From a virus, in IMG/VR virus record IMGVR_UViG_3300035034_000479, positions 1 through 36,313 of that record: a DNA stretch of 36,313 nucleotides. One strand, 5' to 3'. Positions 1 through 36,313 of the stretch are shown piece after piece. A program made the translations under genes and the position numbers. The notes under the pieces were generated by a model that did no database searches, was not told the DNA's origin, and worked only from the letters and a program-made list of their open reading frames with translations. Positions within the stretch are counted from its first letter, which is position 1, and each line of letters begins with the position of its first letter.

Positions 1-1691
1 CCATGGTTGCCCGTCGCCGGGGCGCTTGCACCAGATTCCGTTCCGTGAGAGATATCACCGCCGGGGAAGGCCGGGTGAACGATCATCTGCCATGGCCGGT
101 TGCGCTCCGAACCACCGGCTGTGTATCCGGTCACGCCCGCGCGCACAAAGCCCGAACCGCCGCCACCGGCGCGGGCATCGCCACCGCCGCCGCCACCGCC
201 CCAATATCCGCCACCACCACCGCCACCGTCATCGACGCCTGTGTTGGTATTACCTGCGCTGGAACCCCAGCCGCCGGTTCGGGCGGGTGTTGCCGATACG
301 ATCTGCAAGCCGGTTTTGTTGGCGTTGCCTGTGTCGCTAGAATCACGCCCACCAGCCACCTGAGAACCACCTTCACCAGCACCAGAACCTCTGGTTGCCC
401 CTTCACCAACAAGACCGCCGCCCGCTCCACCCCATGCGTTACTAGCAGCGTCAGCGCCCCCACCGCCTGCTACGGCCTGTAGGACGCCGTTCAGCCACAC
501 GCGGGTTGAACCACCGCCACCGCCACCACAGGCATCGCCACGGCCACCACCGCCGCCGTCAGGCCAGCCACCGTCACCCCCGGCTGTGAAGGCCGCGCCA
601 CCAACAAGGCCCCCGCGACCGACTTGAATCAGGATCACATCATCTTCGACCACATCAAGTTCAATCTCTGTGAAGCCGCCAGCCCCCGAAGCCTCACCAG
701 TCGAATAGACGCCGTTGCCGCCCGCTGCGCCCCCAAGGGCGATCCAGACTTCCGGGACGCCCGCCGGTACGGTGTAAGTCTGGTCCGCCCCCGTGGCGCT
801 GTATAACGTCCCTGCGTCCGGTGTGATCGCAGGGCGACGAAAGGTTTCCATAGATGCAAGAAGTGCATCCCGTTCGGCCCCCGGCAAAGCGGCTGTTGAA
901 GATGCAACGAACATTTCAACACGTTCACCACGAAACCAACCACCGGGTTCTCTGGACCATTGAAATTCACCGGCCATGTCGCCGGTAACTGTGCCCCCCA
1001 GAGTCGCGGCAAGAACACTATTCAAATAAGCAGTCGGCGCGACGGTCGCAGCGCGCGAATAGTCAACCAAAAGGTTTGCAAAAACACCTTGACCCATTGT
1101 CGCTGCGTCTGTGACATAGTTTGAATTGGCAAGAGTAGCGGAAAATCCAAAAGCCAAAACGATATCGCCGCCAATAAATCGCGGAAACATTTCAGACAGT
1201 GCTGTATTGCCGTATCGTGCAATCAGGCCGTCGGCATTTTCAACACGGGAGAATACCGCACCGAAGATACCTTGAGCGGCAGATTCCCAACCGCGCGAAC
1301 CCGTCGCGGCAATGTTATAGAAAGACGATGTATTTTGCAGCATCGTGACACAGCGGACCCCCACAGTCGGCGCTTGGGCAAAAAATGCTTCCGCCGGGGA
1401 TACCGCGAAGTTGTCGTCTTCCCATTGATCGTACATCGTGACGATTGCTGTTCGGTTGCCATAGGGTCGTTCTGTGCAAAAACCATCAGCGTCGAAATCC
1501 ACATCGACTTCGGTATTCAAATCAATGTGTCGCGCACGATAGCAGGGTCCAGTGTAAAGTGGATTGCGAAGAACAAACCCCCAGCCGTTGCGGAAAGTGC
1601 TTCCAGTGATCGTCGGGAAAGAAATATCGGCTTCGGCCATCCCCGTAAAAGCCGACGCCGCGACCGAACCATATAACTGTTGCCGGATCAT
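1..1691 (-). CDS. Glycine-rich tail fibre/adhesin, C-terminus cut off by window edge
   Basis: I translated the minus strand base by base from the ATG at 1691-1689. The frame stays open to base 1, giving at least 563 codons. The ATG overlaps the stop of the upstream DUF2793 gene (ATGA), which supports this start. Residues about 1-290 look like a beta-rich carbohydrate-binding fold. The stretch with YTGPCYRAR, DVDFDADG and MYDQWEDD resembles the arabinofuranosidase-B-like concanavalin domain of many phage receptor proteins, although the match is moderate. From about residue 300 the pattern changes to TYTVPAGVPEVWIALGG followed by a long glycine-rich region with runs of six or more Gly, as in glycine-rich phage adhesin domains. 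Its place at the end of the tail genes fits a host-recognition role at the tail tip. The receptor is unknown and the C-terminus is not seen. Confidence 0.8.
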   Translation of the reverse strand, partial: MIRQQLYGSVAASAFTGMAEADISFPTITGSTFRNGWGFVLRNPLYTGPCYRARHIDLNTEVDVDFDADGFCTERPYGNRTAIVTMYDQWEDDNFAVSPAEAFFAQAPTVGVRCVTMLQNTSSFYNIAATGSRGWESAAQGIFGAVFSRVENADGLIARYGNTALSEMFPRFIGGDIVLAFGFSATLANSNYVTDAATMGQGVFANLLVDYSRAATVAPTAYLNSVLAATLGGTVTGDMAGEFQWSREPGGWFRGERVEMFVASSTAALPGAERDALLASMETFRRPAITPDAGTLYSATGADQTYTVPAGVPEVWIALGGAAGGNGVYSTGEASGAGGFTEIELDVVEDDVILIQVGRGGLVGGAAFTAGGDGGWPDGGGGGRGDACGGGGGGSTRVWLNGVLQAVAGGGGADAASNAWGGAGGGLVGEGATRGSGAGEGGSQVAGGRDSSDTGNANKTGLQIVSATPARTGGWGSSAGNTNTGVDDGGGGGGGYWGGGGGGGDARAGGGGSGFVRAGVTGYTAGGSERNRPWQMIVHPAFPGGDISHGTESGASAPATGNH

Positions 1692-2350
1692 GCCAGATCA
1701 CCGATGACATGAAATTCGTCAGACCCCACGGGGATAATCGTGCAGCTTGAATACTGCAACCGCAGCGCCAGAAGGCCCCCAGCCGACCGCAGGGTGACGC
1801 CAGCGCCCGCTGTGATCGTGGTCTGGCCCGCACCATACTGGATGATCGTCACCGGCTCTGTACCTGTCAGGGACGGCGCCACGGTCAGGGTGTTGGCCCC
1901 GGCCAAGTTCATTTCGATGACCGTGGCGCCGTCCAGATCACCGTCAACAACGGTGTAGTTCGCCGTCTTGCGATCAAGGGTTGTGATCGCCGCCGCTGGG
2001 GGAAGGCCGAAAGGTTCCCAGCCGGTCGACTCAAAGCGCACGGTTTCTTCATCGTCGGTCACATAGGCCAGCCACCCCTCAATGGGATCGAGATACACCC
2101 ACGCTTCCGAAGCCGGTTCCCCATCCCAGACGGCGATCTTGTCAGGGTTCGTTGGGTCCGAGTCGACCACGATGTAAATGTCGCCAAGCGTCGGCGAACC
2201 AGGCAATGCCGTGGTCCGAGATACGACAACGATATTGGTCAGCGCCGAAAGATTTTGAAAATTGGAATCCATTCCGGGTTTCCAAGTATCGTCGCCCAAA
2301 GTCCAAAAGGCGGTAAGCCCAAGACCCGGAAGTGTGCGTTCACCAGCCAT
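1688..2350 (-). CDS. DUF2793 phage tail-associated protein
   Basis: This gene encodes 220 residues. The N-terminal part (ERTLPGLGLTAFWTLGDDTW ... NFQNLSALT ... LGDIYIVVDSDPTNPDKIAVWDG ... EGWLAYVTDDEETVRFE) follows the pattern of DUF2793, a domain found near the tail fibre genes of Rhodobacterales phages and gene transfer agents. The C-terminal half is beta-rich and repetitive (DGDLDGATVIEMNLAGANTL, TIIQYGAGQTTITAGAGVTL), like a small beta-helix or jelly-roll used for trimeric fibres. The start has a clear ribosome site (GGAG, seven bases before ATG) lying inside the end of the 37-codon gene upstream. The stop overlaps the adhesin start. It is probably a tail fibre or fibre-attachment protein; the exact role is unknown. 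Confidence 0.75.
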   Translation of the reverse strand: MAGERTLPGLGLTAFWTLGDDTWKPGMDSNFQNLSALTNIVVVSRTTALPGSPTLGDIYIVVDSDPTNPDKIAVWDGEPASEAWVYLDPIEGWLAYVTDDEETVRFESTGWEPFGLPPAAAITTLDRKTANYTVVDGDLDGATVIEMNLAGANTLTVAPSLTGTEPVTIIQYGAGQTTITAGAGVTLRSAGGLLALRLQYSSCTIIPVGSDEFHVIGDLA

Positions 2351-2352
2351 TT

Positions 2353-2466
2353 TTATTCTCCATACTTTCGGCCATAGCGATGACCGTATCCCAAAAGGTT
2401 TGCCACAAAACGCACAACAGAGTTTACGCCATCATGCCGTCTTATGAACTTGACCAGCGTTTTCAT
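2353..2466 (-). CDS. Small basic 37-residue protein with YG-rich C-terminus
   Basis: This reading frame lies in the apparent gap between the 91-residue gene and the DUF2793 gene. The ATG (2466-2464) overlaps the previous stop as TAATG, GGAG sits just upstream, and TAA (2355-2353) falls two bases before the DUF2793 ATG, so it fills the gap exactly. The product starts MKTLVKFIRRHDG, is strongly basic, and ends GYGHRYGRKYGE. That ending is close to the last residues of the tail tip protein (GFGRNYGQSYGE; 7 of 12 identical). No known family is recognised. The tight fit, coupling and ribosome site argue that it is translated. A tail-associated role is only a guess from position. Confidence 0.6.
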   Translation of the reverse strand: MKTLVKFIRRHDGVNSVVRFVANLLGYGHRYGRKYGE

Positions 2467-2741
2467 TACTCCGGTTCCGTTCCCGAAATCAGCACGGCGA
2501 CAAGTTCTTGGTTTCGGAACGCTTTGGCATACACGATATCCGAAGCCCCAACATTCTCAATCGAAAGTTCTTTCAAACCCTTCGATGAAATGTCGAATCC
2601 AATATCCAGGCTTGGCGTTGTCGTCGCCACGTTCAACCGGATCGCACCAGCCGTTTGAAGCTGCACCATCACGTTCCGGCCTGCGGGAGCGAGGGAGACC
2701 CAGCTATCCGAAAGCACGTCGATTTCAAGCATGTAACTCAT
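2466..2741 (-). CDS. Small hypothetical tail-region protein (91 residues)
   Basis: The gene starts at ATG 2741 with AGGGG about nine bases upstream, and its stop overlaps the start of the 37-codon gene. The product (MSYMLEIDVLSDSWVSLAP ... VMVQLQTAGAIRLNVATTTP ... DIVYAKAFRNQELVAVLIS) has alternating hydrophobic and polar residues typical of a compact beta-sandwich. It has no signal peptide, membrane segment or cysteine. I do not recognise a family. Lying between the tail tip gene and the fibre genes, it could be a small decoration or adaptor protein of the tail tip. Confidence 0.7.
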   Translation of the reverse strand: MSYMLEIDVLSDSWVSLAPAGRNVMVQLQTAGAIRLNVATTTPSLDIGFDISSKGLKELSIENVGASDIVYAKAFRNQELVAVLISGTEPE

Positions 2742-2783
2742 AGCACGATCCCCTGTTTCGCCGCAGCATACACGGCTGTTGGA

Positions 2784-5700
2784 TTATTCACCATAGCTTT
2801 GACCATAGTTGCGCCCAAAGCCCACCGACACGTCTTCCGGGTCCACATCAGCGCCCGGCCCGCCGTAGTTGAACCCATAGCTGAAACCGTATCCGGTTTG
2901 GCGGATATCGAACAGAATTTGCGCCGCCATAAGCGAACGATCCCCATTGGCGTTTTCCGCATAGAATTGAACGAAGCCGTTCCGCAGCGGGCCAAGGTCA
3001 GCGATAGGTATCTCATAGGCTTCTCCGGTAAGATCAGGGATTTCCAATTCAAGGTTTCCGAAAGGATCGACAATTCGCAGAACCACAACCTGATCTGTTT
3101 CAGGCGTGATGCTTGCGGCATCCCACGGCGCGATCACCGAGTCTTCGTTCAACCTGTTCCTGGTGGCCCAGCTTGCCGTGACCGTAGCCGGTATGTCATC
3201 CTCAATCGGCACCCGCCAAGGCCCGAACCCCGTGCCTTCAAGCTGGCAGTTCGCCGGGCGGAACGGAAGGTGTGGCCGCGCCGGAACGAAACTTGTGACT
3301 CGAGTCGCGTTCTCTTTGGTTATCCGACCGGACGCCATGCGCGGGGCCAGGCGGAAGTCATACCCCAATTCATCAGGATCATCATATGGTGAGTACAGCC
3401 GCGATGACACGCGCGTATCAGTGTTTGGGAATGCCCAGACGATTGTTCCGACCGGCCATACGCGCGGAACGGTATCGTACACGCCGCGATGGATTACCCA
3501 TGCCCCACTTTCCATACGATCAAGCTGTACGATTTCAGCGGTGCGTTCATCGGTGCCAATGAGGAATGAATCGCCAGCCTCTTGTGATCCGCGCATTATC
3601 GAAGAAATCAATGACTGCGAAATGCTCGACTGCACTTCGGGTTCCAAAGCCGTTGTCAGAAACGCCGCACGAACCGGGTCCATGCGGCCAAGTTCCCGAT
3701 ACTCGGCGCCATCATCGAGCCGTTCATAGGCGTCAAAATTGATGACACGCGGCGTTGGATTGTACCCAAGGAACGCGACATAGGTTTCTGGATATTCCGC
3801 ATCAATATCTTCAACGTCCAGCCCGTTTTGCGTGAGGAATGGCAGGGGCACAGTCACGGCCATCTGGTATTCCATGTTTTCGGGCGCCGTCGCTTCGGGA
3901 GTCCACAAGCCGGGCTGTGGATCGGTGTAAGTCGTTGCATCCAAAGCAAAAACATCTTCGACCAACGACAGTTTGATGTGTCGATCTGTGGGCGATCCAT
4001 AGTCCACGGCCATGACGCGCACGATCATTTCTTCAATGCCGTCTTCGGGCCACGACAGCTTTTTCACATCGCCCGGCTTGGTCTGCCATTGGGTGCGATC
4101 CACCTTCGCCGTCGCAGAATACAGGGGGTATGCCGCCGCGCGCACGTCCCGGTTTGCCACGGTCTGCGCCAGGGCTTCGTTGCGGATGCCGTAATAGTTC
4201 CGCGTGTCCCTGACGACAACGCCTTGCATGGCGATGTTGCCCGCGTCATCAGCGTTTACGGTTGCGTCCTTCTCCACTTTCGGATCGGTATAGCTGACCG
4301 TGATGTAGTTGATCGTTTCACCCCAAGTTCTGCGCTTCCGGTCTTCCAGAGTACAGTTCGATGGATTCAGAACGTCCAAACCTTCGGTTTCATAATCACC
4401 GCGCAACAGCTTCAATTCCCACAACCCGGAAACCGGATCGGGGAAAAGCACGGCTGAAATGTGGTCAATGATTTCCTGCGCAAACTTTTCGATTTCGGTT
4501 TCAGCCGTCCACCGCATAGACAGGCCGAAAGACTCGTCATAAAGGGTTCGCGCCACAACCGGAAAGCTGTTGCCCATGAAAGCCGGGTCTTCCCCCATGC
4601 CCCAATCTTCGTTGGTCATCAGTTCATAGAGCATGTGCGACGGGTTGGCGTCTGGCAGGGGGCCAAGGGTGCCGTCCACATTGCAATGCCGTCCACCGCC
4701 GTTTCCGCCGCCGCCAGGGGCGTTCAAGTCCATGCCGAAAGACGCTGTACCGCGCGCCACCCCGAACTTGAAATCCGAGAACAGGGGGATGAAAGCCGCG
4801 ACTGCGGCCCGCATGAGGATGAACCGTGTGCCTGCCGGGATCGGCCCGTTGATAGATGCCACACCGAAGCCTGTTTCGGTCGCGCCACCCGTGAGCGATC
4901 CGACGAAATCGCCTTCTACAATCGCCCCGTCTTCACCGATCACCAATCCTTCGCCGTGAAATTCCGCTTCCAGAATGACAGAGATTTCTTCCGGCAAACC
5001 GCCCATTTCAACGTAGGTCATAAAGACCGCAGACAGGTTTCCCGTTTCCAGGTCAATGCCGTCTATGGCACCCCCGCTGACCGGGTTGACACCCCATTCC
5101 CGAACTTGGCCGATGTACCGTGGGATGACCAAGCCACCACCACCGCCCGCGCCGATGCCGCCACCACCGCCGATGCCTGACGAGTCGTCTGTTGGGCGAA
5201 GTTCCTGTTGAACGTACTGCGAAGTTCCTGCAATCTCCAAATCAACGCCAGTTCCGAAAACGATGACATAGAACTCGATGAACCGAGTCCCTTCTGGTAC
5301 TTCGCTGAAACCAACGACCGGAACAGGAGTGAAGGAAATGGTGCCGGGATCGACTTGGAAAGTGTCGTCGCGGATAAGCACAGCGCCAACTTCGCCGGGT
5401 GCAGGGCCATCACCGAAGAACCGGACAACAACATCAATCTGCGTTCCGGGGACTCCGGTTGGCGACCGAACAATGGTGAAATCCCATTCGTATCGGGGCC
5501 GCAAAGTGTTCTCGCCATACACAATCGGAATGACAAGATCGCTATAAACAGCCTCTTGGACAAAGGTATCATCTTCGTCAATGAACCACAAAATCCCAAG
5601 GCTTTGATCCAAGAAGATTTGCGTGAAAATATCTTCTGTGCCCATGGGCCAGATGAACCGGAACGCGCCGGATCGACCGAAGGGGCACCGGGTCACGTTG

Positions 5701-6347
5701 ACCTTGGCCGCAGGAAGATAGGGGTTATTGCTTGTCCAGCGAAACCCGTAATCCGTGACAGGGCCAACCGACTCTGAATAGTCTTCGATCACCGTGGGGC
5801 TAGATCGCGCGATGATCCCCGCGTCAGGGTCAGGGAACACGGCGCCCATGTTGACGATGGAACCCGTGGAGTCTTCACGGATGCCCCGGTACGGTTCAAG
5901 CTGGCCGGTATAGCTGACAGTCGGTTCGGGCAACACAGCATCCCGAAACAGCCGAATGAGGCCCCCAACACCGCCGCTGCCGTCTTCCGCCCCGATGACC
6001 TCTTGTGCTGCACCGCCACGGAAGAACAAGTGGGTCAACCCCCGATACCCTGGCATCGTGGCGACCGTGCGCCCCACACGCCCGGCAAGATCGGCAGATG
6101 CAAGCTGATAGTCGTCACCAATGTAAACTTCGACAACACCGACCGGCCCGCCTTCCCCTTCGTCACCACCAAATAGGTCAGGAAGGTTGACGCTTATATC
6201 TGACCGCTCTGTGACCATGCCACAGAAGATCGGTTTATCCTTGATCCAGATTTGGTTCACGGAATCAACCGGGCCGTGGCACACGCCATAGTCAATCGAA
6301 ATCAGATAGTCATAGACTTCGCGGGCGTTCTTACTGCTACTTCCCAT
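2784..6347 (-). CDS. Large tail tip/central hub protein with two inserted related modules
   Basis: This 1187-residue protein matches the large tail protein of many proteobacterial siphophages that follows a BR0599/DUF2163 gene, positionally the counterpart of lambda J. Recognisable landmarks are ISIDYGVCHGPVDSVNQIWI (residues 17-36), NLPDLFGGDEGEGG, MPGYRGLTHLFF, TSNNPYLPAAKVNVTR and then NPSHMLYELMTNEDWGMG (about 568-585). Between these last two, where relatives are normally short, there is an insertion of about 300 residues. It holds two similar beta-rich modules (about 268-382 and 412-541) bounded by poly-glycine linkers (391-405, 544-552). The C-terminus is YG-rich and ends GFGRNYGQSYGE. 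The start overlaps the preceding gene by 11 bases and has a good ribosome site (GAGGGAT). It likely forms the tail tip complex and contacts the host. Confidence 0.85.
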   Translation of the reverse strand: MGSSSKNAREVYDYLISIDYGVCHGPVDSVNQIWIKDKPIFCGMVTERSDISVNLPDLFGGDEGEGGPVGVVEVYIGDDYQLASADLAGRVGRTVATMPGYRGLTHLFFRGGAAQEVIGAEDGSGGVGGLIRLFRDAVLPEPTVSYTGQLEPYRGIREDSTGSIVNMGAVFPDPDAGIIARSSPTVIEDYSESVGPVTDYGFRWTSNNPYLPAAKVNVTRCPFGRSGAFRFIWPMGTEDIFTQIFLDQSLGILWFIDEDDTFVQEAVYSDLVIPIVYGENTLRPRYEWDFTIVRSPTGVPGTQIDVVVRFFGDGPAPGEVGAVLIRDDTFQVDPGTISFTPVPVVGFSEVPEGTRFIEFYVIVFGTGVDLEIAGTSQYVQQELRPTDDSSGIGGGGGIGAGGGGGLVIPRYIGQVREWGVNPVSGGAIDGIDLETGNLSAVFMTYVEMGGLPEEISVILEAEFHGEGLVIGEDGAIVEGDFVGSLTGGATETGFGVASINGPIPAGTRFILMRAAVAAFIPLFSDFKFGVARGTASFGMDLNAPGGGGNGGGRHCNVDGTLGPLPDANPSHMLYELMTNEDWGMGEDPAFMGNSFPVVARTLYDESFGLSMRWTAETEIEKFAQEIIDHISAVLFPDPVSGLWELKLLRGDYETEGLDVLNPSNCTLEDRKRRTWGETINYITVSYTDPKVEKDATVNADDAGNIAMQGVVVRDTRNYYGIRNEALAQTVANRDVRAAAYPLYSATAKVDRTQWQTKPGDVKKLSWPEDGIEEMIVRVMAVDYGSPTDRHIKLSLVEDVFALDATTYTDPQPGLWTPEATAPENMEYQMAVTVPLPFLTQNGLDVEDIDAEYPETYVAFLGYNPTPRVINFDAYERLDDGAEYRELGRMDPVRAAFLTTALEPEVQSSISQSLISSIMRGSQEAGDSFLIGTDERTAEIVQLDRMESGAWVIHRGVYDTVPRVWPVGTIVWAFPNTDTRVSSRLYSPYDDPDELGYDFRLAPRMASGRITKENATRVTSFVPARPHLPFRPANCQLEGTGFGPWRVPIEDDIPATVTASWATRNRLNEDSVIAPWDAASITPETDQVVVLRIVDPFGNLELEIPDLTGEAYEIPIADLGPLRNGFVQFYAENANGDRSLMAAQILFDIRQTGYGFSYGFNYGGPGADVDPEDVSVGFGRNYGQSYGE

Positions 6348-6537
6348 TTACTCGATCCCTCATGGCTTTAACGCACCGCTCAATAATGAAGTCATAAGGT
6401 TCCACCAGATCGGCGACAAGCACACCATCACGGCAAAGTTGCCGAAAGTCTATACCACGTTCCTTGCAAACACGTCTGACGCCGGGCACACAGTACCCCG
6501 CTTTAACACAATCAGAAAGAAGAACTTTTTCAGTCAT
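6337..6537 (-). CDS. Small tail-module protein (66 residues)
   Basis: The product (MTEKVLLSDCVKAGYCVPGVRRVCKERG ... DFRQLCRDGVLVADLVEP ... VKAMRDRVNGK) is a short helical protein. It resembles the small conserved proteins found between the short N-terminal tail gene and the large tail tip gene in this class of siphophage. Its start forms an ATGA overlap with the 79-residue gene and its end overlaps the tail tip gene start by 11 bases, so all three are translationally coupled. Four cysteines occur in 66 residues, but their spacing does not form an obvious zinc motif. The role is unknown; a chaperone or assembly partner of the tail tip protein is possible. Confidence 0.75.
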   Translation of the reverse strand: MTEKVLLSDCVKAGYCVPGVRRVCKERGIDFRQLCRDGVLVADLVEPYDFIIERCVKAMRDRVNGK

Positions 6538-6773
6538 TTCTTTGACGTTTTCACTTTGCGGATTTGAATGTCTTTATCCCAGAACCCAAGGTTATTCAGA
6601 CCTTGAATTTCCATTGAGCCGAATACCACAGGTATCGGGCGACCCGCTTCCGCAGTCGGGTCTTCCAGATCGTCAACCGAAGGCGGTTTTTCCTTCTTCG
6701 GTTTTGGTGCAAGAAGATATCCGATAACTTGTAGCGCCACACCTACGACAAGCTGGACCAGAAAGTTGAACAT
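6534..6773 (-). CDS. Small membrane-anchored tail-tip associated protein (79 residues)
   Basis: The protein opens with a hydrophobic segment (FLVQLVVGVALQVIGYLL, about residues 4-21), followed by a basic/proline patch (APKPKKEKPP) and the core DPTAEAGRPIPVVFGSMEIQG. The motif RPIPVVFG is one I recognise from small proteins encoded just before the large tail tip protein in many proteobacterial siphophages. The hydrophobic segment could insert into the inner membrane during DNA entry or pack in the tail hub. AGGA lies eight bases before the ATG. The stop overlaps the next start (ATGA). Confidence 0.75.
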   Translation of the reverse strand: MFNFLVQLVVGVALQVIGYLLAPKPKKEKPPSVDDLEDPTAEAGRPIPVVFGSMEIQGLNNLGFWDKDIQIRKVKTSKK

Positions 6774-6783
6774 TCACAAAATC

Positions 6784-7647
6784 CTAGATGTGGTTATTTT
6801 TGTTTACGGGGTTGTCATATGGAATCCAAGGATGCCCGCCATAGTTCAGAATGTTGTTGTGCAAGTTTTCGCACCCTGAAACAGTATGTGGGCAACCCAA
6901 GATCAATCGAACTTCGTCATTGACCAGCAATTCGCGCGTCAAAGCCGTAAGTCGAAAACTTGTGTCAGACGGCACCGATAAAATCGTTCGGCTTTCCACC
7001 CCGCCCGTGCCATCCCACTCCAGAACACCTTTCAGAAAATCGTTGATCGTTTTGCCTTCTGGCATAAAACCCGGCTCGACCGTCACCACGTTGCCTGCGA
7101 TGGCCGTCACAGTGGCCGTCACGGTGGCGATAGCCTTGTTGGCGTTGCACTCCCCCAGGCCCTGCCGATACAGCACCAGCGGGCAGGGGCGTTGGTAGTT
7201 CCGTTGCAGGCCGGGGCGGCGCATCGAAGACGCGATGGACATGCAGGTAAGAGTCGCTTCTGCGCCATCCCGCGACGACTCAAGAACCCGGCCACGCCAT
7301 GCAACCGGGAAGTTCTCGCCAGCCAACCATTCGCTAGGATCGCTTGCGTTCGGCACGTTGCCTTGGCGCACCATCAGCGTGACGACACCCGTGGGCGGAT
7401 AGATCACAAACAGCGTTGCGATATCCGAGTCGCGCGGGACCGTCACCTTCACTTCCGAAACTTCGATCTTCCCCTTCACTTCGATCCGGGTGCGCTTGAT
7501 CGGCAGGGGCACATAGTCTTCCCCGTCATATGTGGTTATGGCTTCGGCTGACGTGTACCGATACCGTTCTGTCTCGCCATAGGCGAACAGAAACAGATCG
7601 ACCGGCTGGCCTTTTTCGCGGGAAGTCGCGTAATTGCTATTCGCCAT
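6784..7647 (-). CDS. BR0599/DUF2163-family tail protein
   Basis: This gene encodes 287 residues. The N-terminal half (VDLFLFAYGETERYRYTSAE ... VPLPIKRTRIEV ... KIEVSEVKVTVPRD) and the C-terminal signature LILGCPHTVSGCENLHNN followed by LNYGGHPWIPYDNPV match the phage BR0599/DUF2163 family, which is shared with gene transfer agent tails. Relatives are baseplate or tail-tip components, and the conserved Cys/His cluster near the C-terminus could hold a metal, as proposed for the gene transfer agent hub proteins. A ribosome site (GAGGAATAG) overlaps the stop of the upstream gene. Confidence 0.85.
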   Translation of the reverse strand: MANSNYATSREKGQPVDLFLFAYGETERYRYTSAEAITTYDGEDYVPLPIKRTRIEVKGKIEVSEVKVTVPRDSDIATLFVIYPPTGVVTLMVRQGNVPNASDPSEWLAGENFPVAWRGRVLESSRDGAEATLTCMSIASSMRRPGLQRNYQRPCPLVLYRQGLGECNANKAIATVTATVTAIAGNVVTVEPGFMPEGKTINDFLKGVLEWDGTGGVESRTILSVPSDTSFRLTALTRELLVNDEVRLILGCPHTVSGCENLHNNILNYGGHPWIPYDNPVNKNNHI

Positions 7648-7650
7648 TTT

Positions 7651-8853
7651 CTATTCCTCGACCGGCGCCGGGTTCACCAGCGTCTGAATCGTCATTTCAA
7701 TTTCGGCCACGTCAGTCGTCAGCCAATTCACTTCAAGGCGATCCACGGTTGATCGCACCAGGGGGCACCATGACACGCGGCAAGTCGCCGGTAAATCCTG
7801 TTCCCATGGATCGACAAAGGTAACGACCGTGTTGCCGGTATCGAGCGCCATGCTTGCGATCCGGTTCACCTGGTACTGACCATCAGGGAACGTCACCATG
7901 ACCATGTTGTAAACAGGCGATCCGGCGTACCCTGCGTGAACGTCAGCACCTTCGACCGTGAAGGCCGACTCGGTTGCCAAAGCCCCGGCCCCGATGATCC
8001 GAAGATCGCGTTGCCATGTCGGCATGAAGAACGATCCACGGCGCCCCTTGGCCCACAGGAAGTGCGCGATCATCAGTTCTGTGGCTTCACGGGTTCGCGG
8101 GTTGAAGGTAAGCCGATTCTGCATGGTCGAATACGCGACAGGGGTGCCGACCGCAGACACCCCGAAACCCGCGTCCACGATTTCCCGTTCTTCCGTGATC
8201 TTGATCCGGGGCGGGCCATTCCAGTTCGGCTTTTCCAAGAACACCGGCAACCCTTCAAACAGCACGTCGCTTCGCTGTGGATAAACCTGTGTATCGCTTC
8301 CGGGCACCACATCGAACTTCAACGTCGCTTCGAGAAGATCAGTGGTTTCCGCCACAAAATCTATCGTGTCCTGCGCCCGCGCCCGATAGGCAAACGTGAT
8401 CGTTCCGCCCGACACTTGTTCGGACGCCACAGGATCGAAAAGCAGGATTTCATCGGCATCCACGGCTTCAATTTCAGAGACTTCATAGGCCTGCCCATTG
8501 AACAGGATGACCGCCGTGCCGGGCACAGCCCAGAAAGGTGCGTTGCCGTCCAGATAGATCGCCGACTCCCCGATAGCACAGCCCACGTCGATTCGTGCCG
8601 TGCGCCATGTGACCGGCAGGACAAAGGGTTCATTCTGATCCTTGTGGATATCTGCCAGCATCCGAGTCGCCGCGTCAGGCCGGAACCACGATCTGAAATT
8701 CAGATCGACCCGTGCTGTTTGGCGCCGGGCTTCACGCTGTTCCGTGCCGTCACGGCTTGTCATAACCACAGTGTCAAATTCATAGGACACGCTGACGGCT
8801 GTTCGCCAGTTTGGCGTTGATGCCGCGATCCGACCGATACGTTGAACCACCAT
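7651..8853 (-). CDS. Phage tail protein, distal-tail-like (400 residues)
   Basis: The most likely start is ATG 8853, overlapping the tape measure stop as TGATG; a GTG one codon upstream is possible. The product (VSVSYEFDTVVMTSRDGTEQ, REARRQTARVDLNFR, then VLPVTWRTARIDVG) resembles the family found between the tape measure gene and the BR0599 gene in YuA-like and related siphophages. It appears to contain two similar beta-rich halves: DFVAETTDLLEATLKFDVV marks the centre and EINWLTTDVAEIEMT-type residues (VNWLTTDVAEIEMTIQTL) mark the end. By position it is a distal tail or baseplate-ring protein linking tube to tip. The family assignment is by pattern only. Confidence 0.7.
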   Translation of the reverse strand: MVVQRIGRIAASTPNWRTAVSVSYEFDTVVMTSRDGTEQREARRQTARVDLNFRSWFRPDAATRMLADIHKDQNEPFVLPVTWRTARIDVGCAIGESAIYLDGNAPFWAVPGTAVILFNGQAYEVSEIEAVDADEILLFDPVASEQVSGGTITFAYRARAQDTIDFVAETTDLLEATLKFDVVPGSDTQVYPQRSDVLFEGLPVFLEKPNWNGPPRIKITEEREIVDAGFGVSAVGTPVAYSTMQNRLTFNPRTREATELMIAHFLWAKGRRGSFFMPTWQRDLRIIGAGALATESAFTVEGADVHAGYAGSPVYNMVMVTFPDGQYQVNRIASMALDTGNTVVTFVDPWEQDLPATCRVSWCPLVRSTVDRLEVNWLTTDVAEIEMTIQTLVNPAPVEE

Positions 8854-11800
8854 CACCTCGACCCCAATGCCGTGTTGATTTCGCTGGCCCGTGCCTGCAC
8901 GAAATTCAGGAACAACTTCTGGCCGTTGGACGTGGACAGTGCCGCGTCAAGGAACCCTGGCGCGTCAAAGGCGTTCACGATCTTCATGGCCTGCGATGCA
9001 CTGGCCCCGGCCTTCTTCGCCGCCGCCTCTTGGCGCTGTTGGGCTTCCGTGAGAACCTTCTCCCCCTCTTGGGCGATGATCGGTACTTCGCCAGGCTTCA
9101 AGCCCACCACACCCCCTTCGTGGTAGCGCACAGCGCCCATGAACGCCGCAGGGTTGACGTTCCGGGTGGCATTGCCCCCACCGGCCCTTGCGCTGCCCAC
9201 GCGACCCCCTCTGTGGGCTGTGCCGATGCCAAGGAAGTTCCCGAATGACGTGCCCTTGATCGCATTGAACAGCATCTGCTTCACGATCATCTGGCCTATC
9301 TGGATTAGGAAGTCGGACGCAAACGCCAAGAAGGCATCTTTCGCAGATTCGAAAAGCCCTTTCCCTTCGGCGATGCCTTGCGCAAATGTGCTGAAAGCAT
9401 CGTTCAAGCCGCCCATGAAAAGATCGCCAACCTTCTTCCAAGAGAAGATGTTTTCCTGTGCCGATTGAGCAAAGTTCTGCGCTTTCTGCTTCGCAGTTTC
9501 CAACTGTGCAATCGCCGTGATGCTTTCTTGCCCACCGACCGCAAGCCACATGGCTTTGGCGTTTTCGATGGCCGCGATAAGCTGCGTGTTGAGTCCGACG
9601 ATTTCCTGTTCAAGCTGATTGACGGCGCTATCATCACCCGTTTCGCGGGCCATTTTCAACTGTTCTTCAAAAGCCTGCCGTTGCTGCAAAAGCAACGACA
9701 CTTGACGTTCCGCTTCTTGCGCGCGTTCTGTGGCTTCGGTACTGGCGTCTTTCGCATTTGCCAGATCGTAAAGCCGTGCCGTCTGTTCCTCGATGACTTT
9801 CAGATCAGCCGCAGAGATATTCGGGTTCTCGGCTTTCGCTTCTGCAATAGCGGCTTCAATCGCAGCCTGCTTTTCCTTGCCGCTGTTGATAAGTTCCTGT
9901 TGCCGAATATCGGTCTGCCCATCAGCAAGACGTTCTTTCGTTTGTTCTTCCGCTTTGATCGCGTCTGCCAAAGCCTCTTTTTGGGCGTCCGAAAGTTTCT
10001 CGACTTCAAGAACAACGCCACCATATGCTTGCAGCAAACCTTCGGCACGGGCACGGTGCCCGTTTACGTTCATCAAATCAGCTTTTTGATTTGCGGTTCC
10101 CGGTGCGCCACCATTGTTTTCGTCAGTACGGCCACCCCCGTTAGGCGTTCCGGTATTGACCGCCGCGTAAATCCGATGAAGATTATCCCCTTCACGGACT
10201 CCACGATCCACAAGGTACTTGCCCATTGCGATCACTTGTTCTGTGATCGTGGACATGGCGCTAATATTGTACTTTTCCCGGTTGTCTTTCGAGAATTGGC
10301 TTAGACCAACGTATGTGTTCCCCTTGGCGTCAGTGCCCGTGGTATCCGTGCGAAGTTTTCCGCCGGTTTCATAGGACATGACGGTAAGAAGATCAGATGC
10401 CGCAACGCCAAGTTCCTTTGCGACCGCAACAGTCGCGCGAACCAGTTCTTCATTCGCAGAACCAGAACCCGACGCAGCTTGCCGGGCGTACTCGAAGCTG
10501 TAATCTTCGGAAGACATAGCGCCGCCGATTGCTTCACGCGCCCGACCGGCCATCGTGATCGCGGCAGTCACTTCCGACCAGTTCGCGGCAAGGTCGATTG
10601 CCTCTTTCATCAACTTGTCGATAGCATTGGACTCGGCCAAGCGATCCAGTTCTTCTTTGACTTCTGGAATCTTCTGACCAAGGGCGTCCATCGCGGCTGT
10701 GAATTTCACCGCATTTTCCGCAAGGCGTTTCTCGATGGTTTCAGCGGTTTCCTTGGCGACCCCGTTAAGTTCATCCAACGCTTCTTGGGCTTCATCAATC
10801 TCGCCGGTTGCCGCGATTACCGCGTTTTCGAGATTCTTTTGCGCATCGGCATGTCCCCGAACCGAGTCAACAGCACGGTCTACTTCATCCGAAAATTCTT
10901 TGTTTGCATCCGAACCGTCACGGAACTTGCGGTTTACAACGTCAACACTTCCTTGAAGTTCTTTCGCCGAGATATCGCCGTCTTCGAACAGCTTGATAAG
11001 ATCAAAGATTTGTTGGCTGTATTCCTTATCGACCCGACCGAAGTTGAAAAAGTTTGTCCAGAAACTTCCGTCTTGGGAAACCGAATTTTTCAGTTTATCC
11101 AAAGACGTTTTCAGCGATTTTTCAACCGCGTCCAAATTCAGTTCCAATCGGGTGACGGTGATGCCGTCCAGACTTTTCAGCTTTTCGCGGTATTCTTCGA
11201 CCGACCCATTCGTATCGTCATATGCGTCTTTCAAAACGGAAACGATTGCGGTATGTTCCGCAAGAGCCGTACCGGCTTCGTCTGCGCTTGTGACCCAATA
11301 TGCCAGAAGAGTCGTGACCGCGACGATAGCGGCCCCTATCCCCGTGGATATCAGCAACCCCTTGATCGCCAGCGTCAGACCGCGTGCAGCCGCCGCAGCA
11401 CCAGCGAACCCACCGCCCGCAGCCGCAGCCGCAGCCCTTGCCGCAGTAAGTCCACCAGCCGCAGCCACAGCACCTGTACGAAGGTTGTTCATGGCGACGA
11501 TCAGGGATAGGACAACGCCCGTCAGTTTCACGCCAACGAAGGCCGCAGCCGCCATCGTGAGGAGTCGGAAGTTCTGCGCAAGGAACGAAACGAAGTCCAC
11601 CATCTTGCCAAGACCCGCGCCCAACCTGGACAGGAAGGTTTGCATGTCTGCCGATTGCAGAAGTTCGGTCATCGCTTGGGCGGCGTCACCGACCGCATCA
11701 ACGAAGCCCCCTTGGCCGATTTCCAGCATGGCGTTGAACAGGGCGTTTTTGAAACGGCCAAGCTGGGTTGCGGTGCCTTCAAGAGCGTCTTGAAGACCGG

Positions 11801-13868
11801 GGCCAAATCGTTTCGTCAATTCTTCCGCAAAAGGAATAAGGGCATCGCCCGTGATTTCCCCGGCCTTCATCATCCGCATCAATTCGGCAGTCGATACTTT
11901 CAAAGCATCGGCCATGATCTGAACAGCGCCGGGCAACCTGTCACCCAACTGTTGACGAAGTTCTTCCGCCTGTACCGCGTTCTTCGAAACGATTTGGGTA
12001 AGCGCAACGAATACGCCCGCCATTTCGGAAGTCGAAGATCGGTTTACCCTTGCGGCTTCGGCAACGGATTTGAAAATCTTTCTGGTATTCTCGCCTTCGA
12101 GATTTGTTCCTTTGGTGGCGATAGAGAATTTGGAATACTCTTGGGAAAGCACACCAAACTCGATACCCAAGCGGTTCGCGTTTCGGCGAACAAAATCCAA
12201 GTCCTGTGCCGACTTCAACAAGTCACCGTCATTCGCCACGTTCAATCGGGATTGCGCAGCTTCCAGTTTCAGAGCGGCTTCTGTGGTTCCTTGAAGAACT
12301 TGGATTGCGGCGAACAGACCGCCGTAGGCCGCGATCAACGAAAGGGCTTCACCCCTGATCCGCTGCATCATGCCAAGCGTTGTGCGCTGACCCGTGTTGT
12401 ACCGGCCATGCGCGGCCCGCAGACGTTCCAGAAGGGATAGTTCGCGTTCTGATACCCTGTTGGCCCGCTGTTGCGCTGCGGCCCGTGCAGCCGCCGCCCG
12501 TGCAGCTTCATCTTGGGCCCTGGATAGCGCGCGCAGAGCCGTGCGCGCCCGAAGCCCGTCATTCGCCAGTTCCTGCATATCCTGTGCAAGACGCTGTTGG
12601 ATGGCCGACAACCGCAGTTGTTTATCGGCAAGCTGTGCCGCGCTTGTCCCAGCTTCCCGCATGATGTGACTCATGCGATCCGTGGCTTCCGATTGAAGCA
12701 TCGCCTTCATGGCCGCTTCGTTCATCGCCTGTTCGGCAAACGCCATGTCACGGGCAAGTTCGCGCGTTGGAACCCCGGCGGTGGACGCCCGCAGACGATC
12801 CAAGGTGCCTGCCAGGCGCCCCGCATCGGCTTCGGCCAAGACAGCCGCCGTGCGCTGTTCCGTGAGTTGCTTTGTCAGGCCACTAAGGGTCAGGGACTCA
12901 AGAGTCGCAAGTCTCGCACGGGCCGCAGCCGCAGCCGCTTCCAGTTCACGGAACGCCGCAGTTTCGCGTTCAACCGTCCCTTTCAAGCGTTCCCCAGACT
13001 GCACAGCCTTGGATTGCGCGGCGTCAAGTTCTGTCTGCCCCTTGCGGGCATCGGCAACCGCAGCGCGTTGCGACCGCATAGCAGCTTCGGCCCGCGCCAC
13101 GACCGCAGCTTGGGCTTCCATGGCGCTTGTCGCGTTGCCGACTTTCCCGGCCAGATCGGTGTTCTGCGCAGCAAGCGAAGCGACACGTGATTTCGCGGAT
13201 TCCAACCGGGCTTCGGTTTTCGCCAAGGCTTCCGAAGTGGCAAGGACTCGACGTTCCGCAGCCGCGAAAGAATCTGTCAGGCGCTTATTCGGTTTTTCAA
13301 CGGTTTGGATGGCTTGCGAAACTTCCAGGTAGTTTTTCTTTGCAGCATCGAACCGGGCTTCTTGTTCGGCCAACAATTTAGTCGAAGTCTGAACAGCGCC
13401 ATTCGCTTTGCGTTGTGCAGTTTCGTTTTTCCCAAGTTCTGATTGAAGCGACGAAAGGGCCGTTTTAGCCTCTTTCATTTCTACTTTTGATTTCTCGAAA
13501 GCTGCGGTGCCACGTTCGGCTTCCTGCGTCAAAGAGGCAAGCCCCGCCTTCCCCTGATCCGCAGCTTGGGAAAGGCGGGTGATATCTGCCGAAGATTCGA
13601 CAAGTTCAACATTCAACTTATTCAGGCGTTCTGTTGCCCGACCAAGTTCCTTGGAAAGTTTCGCTTCAATGTCCAAGCCATTCGCAGCTTTTTTAAGCTG
13701 TTCGATTGAAGCGCCCATTCCGGCAAGGGCTTTGCTGACGCCGCTTGCGTCAGTAACCATTTCCCCTGTTGCCGTATTGAAAGCATCAACGGCTTTCGTA
13801 ATGCTGTTCAGAACCCCTTTGGCTTCATCCCGCGCACGAATGATAAGTTGAACGTCTTTCCGTGCCAT
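8853..13868 (-). CDS. H: Tail tape measure protein with embedded lysozyme-like domain
   Basis: At 1671 residues this is the largest gene here, in the lambda H position. Residues 1-500 are a long Ala/Glu/Lys/Gln-rich coiled coil. Residues about 510-720 (AAYGGLFAAIQVLQGTTEAA, QLGDRLPGAVQIMADALKVS, MMKAGEITGDALIPFAEEL) match the conserved tape measure domain. Two hydrophobic segments follow near 770-800 and 840-865. Residues about 1140-1290 look like a soluble lytic transglycosylase/lysozyme fold (LLTVMSYETGGKLR ... YVGLSQFSKDN) with Glu1167 as a candidate catalytic residue, suggesting peptidoglycan cutting during DNA entry. A second coiled coil follows. The ATG at 13868 has AGGGG nine bases upstream. 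The protein sets tail length and is ejected at infection. Confidence 0.92.
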   Translation of the reverse strand: MARKDVQLIIRARDEAKGVLNSITKAVDAFNTATGEMVTDASGVSKALAGMGASIEQLKKAANGLDIEAKLSKELGRATERLNKLNVELVESSADITRLSQAADQGKAGLASLTQEAERGTAAFEKSKVEMKEAKTALSSLQSELGKNETAQRKANGAVQTSTKLLAEQEARFDAAKKNYLEVSQAIQTVEKPNKRLTDSFAAAERRVLATSEALAKTEARLESAKSRVASLAAQNTDLAGKVGNATSAMEAQAAVVARAEAAMRSQRAAVADARKGQTELDAAQSKAVQSGERLKGTVERETAAFRELEAAAAAARARLATLESLTLSGLTKQLTEQRTAAVLAEADAGRLAGTLDRLRASTAGVPTRELARDMAFAEQAMNEAAMKAMLQSEATDRMSHIMREAGTSAAQLADKQLRLSAIQQRLAQDMQELANDGLRARTALRALSRAQDEAARAAAARAAAQQRANRVSERELSLLERLRAAHGRYNTGQRTTLGMMQRIRGEALSLIAAYGGLFAAIQVLQGTTEAALKLEAAQSRLNVANDGDLLKSAQDLDFVRRNANRLGIEFGVLSQEYSKFSIATKGTNLEGENTRKIFKSVAEAARVNRSSTSEMAGVFVALTQIVSKNAVQAEELRQQLGDRLPGAVQIMADALKVSTAELMRMMKAGEITGDALIPFAEELTKRFGPGLQDALEGTATQLGRFKNALFNAMLEIGQGGFVDAVGDAAQAMTELLQSADMQTFLSRLGAGLGKMVDFVSFLAQNFRLLTMAAAAFVGVKLTGVVLSLIVAMNNLRTGAVAAAGGLTAARAAAAAAGGGFAGAAAAARGLTLAIKGLLISTGIGAAIVAVTTLLAYWVTSADEAGTALAEHTAIVSVLKDAYDDTNGSVEEYREKLKSLDGITVTRLELNLDAVEKSLKTSLDKLKNSVSQDGSFWTNFFNFGRVDKEYSQQIFDLIKLFEDGDISAKELQGSVDVVNRKFRDGSDANKEFSDEVDRAVDSVRGHADAQKNLENAVIAATGEIDEAQEALDELNGVAKETAETIEKRLAENAVKFTAAMDALGQKIPEVKEELDRLAESNAIDKLMKEAIDLAANWSEVTAAITMAGRAREAIGGAMSSEDYSFEYARQAASGSGSANEELVRATVAVAKELGVAASDLLTVMSYETGGKLRTDTTGTDAKGNTYVGLSQFSKDNREKYNISAMSTITEQVIAMGKYLVDRGVREGDNLHRIYAAVNTGTPNGGGRTDENNGGAPGTANQKADLMNVNGHRARAEGLLQAYGGVVLEVEKLSDAQKEALADAIKAEEQTKERLADGQTDIRQQELINSGKEKQAAIEAAIAEAKAENPNISAADLKVIEEQTARLYDLANAKDASTEATERAQEAERQVSLLLQQRQAFEEQLKMARETGDDSAVNQLEQEIVGLNTQLIAAIENAKAMWLAVGGQESITAIAQLETAKQKAQNFAQSAQENIFSWKKVGDLFMGGLNDAFSTFAQGIAEGKGLFESAKDAFLAFASDFLIQIGQMIVKQMLFNAIKGTSFGNFLGIGTAHRGGRVGSARAGGGNATRNVNPAAFMGAVRYHEGGVVGLKPGEVPIIAQEGEKVLTEAQQRQEAAAKKAGASASQAMKIVNAFDAPGFLDAALSTSNGQKLFLNFVQARASEINTALGSR

Positions 13869-13880
13869 GCTGATCGGCCC

Positions 13881-14285
13881 CTATTCAGAAGGGGATGACC
13901 CCCCTATCGGTTTGACAAGCACTCTGATCGCATTGAGCGTCTTTGTAAACAACCCACGCTGTTCACGCTTGGCGCCAGGCACAACCGTAATGATCGCCTG
14001 TTGGATAAGGATCGCCTCTTGGGCCATGCGGTTGTTTTCGCGTTCGATGACCAAATTGCTTTCATCCAAGACCCGGCCCAGCGGATACCAAATGGCGTCA
14101 GGATGCCCCGACGCCATCAAAAGGTTTACGCTGCGACGAAATCCCCAATACCATCCAAAGAAACGGGAACTTTCGCGTTGTTCAGAGTCTGCGATATTCC
14201 CGCCATCAATTTGACCACCGACTCCACCAGCTTTTCCATCATGGATTCCGATTCGAATGTCATATAGAAAATGGCAATCAGACAT
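13881..14285 (-). CDS. Downstream half of a tail assembly chaperone made by -1 frameshift (GT-like)
   Basis: This frame lies -1 relative to the upstream chaperone gene, overlaps its last ~160 bases and runs on to a TAG just before the tape measure gene. This is the geometry of lambda G/GT. The part beyond the upstream stop contains WYPLGRVLDESNLVIERENN and RMAQEAILIQQ, a plausible helical chaperone tail of about 90 residues. No Shine-Dalgarno precedes its own internal ATGs (14285, 14117), so entry by frameshift is more likely than independent starting. No textbook slippery heptamer is present; candidates are TTTCTTT (14163-14157) and GGGGATTT (14146-14139). The coordinates given are those of the open frame; the true junction is unknown. 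Confidence 0.65.
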   Translation of the reverse strand: MSDCHFLYDIRIGIHDGKAGGVGGQIDGGNIADSEQRESSRFFGWYWGFRRSVNLLMASGHPDAIWYPLGRVLDESNLVIERENNRMAQEAILIQQAIITVVPGAKREQRGLFTKTLNAIRVLVKPIGGSSPSE

Positions 14286-14599
14286 TCGAGTTGAATACTG
14301 GCCGGAAGTTTGCTGGCAAGCAGCACCGTTTCAGGGCCGTATTCGTCAGCGGCCAGCGCGATCACAGCGGCCACCACTTCGGGGGCTTCGGCCATTATGT
14401 CGGCCATCGCCCGCTTGATCGAGTCTTCGTCAAGGCCCATGTCACCCCGCTCTTGCACCTTGGCAAAGAGCATGGCGAGAACCGGCCCGTGGACGCGCAC
14501 AGCGGCGATCAAATCCGCGACCGAAACGCCGCGAACTTCGATGGTGCCGCCGTTGTATTCAATCACCTTTGAGGCGATTGTGATGTTCTTGAAACCCAT
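14126..14599 (-). CDS. Tail assembly chaperone (G-like)
   Basis: This 157-residue, mainly alpha-helical acidic protein lies directly upstream of the tape measure gene, where siphophages encode the chaperone that coats the tape measure during tail assembly. The sequence (VIEYNGGTIEVRGVSVADLI, AMADIMAEAPEVVAAVIALA) has the small beta N-terminus and helical remainder typical of this group. AAGGA lies eight bases before ATG. Just before its TAA the -1 frame is open and continues for about 90 codons, so a fraction of ribosomes probably makes a longer fusion. The order V-G-GT-H matches lambda. Confidence 0.8.
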   Translation of the reverse strand: MGFKNITIASKVIEYNGGTIEVRGVSVADLIAAVRVHGPVLAMLFAKVQERGDMGLDEDSIKRAMADIMAEAPEVVAAVIALAADEYGPETVLLASKLPASIQLECLIAIFYMTFESESMMEKLVESVVKLMAGISQTLNNAKVPVSLDGIGDFVAA

Positions 14600-14634
14600 T
14601 TCGAAAATCCTTGTGTCAGGTAGGTGTTGGCGCC

Positions 14635-15420
14635 TTAGCTGTAAACGGGCACCCCGTCACGGTACACGGCTTCAAGGCCAGGCCGTTTGAGGATACGCAG
14701 GTTCAGCGGCAGTTGCTGCCAGTCATCCGATTTCAGTTCCAGATCGCCAGCGGGCATCACCTTCACCCACGGAATCAGGATCGTGGAGTCGGTGCCCTTC
14801 GGGTTCTTCGAGATATACATCATCGAGCCTTCGACCGATGTGTTTCCCGAAATAACGCGGGTGCGAGTCGAACCAGCCACGGCAAACGTCACGTCCAGAT
14901 CGGCGCCCGTAACGGCCAGCGCAGAGTCTTCAAGCAGCGTCAGAACGCCGTTGTCGAAGTCCATGGTGTAATCGGTGCCGTCCACAAGCGTCGTGGGCGT
15001 GTCATCGGCCACAGCGAAGCCCGTGGGGCTGATGCCGAAGTATCCCGTGGGGTTGGTGGAAGTCACGCCAAGACGATAGCTGTGCCCGGCGATCACGCCT
15101 TCCAGCGTTTCGGTATCCGATGCCACGACCGTTTGCGTCAGATTGGTTTCGGAACCCAACATGAACAGGGCGATGTTTTCAGCCGACATATTGTCCGTAA
15201 CCAGAGCGCCCGTGCGGGTCACTTCCAGCGTCACCGAATCATCTTCTTCACGGATACCTTCATCCGAGTTCATGTGCGTCAGTTCCTGTTCCTCGAAGGT
15301 CAGGGCCACGCTCGGCGTGTTGCCGATGTACCGATAACCAGCGGGCACATACAAGCCACCGGGCTTGAAACGGGAAAAGTGGATTTTGCCCCGCCCCAGA
15401 GTGTAATTTTTGATTTCCAT
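14635..15420 (-). CDS. Major tail tube protein
   Basis: The product is 261 residues. The opening LGRGKIHFSRFKPGGLYVPAG followed by YRYIGNTPSVALTFEEQEL is the hallmark of the tail tube family found in YuA-like and related siphophages. It forms the stacked hexameric rings of the tail. The middle (about 110-190) contains an Ig-like-looking insertion with YRLGVTSTNPTGYFGISP, possibly exposed on the tail surface, and the end (ILIPWVKVMPAGDLELKSDD) returns to the tube fold. A ribosome site (GGAAAGG) precedes the ATG. It sits in the lambda V position. Confidence 0.87.
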   Translation of the reverse strand: MEIKNYTLGRGKIHFSRFKPGGLYVPAGYRYIGNTPSVALTFEEQELTHMNSDEGIREEDDSVTLEVTRTGALVTDNMSAENIALFMLGSETNLTQTVVASDTETLEGVIAGHSYRLGVTSTNPTGYFGISPTGFAVADDTPTTLVDGTDYTMDFDNGVLTLLEDSALAVTGADLDVTFAVAGSTRTRVISGNTSVEGSMMYISKNPKGTDSTILIPWVKVMPAGDLELKSDDWQQLPLNLRILKRPGLEAVYRDGVPVYS

Positions 15421-15440
15421 TTTGAACGCCTTTCCGTGGT

Positions 15441-15965
15441 TCAGGTTCTTGAATCCAGAGGATCGGCCAAATCCTCTGCCAAGTCCAGTGTGATCGTCAG
15501 CCAGAAATAGGCTTTGGCCGATAGTTGATCCGGCGGGCGAACCACACCGGGGCCGATCCGAAGGCCCGTGACATGATCGCCAAGGCCGAAAATCCCGTCT
15601 TCGGGATTATCCATTTCATTCGCCTTCGCCCTTTCGATTGCCAATCGCTTTTTAACATCGGCAAGAAGTGGGTGCGCAGGGTCTGTTGGATTCTGTTTGT
15701 CATCTTTGACCCAACCTTGGATCATCAATTCCCAAGAACCGTGGGAAAGTTCAGAGTCAATCGGCGATCCTCTTTGGTCCAATGGAATTGGAACTTCGAG
15801 AATGGAAAGCATTGGGATCGGGTCATCGTCGCCGAATACTGCCCGGCCACGAAAAACGCTGGATTCGGGCATGTCATAGGAATAGCCATCAGCAACCGAT
15901 ATCGTTCCGAGAACAGCGGAAAGGTTCTTCTGAACCTGCAACCTTAGAACATTGTCAAACGCCAT
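15441..15965 (-). CDS. Putative tail terminator/completion protein (U position)
   Basis: This gene encodes 174 residues between the Z-like gene and the tube gene, the place of lambda U. The sequence (FDNVLRLQVQKNLSAVLGTI ... HGSWELMIQGWVKDD ... AHPLLADVKKRLAIERAK ... AYFWLTITLDLAEDL) shows the alternating N-terminal helix, central strands and final strand-helix of tail terminator proteins. These proteins hexamerise to cap the tail tube and connect it to the head. Its start overlaps the previous stop (TGATG). The family call rests on layout and fold-like pattern rather than a strong motif. Confidence 0.65.
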   Translation of the reverse strand: MAFDNVLRLQVQKNLSAVLGTISVADGYSYDMPESSVFRGRAVFGDDDPIPMLSILEVPIPLDQRGSPIDSELSHGSWELMIQGWVKDDKQNPTDPAHPLLADVKKRLAIERAKANEMDNPEDGIFGLGDHVTGLRIGPGVVRPPDQLSAKAYFWLTITLDLAEDLADPLDSRT

Positions 15966-16588
15966 CAGATAAGCCCCACTTGCCGAAGAAACTGATCTTC
16001 CAATCTATCCGCGATATCCGGCGAAAGGTCTTCTGCGACACCGGAACCATCCCTTGCCCGAAACACCTGATCGACAGATGGTCCATACAACAGGTACAGC
16101 CCATTCTTCATTTGCACGAAATCCGTCTTATTGTCCAGCCTTTCGCCCGGCTTGAGCCGAATTGCCAATCCGAGATTGAATTTGGTTTCGGTCAACTCGC
16201 TGCCAGATCGCAACCGGATAACGAATCCACGGGCCATCGTCTTCTTGACGCCCTTCCTCACTTCGACAGTCACGCCACCACGGGCGCCAGGCGAAGGGTT
16301 GCCGACCACAAAACGGGCAAGTGACGTGGGGCGCCCACGGGCCGATACGATGGCTTCCAAGCGGCTCTTTTGGGCTTTCTGTGTGACCGTCAACCGCCCG
16401 GTCGAAGGCTTCAAGTACCCCGGCGGCAGGTTGATTTCACTTTCGATCTTGCGCTGGATTTGAGTGCGGCCCCAAGCCGCCGTGTCGTTGATCGCCCGAA
16501 ACGCCGCTGTTTGGATATCAGATTCGAGTCCCCGAACTTGCTCCATGGATGAAAGCCCTTCGATTACGGCGACGTAACGATCTGACAT
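15965..16588 (-). CDS. Minor tail protein Z-like
   Basis: The product is 207 residues. The N-terminal helix-rich part (RAINDTAAWGRTQIQRKIES, LPPGYLKPSTGRLTVTQKA) and the later LGLAIRLKPGE and GLYLLYGPSVDQVFR resemble the prophage minor tail protein Z family (lambda Z), which is needed to join a finished tail to the head. The pattern 'K Y/L P ... A ... I ... RGRPTSLARF' is typical. Its start lies three bases after the previous stop with no strong Shine-Dalgarno, suggesting coupled translation. The final residues overlap the next gene. Confidence 0.75.
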   Translation of the reverse strand: MSDRYVAVIEGLSSMEQVRGLESDIQTAAFRAINDTAAWGRTQIQRKIESEINLPPGYLKPSTGRLTVTQKAQKSRLEAIVSARGRPTSLARFVVGNPSPGARGGVTVEVRKGVKKTMARGFVIRLRSGSELTETKFNLGLAIRLKPGERLDNKTDFVQMKNGLYLLYGPSVDQVFRARDGSGVAEDLSPDIADRLEDQFLRQVGLI

Positions 16589-16591
16589 AAA

Positions 16592-16978
16592 TCACACGAA
16601 AAGTTCGGGGTACATTGAAGGGTTCTCGAAATCCAACAGTTCTTCATCGGTCAACCGAACCGCAGGGGAAGTATAACTGATATCGTCTTTCGGATCGCGG
16701 TATTCCAAACGATACCCTTCCGTGGCCGAAATCATCACAACAGCATCGCGGGCGGGTTTGAAATCTTCATCAACAAAGATGACCTTCGGAACCGATTCGA
16801 CCCGTTCGGCATAGCTGAAATTGGTCCCGGCCAGATCGCCGACCAAGGCGTTTTTGTCGTGCGCGCGAACATAGAGTGCTGTGAAGACCACAGCCCCCGG
16901 CGCGTAGTACAACGCGGGAACCCGGAACACCTTATGCAAGGTGCGCCGGGCACGTTGGCGAAGTTCACGCCAGCCCAT
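16592..16978 (-). CDS. Head-tail joining protein (FII-like)
   Basis: The product is 128 residues. It opens WRELRQRARRTLHKVFRVPALY and continues VFTALYVRAHDKNALVGDLAG, a pattern seen in head-tail joining proteins of phages with lambda-type heads. The remainder (VPKVIFVDEDFKPARDAVVM ... EGYRLEYRDPKDDISYTSP ... RLTDEEL) is a small beta-rich domain. It probably forms the ring between portal/gpW and the tail terminator. The ATG follows the previous TAA by two bases. Its position immediately after the FI-like gene and before Z matches lambda. Confidence 0.75.
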   Translation of the reverse strand: MGWRELRQRARRTLHKVFRVPALYYAPGAVVFTALYVRAHDKNALVGDLAGTNFSYAERVESVPKVIFVDEDFKPARDAVVMISATEGYRLEYRDPKDDISYTSPAVRLTDEELLDFENPSMYPELFV

Positions 16979-16980
16979 CG

Positions 16981-17460
16981 TTACAGCAAGTCGCTGGCCG
17001 GGCGGGCGTCCATGATGGCTTTCACAAGGTCAGCCTTCGTGTTGCCGTCTTCGATCAGGTCCAGCCCTTCGGCCTTCCCTTGGGCGACGATCTTGGCCTT
17101 GGTCATGGCCGTCAGCGCCGCTTCATCGGGGCGTTCGTCTTCGTCTTCGTCTTCGTCTTCTTCGGGTTCAACGGGTTCGGGCGTCTTGACGGTCGAACCG
17201 CCGCTGATCGCGCGAACAACCTTGGCGCCTTCTTCTTCGGTCATCGGCGCAACGGCACCAGCCTTGTAGGGGTGCGCCGCAGGACGTGGACCCTTTTTCA
17301 GATCGTCATATTCATCCTTGCTGCGGGCTTCGAACACGGCACCCGGCTTGATGATCTGAACTTCGGGGGCCTTCGGGGGGATGCCCTTGTTCTTGTCGGC
17401 GGCAACGCCCGGCTTGATCGTGCGGTGAATTTCGGTAATGGCTTTAAGGGTGAGCGACAT
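16981..17460 (-). CDS. FI-position protein with acidic linker and HeH/SAP-like C-terminal domain
   Basis: This gene encodes 159 residues. The N-terminal ~75 residues (SLTLKAITEIHRTIKPGVAA ... AEVQIIKPGAVFEARSKDEY-like) form an unassigned domain. Residues about 93-113 form a highly acidic low-complexity linker of alternating Glu and Asp, encoded by four TTCGTC repeats (17134-17157, plus strand). The end (ALTAMTKAKIVAQGKAEGLD, LIEDGNTKADLVKAIMDA) looks like a small helix-extension-helix (HeH/SAP/Rho-N-like) nucleic-acid-binding domain. In lambda the gene in this place (FI) helps DNA packaging and also has a flexible acidic region. The terminus ASDLL loosely resembles the SLL tails of the replication proteins. 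AGGAAG precedes the start. Confidence 0.7.
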   Translation of the reverse strand: MSLTLKAITEIHRTIKPGVAADKNKGIPPKAPEVQIIKPGAVFEARSKDEYDDLKKGPRPAAHPYKAGAVAPMTEEEGAKVVRAISGGSTVKTPEPVEPEEDEDEDEDERPDEAALTAMTKAKIVAQGKAEGLDLIEDGNTKADLVKAIMDARPASDLL

Positions 17461-17505
17461 GGCTTCTTCCTATCTATGTGTGGGGGTTTGACAGAAGTGG
17501 GGTCC

Positions 17506-17537
17506 TACAGGCCCACAGAGCGGGATGTGGGCCTGTA
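17506..17537 (-). terminator. Strong hairpin between major capsid gene and FI-like gene
   Basis: A perfect 12-bp inverted repeat (TACAGGCCCACA / TGTGGGCCTGTA) with an 8-base loop lies just after the capsid gene stop. In the minus direction it is not followed by a T-run, so it is unlikely to be a full intrinsic terminator. It could protect the 3' end of capsid mRNA or partly attenuate downstream transcription, which would raise capsid output relative to tail genes. Confidence 0.6.
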
Positions 17538-17544
17538 TCGGCGC

Positions 17545-18603
17545 TTAGGCGACCACGCGCACCCGCATGGTGGCGTTCGGGTTGACGGGAACCATCAGAG
17601 GTGCCGACTGCGACATGACCAGCGTTGCCGAAGGGTCTTCTTCATCCCACATTTTCGGGAAGATCGGCAAAGCAGCCCAACCGGCGCGCTTGTCCTGGAT
17701 CGCGCCGAAGCAGCGAACCCCCATCATGTTCGGGCCGGTCAGAACCACGTCGCGCGGGTCCATGAACGGAACCACCGTGCCGTCTTCGGATTGATAGTAA
17801 TCCGAGTACACGACAACTTCCGTGGTGCCGTTGATCTTGCCGACACGTTCGACTTCCAGCCCTTCCATGACGCCAAGGTTCAGCGCCAAGCCGCCCGTGG
17901 TGGTGGACGTGTAATCGGTCTTCAAGTATTCCTTGATTTCCGGGTCTTCACGCATCACTTCCCACGCTTCGCCGCCGATGGTCAGGCGGTTGCTGATACC
18001 GCCGAAGCGGGCCAGACGGGTGCGGGCTTTCCAGCTTTCGATGGTACGCATGATCGACACGCCCGAGTCACCCCAGCGCGCACCGACACCAAGGGTCACG
18101 TCCTGGTTCGCATTGCGTTCGAAATCGACCACCGTGCGGGGGTAGCGATCATCTTCCAGCGTCACGCGGCCATATATCGTGGCTTCCGCAGCCAACCATT
18201 CCCAGCGCCGTTCGATGGCTTCGCGGTGTTGGCGCAGGATATCCGCCACGATGGCGTTGTACCGTTGCTGTGGCGACATGGCGACAGCGCCGGTTGCCAG
18301 TTCGCCCATGCCCGCCACACGACGAATCATGCGGGTTGCAGAAACCGGGTCTTTCGGCTTCACATAAGCCGGTTTCACCCGGCTGACCTTTTCGGCCATG
18401 GACATGATCGGAACGCCTTGCGCAGTCGGAACGACCAGCGGCGCAATTTTGCGGTTCTCGGAAATCTGCGAGAAATCCACATATTCGTCATCGAATTGGA
18501 TGACCGACCCATACATGGACAGCCAATAGTTCGAAGGCGCTTCCATTTCGCGCATGACGCCCAGCAACGTCGCTGTGTCATAACGGGTGTGCGTGATAGA
18601 CAT
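17545..18603 (-). CDS. E: Major capsid protein (lambda E family)
   Basis: The product is 352 residues, close to lambda gpE (341). The start (THTRYDTATLLGVMREMEAP ... YWLSMYG), the middle (PQQRYNAIVADILRQHREAI ... ATIYGRVTLEDDRYP) and the later CFGAIQDKRAGWAALPIFPK and MWDEEDPSATLVMSQSAPLM are typical of the lambda-type capsid protein E family, an HK97-fold shell protein. It follows the D-like decoration gene as in lambda. An AGGAAAG site precedes the ATG. A hairpin follows the stop. Confidence 0.93.
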   Translation of the reverse strand: MSITHTRYDTATLLGVMREMEAPSNYWLSMYGSVIQFDDEYVDFSQISENRKIAPLVVPTAQGVPIMSMAEKVSRVKPAYVKPKDPVSATRMIRRVAGMGELATGAVAMSPQQRYNAIVADILRQHREAIERRWEWLAAEATIYGRVTLEDDRYPRTVVDFERNANQDVTLGVGARWGDSGVSIMRTIESWKARTRLARFGGISNRLTIGGEAWEVMREDPEIKEYLKTDYTSTTTGGLALNLGVMEGLEVERVGKINGTTEVVVYSDYYQSEDGTVVPFMDPRDVVLTGPNMMGVRCFGAIQDKRAGWAALPIFPKMWDEEDPSATLVMSQSAPLMVPVNPNATMRVRVVA

Positions 18604-18649
18604 AGTTCTCTTTCCTTTTCAGTTTGTGTATCGGGGTGGCGCAAAATCC

Positions 18650-19102
18650 TTACGGATAAAGCGCGTCATCCGAGAACTTGCCCTTGCTCACGAAGATGGT
18701 GGGCGATTTCGACCCTTCGAAGGCGGCGACCTTTTTGGCATCCGTATCGAAACTGGTATCCCACACCAAGGCGTCCATGTCGTGATGTCCCGACCGGCGA
18801 ACCGGAATGGTCATCGTCTGGCCGTCCACCATGACAATCGGCGCCAACAGGATGCCGTATGCGTCCGAGAAGGCAGGAACGATGGGCGGGCCGTCGTCTT
18901 GCGCCGTCCAAACCGCAATGGTGCCGTCTTCGGCGATGACGGTGTAAATGTCCAGTTCAAGCGCACCGCTGGCCGTGATGGTCAGTTCGGTTGTGGTGAA
19001 CGGCCCGTCGCCGTATTCCGGTGTGCGGGAATTGCCCCACGTTTCAGAACCGAAAGACGCGATACCGGGTTCGCCCTGCGGGATTTTGCTATCAACGGCC
19101 AT
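18650..19102 (-). CDS. D: Head decoration protein (lambda D family)
   Basis: The product is 150 residues, somewhat longer than lambda gpD (110). The residues LDIYTVIAEDGTIAVWTAQD and YGILLAPIVMVDGQTMTIPV match the decoration protein D core, with DALVWD and a C-terminal FVSKGKFSDDALYP. It trimerises on the expanded capsid and strengthens it. The order protease-D-capsid is the lambda order. A strong ribosome site (AGGAGAATTACC) precedes the ATG. The extra N-terminal residues may be an extended arm. Confidence 0.9.
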   Translation of the reverse strand: MAVDSKIPQGEPGIASFGSETWGNSRTPEYGDGPFTTTELTITASGALELDIYTVIAEDGTIAVWTAQDDGPPIVPAFSDAYGILLAPIVMVDGQTMTIPVRRSGHHDMDALVWDTSFDTDAKKVAAFEGSKSPTIFVSKGKFSDDALYP

Positions 19103-19166
19103 GGTAATTCTCCTATTGGCTGTTCTGGTACGCCGGGCGAACCGGCAAAAACGAAAGCCGAATGGC

Positions 19167-19622
19167 TTACGCGGTTTTCTTGCGCTTCTGGCCGGTCATG
19201 GCCGAAAAGTCGTTCAGGATCGAGTTCGCGTGATCCGGTTCATCGTCATCGTCTTTCGCCTGATTGGCGCCGACGCCGGGGTTGCCGGTAGCCTGCATAC
19301 TGGTATCAAACGGGCTGACGTTGCCCTTGGCTTCCGCCGGAACCGTTTCAACGACCGGCGCGGCCTTGGCGTCTTCCTTCGGCAAGCGGCCCAGCATCTT
19401 CGTTGCTGCGGCGGCGTCCATGCCCGACTCGACTGCGGCCATGGCGGCGTTGGGCCGATCCTTGGCTTCGTCGCTGCCCAGGATGGCGTCCATACGATCA
19501 CGTTCCAGCTTCACGCCAGCGGCCACGCCTTCGGCATGGGCATCGGTAACGGCTTTGTCGTGGGTGGCTTGATCCACGCCGGTCTGATCGGCGGTGGCTG
19601 TGGTATTCGGCTTGATCGCCAT
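19167..19622 (-). CDS. Internal in-frame scaffold start inside the protease gene (Nu3-like)
   Basis: Inside the protease gene, codon 297 is an ATG (19622-19620) preceded by AAGGA with seven bases spacing, an excellent Shine-Dalgarno in the middle of a coding sequence. Starting there gives a 151-residue protein (MAIKPNTTATADQTG ... GVKLERDRMDAILGSDEAK ... ending MTGQKRKKTA). It is mostly helical with disordered stretches and a basic end, as expected for a scaffold. In lambda the scaffold Nu3 is made from an in-frame start inside gene C, so the same arrangement is inferred here. Confidence 0.7.
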   Translation of the reverse strand: MAIKPNTTATADQTGVDQATHDKAVTDAHAEGVAAGVKLERDRMDAILGSDEAKDRPNAAMAAVESGMDAAAATKMLGRLPKEDAKAAPVVETVPAEAKGNVSPFDTSMQATGNPGVGANQAKDDDDEPDHANSILNDFSAMTGQKRKKTA

Positions 19623-20510
19623 TTGACTTTCCTTTTCAAGTTCCTGTGCCGCTTCATCAGTGAAGGCCGACAACCCGTCTTCCAATGATCCGACCCGATC
19701 AGCGAAACCCACTTCAACGGAATCTTCCGCGTCATACGTCAGGGCTTCGGTTTTTCGCACCGCTTCTTCTTCCATATCCCGGTTTCTGGCAACAGTCGAT
19801 ACAAAGACTGCACCAAGTTTGTCAATCCGCGCTTGAATACGCTTTGACGCTTCCGGGGAAAGCGCCTCATAAGGATTGCCATCTACTTTGTGTGCACCGA
19901 ATTTGAAGAACGTGACTTTGACGCCACTTTGTTCCATCGCTTTCGAATAGTCCACATGGGCCGTGACCACGCCAACCGAACCAGTTCCGCCGGATCGAGT
20001 GACCGTGATATCGTCTGCCGCACTGGCAATCGAATACGCGGCTGAATAGGCGGCGTTCGAAGCATACGCCCGAATTGGCTTTTCGCCGCGAACACCGAAA
20101 ATCCCATCGGTCAATTCGAAGCAACCAGCCACTTCGCCGCCGGGACTATCGCACAAAAGGGCGATCCCATAAACTTCGGGATCGGCAAGGCCCCGGATCA
20201 TCGCCTTTTCGATATAGGCGTACCCGGTTGCCCATCGGCCAAGCTGATAGGGAAAGTTGTTCAACAGCACCCCTGCGACCGAAATTTGCAGGACACCGGC
20301 CACGACATTGTATGGCCGGTAATCCGCAAACCATTCGTCTTGATCCCAGAAATCTTCCGAAGCCATATCGGAATTTGCCGTGTCCAGCATGTTCGCCGAA
20401 AATTCGTGGTTCACAACGAAGTTGATTGCGCCCTGAAAAAACTCGGCTCCGGTATCGGAAATGAAAAGCGGACTCGCAGAAAGCGATTCCAAAAGTGGCC
20501 TATTAGTCAT
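19167..20510 (-). CDS. C: Capsid maturation protease, S49 (SppA/lambda C-like)
   Basis: The preferred start is ATG 20510 (GGGGG seven bases upstream, eight-base overlap with the portal stop), giving 447 residues. The S49 peptidase core is clear: ALLCDSPGGEVAG (oxyanion/substrate loop), NAAYSAAYSIASAAD with candidate nucleophile Ser156, TRSGGTGSVGVVTAHVD, and FKFGAHKVDGNP with candidate general base Lys208. The Ser-Lys spacing of 52 is close to that reported for lambda C. The C-terminal ~150 residues are scaffold-like and have their own internal start. The protein matures the procapsid by cutting portal and scaffold. Confidence 0.9.
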   Translation of the reverse strand: MTNRPLLESLSASPLFISDTGAEFFQGAINFVVNHEFSANMLDTANSDMASEDFWDQDEWFADYRPYNVVAGVLQISVAGVLLNNFPYQLGRWATGYAYIEKAMIRGLADPEVYGIALLCDSPGGEVAGCFELTDGIFGVRGEKPIRAYASNAAYSAAYSIASAADDITVTRSGGTGSVGVVTAHVDYSKAMEQSGVKVTFFKFGAHKVDGNPYEALSPEASKRIQARIDKLGAVFVSTVARNRDMEEEAVRKTEALTYDAEDSVEVGFADRVGSLEDGLSAFTDEAAQELEKESQMAIKPNTTATADQTGVDQATHDKAVTDAHAEGVAAGVKLERDRMDAILGSDEAKDRPNAAMAAVESGMDAAAATKMLGRLPKEDAKAAPVVETVPAEAKGNVSPFDTSMQATGNPGVGANQAKDDDDEPDHANSILNDFSAMTGQKRKKTA

Positions 20511-22176
20511 CAGTGCCCCCATCGTCGCTGTTGCCGTCGCTTGCATCGCGGGCGGAACCGCTTGCCGCATTTACGCTGTTGTCTTCGATCAGCACAATCC
20601 CTCGATCCTCGCGCTGTTTGATTTCGCGTTCAAGTTGTGCATACACCTTGCGCCAATCCTTGCCCAGCCGCGAAAGTTCATCTTCGTGAGTGGACAGACC
20701 CCACTTGATTCGCAGGGTTGCCGCTTGGGTTTCCTTCAATTCATCAATCTGGCCCCGGCTGGCGCCGATCCAAGAGCAATGCGCCAAGGCATCGAAAAGG
20801 TAGTTCAGCACCCCATCGGTGTAAAGCATCCCGGCCCAGCGGGCGGGGAAACTCGACAGCTTGTCGTTGTTGATCGCTTCTTCCAGCCACAGCCGGAAAA
20901 TCCCGTTCGCCATGGCATCGGCGCACACGCGCTTGCGCGATTGCATGAAGCGGTGTGAGGATGCCAGCGCGGCCCGCACAGACGAATAGTTCGTCTTGGT
21001 GTAATCCTTCGACAGTTCTTCGTAAGACACGTTCATAGTGGACGCCAGATAGCGCATGAGGCTCTTTTCAAACTCTTGCCCCACGCCGCCAGGTGTGCCC
21101 GCCGGTTGCATCTTGAACTTCGTGCCGGGGAACAAGTGCGGGATACGCACTCCATCCAGCTTCATGTGTTGGGCGCTTCCCACATATTCGTTGATCGCGC
21201 CAAGATAACTTTCGGCATAGTCGTTCACGGACTCGCCAAGGTTGCCGCCGCCAAGCCGGTCGAACAACACATCAGTCGGCAGTTCCGACTCGATGGTGGC
21301 CGCGTACATCGCGTTGACCACAGCGTTTTGCAGGGTCACATCGCGGAACCCGCGCATCATCTTGATTTCTTTCAGGCCCGCCGTCAGATCGGACACGGCG
21401 CGCGTCTGATCGACCCGCATCTGTTCGCGGATATACAGCACTTGCTGACGGCCCCACGGCTTGCGCGACCCGACTTCCTTGTACGCCAGCCCATCCACCA
21501 TCCGAATGTCCAGATAGTCGGACGGGTGATAGGTCTGGATGAAATACGACATATGCCGTCCACGGCGATCATGCTTGATGCCCCCGCGAATCAGCGGGTT
21601 CATGGCAGACTCAATCGGCTGAACAAGGCGATCTGTATCCACCATTTGAACAGCAGTTCGGAAATCCCGGCCCGTGCTTGTATCCCATTCGGCTGTTGCC
21701 AATGCTTCGCCGGTGAAAGTGTAAACGCCAACAGCCAACCGGATCAGACCAGTGAAATCGTTCTGTTCAGAATAGTCCACATACTTGCGCGGGCTTTCTG
21801 CCCAAGTCGTGAACTTTTCTTCCACTTCCATTTGAAATTCTTCTGCCCATTCCTCGGACATTTCCATAATTTCATAATTGGGTTTCGAATTGAGGGCGAA
21901 CATATCACCGACGATTGAATCCTTGTGAAGCGTACCGCCGCCTTGAACGAAAGCGTCATTGCGGTTCAGGTCACGCGACCGGGCGTCAATGATCGTCTTG
22001 TCAGGCATCATTTCCGCGTTTGCGGATTGAAGCGGCGGAACCCAACCGGCCAATTTACGGTCGAAGCGATCAGCGCCGTCATAGGCGCCACCGAAAGCCA
22101 TTGGCCCACGGCTTTCGGATACCCCAAGGATATCGTCAATCTCTTTCAGTTCTTGTGCGCCAATAACTTTGGTCAT
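20503..22176 (-). CDS. B: Portal protein (lambda B family)
   Basis: The likely start is ATG 22176, which overlaps the gpW stop as ATGA. This gives 557 residues, similar to lambda gpB (533). Typical portal signatures are AMNPLIRGGIKHDRRGRHMS, FIQTYHPSDYLD, VLYIREQMRVDQTRAVSDL and the C-terminal DYTKTNYSSVRAALASSHRF. The portal forms the dodecameric DNA channel at one capsid vertex and binds terminase during packaging. The C-terminal tail is acidic and disordered (SDDGGTDD). Confidence 0.93.
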   Translation of the reverse strand: MTKVIGAQELKEIDDILGVSESRGPMAFGGAYDGADRFDRKLAGWVPPLQSANAEMMPDKTIIDARSRDLNRNDAFVQGGGTLHKDSIVGDMFALNSKPNYEIMEMSEEWAEEFQMEVEEKFTTWAESPRKYVDYSEQNDFTGLIRLAVGVYTFTGEALATAEWDTSTGRDFRTAVQMVDTDRLVQPIESAMNPLIRGGIKHDRRGRHMSYFIQTYHPSDYLDIRMVDGLAYKEVGSRKPWGRQQVLYIREQMRVDQTRAVSDLTAGLKEIKMMRGFRDVTLQNAVVNAMYAATIESELPTDVLFDRLGGGNLGESVNDYAESYLGAINEYVGSAQHMKLDGVRIPHLFPGTKFKMQPAGTPGGVGQEFEKSLMRYLASTMNVSYEELSKDYTKTNYSSVRAALASSHRFMQSRKRVCADAMANGIFRLWLEEAINNDKLSSFPARWAGMLYTDGVLNYLFDALAHCSWIGASRGQIDELKETQAATLRIKWGLSTHEDELSRLGKDWRKVYAQLEREIKQREDRGIVLIEDNSVNAASGSARDASDGNSDDGGTDD

Positions 22177-22418
22177 CCCGTACCCCAAAATCTCATTGGT
22201 TTACCGCCCCTGCAAAGGCCAAGCCGGTATTCCATTTCAGTGATCCATGCGCGAAGCCGGTCCACATTCGCGGCGGCAAACTCCACACGTTCCCCATTCT
22301 GATCGACAACGACTTTCGCCTTGTTGCCCATGAGGATTTCTTTCAGCGCAGCTTTTGCATCAGCCAAATCGACCAACATTGCAGCGCGTTCTTCTGTGGT
22401 CAGCGTACAGTTCGCCAT
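22173..22418 (-). CDS. W: Head-to-tail joining protein gpW-like
   Basis: The product is 81 residues, compared with 68 for lambda gpW. The sequence (TTEERAAMLVDLADAKAALK ... VDQNGERVEFAAANVDRLRA ... ITEMEYRLG) has the helix, beta-hairpin, helix layout of gpW, with the V-x-Y/F-A-A/S-x-N-V-D-x-L motif. It binds the portal and helps close the filled head. It lies between terminase and portal as in lambda. The start follows the terminase stop by three bases. Confidence 0.87.
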   Translation of the reverse strand: MANCTLTTEERAAMLVDLADAKAALKEILMGNKAKVVVDQNGERVEFAAANVDRLRAWITEMEYRLGLCRGGKPMRFWGTG

Positions 22419-22421
22419 GAC

Positions 22422-24584
22422 TTATCCCAAACCCTTCGCCAGTTCCGCCAGACTATACTTGCGCTTCCTGGCCGCGTCAAAGGGCTTGGTTTGCTCGACC
22501 GGATTGAACACCATGTCGTTTTGATCCCATTCCGCAGCCCAGCCGGGCGGGTATTCCCAATGGATGCCCTTCAAATTGACAAAAGGCAACAGGCATGTTG
22601 CGAAATGGTATGAGAACAAATCCCAGCTTTCGTTTCTGAAACGCTTGGGATTGATCCAACCTTTCGCCGGGTCTTTGATTTCGACCGTAAGTTCGGTGTA
22701 AAACGAATCAGCCAAACCGACCGGGAAATTGAGCCGACCACCGGGTTCGGTCCTGTCCAGGGCGTTATTCAAAACGTCCTTTGCCATGTTCGAATTGATG
22801 AACATGACGGGGATTTCACCGCGCGCCCCGGCGTTCTTGTCTTTGCGCTGGGAGTCTGGAAAGCGGATTTCCACATGCGGCGCCGTGGGTGTTGATGACC
22901 CTTTCAACAGCAAGAACCGGCTGGCAAACTCTTGCGACCAGATATATTCGCCCTTGTCTTCCAGCACATCAACTTCGTCATCATCGCCGCGCCGCAGCCA
23001 CCGATAGAAGTCATATGCGTTCATCGTCACGCCTTCCCGGCCACCCGAGTCGCAGACCGTGAACTTGATCTGCATGTGCCGACCGGACTCGTCGTTCAAG
23101 GGGTACGTCTTGCCCAGAACTTCTTCGCCCAACAGCTTCCAATCTTCGGGGTGCGATCCGGGGTTCACCCACAGGCGTTCCCCGTCATCATCGAGCCGCC
23201 GTGACTTCCTGATATCGAACCTGTCTATCAGGTAACGATCCCCGTTCATCGCCACACCCATGACTTGCACCACGAAGCGGTTCTTCTGCACGTCAATGGC
23301 CGCTGTGAGGAACCGCACACCTTCGGGCACCTTGCCAAGCCAATCCTGCTTGGCCGTCGCCTTGATCGTTTCAGGAGATCGCAGGGACGCCAGATTCTTC
23401 GGGATATAGGGCTTGCCCTGATCGGTGTTGATCGTGGATTTCAGCAGCTTTTCAGAGCCGTTGGCTTCATAGGTGCGTTCGGCCACGATGTAGTTGAACA
23501 CCAGCGTTTTCCATGTGGCAAACGCAGCGGCCACGCCCTTCAACCAGAAACTTGCCGAAGTGGACCGGATCGCCACGCCGCGCATTTCGTTGTTCGGCAA
23601 CCAGATTTGGCCGTCTTTCACCCAACGCCCGGCCAAGTTCATTTCGTGCTTACTCGGCATCAGCCCGCCCGCATCATGGGGGTATCGAGTATCGCAATGG
23701 GGGCAGGCCAGTTCAGCCTGTTCCGCCGATTCCATGGCGTCTGCGCTATCGGGATACCGCAACAATTCAAAGTCGGGTTCGAAAGCCCCTTTGCATTTCG
23801 GGTTCACGCAACGCCAATACCAGCGCCGCCGATCCCCGTTGTTGTAAAGCGGGATGATGCCGTCAGTTGTCGGGATCGCTTCATGTGCCGTCGTCGGGGT
23901 GTACTTCGGATCGTCCACTTCAAAGCCGGGTGAAGATTCAGCCACGGTCATGCCGAAAGTCTTGAACGTGGTTGCGCGCTTTCGGGCAAGCGAAAAAGGA
24001 TCGCCTTCTTTGTCCACGTCCTGCGACATGCGATCATAGTCTGTCAGCCAAAGTCGCGGGATCGGCTTTCCCGAAAGTTCGTTGATCGTCGGCCAAGAAA
24101 GCGTCAACAGCATCCCGCTTTTGTAATGCTTATCGAACACGTTGTCGGCATCACGGCTTTGGATTAGCTGGTGTCCAATTTCGGGGCTGTGGCGATGAAG
24201 CCTATCAACCCGTCGCATCGAGAAGTCGCGGGCGGTTGTATTGGACGGGCAAATGACCATCATATCCGCAGGATCGCATCGGGCGCTATATCCGATCCAG
24301 TTCATAACCATGTCAGTTTTGCCGCACTGTGCCGGGCCAACAAAAATCATTGACGTAAATGCCGTGCTATTCAGCAAGTTCATAGGCTCTACAAGATACG
24401 GGGTTTTGTCGTTCGACCAATCGCCAACGAAAGCGCCGGGGTTATTTATCTTCCGATACTTCTCCGCAGCTTCGGAAACCGTAAGCCTTTCCGGTGGCCG
24501 CGCAGCTTCTGCCGATTCAACAACGATTGATTCCAGAGTGTGCGTTCTGACCGGCAATTCCGGCATAGCTATCATCGTGTTCAT
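22422..24584 (-). CDS. A: Terminase large subunit (gpA family)
   Basis: This is a 720-residue packaging motor of the lambda gpA type. The N-terminal approach (ERLTVSEAAEKYRKINNPGA) is followed by Walker A GPAQCGKT (residues 83-90), then MVICPSNTTARDFSMRRVDR. A zinc-finger-like set (CVNPKCKG ... CPHCDTRYP) and the nuclease segment beginning FLTAAIDVQKNRFVVQV, with CDSGGREG, follow. The C-terminus contains ESWDLFSYHFATCLLPFVN. It cuts concatemeric DNA and pumps it into the procapsid through the portal. The start overlaps the upstream stop (ATGA). Confidence 0.93.
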   Translation of the reverse strand: MNTMIAMPELPVRTHTLESIVVESAEAARPPERLTVSEAAEKYRKINNPGAFVGDWSNDKTPYLVEPMNLLNSTAFTSMIFVGPAQCGKTDMVMNWIGYSARCDPADMMVICPSNTTARDFSMRRVDRLHRHSPEIGHQLIQSRDADNVFDKHYKSGMLLTLSWPTINELSGKPIPRLWLTDYDRMSQDVDKEGDPFSLARKRATTFKTFGMTVAESSPGFEVDDPKYTPTTAHEAIPTTDGIIPLYNNGDRRRWYWRCVNPKCKGAFEPDFELLRYPDSADAMESAEQAELACPHCDTRYPHDAGGLMPSKHEMNLAGRWVKDGQIWLPNNEMRGVAIRSTSASFWLKGVAAAFATWKTLVFNYIVAERTYEANGSEKLLKSTINTDQGKPYIPKNLASLRSPETIKATAKQDWLGKVPEGVRFLTAAIDVQKNRFVVQVMGVAMNGDRYLIDRFDIRKSRRLDDDGERLWVNPGSHPEDWKLLGEEVLGKTYPLNDESGRHMQIKFTVCDSGGREGVTMNAYDFYRWLRRGDDDEVDVLEDKGEYIWSQEFASRFLLLKGSSTPTAPHVEIRFPDSQRKDKNAGARGEIPVMFINSNMAKDVLNNALDRTEPGGRLNFPVGLADSFYTELTVEIKDPAKGWINPKRFRNESWDLFSYHFATCLLPFVNLKGIHWEYPPGWAAEWDQNDMVFNPVEQTKPFDAARKRKYSLAELAKGLG

Positions 24585-25288
24585 AGAAGGGACTCCGCTT
24601 CGGCATCAAGTTTCACTTCTGGTATTTGGACATAGGATTCTTCCACGCCGCCGTGCAAGGCCATCAGCGCAGGAAGATCATCGAGTTGCGGCCCGCTCTG
24701 CTTTTCCTTCATCTTCCGAACCAGGGCGTCATAAAGTTCCTGTTGAAGACCGTCCACAAGAACCCGAAGTTTGTCACGCTGCGGTTCTGTCAAACCGACT
24801 TCGGTTTCAAGAGCGTCTTCCCATAGCTGCATGGTGAATTTCAGGGTCTGGAAGGTGCCGCCCAGAACGTCGCGGATTTTGTCGGTGTGCCAAAGCTGAC
24901 CAGCGTTTTCCATCCACTTCTGTTGCTTCAACATGGCATCCCAGAAGGCTTGCTGCATGGTCGAAGGCATCCCGCCCTTCTTGATCGCCTTCAAGAAGTC
25001 TGACGGGCTGACCTTCGGGGGCACCAGATATGGGGCGGCTTCTTTCAAAAGATATGTCCGACCGCGAAGCCCGTTGCCCGTTTCCTTGCCTTCGGTCAGA
25101 ACCGGGCAATCGGAAAGGCGACGTTTCACGTCATCGACTTTCATGCCAAAGACATTCGCCAACCACGCGGCGGTGACACCCGAAAGGGCTTCTTCCACAG
25201 GCGCAGTTTTGGTGTTCTGCCCGCCAATCGGTTGCATCCGGTTTAACTGAACATGATGATCCAACGCGCTGATTTTTCCATTGGTCAT
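24581..25288 (-). CDS. Putative small terminase subunit (Nu1 position)
   Basis: The start at ATG 25288 makes an ATGA overlap with the helicase stop and has GGAG nine bases upstream; an ATG five codons earlier is less likely. This gives 235 residues. Residues about 30-70 (TAAWLANVFGMKVDDVKRRL ... CPVLTEGKETGNGLRGRTYLL) look like the winged HTH of Nu1/DUF1441-type proteins. Helical segments follow (MQQAFWDAMLKQQKWMENAG, EPQRDKLRVLVDGLQQELYD) that could oligomerise. It would bind the packaging site and recruit the large subunit. The C-terminus DAEAESLL matches the acidic SLL tails of four replication proteins in this phage. Confidence 0.75.
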   Translation of the reverse strand: MTNGKISALDHHVQLNRMQPIGGQNTKTAPVEEALSGVTAAWLANVFGMKVDDVKRRLSDCPVLTEGKETGNGLRGRTYLLKEAAPYLVPPKVSPSDFLKAIKKGGMPSTMQQAFWDAMLKQQKWMENAGQLWHTDKIRDVLGGTFQTLKFTMQLWEDALETEVGLTEPQRDKLRVLVDGLQQELYDALVRKMKEKQSGPQLDDLPALMALHGGVEESYVQIPEVKLDAEAESLL

Positions 25289-26805
25289 GCCGCGATTCTC
25301 CATGTGCGACCAAGCCTAGCCTTGACCGCGTTCGTAATTCTATCTTGCGTTATTGTCCGACCTTTCAATACAGACAATACGTTTTCGTCAGCCGTCCCGC
25401 GACTGATAATCCGATGAAGGAACACTTTGTCGCTCTTTTGTCCAGATCGGTGCAGCCGCTTGATGAATTGCAGGTATAATTCAGCCGACCAAGTGAGTCC
25501 GTACCAAACTGCGATGTTCGAACCGAACTGGAAGTTTAGACCATGCCCCGCGCTTGCCGGGTGAGTCAAGAGCATCTTGATTTTGCCAGCGTTCCAATCT
25601 CGCATGTCATTCGGACTATCGCCGTAAACCCTGCAATACGGGAACTTCTTTTTGATCGCGGCTTTGTCGAATTGAAAGCTGTAAGCCACAATTACGGGTC
25701 TGCCATTTGCTTCTTCCATAATGGATTCGAGTGCATCGAGTTTCTGGTTATGGACAGGTATAGCTTCTTTTTCGCTTGTATAAATTGACCCATTTGCCAG
25801 TTGCAGAAGTTTTCCCGTAAGAACGCCGCGATTTACCGCTTCGATATATTCTTCATCACCAGCTTTGTTGACCAATTCAATAGCAGACTCCTTTTCAAAC
25901 TCCCTATAGATACGCATCGCTTTCGGCGGCAACGTGACTTTATGATCTATCTCGATCAAAGGTGGGAGTGAAAGATAATCGTCAGATCGAAGACTGAAAA
26001 ATATGTCGGAAATCCGGCCCATGATTTCTTGTTCCGCGCCGACACGCGGTTCAAAGACTTTGGTGTATCGGTCTTCGATAAACCAACGCTTCTGGTACGC
26101 CGTCATGGACGTGCCCAGGCGCTCCCCGTCTTCAAGCAGGGAAATCGGCCCGTACAGGTCGATCAGCCCGTTTGAGGCCGGTGTGCCTGAAAGTTCCACG
26201 ATCCGCTTAAAACGCGGCCTGTGGGCGCGCAGGATGCCCAATTCAGACAGAGCGGCTTTCTTCCCCGATCTGATCTGTTTCTTGGTCTGGTACACGCGGG
26301 TCATGCCGCGCTTGTGCCTGGACGCTTCATCATAGATCAGCATGTCGAAGGGCCACGCCCGGCCCTGGAATATGTCGTGCAGCCACCGCAGGTTTTCCCG
26401 GTTGATGATCGTGACTTGGGCCGGGGAGTATTTCAGGGCCGCTTGTCGTTCTTCGGCGGTGCCCGTCACCACCCGGAACGTGATATCCCGAACAAAGGCC
26501 CATGTGCGAAATTCTTCCGGCCACGTTTCTTCGGCCACGCGCAAAGGGGCAACGATCAGAGGGCGGCGCACGATGCCAGCACGAATCAACTTCTGCATGG
26601 CGAACAAGGCCGATCCGGTCTTGCCCAGCCCCATTTCAGCGCCAAGCAGAACGCCCGGCAATTCCAGAATCTTGTTCGCCATCCAAATCTGATACTCGCG
26701 CATATCTTCTTCGGTCAGCGTTCTTTCGGGCGGGCCGTACAACAGGTTCAGGGCTTCCTGATCTGTCATAACCTTGTGAGTCACGATCTTCTTCTGACGG
26801 GCCAT
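25285..26805 (-). CDS. SNF2-family DNA helicase/translocase
   Basis: The product is 506 residues with two RecA-like domains. Motif I is GAEMGLGKT (55-63), motif Ia is VAPLRVAEETW, motif II is DEAS (159-162, where DEAH is more usual), motif III is LSGTPASN (205-212), and motif VI is QFIKRLHRSGQ near 450. This single-unit SNF2 helicase is common in phages with the PolA/DUF2815/DUF2800 replication set. It is presumed to remodel DNA forks or remove proteins from DNA. The start overlaps the VRR-NUC stop (TAATG), and the stop overlaps the terminase small subunit start. Confidence 0.92.
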   Translation of the reverse strand: MARQKKIVTHKVMTDQEALNLLYGPPERTLTEEDMREYQIWMANKILELPGVLLGAEMGLGKTGSALFAMQKLIRAGIVRRPLIVAPLRVAEETWPEEFRTWAFVRDITFRVVTGTAEERQAALKYSPAQVTIINRENLRWLHDIFQGRAWPFDMLIYDEASRHKRGMTRVYQTKKQIRSGKKAALSELGILRAHRPRFKRIVELSGTPASNGLIDLYGPISLLEDGERLGTSMTAYQKRWFIEDRYTKVFEPRVGAEQEIMGRISDIFFSLRSDDYLSLPPLIEIDHKVTLPPKAMRIYREFEKESAIELVNKAGDEEYIEAVNRGVLTGKLLQLANGSIYTSEKEAIPVHNQKLDALESIMEEANGRPVIVAYSFQFDKAAIKKKFPYCRVYGDSPNDMRDWNAGKIKMLLTHPASAGHGLNFQFGSNIAVWYGLTWSAELYLQFIKRLHRSGQKSDKVFLHRIISRGTADENVLSVLKGRTITQDRITNAVKARLGRTWRIAA

Positions 26806-27080
26806 TACAATTCCAAAATCTGCCGCGCACGGGCGAAGGTTTCAACCACATGCACTTCGGCACCAGCCGCTTTCATATCATCGCGGTTGCGGCCCTGGAT
26901 ACGGGCCAGATGGCCTTTGCCGTCAGGCCGCTTGAACTCGATCCACACCGTTCGGCCCCCTTTGATGAACACGCGATCCGGGGCGCCACGACGCCCCGGC
27001 CACGCGACCTTTCGAACAAACCAGCCATCGGCTTCGGCTTCTTCGATGATGGTCAATTCAAGATATGCTTCAAGCGCCAT
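26805..27080 (-). CDS. VRR-NUC domain nuclease
   Basis: ATG 27080 gives 91 residues, a normal length for a stand-alone phage VRR-NUC protein; the same frame extends upstream only over sequence that is out of pattern. Motifs are RRGAPDRVFIKGGR (Asp35), VWIEFKRP (Glu48, Lys50) and IQGRNRDDMKAAGAEVHVV (Gln62), the PD-(D/E)XK catalytic layout. Such phage enzymes are thought to cut branched DNA such as Holliday or flap structures. It overlaps the DUF1653 gene by 11 bases and lacks its own strong ribosome site, so it is probably coupled. Confidence 0.85.
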   Translation of the reverse strand: MALEAYLELTIIEEAEADGWFVRKVAWPGRRGAPDRVFIKGGRTVWIEFKRPDGKGHLARIQGRNRDDMKAAGAEVHVVETFARARQILEL

Positions 27081-27375
27081 CGTCAACAGGGGGTCTGCGC
27101 AGGCCGGTTGTGGGTGCCGTGGTGACGGGCTTACCGGTTTTTGGCAGGCCGACAGCCCCGTGACGTGGCTTTTCGTTGAAGTGGGTAAACCGACCGTCGA
27201 AAAATTCTTCCACTGGCCGGGTCCATGTATGCCGTTCTGTTCCCGCGTCTTGTGCGAACGTCTGATACACCACGACCATTCCCAAAGTCGCTTCGACCTT
27301 TGCGAAACAAACAATCTGGTAAAGATGCCCTGTTTTCGTGTGGACCCAAATCAGCCTTTGATATTCTTTTTTCAT
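27070..27375 (-). CDS. DUF1653-like small protein
   Basis: The product is 101 residues. The first ~70 (RLIWVHTKTGHLYQIVCFAK ... EATLGMVVVYQTF ... WTRPVEEFFDGRFTHFNE) match the DUF1653 pattern: 'H K/T G x Y x I ... A ... E ... VVYQ ... W x RP ... F x D G R F'. This small SH3-like domain is found in bacteria and phages and its function is unknown. The C-terminal 30 residues are Pro/Thr-rich and overlap the VRR-NUC start. AAAGGA lies eight bases before the ATG. Confidence 0.8.
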   Translation of the reverse strand: MKKEYQRLIWVHTKTGHLYQIVCFAKVEATLGMVVVYQTFAQDAGTERHTWTRPVEEFFDGRFTHFNEKPRHGAVGLPKTGKPVTTAPTTGLRRPPVDDGA

Positions 27376-27378
27376 TGT

Positions 27379-29493
27379 TCAATCCTTTATGAACATTTGT
27401 GAAGTGAAACCTTCGGAACCCAAAGGCATATCGGGCGCCCATTTTGGAGGTTCTTCCATACACTCGATAAGGGTTTTCAAATCCCTTTCCGCGAATTGGA
27501 TTTTGCTTAGGCTCACAATTTGGTCATGCACATGAAGCCTGATATCCAACCCGCGCTTATCTGCCAGCTTCATTCCATGTGCCAGAAGGTCGCGCGAAAT
27601 CGCTTGGTCAGCGTTTTCTGTCAACTTGCCACCGTGGGTACTCAGCCGCACCCATTGCTTCTTGTCGTTCAATCCATCGTAAGTGATCGTCGGTATCATG
27701 TCGCCCCACGGGGCGCGCTTGCGCTCGATCCGGGGCCTCACATAATGCAGCGCCCGACCGGACGGCAAATTCATTCGCATGAAGTTCCCGACAATATCAA
27801 AAGTGACAACACCATAACCGGAACCATAAGACGTTGGCTTTCCGGTTTTGATTGTGCGCTTGGCGGCGTTCTCGATGCCTTTCCAGTACGTTTTGACTTC
27901 GTGAAACTCCGTTCTGAAAGTCGTGATCGAGTGCGCCGAATCTTCCTTCGTGAAATGTTTGACGCCCATATTCCAAGCATAGCCAAGAAGTCCGGTCGCA
28001 CCCCGTTCGCCGGTCTTCCTGTCTATGTATTCGTCGCCCGGCCCCATCTGGTATCCGGCACCAAGAGTACCGGGTTTTGCGATAGTCCGTTTCGACTTGT
28101 CGCCAAGCACTTTGTATTCGTGCCAGAGTTGTTCGTATGGGATTCCATAAAGCAGTTCCGCAAAGGCGATGTAGGGATCGCGCTTCAATCGGTACACGTT
28201 CAAAATCTTTTCGCAAGCTGCCAGCCATCCCAGGGTCCGGTTCTCGATGGCGTTCAAATCGGCGTCACAGAAGATCATGCCTTCGGGGGCTTGCGCAGCG
28301 GGCCGGATCGTGGACGCCAGCACATCGAACACGTTGTCGTAAAGCAGCACCATCGCTTCACTGTCCAACACTTCGACATTGCGCGCATGTTCAACGATGT
28401 TCTTTTCCAGATACCATTCGGGCCGGGGCAGGTTCTGCGGCTGAAAAATCCGACCGGCCCAACGCCACGTCCTTTGCGCGCCGCAGAATTGCAGCGTGTT
28501 GCGCAGGTTGCCATCGGCACCCACGGCCATCAGGATCGCCTGATACTTCTTGATGGAAGTTCGCGCCGTTTCAAGCCGCAAATAGAGAACTTCTTTCAAA
28601 TCCTCATTCATCAAGTATTCTGACCATAGCTGATCGGACCAGCGTTCGGGCTTGTTCTTGAAGTAATCCAGCGAAGTCGTAATGCTGGATTTCTGGCAGT
28701 CATCAAAGATATACCCGTTCGCCTGCATCCACGGCAAAAGCTGTGCAGTCGAATTGGGGTTGTCCAGCCCTGTGATCTGACTCATAACGGCAAGCTGATC
28801 TTCCAACACCCGTTCGTATGTCTTCCAAGCGTTCTCGACCATCCGCATGTTCATCGGCAGACCGGCGCGGTTGACCTTCTGATCTAAGCGCCACAAATCC
28901 CATTCGTGATCAGGCATGGGTTGAAATTGTAAAAGACGGCGACGAATAGACGTTTCTGCCACAACGTCGCGACGGTTATATTCCAGATAATTTTCCCAAT
29001 CAGGAAGGTCATCGTACCAATGTGTTCGAATAACCCGACCAGCATCAGCTTTGCGACGGGAAATCTTAGTCTTGGAAAACTTATTGATAAGGCGAGTGCC
29101 GCTTTTGTCTTTCAAGTGTTCGTCATCAATGTTGATGATAGGGCCAGCATTTTGTAGTTTACCTGGTAACGAACACGCCATTCCCAAAATCATCGTGTCA
29201 AACCATTGCTCTAATTCAACAGGTAATCCTAGAACATGCTGCGATATCTGCATTTCAAATGCACTGTTCCAAGCCCATTTTTCAACGGCTGGATCGTGAT
29301 ACGCTTCAAGAAATTCTTTCGGTATGGATTCGCCCTGCGCATGATCCCATTGAACCACGTCACCATAATTTATCTGGTATGCACACATCAAAACTTCCGT
29401 AGAAGAATGATTGGCGTAAACGTCACTTCCGACTTTTAACAAATCAGTTTCTGAAAACGTTTCATAATCAAACGATATGAAATCTTTTGCCAT
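27379..29493 (-). CDS. polA: DNA polymerase, family A with 3'-5' exonuclease
   Basis: I prefer ATG 29493 (AAGG upstream; MAKDFISFDYETF is the usual family start), giving 704 residues; a GTG at 29586 is possible. Exonuclease motifs are FDYETF (Asp9, Glu11), WNSAFEMQI and EYNRRDVVAE. Polymerase motif A is CDADLNAIENR (~410), motif B is KRTIAKPGTLGAGYQMG (~465), and motif C is LHVHDQIV (~656). Motif C normally reads HDE; here the codon is CAA, so Gln replaces the second acidic residue. The phage-type enzyme with a short exo domain and no 5' nuclease usually travels with DUF2815 and DUF2800 genes, as here. It copies the phage genome. Confidence 0.93.
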   Translation of the reverse strand: MAKDFISFDYETFSETDLLKVGSDVYANHSSTEVLMCAYQINYGDVVQWDHAQGESIPKEFLEAYHDPAVEKWAWNSAFEMQISQHVLGLPVELEQWFDTMILGMACSLPGKLQNAGPIINIDDEHLKDKSGTRLINKFSKTKISRRKADAGRVIRTHWYDDLPDWENYLEYNRRDVVAETSIRRRLLQFQPMPDHEWDLWRLDQKVNRAGLPMNMRMVENAWKTYERVLEDQLAVMSQITGLDNPNSTAQLLPWMQANGYIFDDCQKSSITTSLDYFKNKPERWSDQLWSEYLMNEDLKEVLYLRLETARTSIKKYQAILMAVGADGNLRNTLQFCGAQRTWRWAGRIFQPQNLPRPEWYLEKNIVEHARNVEVLDSEAMVLLYDNVFDVLASTIRPAAQAPEGMIFCDADLNAIENRTLGWLAACEKILNVYRLKRDPYIAFAELLYGIPYEQLWHEYKVLGDKSKRTIAKPGTLGAGYQMGPGDEYIDRKTGERGATGLLGYAWNMGVKHFTKEDSAHSITTFRTEFHEVKTYWKGIENAAKRTIKTGKPTSYGSGYGVVTFDIVGNFMRMNLPSGRALHYVRPRIERKRAPWGDMIPTITYDGLNDKKQWVRLSTHGGKLTENADQAISRDLLAHGMKLADKRGLDIRLHVHDQIVSLSKIQFAERDLKTLIECMEEPPKWAPDMPLGSEGFTSQMFIKD

Positions 29494-29636
29494 TCGCGAT
29501 ACCTTGCGTTTATATTTTGCTGCGACCGGGCTTTCCGATCCTTCGGTTCTGGTTTGGTCCACCTTCCCCCTACTGCCCGGTTTCACACCCTGCCGCAGCA
29601 GGCCGGGACCGAAGCCCCAGCCTATCCTTTGAGGGC

Positions 29637-30293
29637 TTACAGCAAGCCGCTTTCGTCTTCCTGTTCTTCCTCGGGTCCGTCATCCTGACCAAGATCAGCA
29701 GCATCGCCAACCATGTCGTCAGTGAACTTGTCGTCGGCATTGGCCGGGGCCGCACCGAAGGCATCGCCGTCACGCAGAAACTGCACGATTTCGATACTGG
29801 CGTTGATCCGCTTGCCGTACTTGTTATCCTGTGCCCACAGGCGGATCAGAGCGTTCACATAGCACCCGCTGTAGGGGGCCATTTTCTGCCCCGCCACGGC
29901 TTCGATCCAGCTTCCGGTCTTGGCATCCTTGCGCGGCGTGATGATCTGTGGTGGCCGCGTCACAGGGGCGGCGGCAGACACATACAGCATCCCCTCATAC
30001 CCATCATAGGTTTCCAGATCGCCGTCACGCAGGCAAATTTTTTCGGGTTTCAGCTTGGGCCAGTCTTTCGGGTTGCTGCCCCACTTCTTGCCTTTGGCCT
30101 GATCGGCGGCGGCTTTCACGTTGGCAAGGTTGTTGAACTTGTCGCCCTTCTTCGGAATCAAGAAGGTACAGTTGTACGTTTCGCGCATCGAGCCGTCATC
30201 GTTCTCCTGTTCCTGCGGCTGGAACAAGTGCGCAAACGAAAGTCGCACGTCACGAAGCAGAACTTCGCCAATCACTTCTGGTTTTTCAGCCAT
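29637..30293 (-). CDS. DUF2815 single-stranded DNA-binding-like protein
   Basis: The product is 218 residues. The residues VLLRDVRLSFAHLFQP, ETYNCTFLIPKKGDK, then MLYVSAAAPVTRPPQIITP, and GCYVNALIRLWAQDNKYGKR match DUF2815, an OB-fold family equated with phage ssDNA-binding proteins (gp2.5-like) because of its genome context and acidic tail. The last ~25 residues are strongly acidic and end EDESGLL, similar in style to the acidic C-terminal tip of other SSBs that recruits partners. A GGAG site precedes the ATG. It sits between the nuclease and polymerase genes. Confidence 0.88.
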   Translation of the reverse strand: MAEKPEVIGEVLLRDVRLSFAHLFQPQEQENDDGSMRETYNCTFLIPKKGDKFNNLANVKAAADQAKGKKWGSNPKDWPKLKPEKICLRDGDLETYDGYEGMLYVSAAAPVTRPPQIITPRKDAKTGSWIEAVAGQKMAPYSGCYVNALIRLWAQDNKYGKRINASIEIVQFLRDGDAFGAAPANADDKFTDDMVGDAADLGQDDGPEEEQEDESGLL

Positions 30294-30303
30294 GTCATTT
30301 CTC

Positions 30304-31572
30304 CTAAAGCAGACTGTCAGTTTCTTCGCCCATTAGGGCATCCAACCGCGACATGCGGTCAGGTTTCGGATCGCGGCCATCCGTAGTCGGAACAAGCTGC
30401 GGCTTGGGTTCACCTTTTGCAACGAAATGATCGAACTTCTTTCGGTACGCAGCTTTGCCCACCCAACCCTCAACTTGCGTTGGGGATAAGAGTTTCTTCG
30501 TATAGGCGTCTTCTTTGCCCAACTGTTTCATTAAGACGATTTCCGCTTTGTCATCGTCTATCCAAGATCGCGGTGGATTTCTGCCGTCAACGAGCATCAT
30601 GCCTAGTGGCGGCTTTCCGTTCTCTGCATCGGAATACGCCTTTGCATGAATACGGTCATGGAATTTCTTTATCATATCCCAATGCAAAAGGAATTGGGAT
30701 ACCGCCTTCGGTGACATGACTTCCGGCATATCCATTTCGGCGTTTTCATCAAACTGCCGTTCCAATTCCTCATTCGTAACATCGAGTTTGGAAAGCACAA
30801 GATCGCGTTCCGCCGGGCACTTCCTGAATTGCGCCGCAGCACAGAACTTGCACTGATCGGGGCCGGGGATCAAGGGCGCATCGGGTTCGCGTGTGGCCGC
30901 AGCATCCTTCTTGATCTTGGCACCTTCGGCCAGGATCGTTCCCAGATCGGTCTTCCACAGCCCACCACCACCGGGCGCACGGGGCTGTTCGATCACGATC
31001 CAGACGGCGATACCATCTTCCCAAGGGTCATTCACGTTGCCGCCCTTCTGGATATGATCGTCTTCGAAATCCGCCGCAGCAAAGGTTGACCAACAGCCCA
31101 AGATATAGAGAATAGCCTGATCGTTCATTTCCGGTTGGACCGGGACGCCAGCGCCCCACTTCCAATCGAACACCACGATCCGGCGGTTTTCCAGATCGAC
31201 AATACAGGCATCAGACGTTCCGAACTCGCCTTCGCCAAGCCACGCCGAAAGGTCCAGCTTCTGTTCGACATACATTTCGGCGCAGTCGCCCATCAACGAC
31301 TCAAGGAAGTCTAAACCGGGCAACATTTTCCGCGCCATTTCAAGCGTGAACTCGATCAGGCCGTGTTGTTCGACCGTGCTTTTGCCACCGACCATCGTGT
31401 GAGGGTCAACGCCCAAGTCTAAGCTGATCGCGGCGAACTCATGGAAGACAGTTCCATACGCGGCTTCGATACCGGCGGTGTTCGGCAGATCGCGTGTCAT
31501 GCGAACAGAACCGGGGCACTTGCGATATCGGTGGGCCGATGACGGCCCTAGCTGCGAATGGAGTCCCGGCAT
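30304..31572 (-). CDS. DUF2800 Cas4/RecB-like PD-(D/E)XK nuclease
   Basis: The product is 422 residues. The N-terminus (LGPSSAHRYRKCPGSVRM ... AAYGTVFHEFA) and the core GTSDACIVDLENRRIVVFDW, KWG and NDQAILYIL give catalytic candidates His44, Asp121, Asp136, Lys138 and the QxxxY motif (Gln152, Tyr156). Cys19 with Cys241, Cys244 and Cys252 (CKFCAAAQFRKC) matches the four cysteines that hold an iron-sulphur cluster in Cas4/AddB-type nucleases. It probably processes DNA ends for recombination-dependent replication. The C-terminus is GEETDSLL. A GGAG site precedes the ATG. Confidence 0.9.
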   Translation of the reverse strand: MPGLHSQLGPSSAHRYRKCPGSVRMTRDLPNTAGIEAAYGTVFHEFAAISLDLGVDPHTMVGGKSTVEQHGLIEFTLEMARKMLPGLDFLESLMGDCAEMYVEQKLDLSAWLGEGEFGTSDACIVDLENRRIVVFDWKWGAGVPVQPEMNDQAILYILGCWSTFAAADFEDDHIQKGGNVNDPWEDGIAVWIVIEQPRAPGGGGLWKTDLGTILAEGAKIKKDAAATREPDAPLIPGPDQCKFCAAAQFRKCPAERDLVLSKLDVTNEELERQFDENAEMDMPEVMSPKAVSQFLLHWDMIKKFHDRIHAKAYSDAENGKPPLGMMLVDGRNPPRSWIDDDKAEIVLMKQLGKEDAYTKKLLSPTQVEGWVGKAAYRKKFDHFVAKGEPKPQLVPTTDGRDPKPDRMSRLDALMGEETDSLL

Positions 31573-31579
31573 GTTCGAT

Positions 31580-31813
31580 TTACTCCAACGACTTTTTCAG
31601 GTTCGCAATTTCGCCAGCGTACAAGTCGATTTCTTCTTCGACCGAATACTTTTCTTCAATCATCCCGATCCGCGTGTTTTGCAGATCGGAAATCCGGTTG
31701 TCGATTGCCTCAAGTTGACGATCCATCCCGGCCTTTTGCGCTTTCAGTTTCAGCACAAGGTCTTCGCGTAAAGCGATCAGCTTTTCCGGCGAGATTTTGC
31801 TTTTCTTGTCCAT
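31580..31813 (-). CDS. Small coiled-coil protein (77 residues)
   Basis: The product is almost entirely charged heptad-like helix (LIALREDLVLKLKAQKAGMD, then RQLEAIDNRISDLQNTRIGM and IEEKYSVEEEIDLYAGEIAN), predicting a parallel or antiparallel coiled coil. There are no catalytic motifs. AAAGGA lies nine bases before the ATG, and the next gene starts eight bases after its stop. It is unrecognised; by position it could be an accessory factor of the DUF2800 nuclease or a replication adaptor. Confidence 0.75.
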   Translation of the reverse strand: MDKKSKISPEKLIALREDLVLKLKAQKAGMDRQLEAIDNRISDLQNTRIGMIEEKYSVEEEIDLYAGEIANLKKSLE

Positions 31814-31831
31814 GTCAGTTGTCCTTTGAAG

Positions 31832-31864
31832 AAGGCGTGGGGCTTTGAAGCAACCCCACGCCTT
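31832..31864 (-). terminator. Hairpin in early operon (attenuator or processing site)
   Basis: An 11-bp perfect inverted repeat (AAGGCGTGGGG / CCCCACGCCTT) with an 11-base loop lies between the first and second leftward genes. The minus-strand 3' side is followed by CTTC rather than a run of T, so full termination is unlikely. It may attenuate transcription, acting as a control point for the whole leftward train, or stabilise the first transcript. Confidence 0.55.
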
Positions 31865-31879
31865 TGAAAGATGGACAGA

Positions 31880-32317
31880 TCAGAGCAACGATTCGCCGCC
31901 GGATTGTTCTTCTTCTTCGGCGCCATCGAACTCCGGGGTTTCCCCGGCTTCATACTGCGCCAGATAACCCAACGCTTCGGTGAAATTGGCCGCGTCAATC
32001 AGCGACACCTTTTTCGCGCCGAAATAATCCACGATGGATTTCACCTTGTCCTTCGCGGCTTCCCGGTCATCTTCGTCACCGGCTTTCAGGAAAGCGCCGA
32101 ACTTCGCAACGAAATCATCAACCGTCATTTCTTTCGGTTTGGCTTTCGCGGCGGGCTTTGCGGCGGCGGCAGGCTTTGCAGCGGCGGCGGGCTTTGCGGC
32201 GGCGGCAGGCTTTGCAGCGGCGACAGACTTGCCGGAGGAAGTTGCGATGGCATCAAGGCGCGCGGTCTGTTCCTTGATCGCGGCTGTGAGGGCTTGGATA
32301 TCGTCTTCGAGGGCCAT
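31880..32317 (-). CDS. First leftward gene: Ala-Lys-Pro repeat protein with acidic tail
   Basis: ATG 32317 (AAAGGA seven bases upstream) gives 145 residues; a TTG five codons earlier is less likely. Residues 1-30 form a short helix (DDIQALTAAIKEQTARLDAI). Residues 32-61 are five tandem six-residue units of the type AAAAKP, like the basic flexible tails of H1-like or HU-like DNA-binding proteins. Residues about 64-125 are a compact helical domain (MTVDDFVAKFGAFLKAGDED ... VKSIVDYFGAKKVSLIDAAN). The end is acidic and terminates GGESLL. The family is unknown. Its place first in the early operon and its tail suggest a DNA-associated replication or regulatory role. Confidence 0.75.
   Translation of the reverse strand: MALEDDIQALTAAIKEQTARLDAIATSSGKSVAAAKPAAAAKPAAAAKPAAAAKPAAKAKPKEMTVDDFVAKFGAFLKAGDEDDREAAKDKVKSIVDYFGAKKVSLIDAANFTEALGYLAQYEAGETPEFDGAEEEEQSGGESLL
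32135..32224 (-). repeat. In-gene 18-bp tandem repeat encoding AAAAKP units
   Basis: Five 18-bp units encode VAAAKP, AAAAKP three times and AAKAKP. The DNA alternates between two near-identical spellings (GGCTTTGCGGCGGC and GGCTTTGCAGCGGC on the plus strand). The copy number could change by slippage and lengthen or shorten the linker. Confidence 0.85.
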
Positions 32318-32341
32318 TTGGCATCCTTTCAATCAGAATCA

Positions 32342-32355
32342 GGGGCACATGCCCC
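32342..32355. promoter_or_regulatory. 14-bp GC-rich palindrome in leftward leader
   Basis: GGGGCA and TGCCCC flank a two-base centre. The site lies just downstream of the expected start of the leftward transcript and upstream of the first gene. The loop is too short for a stable RNA hairpin, so a protein-binding site is the better guess. Confidence 0.35.
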
Positions 32356-32364
32356 GGAACCCCT

Positions 32365-32392
32365 TTGTTATCTACAACAACAGCATTGTCAA
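32365..32392 (-). promoter_or_regulatory. Candidate leftward early promoter
   Basis: On the minus strand a perfect TTGACA (32392-32387) lies 16 bases from TAACAA (32370-32365), about 48 bases upstream of the first leftward gene. The -35 box overlaps the -35 box of the rightward promoter, making a compact divergent switch. The -10 match is weak. Confidence 0.5.
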
Positions 32393-32414
32393 CAACCTTT
32401 TGACTGTGTATAGG
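32386..32414 (+). promoter_or_regulatory. Candidate rightward promoter for the HTH and primase-helicase genes
   Basis: TTGTCA (32386-32391) and TATAGG (32409-32414) are 17 bases apart. Transcription would start near 32421 and keep the ribosome site AGGAG (32430-32434) of the HTH gene. A second overlapping pair, TTGACT (32400) and TATGAA (32423), also has 17-base spacing, but it would start past that ribosome site and so is less likely. Confidence 0.55.
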
Positions 32415-32422
32415 TCACAGTC
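32402..32422. promoter_or_regulatory. Operator-like palindrome over the rightward promoter
   Basis: GACTGTG and CACAGTC form a perfect 7-bp inverted repeat around a 7-base spacer containing the TATAGG -10 box. A dimeric HTH protein binding here would block the rightward promoter. The adjacent Cro-like gene is the obvious candidate for autoregulation. This is an inference from position. Confidence 0.55.
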
Positions 32423-32443
32423 TATGAACAGGAGTATCAAGGA

Positions 32444-32695
32444 ATGGCGACTTTTCTTTCACCAAACGAAGCAGGCACCGAACTTCACCGTTTGATCCTG
32501 GTGGCCGTGCCACCGAACCCGGAAGGTGCGAAGACGATCACCCACGCAGCGAAGTGCATGGGTATCAACAAGGCGACGATCTGGCAATGGATCAAGCTGG
32601 ACCGGATCCCCCCCACGCGGGCGCGTGAAATCGTGGAAATGGGCCAGGGCCGGGTCAGTCTCGACCAACTCCACCGTTTCGTCTACGCTTCTTGA
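32444..32695 (+). CDS. Cro/YdaS-like HTH transcription regulator
   Basis: The product is 83 residues. Residues about 30-65 (ITHAAKCMGINKATIWQWIK) form a helix-turn-helix, followed by IPPTRAREIVEMGQGRVSLD. This follows the YdaS/Cro pattern of 'AA ... G ... S/A-x-W-Q-W ... V/IP ... RA ... IE ... G RV'. It is the first gene of the rightward operon, divergent from the leftward replication train, with a palindrome across its promoter. It likely represses one or both divergent promoters. No partner CI-type repressor is seen in the window. AGGAG sits nine bases before the ATG. Confidence 0.82.
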   Translation: MATFLSPNEAGTELHRLILVAVPPNPEGAKTITHAAKCMGINKATIWQWIKLDRIPPTRAREIVEMGQGRVSLDQLHRFVYAS

Positions 32696-32789
32696 TTCTG
32701 GACACCGGGCAAGCCTGACAGCTTAACCCAGATTCTGGCCTAAATCCCGCCGCTTGCGTCGGGGTAACAACCTTCGGCGCGGGGCACTC

Positions 32790-35570
32790 ATGGCAAATAC
32801 CAACACCAAAATCATTCACTTTTCGAGGGGGCGAAAACAGAACCTTGGCAAAGTGAAGAACCTGACAGTCGGCCTACCGGCCTTCATAGAGTTGTTCAAG
32901 ATACCCCTTCAAACCCCTGAAACATTTGCAGAATACCTGAAAATGACAGACGCGCAACAGAGCGCGTTGAAGCAGTTGAACGGGTTCTTCTACCGATCAC
33001 AGGTCACAGGCGGGCGACGGGTCAAGGGCGCGGCCAAACCCGCCGATATAGCGACCTTGGACTTCGACCATGCAACCGTAGGTTTTCTAAACCGGATCAA
33101 GAAGGGCCTGATTCTCCGGGGCATCAAGTTCATCGTTCACAGCACCCGGCGGCACACGCCAGAGAGCCCACGACTCCGAATGATCGTGTTTTTGAAGACG
33201 CCCGTAAACAACGATATCTACGGTGCCGTAAGCCGGATTTTGGCTTTCAGTATCGACCCCGAAATGGAAATGATCGACCTTGTTTCGTTCCGCACGGAAC
33301 AGATGATGTATATGCCAACGATCAGTTCCAATATCAAATATGAGTTCTACGAATCACCCGGATCAAAGTTGCTTGATTGGGAAGTGATGCTTGAAGACTT
33401 CTCGAATGAGAACGGCGATTGGACCGATCTTGACAACCTGCCAAAAGCGCCGGGTGAAACGATCCGAAATACCGCAGACAAGGCCGAAAACCCCGAAGAC
33501 AAAGAAGGCCCGGTTGGCGATTTTTGCAGAACGTGGAATGTGATCGAGGCGATTGATTACTTCGATCTGCCCTATCAAGCCGTTGATGAATACTCGACCA
33601 AGCCCCGATACACCTACACGGGCGGTACGACGCGCAACGGAGCCATTGTCGAAGACGATGGGCTGTTCCTGACCAGCTATCACGGCTCGGACCCTGTTGG
33701 GGGCCGTACCGTGAACGCTTGGGATTTGGTCAAGGCCCACAAGTTCGGCGATCTGGACGCGCAAGAAGACACCGACACGCCCATGGGCAAGCGGCAGTCG
33801 TGGAAGGCGATGCTGGACTTGGTGAAGGAAGACAAGAACTATCTGCGTTCTGTCATGCAGTCGAACTATGACATGCGGGCGATCTTCGATGATCTGGATG
33901 AAGAAACGCTAGGGATCGTTCATCAGGAAGTGGGGGATGGCCTTGATGCCGCGCAACCATCCCCCGGAAGACCCACCAGTGACGAAAGACCCTTCACGGG
34001 CGAATCTATAGCCGATGACGGGGTTTTAGACAAGGACGCTCTTGATATTTTGGGCGTAATACCACGGGATGATGACGACTTCGACATTTTGGGTCTGTCA
34101 GAGATTCCCCGACGATCAGAAACGGCCATTGTTCGGGTCTTGCCGCCGGTCGAAGATGGATGGTTCACCAAGCTGGAATGGTCCGGTCAGCAAATCCTGA
34201 ACAGCCTGCCAAATATCACTTCGATCCTGCAAAATGATCTGCGGCTTCGCGGGTGCATCGAGTATAACGATTTCCGCCGAACCATCGTCACGCGCAAGGC
34301 GTTGAAGACCAAGCTGCCGATGGTGCCGAAGGTCGAAATCAAAGACAAGGTGCATGGCGATATGTGGAACGACACGATGACCACATATGCTCGAACATTG
34401 CTCGAAACGGCCAACGGCAAAGGCAACGCCGGATACGGCATGAGGGTTTCGGACAGGGACATAAACGGGGCGATCAACACCACGGCAATGCGGTGGCGGT
34501 TCCACCCGATCAAGGACGCCATAGAAGGTCATGTGTGGGATGGGATCGAGCGGGCTGAAACCCTGTTCATAGACTTCCTTGGGTGCCCTGATACCCCGTA
34601 CACGCGCGCTGTGTGCCGTACATGGCTTCTGGCGGCTGTGACGCGCATCTATGAACCCGGCCACAAGTTCGACTTCGTGCCGATCCTGGAAGGCGCCCAG
34701 GGTATCCGCAAATCGACCTTCATCAGAACCCTTTCCCTTGGGTTCGCCGGAAACCTGACGGCCAGTTTCCACGATTCGAACAAGCTGATCGAACAAATCA
34801 CAGGGCGCTGGATCATCGAGATTCCAGAACTCGGCAACATGGGCCGATCCGTGATCGAAGACGCCAAGGCGTTCTTCTCGATGACCGAAACCACGTTGCG
34901 ATTGGCATGGGAAAAGCGGGCCGACGAATACAAGCGGCAATGCGTCTTCATGGGTTCGACCAACAAAGAAAATTACCTGACCGACACGACCGGCAACCGC
35001 CGCTTCTGGCCGATCAAGGTCATGGCCGAACAGATCGACACAGAGCGCCTTGAAGCGGTCATGCCACAGGTATGGGCCGAAGTCTTGGTGATGTACCATG
35101 CGGCCCGTGAGGCGCAGCCCCACGGCGATCTTCCGCTGTATCTGACCGGGGCCGAAGCACAGGCCGAAGCGTCCGACAACCAATCGCAGCGGCAACAGGA
35201 TGACGACGCAACGGTGTGGGCTGGCATGATCGAAGACTTCCTGAACACACCCTTCAAGACGACGCCGGAAAGCAAGTCATGGCTGTTCATCGAGCGCACA
35301 TGCTATTTGCAAATTATGAAGGAAGTTCTCGAATTGAGAACCATCCAACAGCCGAAAGGGCTGTACGAAACGATCAAGCGGACCATGGGTTTGATCGGTT
35401 GGGAATTGGGCGAAAAGACCGTGAGGCTTCCAGTGTACGGCCCTCAAAAAGCCTTCGTGCGGAAACGCCCGATTAGCGCCCACAACCGGGCGAAGCTGAT
35501 CCGAGAACATATCGACCGGATCAGCTTCAAATCGGGGGATGAAGATGATGACCCCGAAAGCCTCTTGTGA
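32790..35570 (+). CDS. Primase-polymerase-like and VapE/SF3-type helicase fusion
   Basis: ATG 32790 with GGGG five bases upstream gives 926 residues; a TTG 12 codons earlier has no such site. The N-terminal third looks like an archaeo-eukaryotic primase domain: IATLDFDHATV (Asp91, Asp93 as metal ligands), FIVHSTRRHTPESPRLRMIV (His117) and later FRTEQMMYMPTIS. The C-terminal half is a VapE (virulence-associated E) ATPase with Walker A GAQGIRKST (635-643), Walker B-like RWIIEIPEL, sensor GSTN (722-725) and TGNRRFWPIKV. It should prime and unwind at the phage origin. It is transcribed opposite to the rest of the replication genes. The last residues are DEDDDPESLL. A terminator follows directly. 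Confidence 0.9.
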   Translation: MANTNTKIIHFSRGRKQNLGKVKNLTVGLPAFIELFKIPLQTPETFAEYLKMTDAQQSALKQLNGFFYRSQVTGGRRVKGAAKPADIATLDFDHATVGFLNRIKKGLILRGIKFIVHSTRRHTPESPRLRMIVFLKTPVNNDIYGAVSRILAFSIDPEMEMIDLVSFRTEQMMYMPTISSNIKYEFYESPGSKLLDWEVMLEDFSNENGDWTDLDNLPKAPGETIRNTADKAENPEDKEGPVGDFCRTWNVIEAIDYFDLPYQAVDEYSTKPRYTYTGGTTRNGAIVEDDGLFLTSYHGSDPVGGRTVNAWDLVKAHKFGDLDAQEDTDTPMGKRQSWKAMLDLVKEDKNYLRSVMQSNYDMRAIFDDLDEETLGIVHQEVGDGLDAAQPSPGRPTSDERPFTGESIADDGVLDKDALDILGVIPRDDDDFDILGLSEIPRRSETAIVRVLPPVEDGWFTKLEWSGQQILNSLPNITSILQNDLRLRGCIEYNDFRRTIVTRKALKTKLPMVPKVEIKDKVHGDMWNDTMTTYARTLLETANGKGNAGYGMRVSDRDINGAINTTAMRWRFHPIKDAIEGHVWDGIERAETLFIDFLGCPDTPYTRAVCRTWLLAAVTRIYEPGHKFDFVPILEGAQGIRKSTFIRTLSLGFAGNLTASFHDSNKLIEQITGRWIIEIPELGNMGRSVIEDAKAFFSMTETTLRLAWEKRADEYKRQCVFMGSTNKENYLTDTTGNRRFWPIKVMAEQIDTERLEAVMPQVWAEVLVMYHAAREAQPHGDLPLYLTGAEAQAEASDNQSQRQQDDDATVWAGMIEDFLNTPFKTTPESKSWLFIERTCYLQIMKEVLELRTIQQPKGLYETIKRTMGLIGWELGEKTVRLPVYGPQKAFVRKRPISAHNRAKLIREHIDRISFKSGDEDDDPESLL

Positions 35571-35580
35571 CTAGATTTAG

Positions 35581-35604
35581 TGGCCCTTCGGGGCCATTTT
35601 TTTT
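35581..35604 (+). terminator. Intrinsic terminator after the primase-helicase gene
   Basis: TGGCCC, a TTCG tetraloop and GGGCCA are followed by eight T residues. This is a textbook rho-independent terminator ten bases after the stop codon. Confidence 0.93.
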
Positions 35605-35660
35605 GTGCTGCACTTTGGATTACCGTGGCTTACCAGAAAGGTGGTGTATACTGACCGAAA

Positions 35661-35947
35661 TGTAAACGTCCAATTACACCCAAGTTTACAAAGGCTATGT
35701 CACTGTTTTCCTTACCGTAAAATCCGGTTTGTGTTAAAACTGTAAACCTGTAAACGCTAAGACCCTATTACTATATCCTGCGTACCACACGGCTCGGATT
35801 CCTCTGCTTCTCTTTTTCTCTAGCCGTAAGTTTAGATTCTATGTTTACACTATTACAAAAAACAGCTTTCATATAATGAAAACAGCTACTTATCTATGTA
35901 ACCGGGGCATGTAAACGTGCATGATTTGTAAACGCCGCAGGTTTACA
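35661..35947. repeat. Cluster of eight TGTAAAC sites (candidate origin iterons or operators)
   Basis: TGTAAAC occurs forward at 35661, 35741, 35749, 35910 and 35927, and as GTTTACA at 35684, 35843 and 35941. Eight exact 7-mers in 287 bases is far above chance. The pairs at 35661/35684 and 35927/35941 are inverted (the second with a 7-base spacer), and 35741/35749 are tandem with a one-base gap. The AT-rich setting next to the primase-helicase gene suits a replication origin recognised by a phage protein; repeated operators are the alternative. Confidence 0.65.
35859..35887. repeat. AAAACAGCT direct repeat with an enclosed palindrome
   Basis: AAAACAGCT occurs at 35859-35867 and 35879-35887, 20 bases (about two helical turns) apart. 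Between them TTTCAT and ATGAAA flank ATA as a perfect 6-bp palindrome (35867-35881). This AT-rich block could be a melting element or binding site within the putative origin. Confidence 0.5.
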
Positions 35948-36007
35948 TTTGAAGGAATTTGGCACGTTCCGGCGATTTTGTGAAAAACCGGGTCCACAAT
36001 GGTTCAC

Positions 36008-36045
36008 CATGGGGCACTACGGTAATATAGGTCAACCGTGCTGAC
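36008..36045. repeat. 38-bp imperfect repeat, copy 1
   Basis: It starts CATGGGG, contains GGTAATATAGGTCAAC and ends CTGAC. It matches the copy at 36247-36284 at 28 of 38 positions without gaps. The shared blocks CATGGGG, GGT-ATAT-GGTCAAC and CTGAC suggest a conserved protein site. Confidence 0.6.
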
Positions 36046-36111
36046 GCATCACCCCCTGAACCACAACATATAGTTTCGGCACCCGATGGCCCCATAGGCC
36101 GCGATCATCGA

Positions 36112-36136
36112 AAACTGAACTGAACGGTTCAGTTTA
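36112..36136. promoter_or_regulatory. Operator-like palindrome, copy 1
   Basis: This 25-bp site is identical to the one at 36146-36170. Its core is AACTGAAC, G, GTTCAGTT (36118-36134), an 8-bp perfect inverted repeat. An extra ACTGAAC half-site is fused on the left, giving three half-sites. This form is typical of operators for TetR-type or other dimeric repressors; the binding protein is not identified. Confidence 0.65.
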
Positions 36137-36145
36137 GATATCGGG

Positions 36146-36170
36146 AAACTGAACTGAACGGTTCAGTTTA
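36146..36170. promoter_or_regulatory. Operator-like palindrome, copy 2
   Basis: This site is an exact copy of the 25-bp one at 36112-36136, with start points 34 bases apart and a nine-base spacer (GATATCGGG). Its right arm overlaps the -35 region of a possible rightward promoter, as expected for repression by occlusion. Confidence 0.65.
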
Positions 36171-36190
36171 CTTTTGGGCCACCCTATAAC
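36162..36190 (+). promoter_or_regulatory. Possible rightward promoter under operator copy 2
   Basis: TTCAGT (36162-36167), a 17-base spacer and TATAAC (36185-36190) form a weak -35 and a good -10. The promoter would read toward the right edge, where no complete gene is visible in the window. Confidence 0.35.
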
Positions 36191-36246
36191 CTGGACCTTA
36201 TGATCCCCCTATGCTCGATAACAAAAACTTATGGTGTATGGGAACA

Positions 36247-36284
36247 CATGGGGAACATGGGTGATATTGGTCAACAAAACTGAC
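36247..36284. repeat. 38-bp imperfect repeat, copy 2
   Basis: This copy ends in a palindrome: ATTGGTCA (36266-36273) and TGACCAAT (36281-36288) are perfect 8-bp arms around a 7-base spacer. Copy 1 keeps only the inner GTCA/TGAC of these arms. Confidence 0.6.
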
Positions 36285-36313
36285 CAATTTCCGAGATTTT
36301 TGGTAGAAAATGG

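Follow-up and report, generated by a model that had tools for sequence, protein, structure and literature searches.

A short C-terminal tip, alike on unrelated replication and packaging proteins of one phage, as a putative docking tag in Casjensviridae-like phages

Acidic C-terminal tails with a common tip are found in phage T7. The single-stranded DNA-binding protein (SSB) gp2.5 ends in EDGDF and the primase-helicase gp4 in NDTDF, with DF common to both, and the terminal phenylalanine of gp2.5 is reportedly essential. By the strict criterion for an acidic tail, only two further proteins of the 52 in T7 are tailed, and these have other tips. According to the accessible part of one report, gp5 has two basic patches to which the gp4 tails bind (PMC12593628). 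The gp2.5 tail is implicated in contacts with both the polymerase and the primase-helicase, as stated in the accessible part of another (PMC5686142).

Closer still is the SSB encoded by ORF6 of phage Enc34 (PDB 5odj/5odl). It is of the same DUF2815 family as the SSB described below, has an acidic disordered tail, and comes from what appears to be the same phage family. The portion of the Enc34 SSB study that is accessible treats the SSB tail only, and sharing of the tail with other Enc34 proteins is absent from that portion (PMC5686142). In the accessible literature, which takes in few subscription journals, no account of tail sharing across phage replication and packaging proteins was found. 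The SSB tail of the DUF2815 family is already known; what appears to be new is that replication and packaging proteins have it in common.

Bacterial SSB also has an acidic tail with a hydrophobic tip, by which it recruits many partners. The difference is that there one tail has many readers, whereas a single reader probably serves many tails here. Short C-terminal peptides on unrelated proteins, read together with the free carboxylate, are also known as the peroxisomal PTS1 signal and as PDZ ligands; the likeness to these is by analogy only, and there is no relation.

The DNA analysed here, termed the window, is the whole of IMG/VR virus record IMGVR_UViG_3300035034_000479 (36313 bases). Its features are listed below, where a candidate reader is a protein that might bind the tails.

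16981..17460, minus strand: post-capsid protein, adjoining the major capsid gene and "FI-like" by position only; ends in ASDLL
22422..24584, minus strand: terminase large subunit (TerL), assigned from its place and from homologues annotated as TerL in named phages; untailed, candidate reader
24581..25303, minus strand: terminase small subunit (TerS, phrog_141); tail DAEAESLL at 24584-24607 (end LDAEAESLL), codons TCC CTT CTA
25285..26805, minus strand: SNF2-type helicase; untailed in the window, candidate reader
26805..27152, minus strand: VRR-NUC-type endonuclease (phrog_93), start codon provisional; untailed in the window, candidate reader
27379..29586, minus strand: family A DNA polymerase (PolA); untailed, candidate reader by analogy with T7 gp5
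29637..30293, minus strand: Enc34/T7-type ssDNA-binding protein (DUF2815, phrog_112); tail EEEQEDESGLL at 29640-29672, codons AGC GGC TTG CTG
30304..31572, minus strand: DUF2800 / phrog_69 exonuclease; tail GEETDSLL at 30307-30330, codons AGT CTG CTT
31880..32332, minus strand: AKP protein, 150 aa; tail EEEEQSGGESLL at 31883-31918, codons TCG TTG CTC
32754..35570, plus strand: primase-helicase (VapE-like, phrog_256); tail DEDDDPESLL at 35538-35567, codons AGC CTC TTG

The module runs from the AKP protein through the DUF2800 exonuclease, the T7/Enc34-type SSB, the family A polymerase, the VRR-NUC-type nuclease, the SNF2 helicase and TerS to TerL. The primase-helicase and a small 83-aa gene, the latter a homologue of the HTH gene found at the same place in relatives, are divergent from the rest. 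Enc34 has the same order and a divergent primase, with one extra small gene, ORF4. The nearest named phage among the matches listed is Synechococcus virus S-ESS1 of the Casjensviridae (PolA 56% and TerS 45% identical). By gene module and order, the phage of the window would fit the Casjensviridae.

The window SSB matches PF10991 (E 1.7e-34), and its AlphaFold2 model (mean pLDDT 91) matches 5odj/5odl (Enc34 SSB) and 1je5 (T7 gp2.5) in the PDB. The tail is at lower confidence in this model (mean 57-61 over the last two blocks), and therefore no docking is read from it. The AKP protein has an N-terminal helix, an Ala-Lys-Pro linker, a helical domain and the acidic tail. It matches no Pfam family at E 0.01, and a PDB search with its AlphaFold2 model (mean pLDDT 76) gives no match at E 0.001 or better. 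The post-capsid protein has no family match at E 0.001, with weak hits only, at 0.007-0.01.

The window thus resembles T7 in three respects. Its SSB has the T7 gp2.5/Enc34 fold, its SSB (EDESGLL) and primase-helicase (DDPESLL) have a common acidic tail and tip, and an untagged family A polymerase is encoded here, as it is in most relatives. There are also differences. Six client families are found here, including the nuclease, TerS and the post-capsid protein, compared with two proteins in T7. The C-terminal residue is aromatic in T7, but is leucine in the window and aliphatic in most relatives; in addition, the tip here changes by lineage. Lastly, gp5 reads the T7 tails, whereas the family A polymerase does not appear to be obligatory here.

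Four of the window tips are SLL, and that of the SSB is GLL. The initial annotation of this DNA had pointed to five DNA-metabolism proteins with an acidic tail ending in Ser-(Gly)-Leu-Leu, and all five ends and their codons are exact. A scan of the 292 stop-to-stop open reading frames of at least 60 codons (overlapping frames included) finds eight that end in LL and five that end in [SG]LL, and the five are precisely the named genes. It is also true that in the window PolA, the SNF2 helicase and the VRR-type nuclease are without the tail. Selection at the level of the peptide, rather than a DNA repeat, had been proposed as well, and this is supported, since the codons differ and the tips agree across non-homologous proteins of different families while differing between phages.

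Relatives were gathered by scans with SSB and PolA, for which the best 80 matches are listed; scans of viral contigs with DUF2800, or with TerS alone, found no relatives. The comparison set takes in all loci where TerS has a homologue, together with the named Casjensviridae and a further three loci (L056, L058 and L074), 63 in total with the window. It should be pointed out that these three were added after their tips were known; the other loci were chosen regardless of tails. Thirteen of the 63 were dropped as >75% identical to another, which leaves 50 Casjensviridae-like genomes, of which 48 carry at least two of the five families. The AKP row is assigned by place only, and is untagged, in BcepNazgul and AhaSv. 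In KPN_BP an HMM match to AKP (ending EGLV) is left out because it is absent from the annotated table used, and in AchV4 and SS2019XI TerS lies outside the stretches covered.

The first 44 viral loci that carry an SSB homologue (31-49% identical) do not keep SLL at these ends. Many of the SSB and DUF2800 proteins in these loci, and some of the AKP, TerS and primase proteins, nevertheless have an acidic end with a hydrophobic tip, which is missing from PolA and from most of the SNF2 and VRR proteins. Lineage tips seen are SLL, DLI, DEV, DL, GL and LLG. Enc34 carries EV on all five families (four DEV, one EEV), i.e. the tip of its SSB is also on its primase, DUF2800 protein, ORF3 and TerS. AVP3 has EEL or EDL on five of five families, SS2019XI has DL on four of four and BcepNazgul GL on four of five. 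Ruegeria phage V16 has LLG, LLG, ILG and LLA on four of five, and its TerS ends in LDV. Four proteins of L056 end in LLG or LLS, so that a one-residue shift is seen in all four. L062 has SLV, SLV, DLV and DLV, and all five families of L049 end in isoleucine. Tips within one phage are often alike and not identical (LI/LV/LM), and there are counter-examples: TerS and primase are untagged in PspYZU01, DUF2800 and TerS are untagged in E21, and little tip sharing is found in pCB2051-A and AhaSv. The Ser-(x)-Leu-Leu motif of the initial annotation therefore describes the window but not the relatives, where the tip is short and lineage-specific. The comparison of relatives' ends that it called for gives residues that differ from SLL, yet the ends tend to agree within each relative.

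By the strict criterion, the acidic-tailed proteins are 30 of 38 for AKP (where, as for VRR, HMM assignments are permissive), 21 of 46 for DUF2800, 39 of 48 for SSB, 34 of 46 for TerS and 24 of 34 for the primase. Three of the 50 genomes (L088, L150 and L056) have no strictly tailed protein among the five families, L056 being so counted because its LLG/LLS tips fail this criterion.

Agreement within phages was assessed by permutation, with the ends of each family shuffled among genomes 2000 times and the composition within each family kept. Of 372 within-genome pairs, a fraction of 0.398 have the same last residue, against a shuffled mean of 0.157 (maximum 0.220), and 0.245 have the same last two residues, against 0.037 (maximum 0.075). 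When only acidic-tailed proteins are taken (199 pairs, 41 genomes), the values are 0.613 against 0.253 for the last residue and 0.402 against 0.072 for the last two. The excess is kept with one random genome per clade (32, 16, 9 or 5 clades), where no more than 0.004 of shuffles attain the observed mean; at the 16-clade threshold a single clade takes in 29 of 48 genomes. A nearest-relative control gives no significant difference (12 genomes are higher, 12 lower and 5 tied). As close relatives share tips and this control is null, the tip is to be looked at as a clade-level trait, and independent changes are consequently fewer than genomes.

Sixteen annotated phages, with two near-identical pairs kept, allow clients to be compared with the other proteins of the same phage. 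Acidic tails are present on 52 of 73 clients and on 16 of 319 others. Among these others, 3 of the 44 polymerase, VRR and TerL proteins are tailed, and 13 of the remaining 275. Counted apart, 3 of 16 SNF2 proteins, 2 of 5 methyltransferases and 0 of 3 post-capsid proteins are acidic-tailed. The last two residues of the SSB recur on 27 of 57 clients and on 10 of 319 others.

The tip is also found on additional proteins. Own-tip carriers number 8 of the 56 coding sequences read in Enc34 (82 annotated features), 11 of 56 in BcepNazgul (75), 8 of 58 in V16 (83) and 6 of 48 in S-ESS1 (54), but the patterns were written after the five tips were known and some matches may be due to chance, e.g. the S-ESS1 head-tail adaptor, which ends in SMI. 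Extra carriers in BcepNazgul include RusA, ParB, SNF2 and three genes with no assigned function, and those in V16 include two methyltransferases and an HTH protein. SNF2 itself is tagged in some phages, e.g. BcepNazgul, AVP3, MA11 and PspYZU01.

The recurrent extra carrier, and the sixth, is the gene that immediately follows the major capsid gene. Seventeen post-capsid proteins were compared, from 12 further phages chosen by place, four named phages and the window; the sample is not dereplicated and includes near relatives (L057 with S-ESS1, L144 with L145). The last two residues recur among the five families of the same phage in 13 of the 17 (shuffled mean 1.9, P 5e-5) and are those of the SSB in 9 of 17 (null 1.0). 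The last two residues match those of TerS in 4 of 16 and those of the primase likewise in 4 of 16 (in both cases P 0.001 or less); agreement of the last residue alone, 8 of 16 and 6 of 16, is not significant (P 0.05 and 0.07). The open reading frame taken for L056 (112 aa, offset 83) is not the longest listed, other offsets being 30-91, and with L056 omitted the recurrence is 12 of 16. For V16 the annotated gene adjoining the capsid gene was used, which likewise is not the longest frame listed. Several post-capsid proteins have basic residues near the end, and none of the three from annotated records meets the strict acidic criterion, which indicates that the common element is the tip and not charge alone. 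The BcepNazgul primase (AGCGL) and SNF2 protein (ATAAGL) also have the tip without a strictly acidic tail. Thus the ASDLL protein, which the initial annotation had left outside the set, is placed within it by the comparison with relatives. The five proteins first proposed do belong, and the set is larger: the post-capsid protein joins it, as do SNF2, methyltransferases, RusA and ParB in some phages.

Agreement between SSB and DUF2800 ends extends beyond the Casjensviridae set. In 57 dereplicated loci, mostly phages of Gram-negative bacteria by our own label and including Bordetella phage BPP-1, the last residue is identical in 22 (null 9.3, P 2e-4) and the last two residues in 9 (null 3.8, P 0.005). 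In 81 dereplicated loci from the PolA scan, mostly Firmicutes prophages by record title, the SSB and DUF2800 ends show no such agreement (7 identical, null 4.7).

The explanation we favour, with a probability of roughly two in three, is that the tip is a C-terminal docking tag that would be read by one partner co-evolving with the phage. The SSB, DUF2800 nuclease, AKP protein, primase-helicase, TerS and post-capsid protein would each present a mostly acidic end, and its final two to four residues might, with the free carboxylate, fit a single pocket on a common partner. Co-evolution of this partner with the phage would let the tip drift between lineages and keep it alike on the clients within a phage; hence tips would differ between lineages yet agree within one phage. 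Binding may recruit replication, end-processing and packaging proteins to one place on replicating phage DNA. The clients could then exchange by competition at the reader, in the way proposed for the gp2.5 and gp4 tails on T7 DNA polymerase. The sequences show the tails, how they are distributed and how they agree within phages, and from this a common reader, its origin in the phage, recruitment and competition are inferred. A single common reader would be the simplest explanation of the protein ends compared.

By the precedent of T7, the reader would be a hub of the replisome. Several phage-encoded proteins are candidates for the reader by their presence. SNF2, which is itself tagged in some phages, is matched by HMM in 50 of 50 genomes including the window, as is the VRR-NUC-type nuclease (by a permissive HMM); the SSB core is found in 48 of 50, and a TerL homologue in 41 of 50, many loci being short. 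The SSB core is a possible reader because in the Enc34 crystal the traceable C-terminus occupies a groove of the neighbouring molecule, the last eleven residues being disordered, as described in the accessible part of the study (PMC5686142). Divergence of candidate readers was also set against tip divergence in 34 genomes; the partial correlations range from 0.01 to 0.23 and mark out no one protein as the reader, the highest being for TerS, which is itself tagged.

It is unlikely, although the T7 parallel gives the idea some weight, that the reader is the phage DNA polymerase, with tails docking on basic patches of the family A enzyme as the gp4 tails do on gp5 (PMC12593628, accessible part). 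The window has both a T7-type SSB and a family A polymerase, and PolA ends are RKD/KKD/RKE-like and untagged in nearly all rows (one short match, in L036, ends in EDLI), as might be expected of a reader. However, PolA has no match in 8 of the 50 genomes, and the seven of these that were checked all carry another polymerase, phrog_1252. Common tails are kept without PolA, clearly in X2_30, L001, L056 and L074 and loosely in AchV4, and thus PolA is not an obligatory reader; two unrelated polymerases would each need to have taken on that role.

It is rather improbable that the reader comes from the host, for instance as the sliding clamp or a protein that partners host SSB. The manner in which host SSB recruits its partners makes the suggestion reasonable, and the phage SSB of L031 ends in DDDIPF, the tip of bacterial SSB. 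Yet L031 is the only one among the SSB rows with this end, and the window SSB ends in DESGLL. If the pocket were a conserved one of the host, tips should be alike, but those of Enterobacterales phages differ, being DEV in Enc34 and SP-088, DDL/EEL in MA11, SLI/DLV in KPN_BP and DDI/DDM in E21, and two Pseudomonas phages have DL (SS2019XI) and LI (PspYZU01). The tips compared give no evidence for a host clamp, and their differences within one host order suggest that the reader is encoded by the phage. Of the hub proposed in the initial annotation, a common partner for the tails is supported, but the polymerase and the host clamp that it suggested for this role are not.

Alternatively, each acidic tail could serve only the protein that bears it, mimicking DNA and so curbing non-specific DNA binding, with no common partner. 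The Enc34 SSB speaks for such a role: the accessible part of that work reports that the protein gains double-stranded DNA binding when it lacks its last 21 residues, and the C-terminus in the neighbour's groove is in keeping with this (PMC5686142). Most clients are also DNA-related proteins. As an account of the shared tips it is very doubtful, since it explains acidity but not the agreement of the last two residues across unrelated proteins of one phage, nor a tip without a strictly acidic tail, as in the post-capsid proteins, the BcepNazgul primase and SNF2.

Short C-terminal signals are also known as degrons, and the last residue of some tips is small or hydrophobic (LLA, DLA), so the tails might mark replication proteins for timed removal by proteolysis. 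This is highly improbable, as phages of related hosts differ in their tips, DEV, GL and DL occur among the tips, and the post-capsid protein is tipped as well. Chance, composition, common ancestry or DNA-level copying of gene ends can hardly be credited: although identical tip residues share codons in 75 of 137 cases against 61 expected from codon usage (near relatives included), and although the nearest-relative control is negative, the excess persists in shuffles that keep composition within families and with one genome per clade, the carriers match different families, and codons differ both in the window and among the BcepNazgul DPAAGL ends.

The docking-tag reading can be taken further, but here only tentatively and at somewhat less than even odds. 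The tip might be a phage-specific address tag in the Casjensviridae and their relatives, similar in logic to the PTS1 signal, by which one co-evolving phage reader would gather about six to eleven unrelated clients of replication, recombination, methylation and packaging in one place, and would let the phage set its factors apart from host factors and from those of a competing phage.

If the docking tag is real, a short C-terminal code would define membership of a phage replication and packaging assembly, and the T7 tail would be extended from two proteins to six or more. DNA packaging would be physically linked to replication, and new genes could join the assembly by gaining the tip. Clients would be findable from protein ends, functions might be guessed for uncharacterized genes that are tagged, and a single pull-down could find the reader. 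The cultured phages Enc34 and the chi-like phages, one of them with a solved SSB structure, would be ready test systems.

The C-terminus DPAAGL is found in four proteins of BcepNazgul (L126), where it is specified by different codons, and the terminase small subunit (TerS) of BPP-1 ends in DPAAGLV. The four BcepNazgul proteins are encoded at:

L126 1348-1641, protein with DPAAGL end
L126 2227-2940, protein with DPAAGL end
L126 11888-12370, protein with DPAAGL end
L126 38749-39417, protein with DPAAGL end

The phage SSB of viral locus L031 (L031:206-826; IMGVR_UViG_3300038696_000018), which belongs to the same SSB family as that of the window, ends in DADDDIPF; DDDIPF is the tip of bacterial SSB. 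The L031 TerS has no tail.

Within the replication module, a phrog_1252 DNA polymerase is present in place of the family A polymerase in seven loci:

L001:6796-8775, phrog_1252 polymerase
L004:6119-8134, phrog_1252 polymerase
L056:10899-12821, phrog_1252 polymerase
L074:10804-12825, phrog_1252 polymerase
L130:8217-10178, phrog_1252 polymerase
L136:11694-13739, phrog_1252 polymerase
L137:10203-12146, phrog_1252 polymerase

Two of these seven polymerases have tip-like C-termini (EESLI and EQELV).

At window positions 32148-32230 an 18/36-base tandem repeat (4.6 copies of the 18-base unit) codes for the linker of the AKP protein, and the length of this linker varies among relatives.

In the S-ESS1 record (NC_052968; L046, L123), the polymerase and SNF2 genes are each divided between two overlapping CDS, and the post-capsid gene (L123:2337-2729) is not annotated; these oddities look like frameshifts in the record.

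PspYZU01 and Phobos display a tip of their own phage's type (EDLI, EDLL) on two neighbouring unknown genes:

L128:14954-16071 and L129:491-1605, the neighbouring tip-bearing genes (PspYZU01, Phobos)

The gene pair therefore may represent unrecognised replication or packaging factors.

Follow-up and report, generated by a model that had tools for sequence, protein, structure and literature searches.

An array of short repeats at positions 35661-35947 of the window (the whole 36,313-base stretch of viral DNA analysed here) is very probably the replication origin of a Chi-like phage (Casjensviridae), one that would be built and used like the rep-ori replicons of SaPIs and PICIs. Origins of this kind have so far been described mainly in such phage satellites. 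The first-pass annotation had proposed an iteron-type origin next to the primase-helicase gene. At the sequence level, such an origin, with the neighbouring primase-helicase as its initiator, is strongly supported by the position of the repeats, by the homology of the helicase to SaPI-type Rep proteins, and by a layout shared with most relatives, including phage Chi. From this homology and layout, we further infer that the initiator binds the repeats, that the DNA between them melts, and that replication is of the bidirectional theta type.

The TGTAAAC array and the adjacent proposed initiator gene

The array consists of eight copies of TGTAAAC, five on the plus strand (35661, 35741, 35749, 35910 and 35927) and three on the minus strand (35684, 35843 and 35941), exactly as the first-pass annotation had described them. 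The heptamer has 14 copies in the 36,313-base record, compared to 2.1 expected (none of 100 shuffles reaches 14), and 8 of the 14 fall within the 287 bases of the array. With the other six copies of the record as the background rate, eight copies in 287 bases have a probability of ~6e-16, which becomes ~2e-11 once every start position is allowed for. The array also holds the top count of any 7-mer per 287-nt segment of the record (8, with a runner-up of 5). Three one-mismatch neighbours, at 35645 (plus strand, TGTATAC), 35830 (minus strand) and 35897 (plus strand), may represent weaker sites.

The iterons are arranged in two groups around a core. The left group (35661-35755) contains the sites at 35661, 35684, 35741 and 35749, with the TGTATAC neighbour just before it, and the right group (35910-35947) contains those at 35910, 35927 and 35941, the last two of which form TGTAAAC-N7-GTTTACA. 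The core between them (35756-35909), which we propose as the melting region, includes one inverted iteron (35843-35849, minus strand) together with the one-mismatch sites at 35830 and 35897. Its AT content is 61%, with a peak of 69% at 35820-35905, as compared to 45% in the primase gene. The AT peak is a feature of the wider core only, since the largest gap between iterons of the window is not AT-richer than its flanks (0.57 versus 0.60). Also within the core lies a direct repeat of AAAACAGCT (35859-35867 and 35879-35887) around the palindrome TTCATATAATGAA; this element, spanning 35859-35887, had been pointed out before and is indeed present. In the core, polypyrimidine strand bias did not reach significance (17 versus 10, P 0.49).

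The array stretch is non-coding and begins 91 nt past the stop codon of the gene for a primase-polymerase/VapE fusion, which agrees with its earlier placement directly downstream of this gene. An intrinsic terminator of the primase operon, comprising an 8-pair stem plus a T run, is located at 35579-35606 on the plus strand. The gene itself (32790-35570, plus strand) encodes a PrimPol/SF3-type (VapE) primase-helicase of 926 residues, the proposed initiator, which matches the Pfam VapE-like domain (1.9e-67) and PHROG 256 DNA helicase (3e-182). In profile, single-sequence and fold searches alike, the first-ranked solved structure is 7PDS, PriRep1 with dsDNA (profile 4.3e-107; phmmer 5.9e-51; Foldseek 7e-32, TM 0.80 on target), and the homology spans the helicase and the C-terminal winged-helix part of the window protein. 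The entry title of 7PDS names PriRep1, which we take to be the SaPI1 Rep, and the molecule name reads 'similar to D. nodosus vapE'. In the AlphaFold model, residues ~806-893 (35205-35468, plus strand) form a winged helix (H806-818, E836-838, H839-846, H858-868, E871-880, E884-891; pLDDT ~75-90), which we propose as the iteron-binding domain.

In the mechanism that we envisage, the PrimPol-helicase made from the upstream gene would bind the two groups of TGTAAAC iterons through its C-terminal winged helix, and helicase rings would assemble there, as hexamers by analogy with SaPI Rep. The DNA between the two groups, an AT-rich core with its peak at 35820-35905, would melt, and the PrimPol domain would prime. 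The phage DNA polymerase A and a Gp2.5-like ssDNA-binding protein would then extend the forks on a genome already circularised through its cos ends.

A switch in GC skew at the array, suggested earlier as a further mark of an origin, is absent; the sign changes at ~32.4 kb, at the divergence of transcription and away from the array. Gene orientation accounts for the skew, and we dropped it as an origin marker. It is uninformative on the origin because the contig ends 366 bases past the array.

Arrays in relatives and in phage Chi

Scanning viral and genome contigs with single proteins returned no relatives, but alignment-based scans did find them, yielding 48 and then 80 loci. After duplicate removal, and with a mapped stop codon and no fewer than 200 nt of sequence beyond it required, the comparison comprised 100 relatives, in which a 7-mer array was called strong at a score of 8 or more. 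Directly 3' of the primase gene, 65 of the 100 non-redundant relatives carry a strong 7-mer array that occupies both strands and is specific to the lineage; these loci share ancestry and hence are not independent events, although their iterons nonetheless differ. Among control windows, 79 of 18,054 contain such an array, and 14 loci have any such window elsewhere. Upstream of the primase gene, a strong array was found in only 2 of 100 relatives, and the downstream cluster is the strongest of its locus in 73 of 100. An earlier set of relatives gave a similar picture, with a downstream array in 32 of 44. The remaining 35 of the 100 lack a strong array directly downstream of the primase; some have a cluster 1.5-3.7 kb farther on, and in others none was found. 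Displaced strong clusters of short repeats were observed, relative to the primase stop, at +2540 (L084), +3660 (L044), +2540 (L118), +2020 (L133) and +1500 (L091), and such clusters in loci without an adjacent array are possibly displaced origins. In a further relative (L036, ~8380-8768), an 8-nt unit (GACCGCCT) is tandemly repeated about 35 times at the contig end past the primase.

What is conserved among relatives with the same primase is the layout and not the word TGTAAAC. The conservation expected by the first-pass annotation therefore holds for the place of the array and fails for its sequence, each lineage having its own iteron, for example GGTTGGAAC in L014, CGGTAGAA in L015, CCTGTCACA in L021 and CCGGCACA in L033. 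For this reason, a search for TGTAAAC itself in relatives would wrongly refute the origin. Likewise, searching the intergenic DNA as such among phages gave no match, a null result that is misleading because the iteron sequence changes between lineages. Some preference is nevertheless visible, in that TGT occurs within 28 of 55 strong iterons, as compared to 9.4 expected when the letters are shuffled, and TGTAAAC itself is used by two distant lineages (L120 and L108), where copies overlap the helicase gene at its 3' end. The arrays of relatives usually form two groups around a core of mostly 80-140 bp, and in 25 of 28 loci the AT content of this core exceeds that of the iteron flanks (P 8e-6). 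The same gap and array follow a VapE-type gene in Corynebacterium, Listeria, Acutalibacter, Fusobacterium and Paenibacillus phages; no clear array was seen in the corresponding gap of Bacteroides phage BC669P2 and Coprococcus phage NatCom_10489.

Once overall relatedness is accounted for, the iteron covaries weakly with the C-terminal domain (partial Mantel r 0.11, P 0.02). For the helicase domain the covariation is equally strong, and we rejected a covariation specific to the C-terminal domain. With dozens of pairs of initiator and iteron available in nature, the code by which this domain recognises its sites can be tested directly.

In Salmonella phage Chi (Casjensviridae), the primase and polymerase genes are placed between the left cos, a 12-base site (GGTGCGCAGAGC), and the terminase (PMC4342425). 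As proposed for the window, the PrimPol-helicase adjoins the left cos and an array lies between the primase and cos: ten TGTAAC sites on both strands extend from +236 to +711 relative to the primase stop, and cos follows at +930. The related word TGTAACC occurs 8 times in the 15.5-kb piece that holds the primase-cos gap, as opposed to once in another 25.4 kb. Unlike in the window, the Chi helicase is of the subtype with PrimPol, PriCT_2 and DUF5906 and is not closely related to VapE, and an opposite-strand HTH gene stands in between. The Chi genome announcement does not mention an origin (PMC4342425), and within the open-access literature that we searched, we found no description of an origin for the Casjensviridae.

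Phage identity and probable genome end

Terminase similarity and gene order place the record, a genome fragment, in the Casjensviridae (Chi-like phages). Its large terminase shares 61% identity with that of Synechococcus virus S-ESS1 and is ~50% identical to the terminases of Achromobacter, Loktanella and Ruegeria phages, all Casjensviridae, and the gene order of the replication module matches this family. The genes for the Gp2.5-like ssDNA-binding protein, an exonuclease, polymerase A and an SNF2 helicase lie on the strand opposite to the primase-helicase. The latter is oriented toward the contig end, as is the gene of a YdaS/Cro-like HTH regulator (32444-32695, plus strand; Pfam YdaS_toxin 1.9e-07, P22_Cro 9e-4), which is found upstream of the primase and outside the origin.

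Many relatives' contigs stop 0.4-1.4 kb past the primase, probably because the physical genome end (cos) lies there. Seven of them (L015, L019, L020, L025, L026, L031 and L040) stop exactly at GCGCACCC of the Chi-like cos motif, and others stop a few tens of bases away at most. The last bases of the window (GAAAATGG) resemble the sequence immediately before this motif, and we therefore infer that the contig end (36290-36313) lies beside the physical genome end, no more than a few tens of bases from a Chi-like cos site, just short of whose expected position the contig stops. The 12-base Chi cos appears to be conserved across distant Casjensviridae with one variable base (GGTGCGCNGAGC, Chi strand; Chi L064 3731).

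Further repeats are present between the array and the contig end. The 25-nt, palindrome-bearing AAACTGAACTGAACGGTTCAGTTTA occurs in two perfect copies (36112-36136 and 36146-36170), 34 nt apart, which are possibly terminase-binding sites or another operator; L033 likewise has CTGAAC repeats near its array. In addition, a 38-nt direct repeat of 74% identity (36008-36045 and 36247-36284, 239 nt apart) is located near the inferred cos end.

Known replicons and alternative readings

The closest parallels are the rep-ori modules of SaPIs and PICIs (SaPI1 PriRep1, SaPIbov1 and EcCICFT073). In SaPI Rep, the C-terminal domain recognises iterons immediately 3' of its own gene (PMC7581432), and PICI origins have an AT-rich region between two sets of iterons (PMC6092414). 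The window shares with them a helicase homologous to PriRep1 (7PDS) with a predicted winged-helix C-terminus, the placement of the origin, here a proposed one, directly 3' of the initiator gene, and multiple short iterons whose sequence differs between elements (PMC6092414, PMC7581432). Their layout of two sets around an AT-rich region may be approximated in the window, where the AT peak falls within the core, yet this core also holds one iteron. Unlike these satellites, the window belongs to a tailed phage that brings a polymerase and packaging functions of its own, and its origin would sit after the primase gene and before the inferred cos end. More distant parallels include the putative SCCmec Cch2 origin, where the C-terminal domain of the helicase binds direct repeats just 3' of its gene (PMC7581432), although Cch2 has only three 5-nt iterons and a different helicase family. 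In phage P4 alpha/ori, the winged-helix C-terminus of the primase-helicase likewise binds origin repeats (as cited in PMC4234260), but the P4 primase is of the Toprim type. The crenarchaeal plasmid pRN1 also pairs a PrimPol-SF3-winged-helix initiator with an origin just 3' of its gene (PMC4234260), although that origin is one large stem-loop without iterons.

The last example raises the possibility that a structure rather than the repeats is recognised in the window. A stem-loop downstream of the PrimPol-helicase is known from pRN1 and its relatives, and possibly from Bordetella phage BIP-1 (PMC4234260), but the segment 35571-36000 folds no better than shuffled sequences (z -0.81), and repeats dominate it rather than one large hairpin, making an origin of this type extremely improbable. 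It is also very unlikely that the repeats are recognised by terminase, as cosB-type sites near the cos end. Such a role would fit the location of the array between the primase and the inferred cos end and the relatives' contigs that end at a Chi-like cos; however, the arrays of the Corynebacterium, Listeria, Acutalibacter, Fusobacterium and Paenibacillus phages follow VapE-type helicase genes inside replication modules, beside a nuclease gene, and the overlap of the TGTAAAC copies with the helicase gene in L120 and L108 argues in the same direction.

The main alternative named in the first-pass annotation was a multi-operator array for a repressor, either the HTH protein encoded at 32444 or another regulator, which would control transcription at the genome end. 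Several sites do stand in inverted pairs (35927/35941, with N7 spacing) and the HTH gene belongs to the same operon as the primase, but our analysis disfavours this explanation and we regard it as unlikely. TGTAAAC is absent from 21727-35660, which leaves both the divergent promoter and the HTH gene without a copy, no sigma-70-like promoter was detected in 35400-36313, and the arrays of relatives lie downstream and not upstream of the primase (65 versus 2 of 100). Moreover, a different palindrome, GACTGTG-N7-CACAGTC at 32402-32422, is present in the divergent promoter that separates the HTH gene from the leftward operon; it lies outside the proposed origin, contains no TGTAAAC, and is a candidate operator of the HTH protein.
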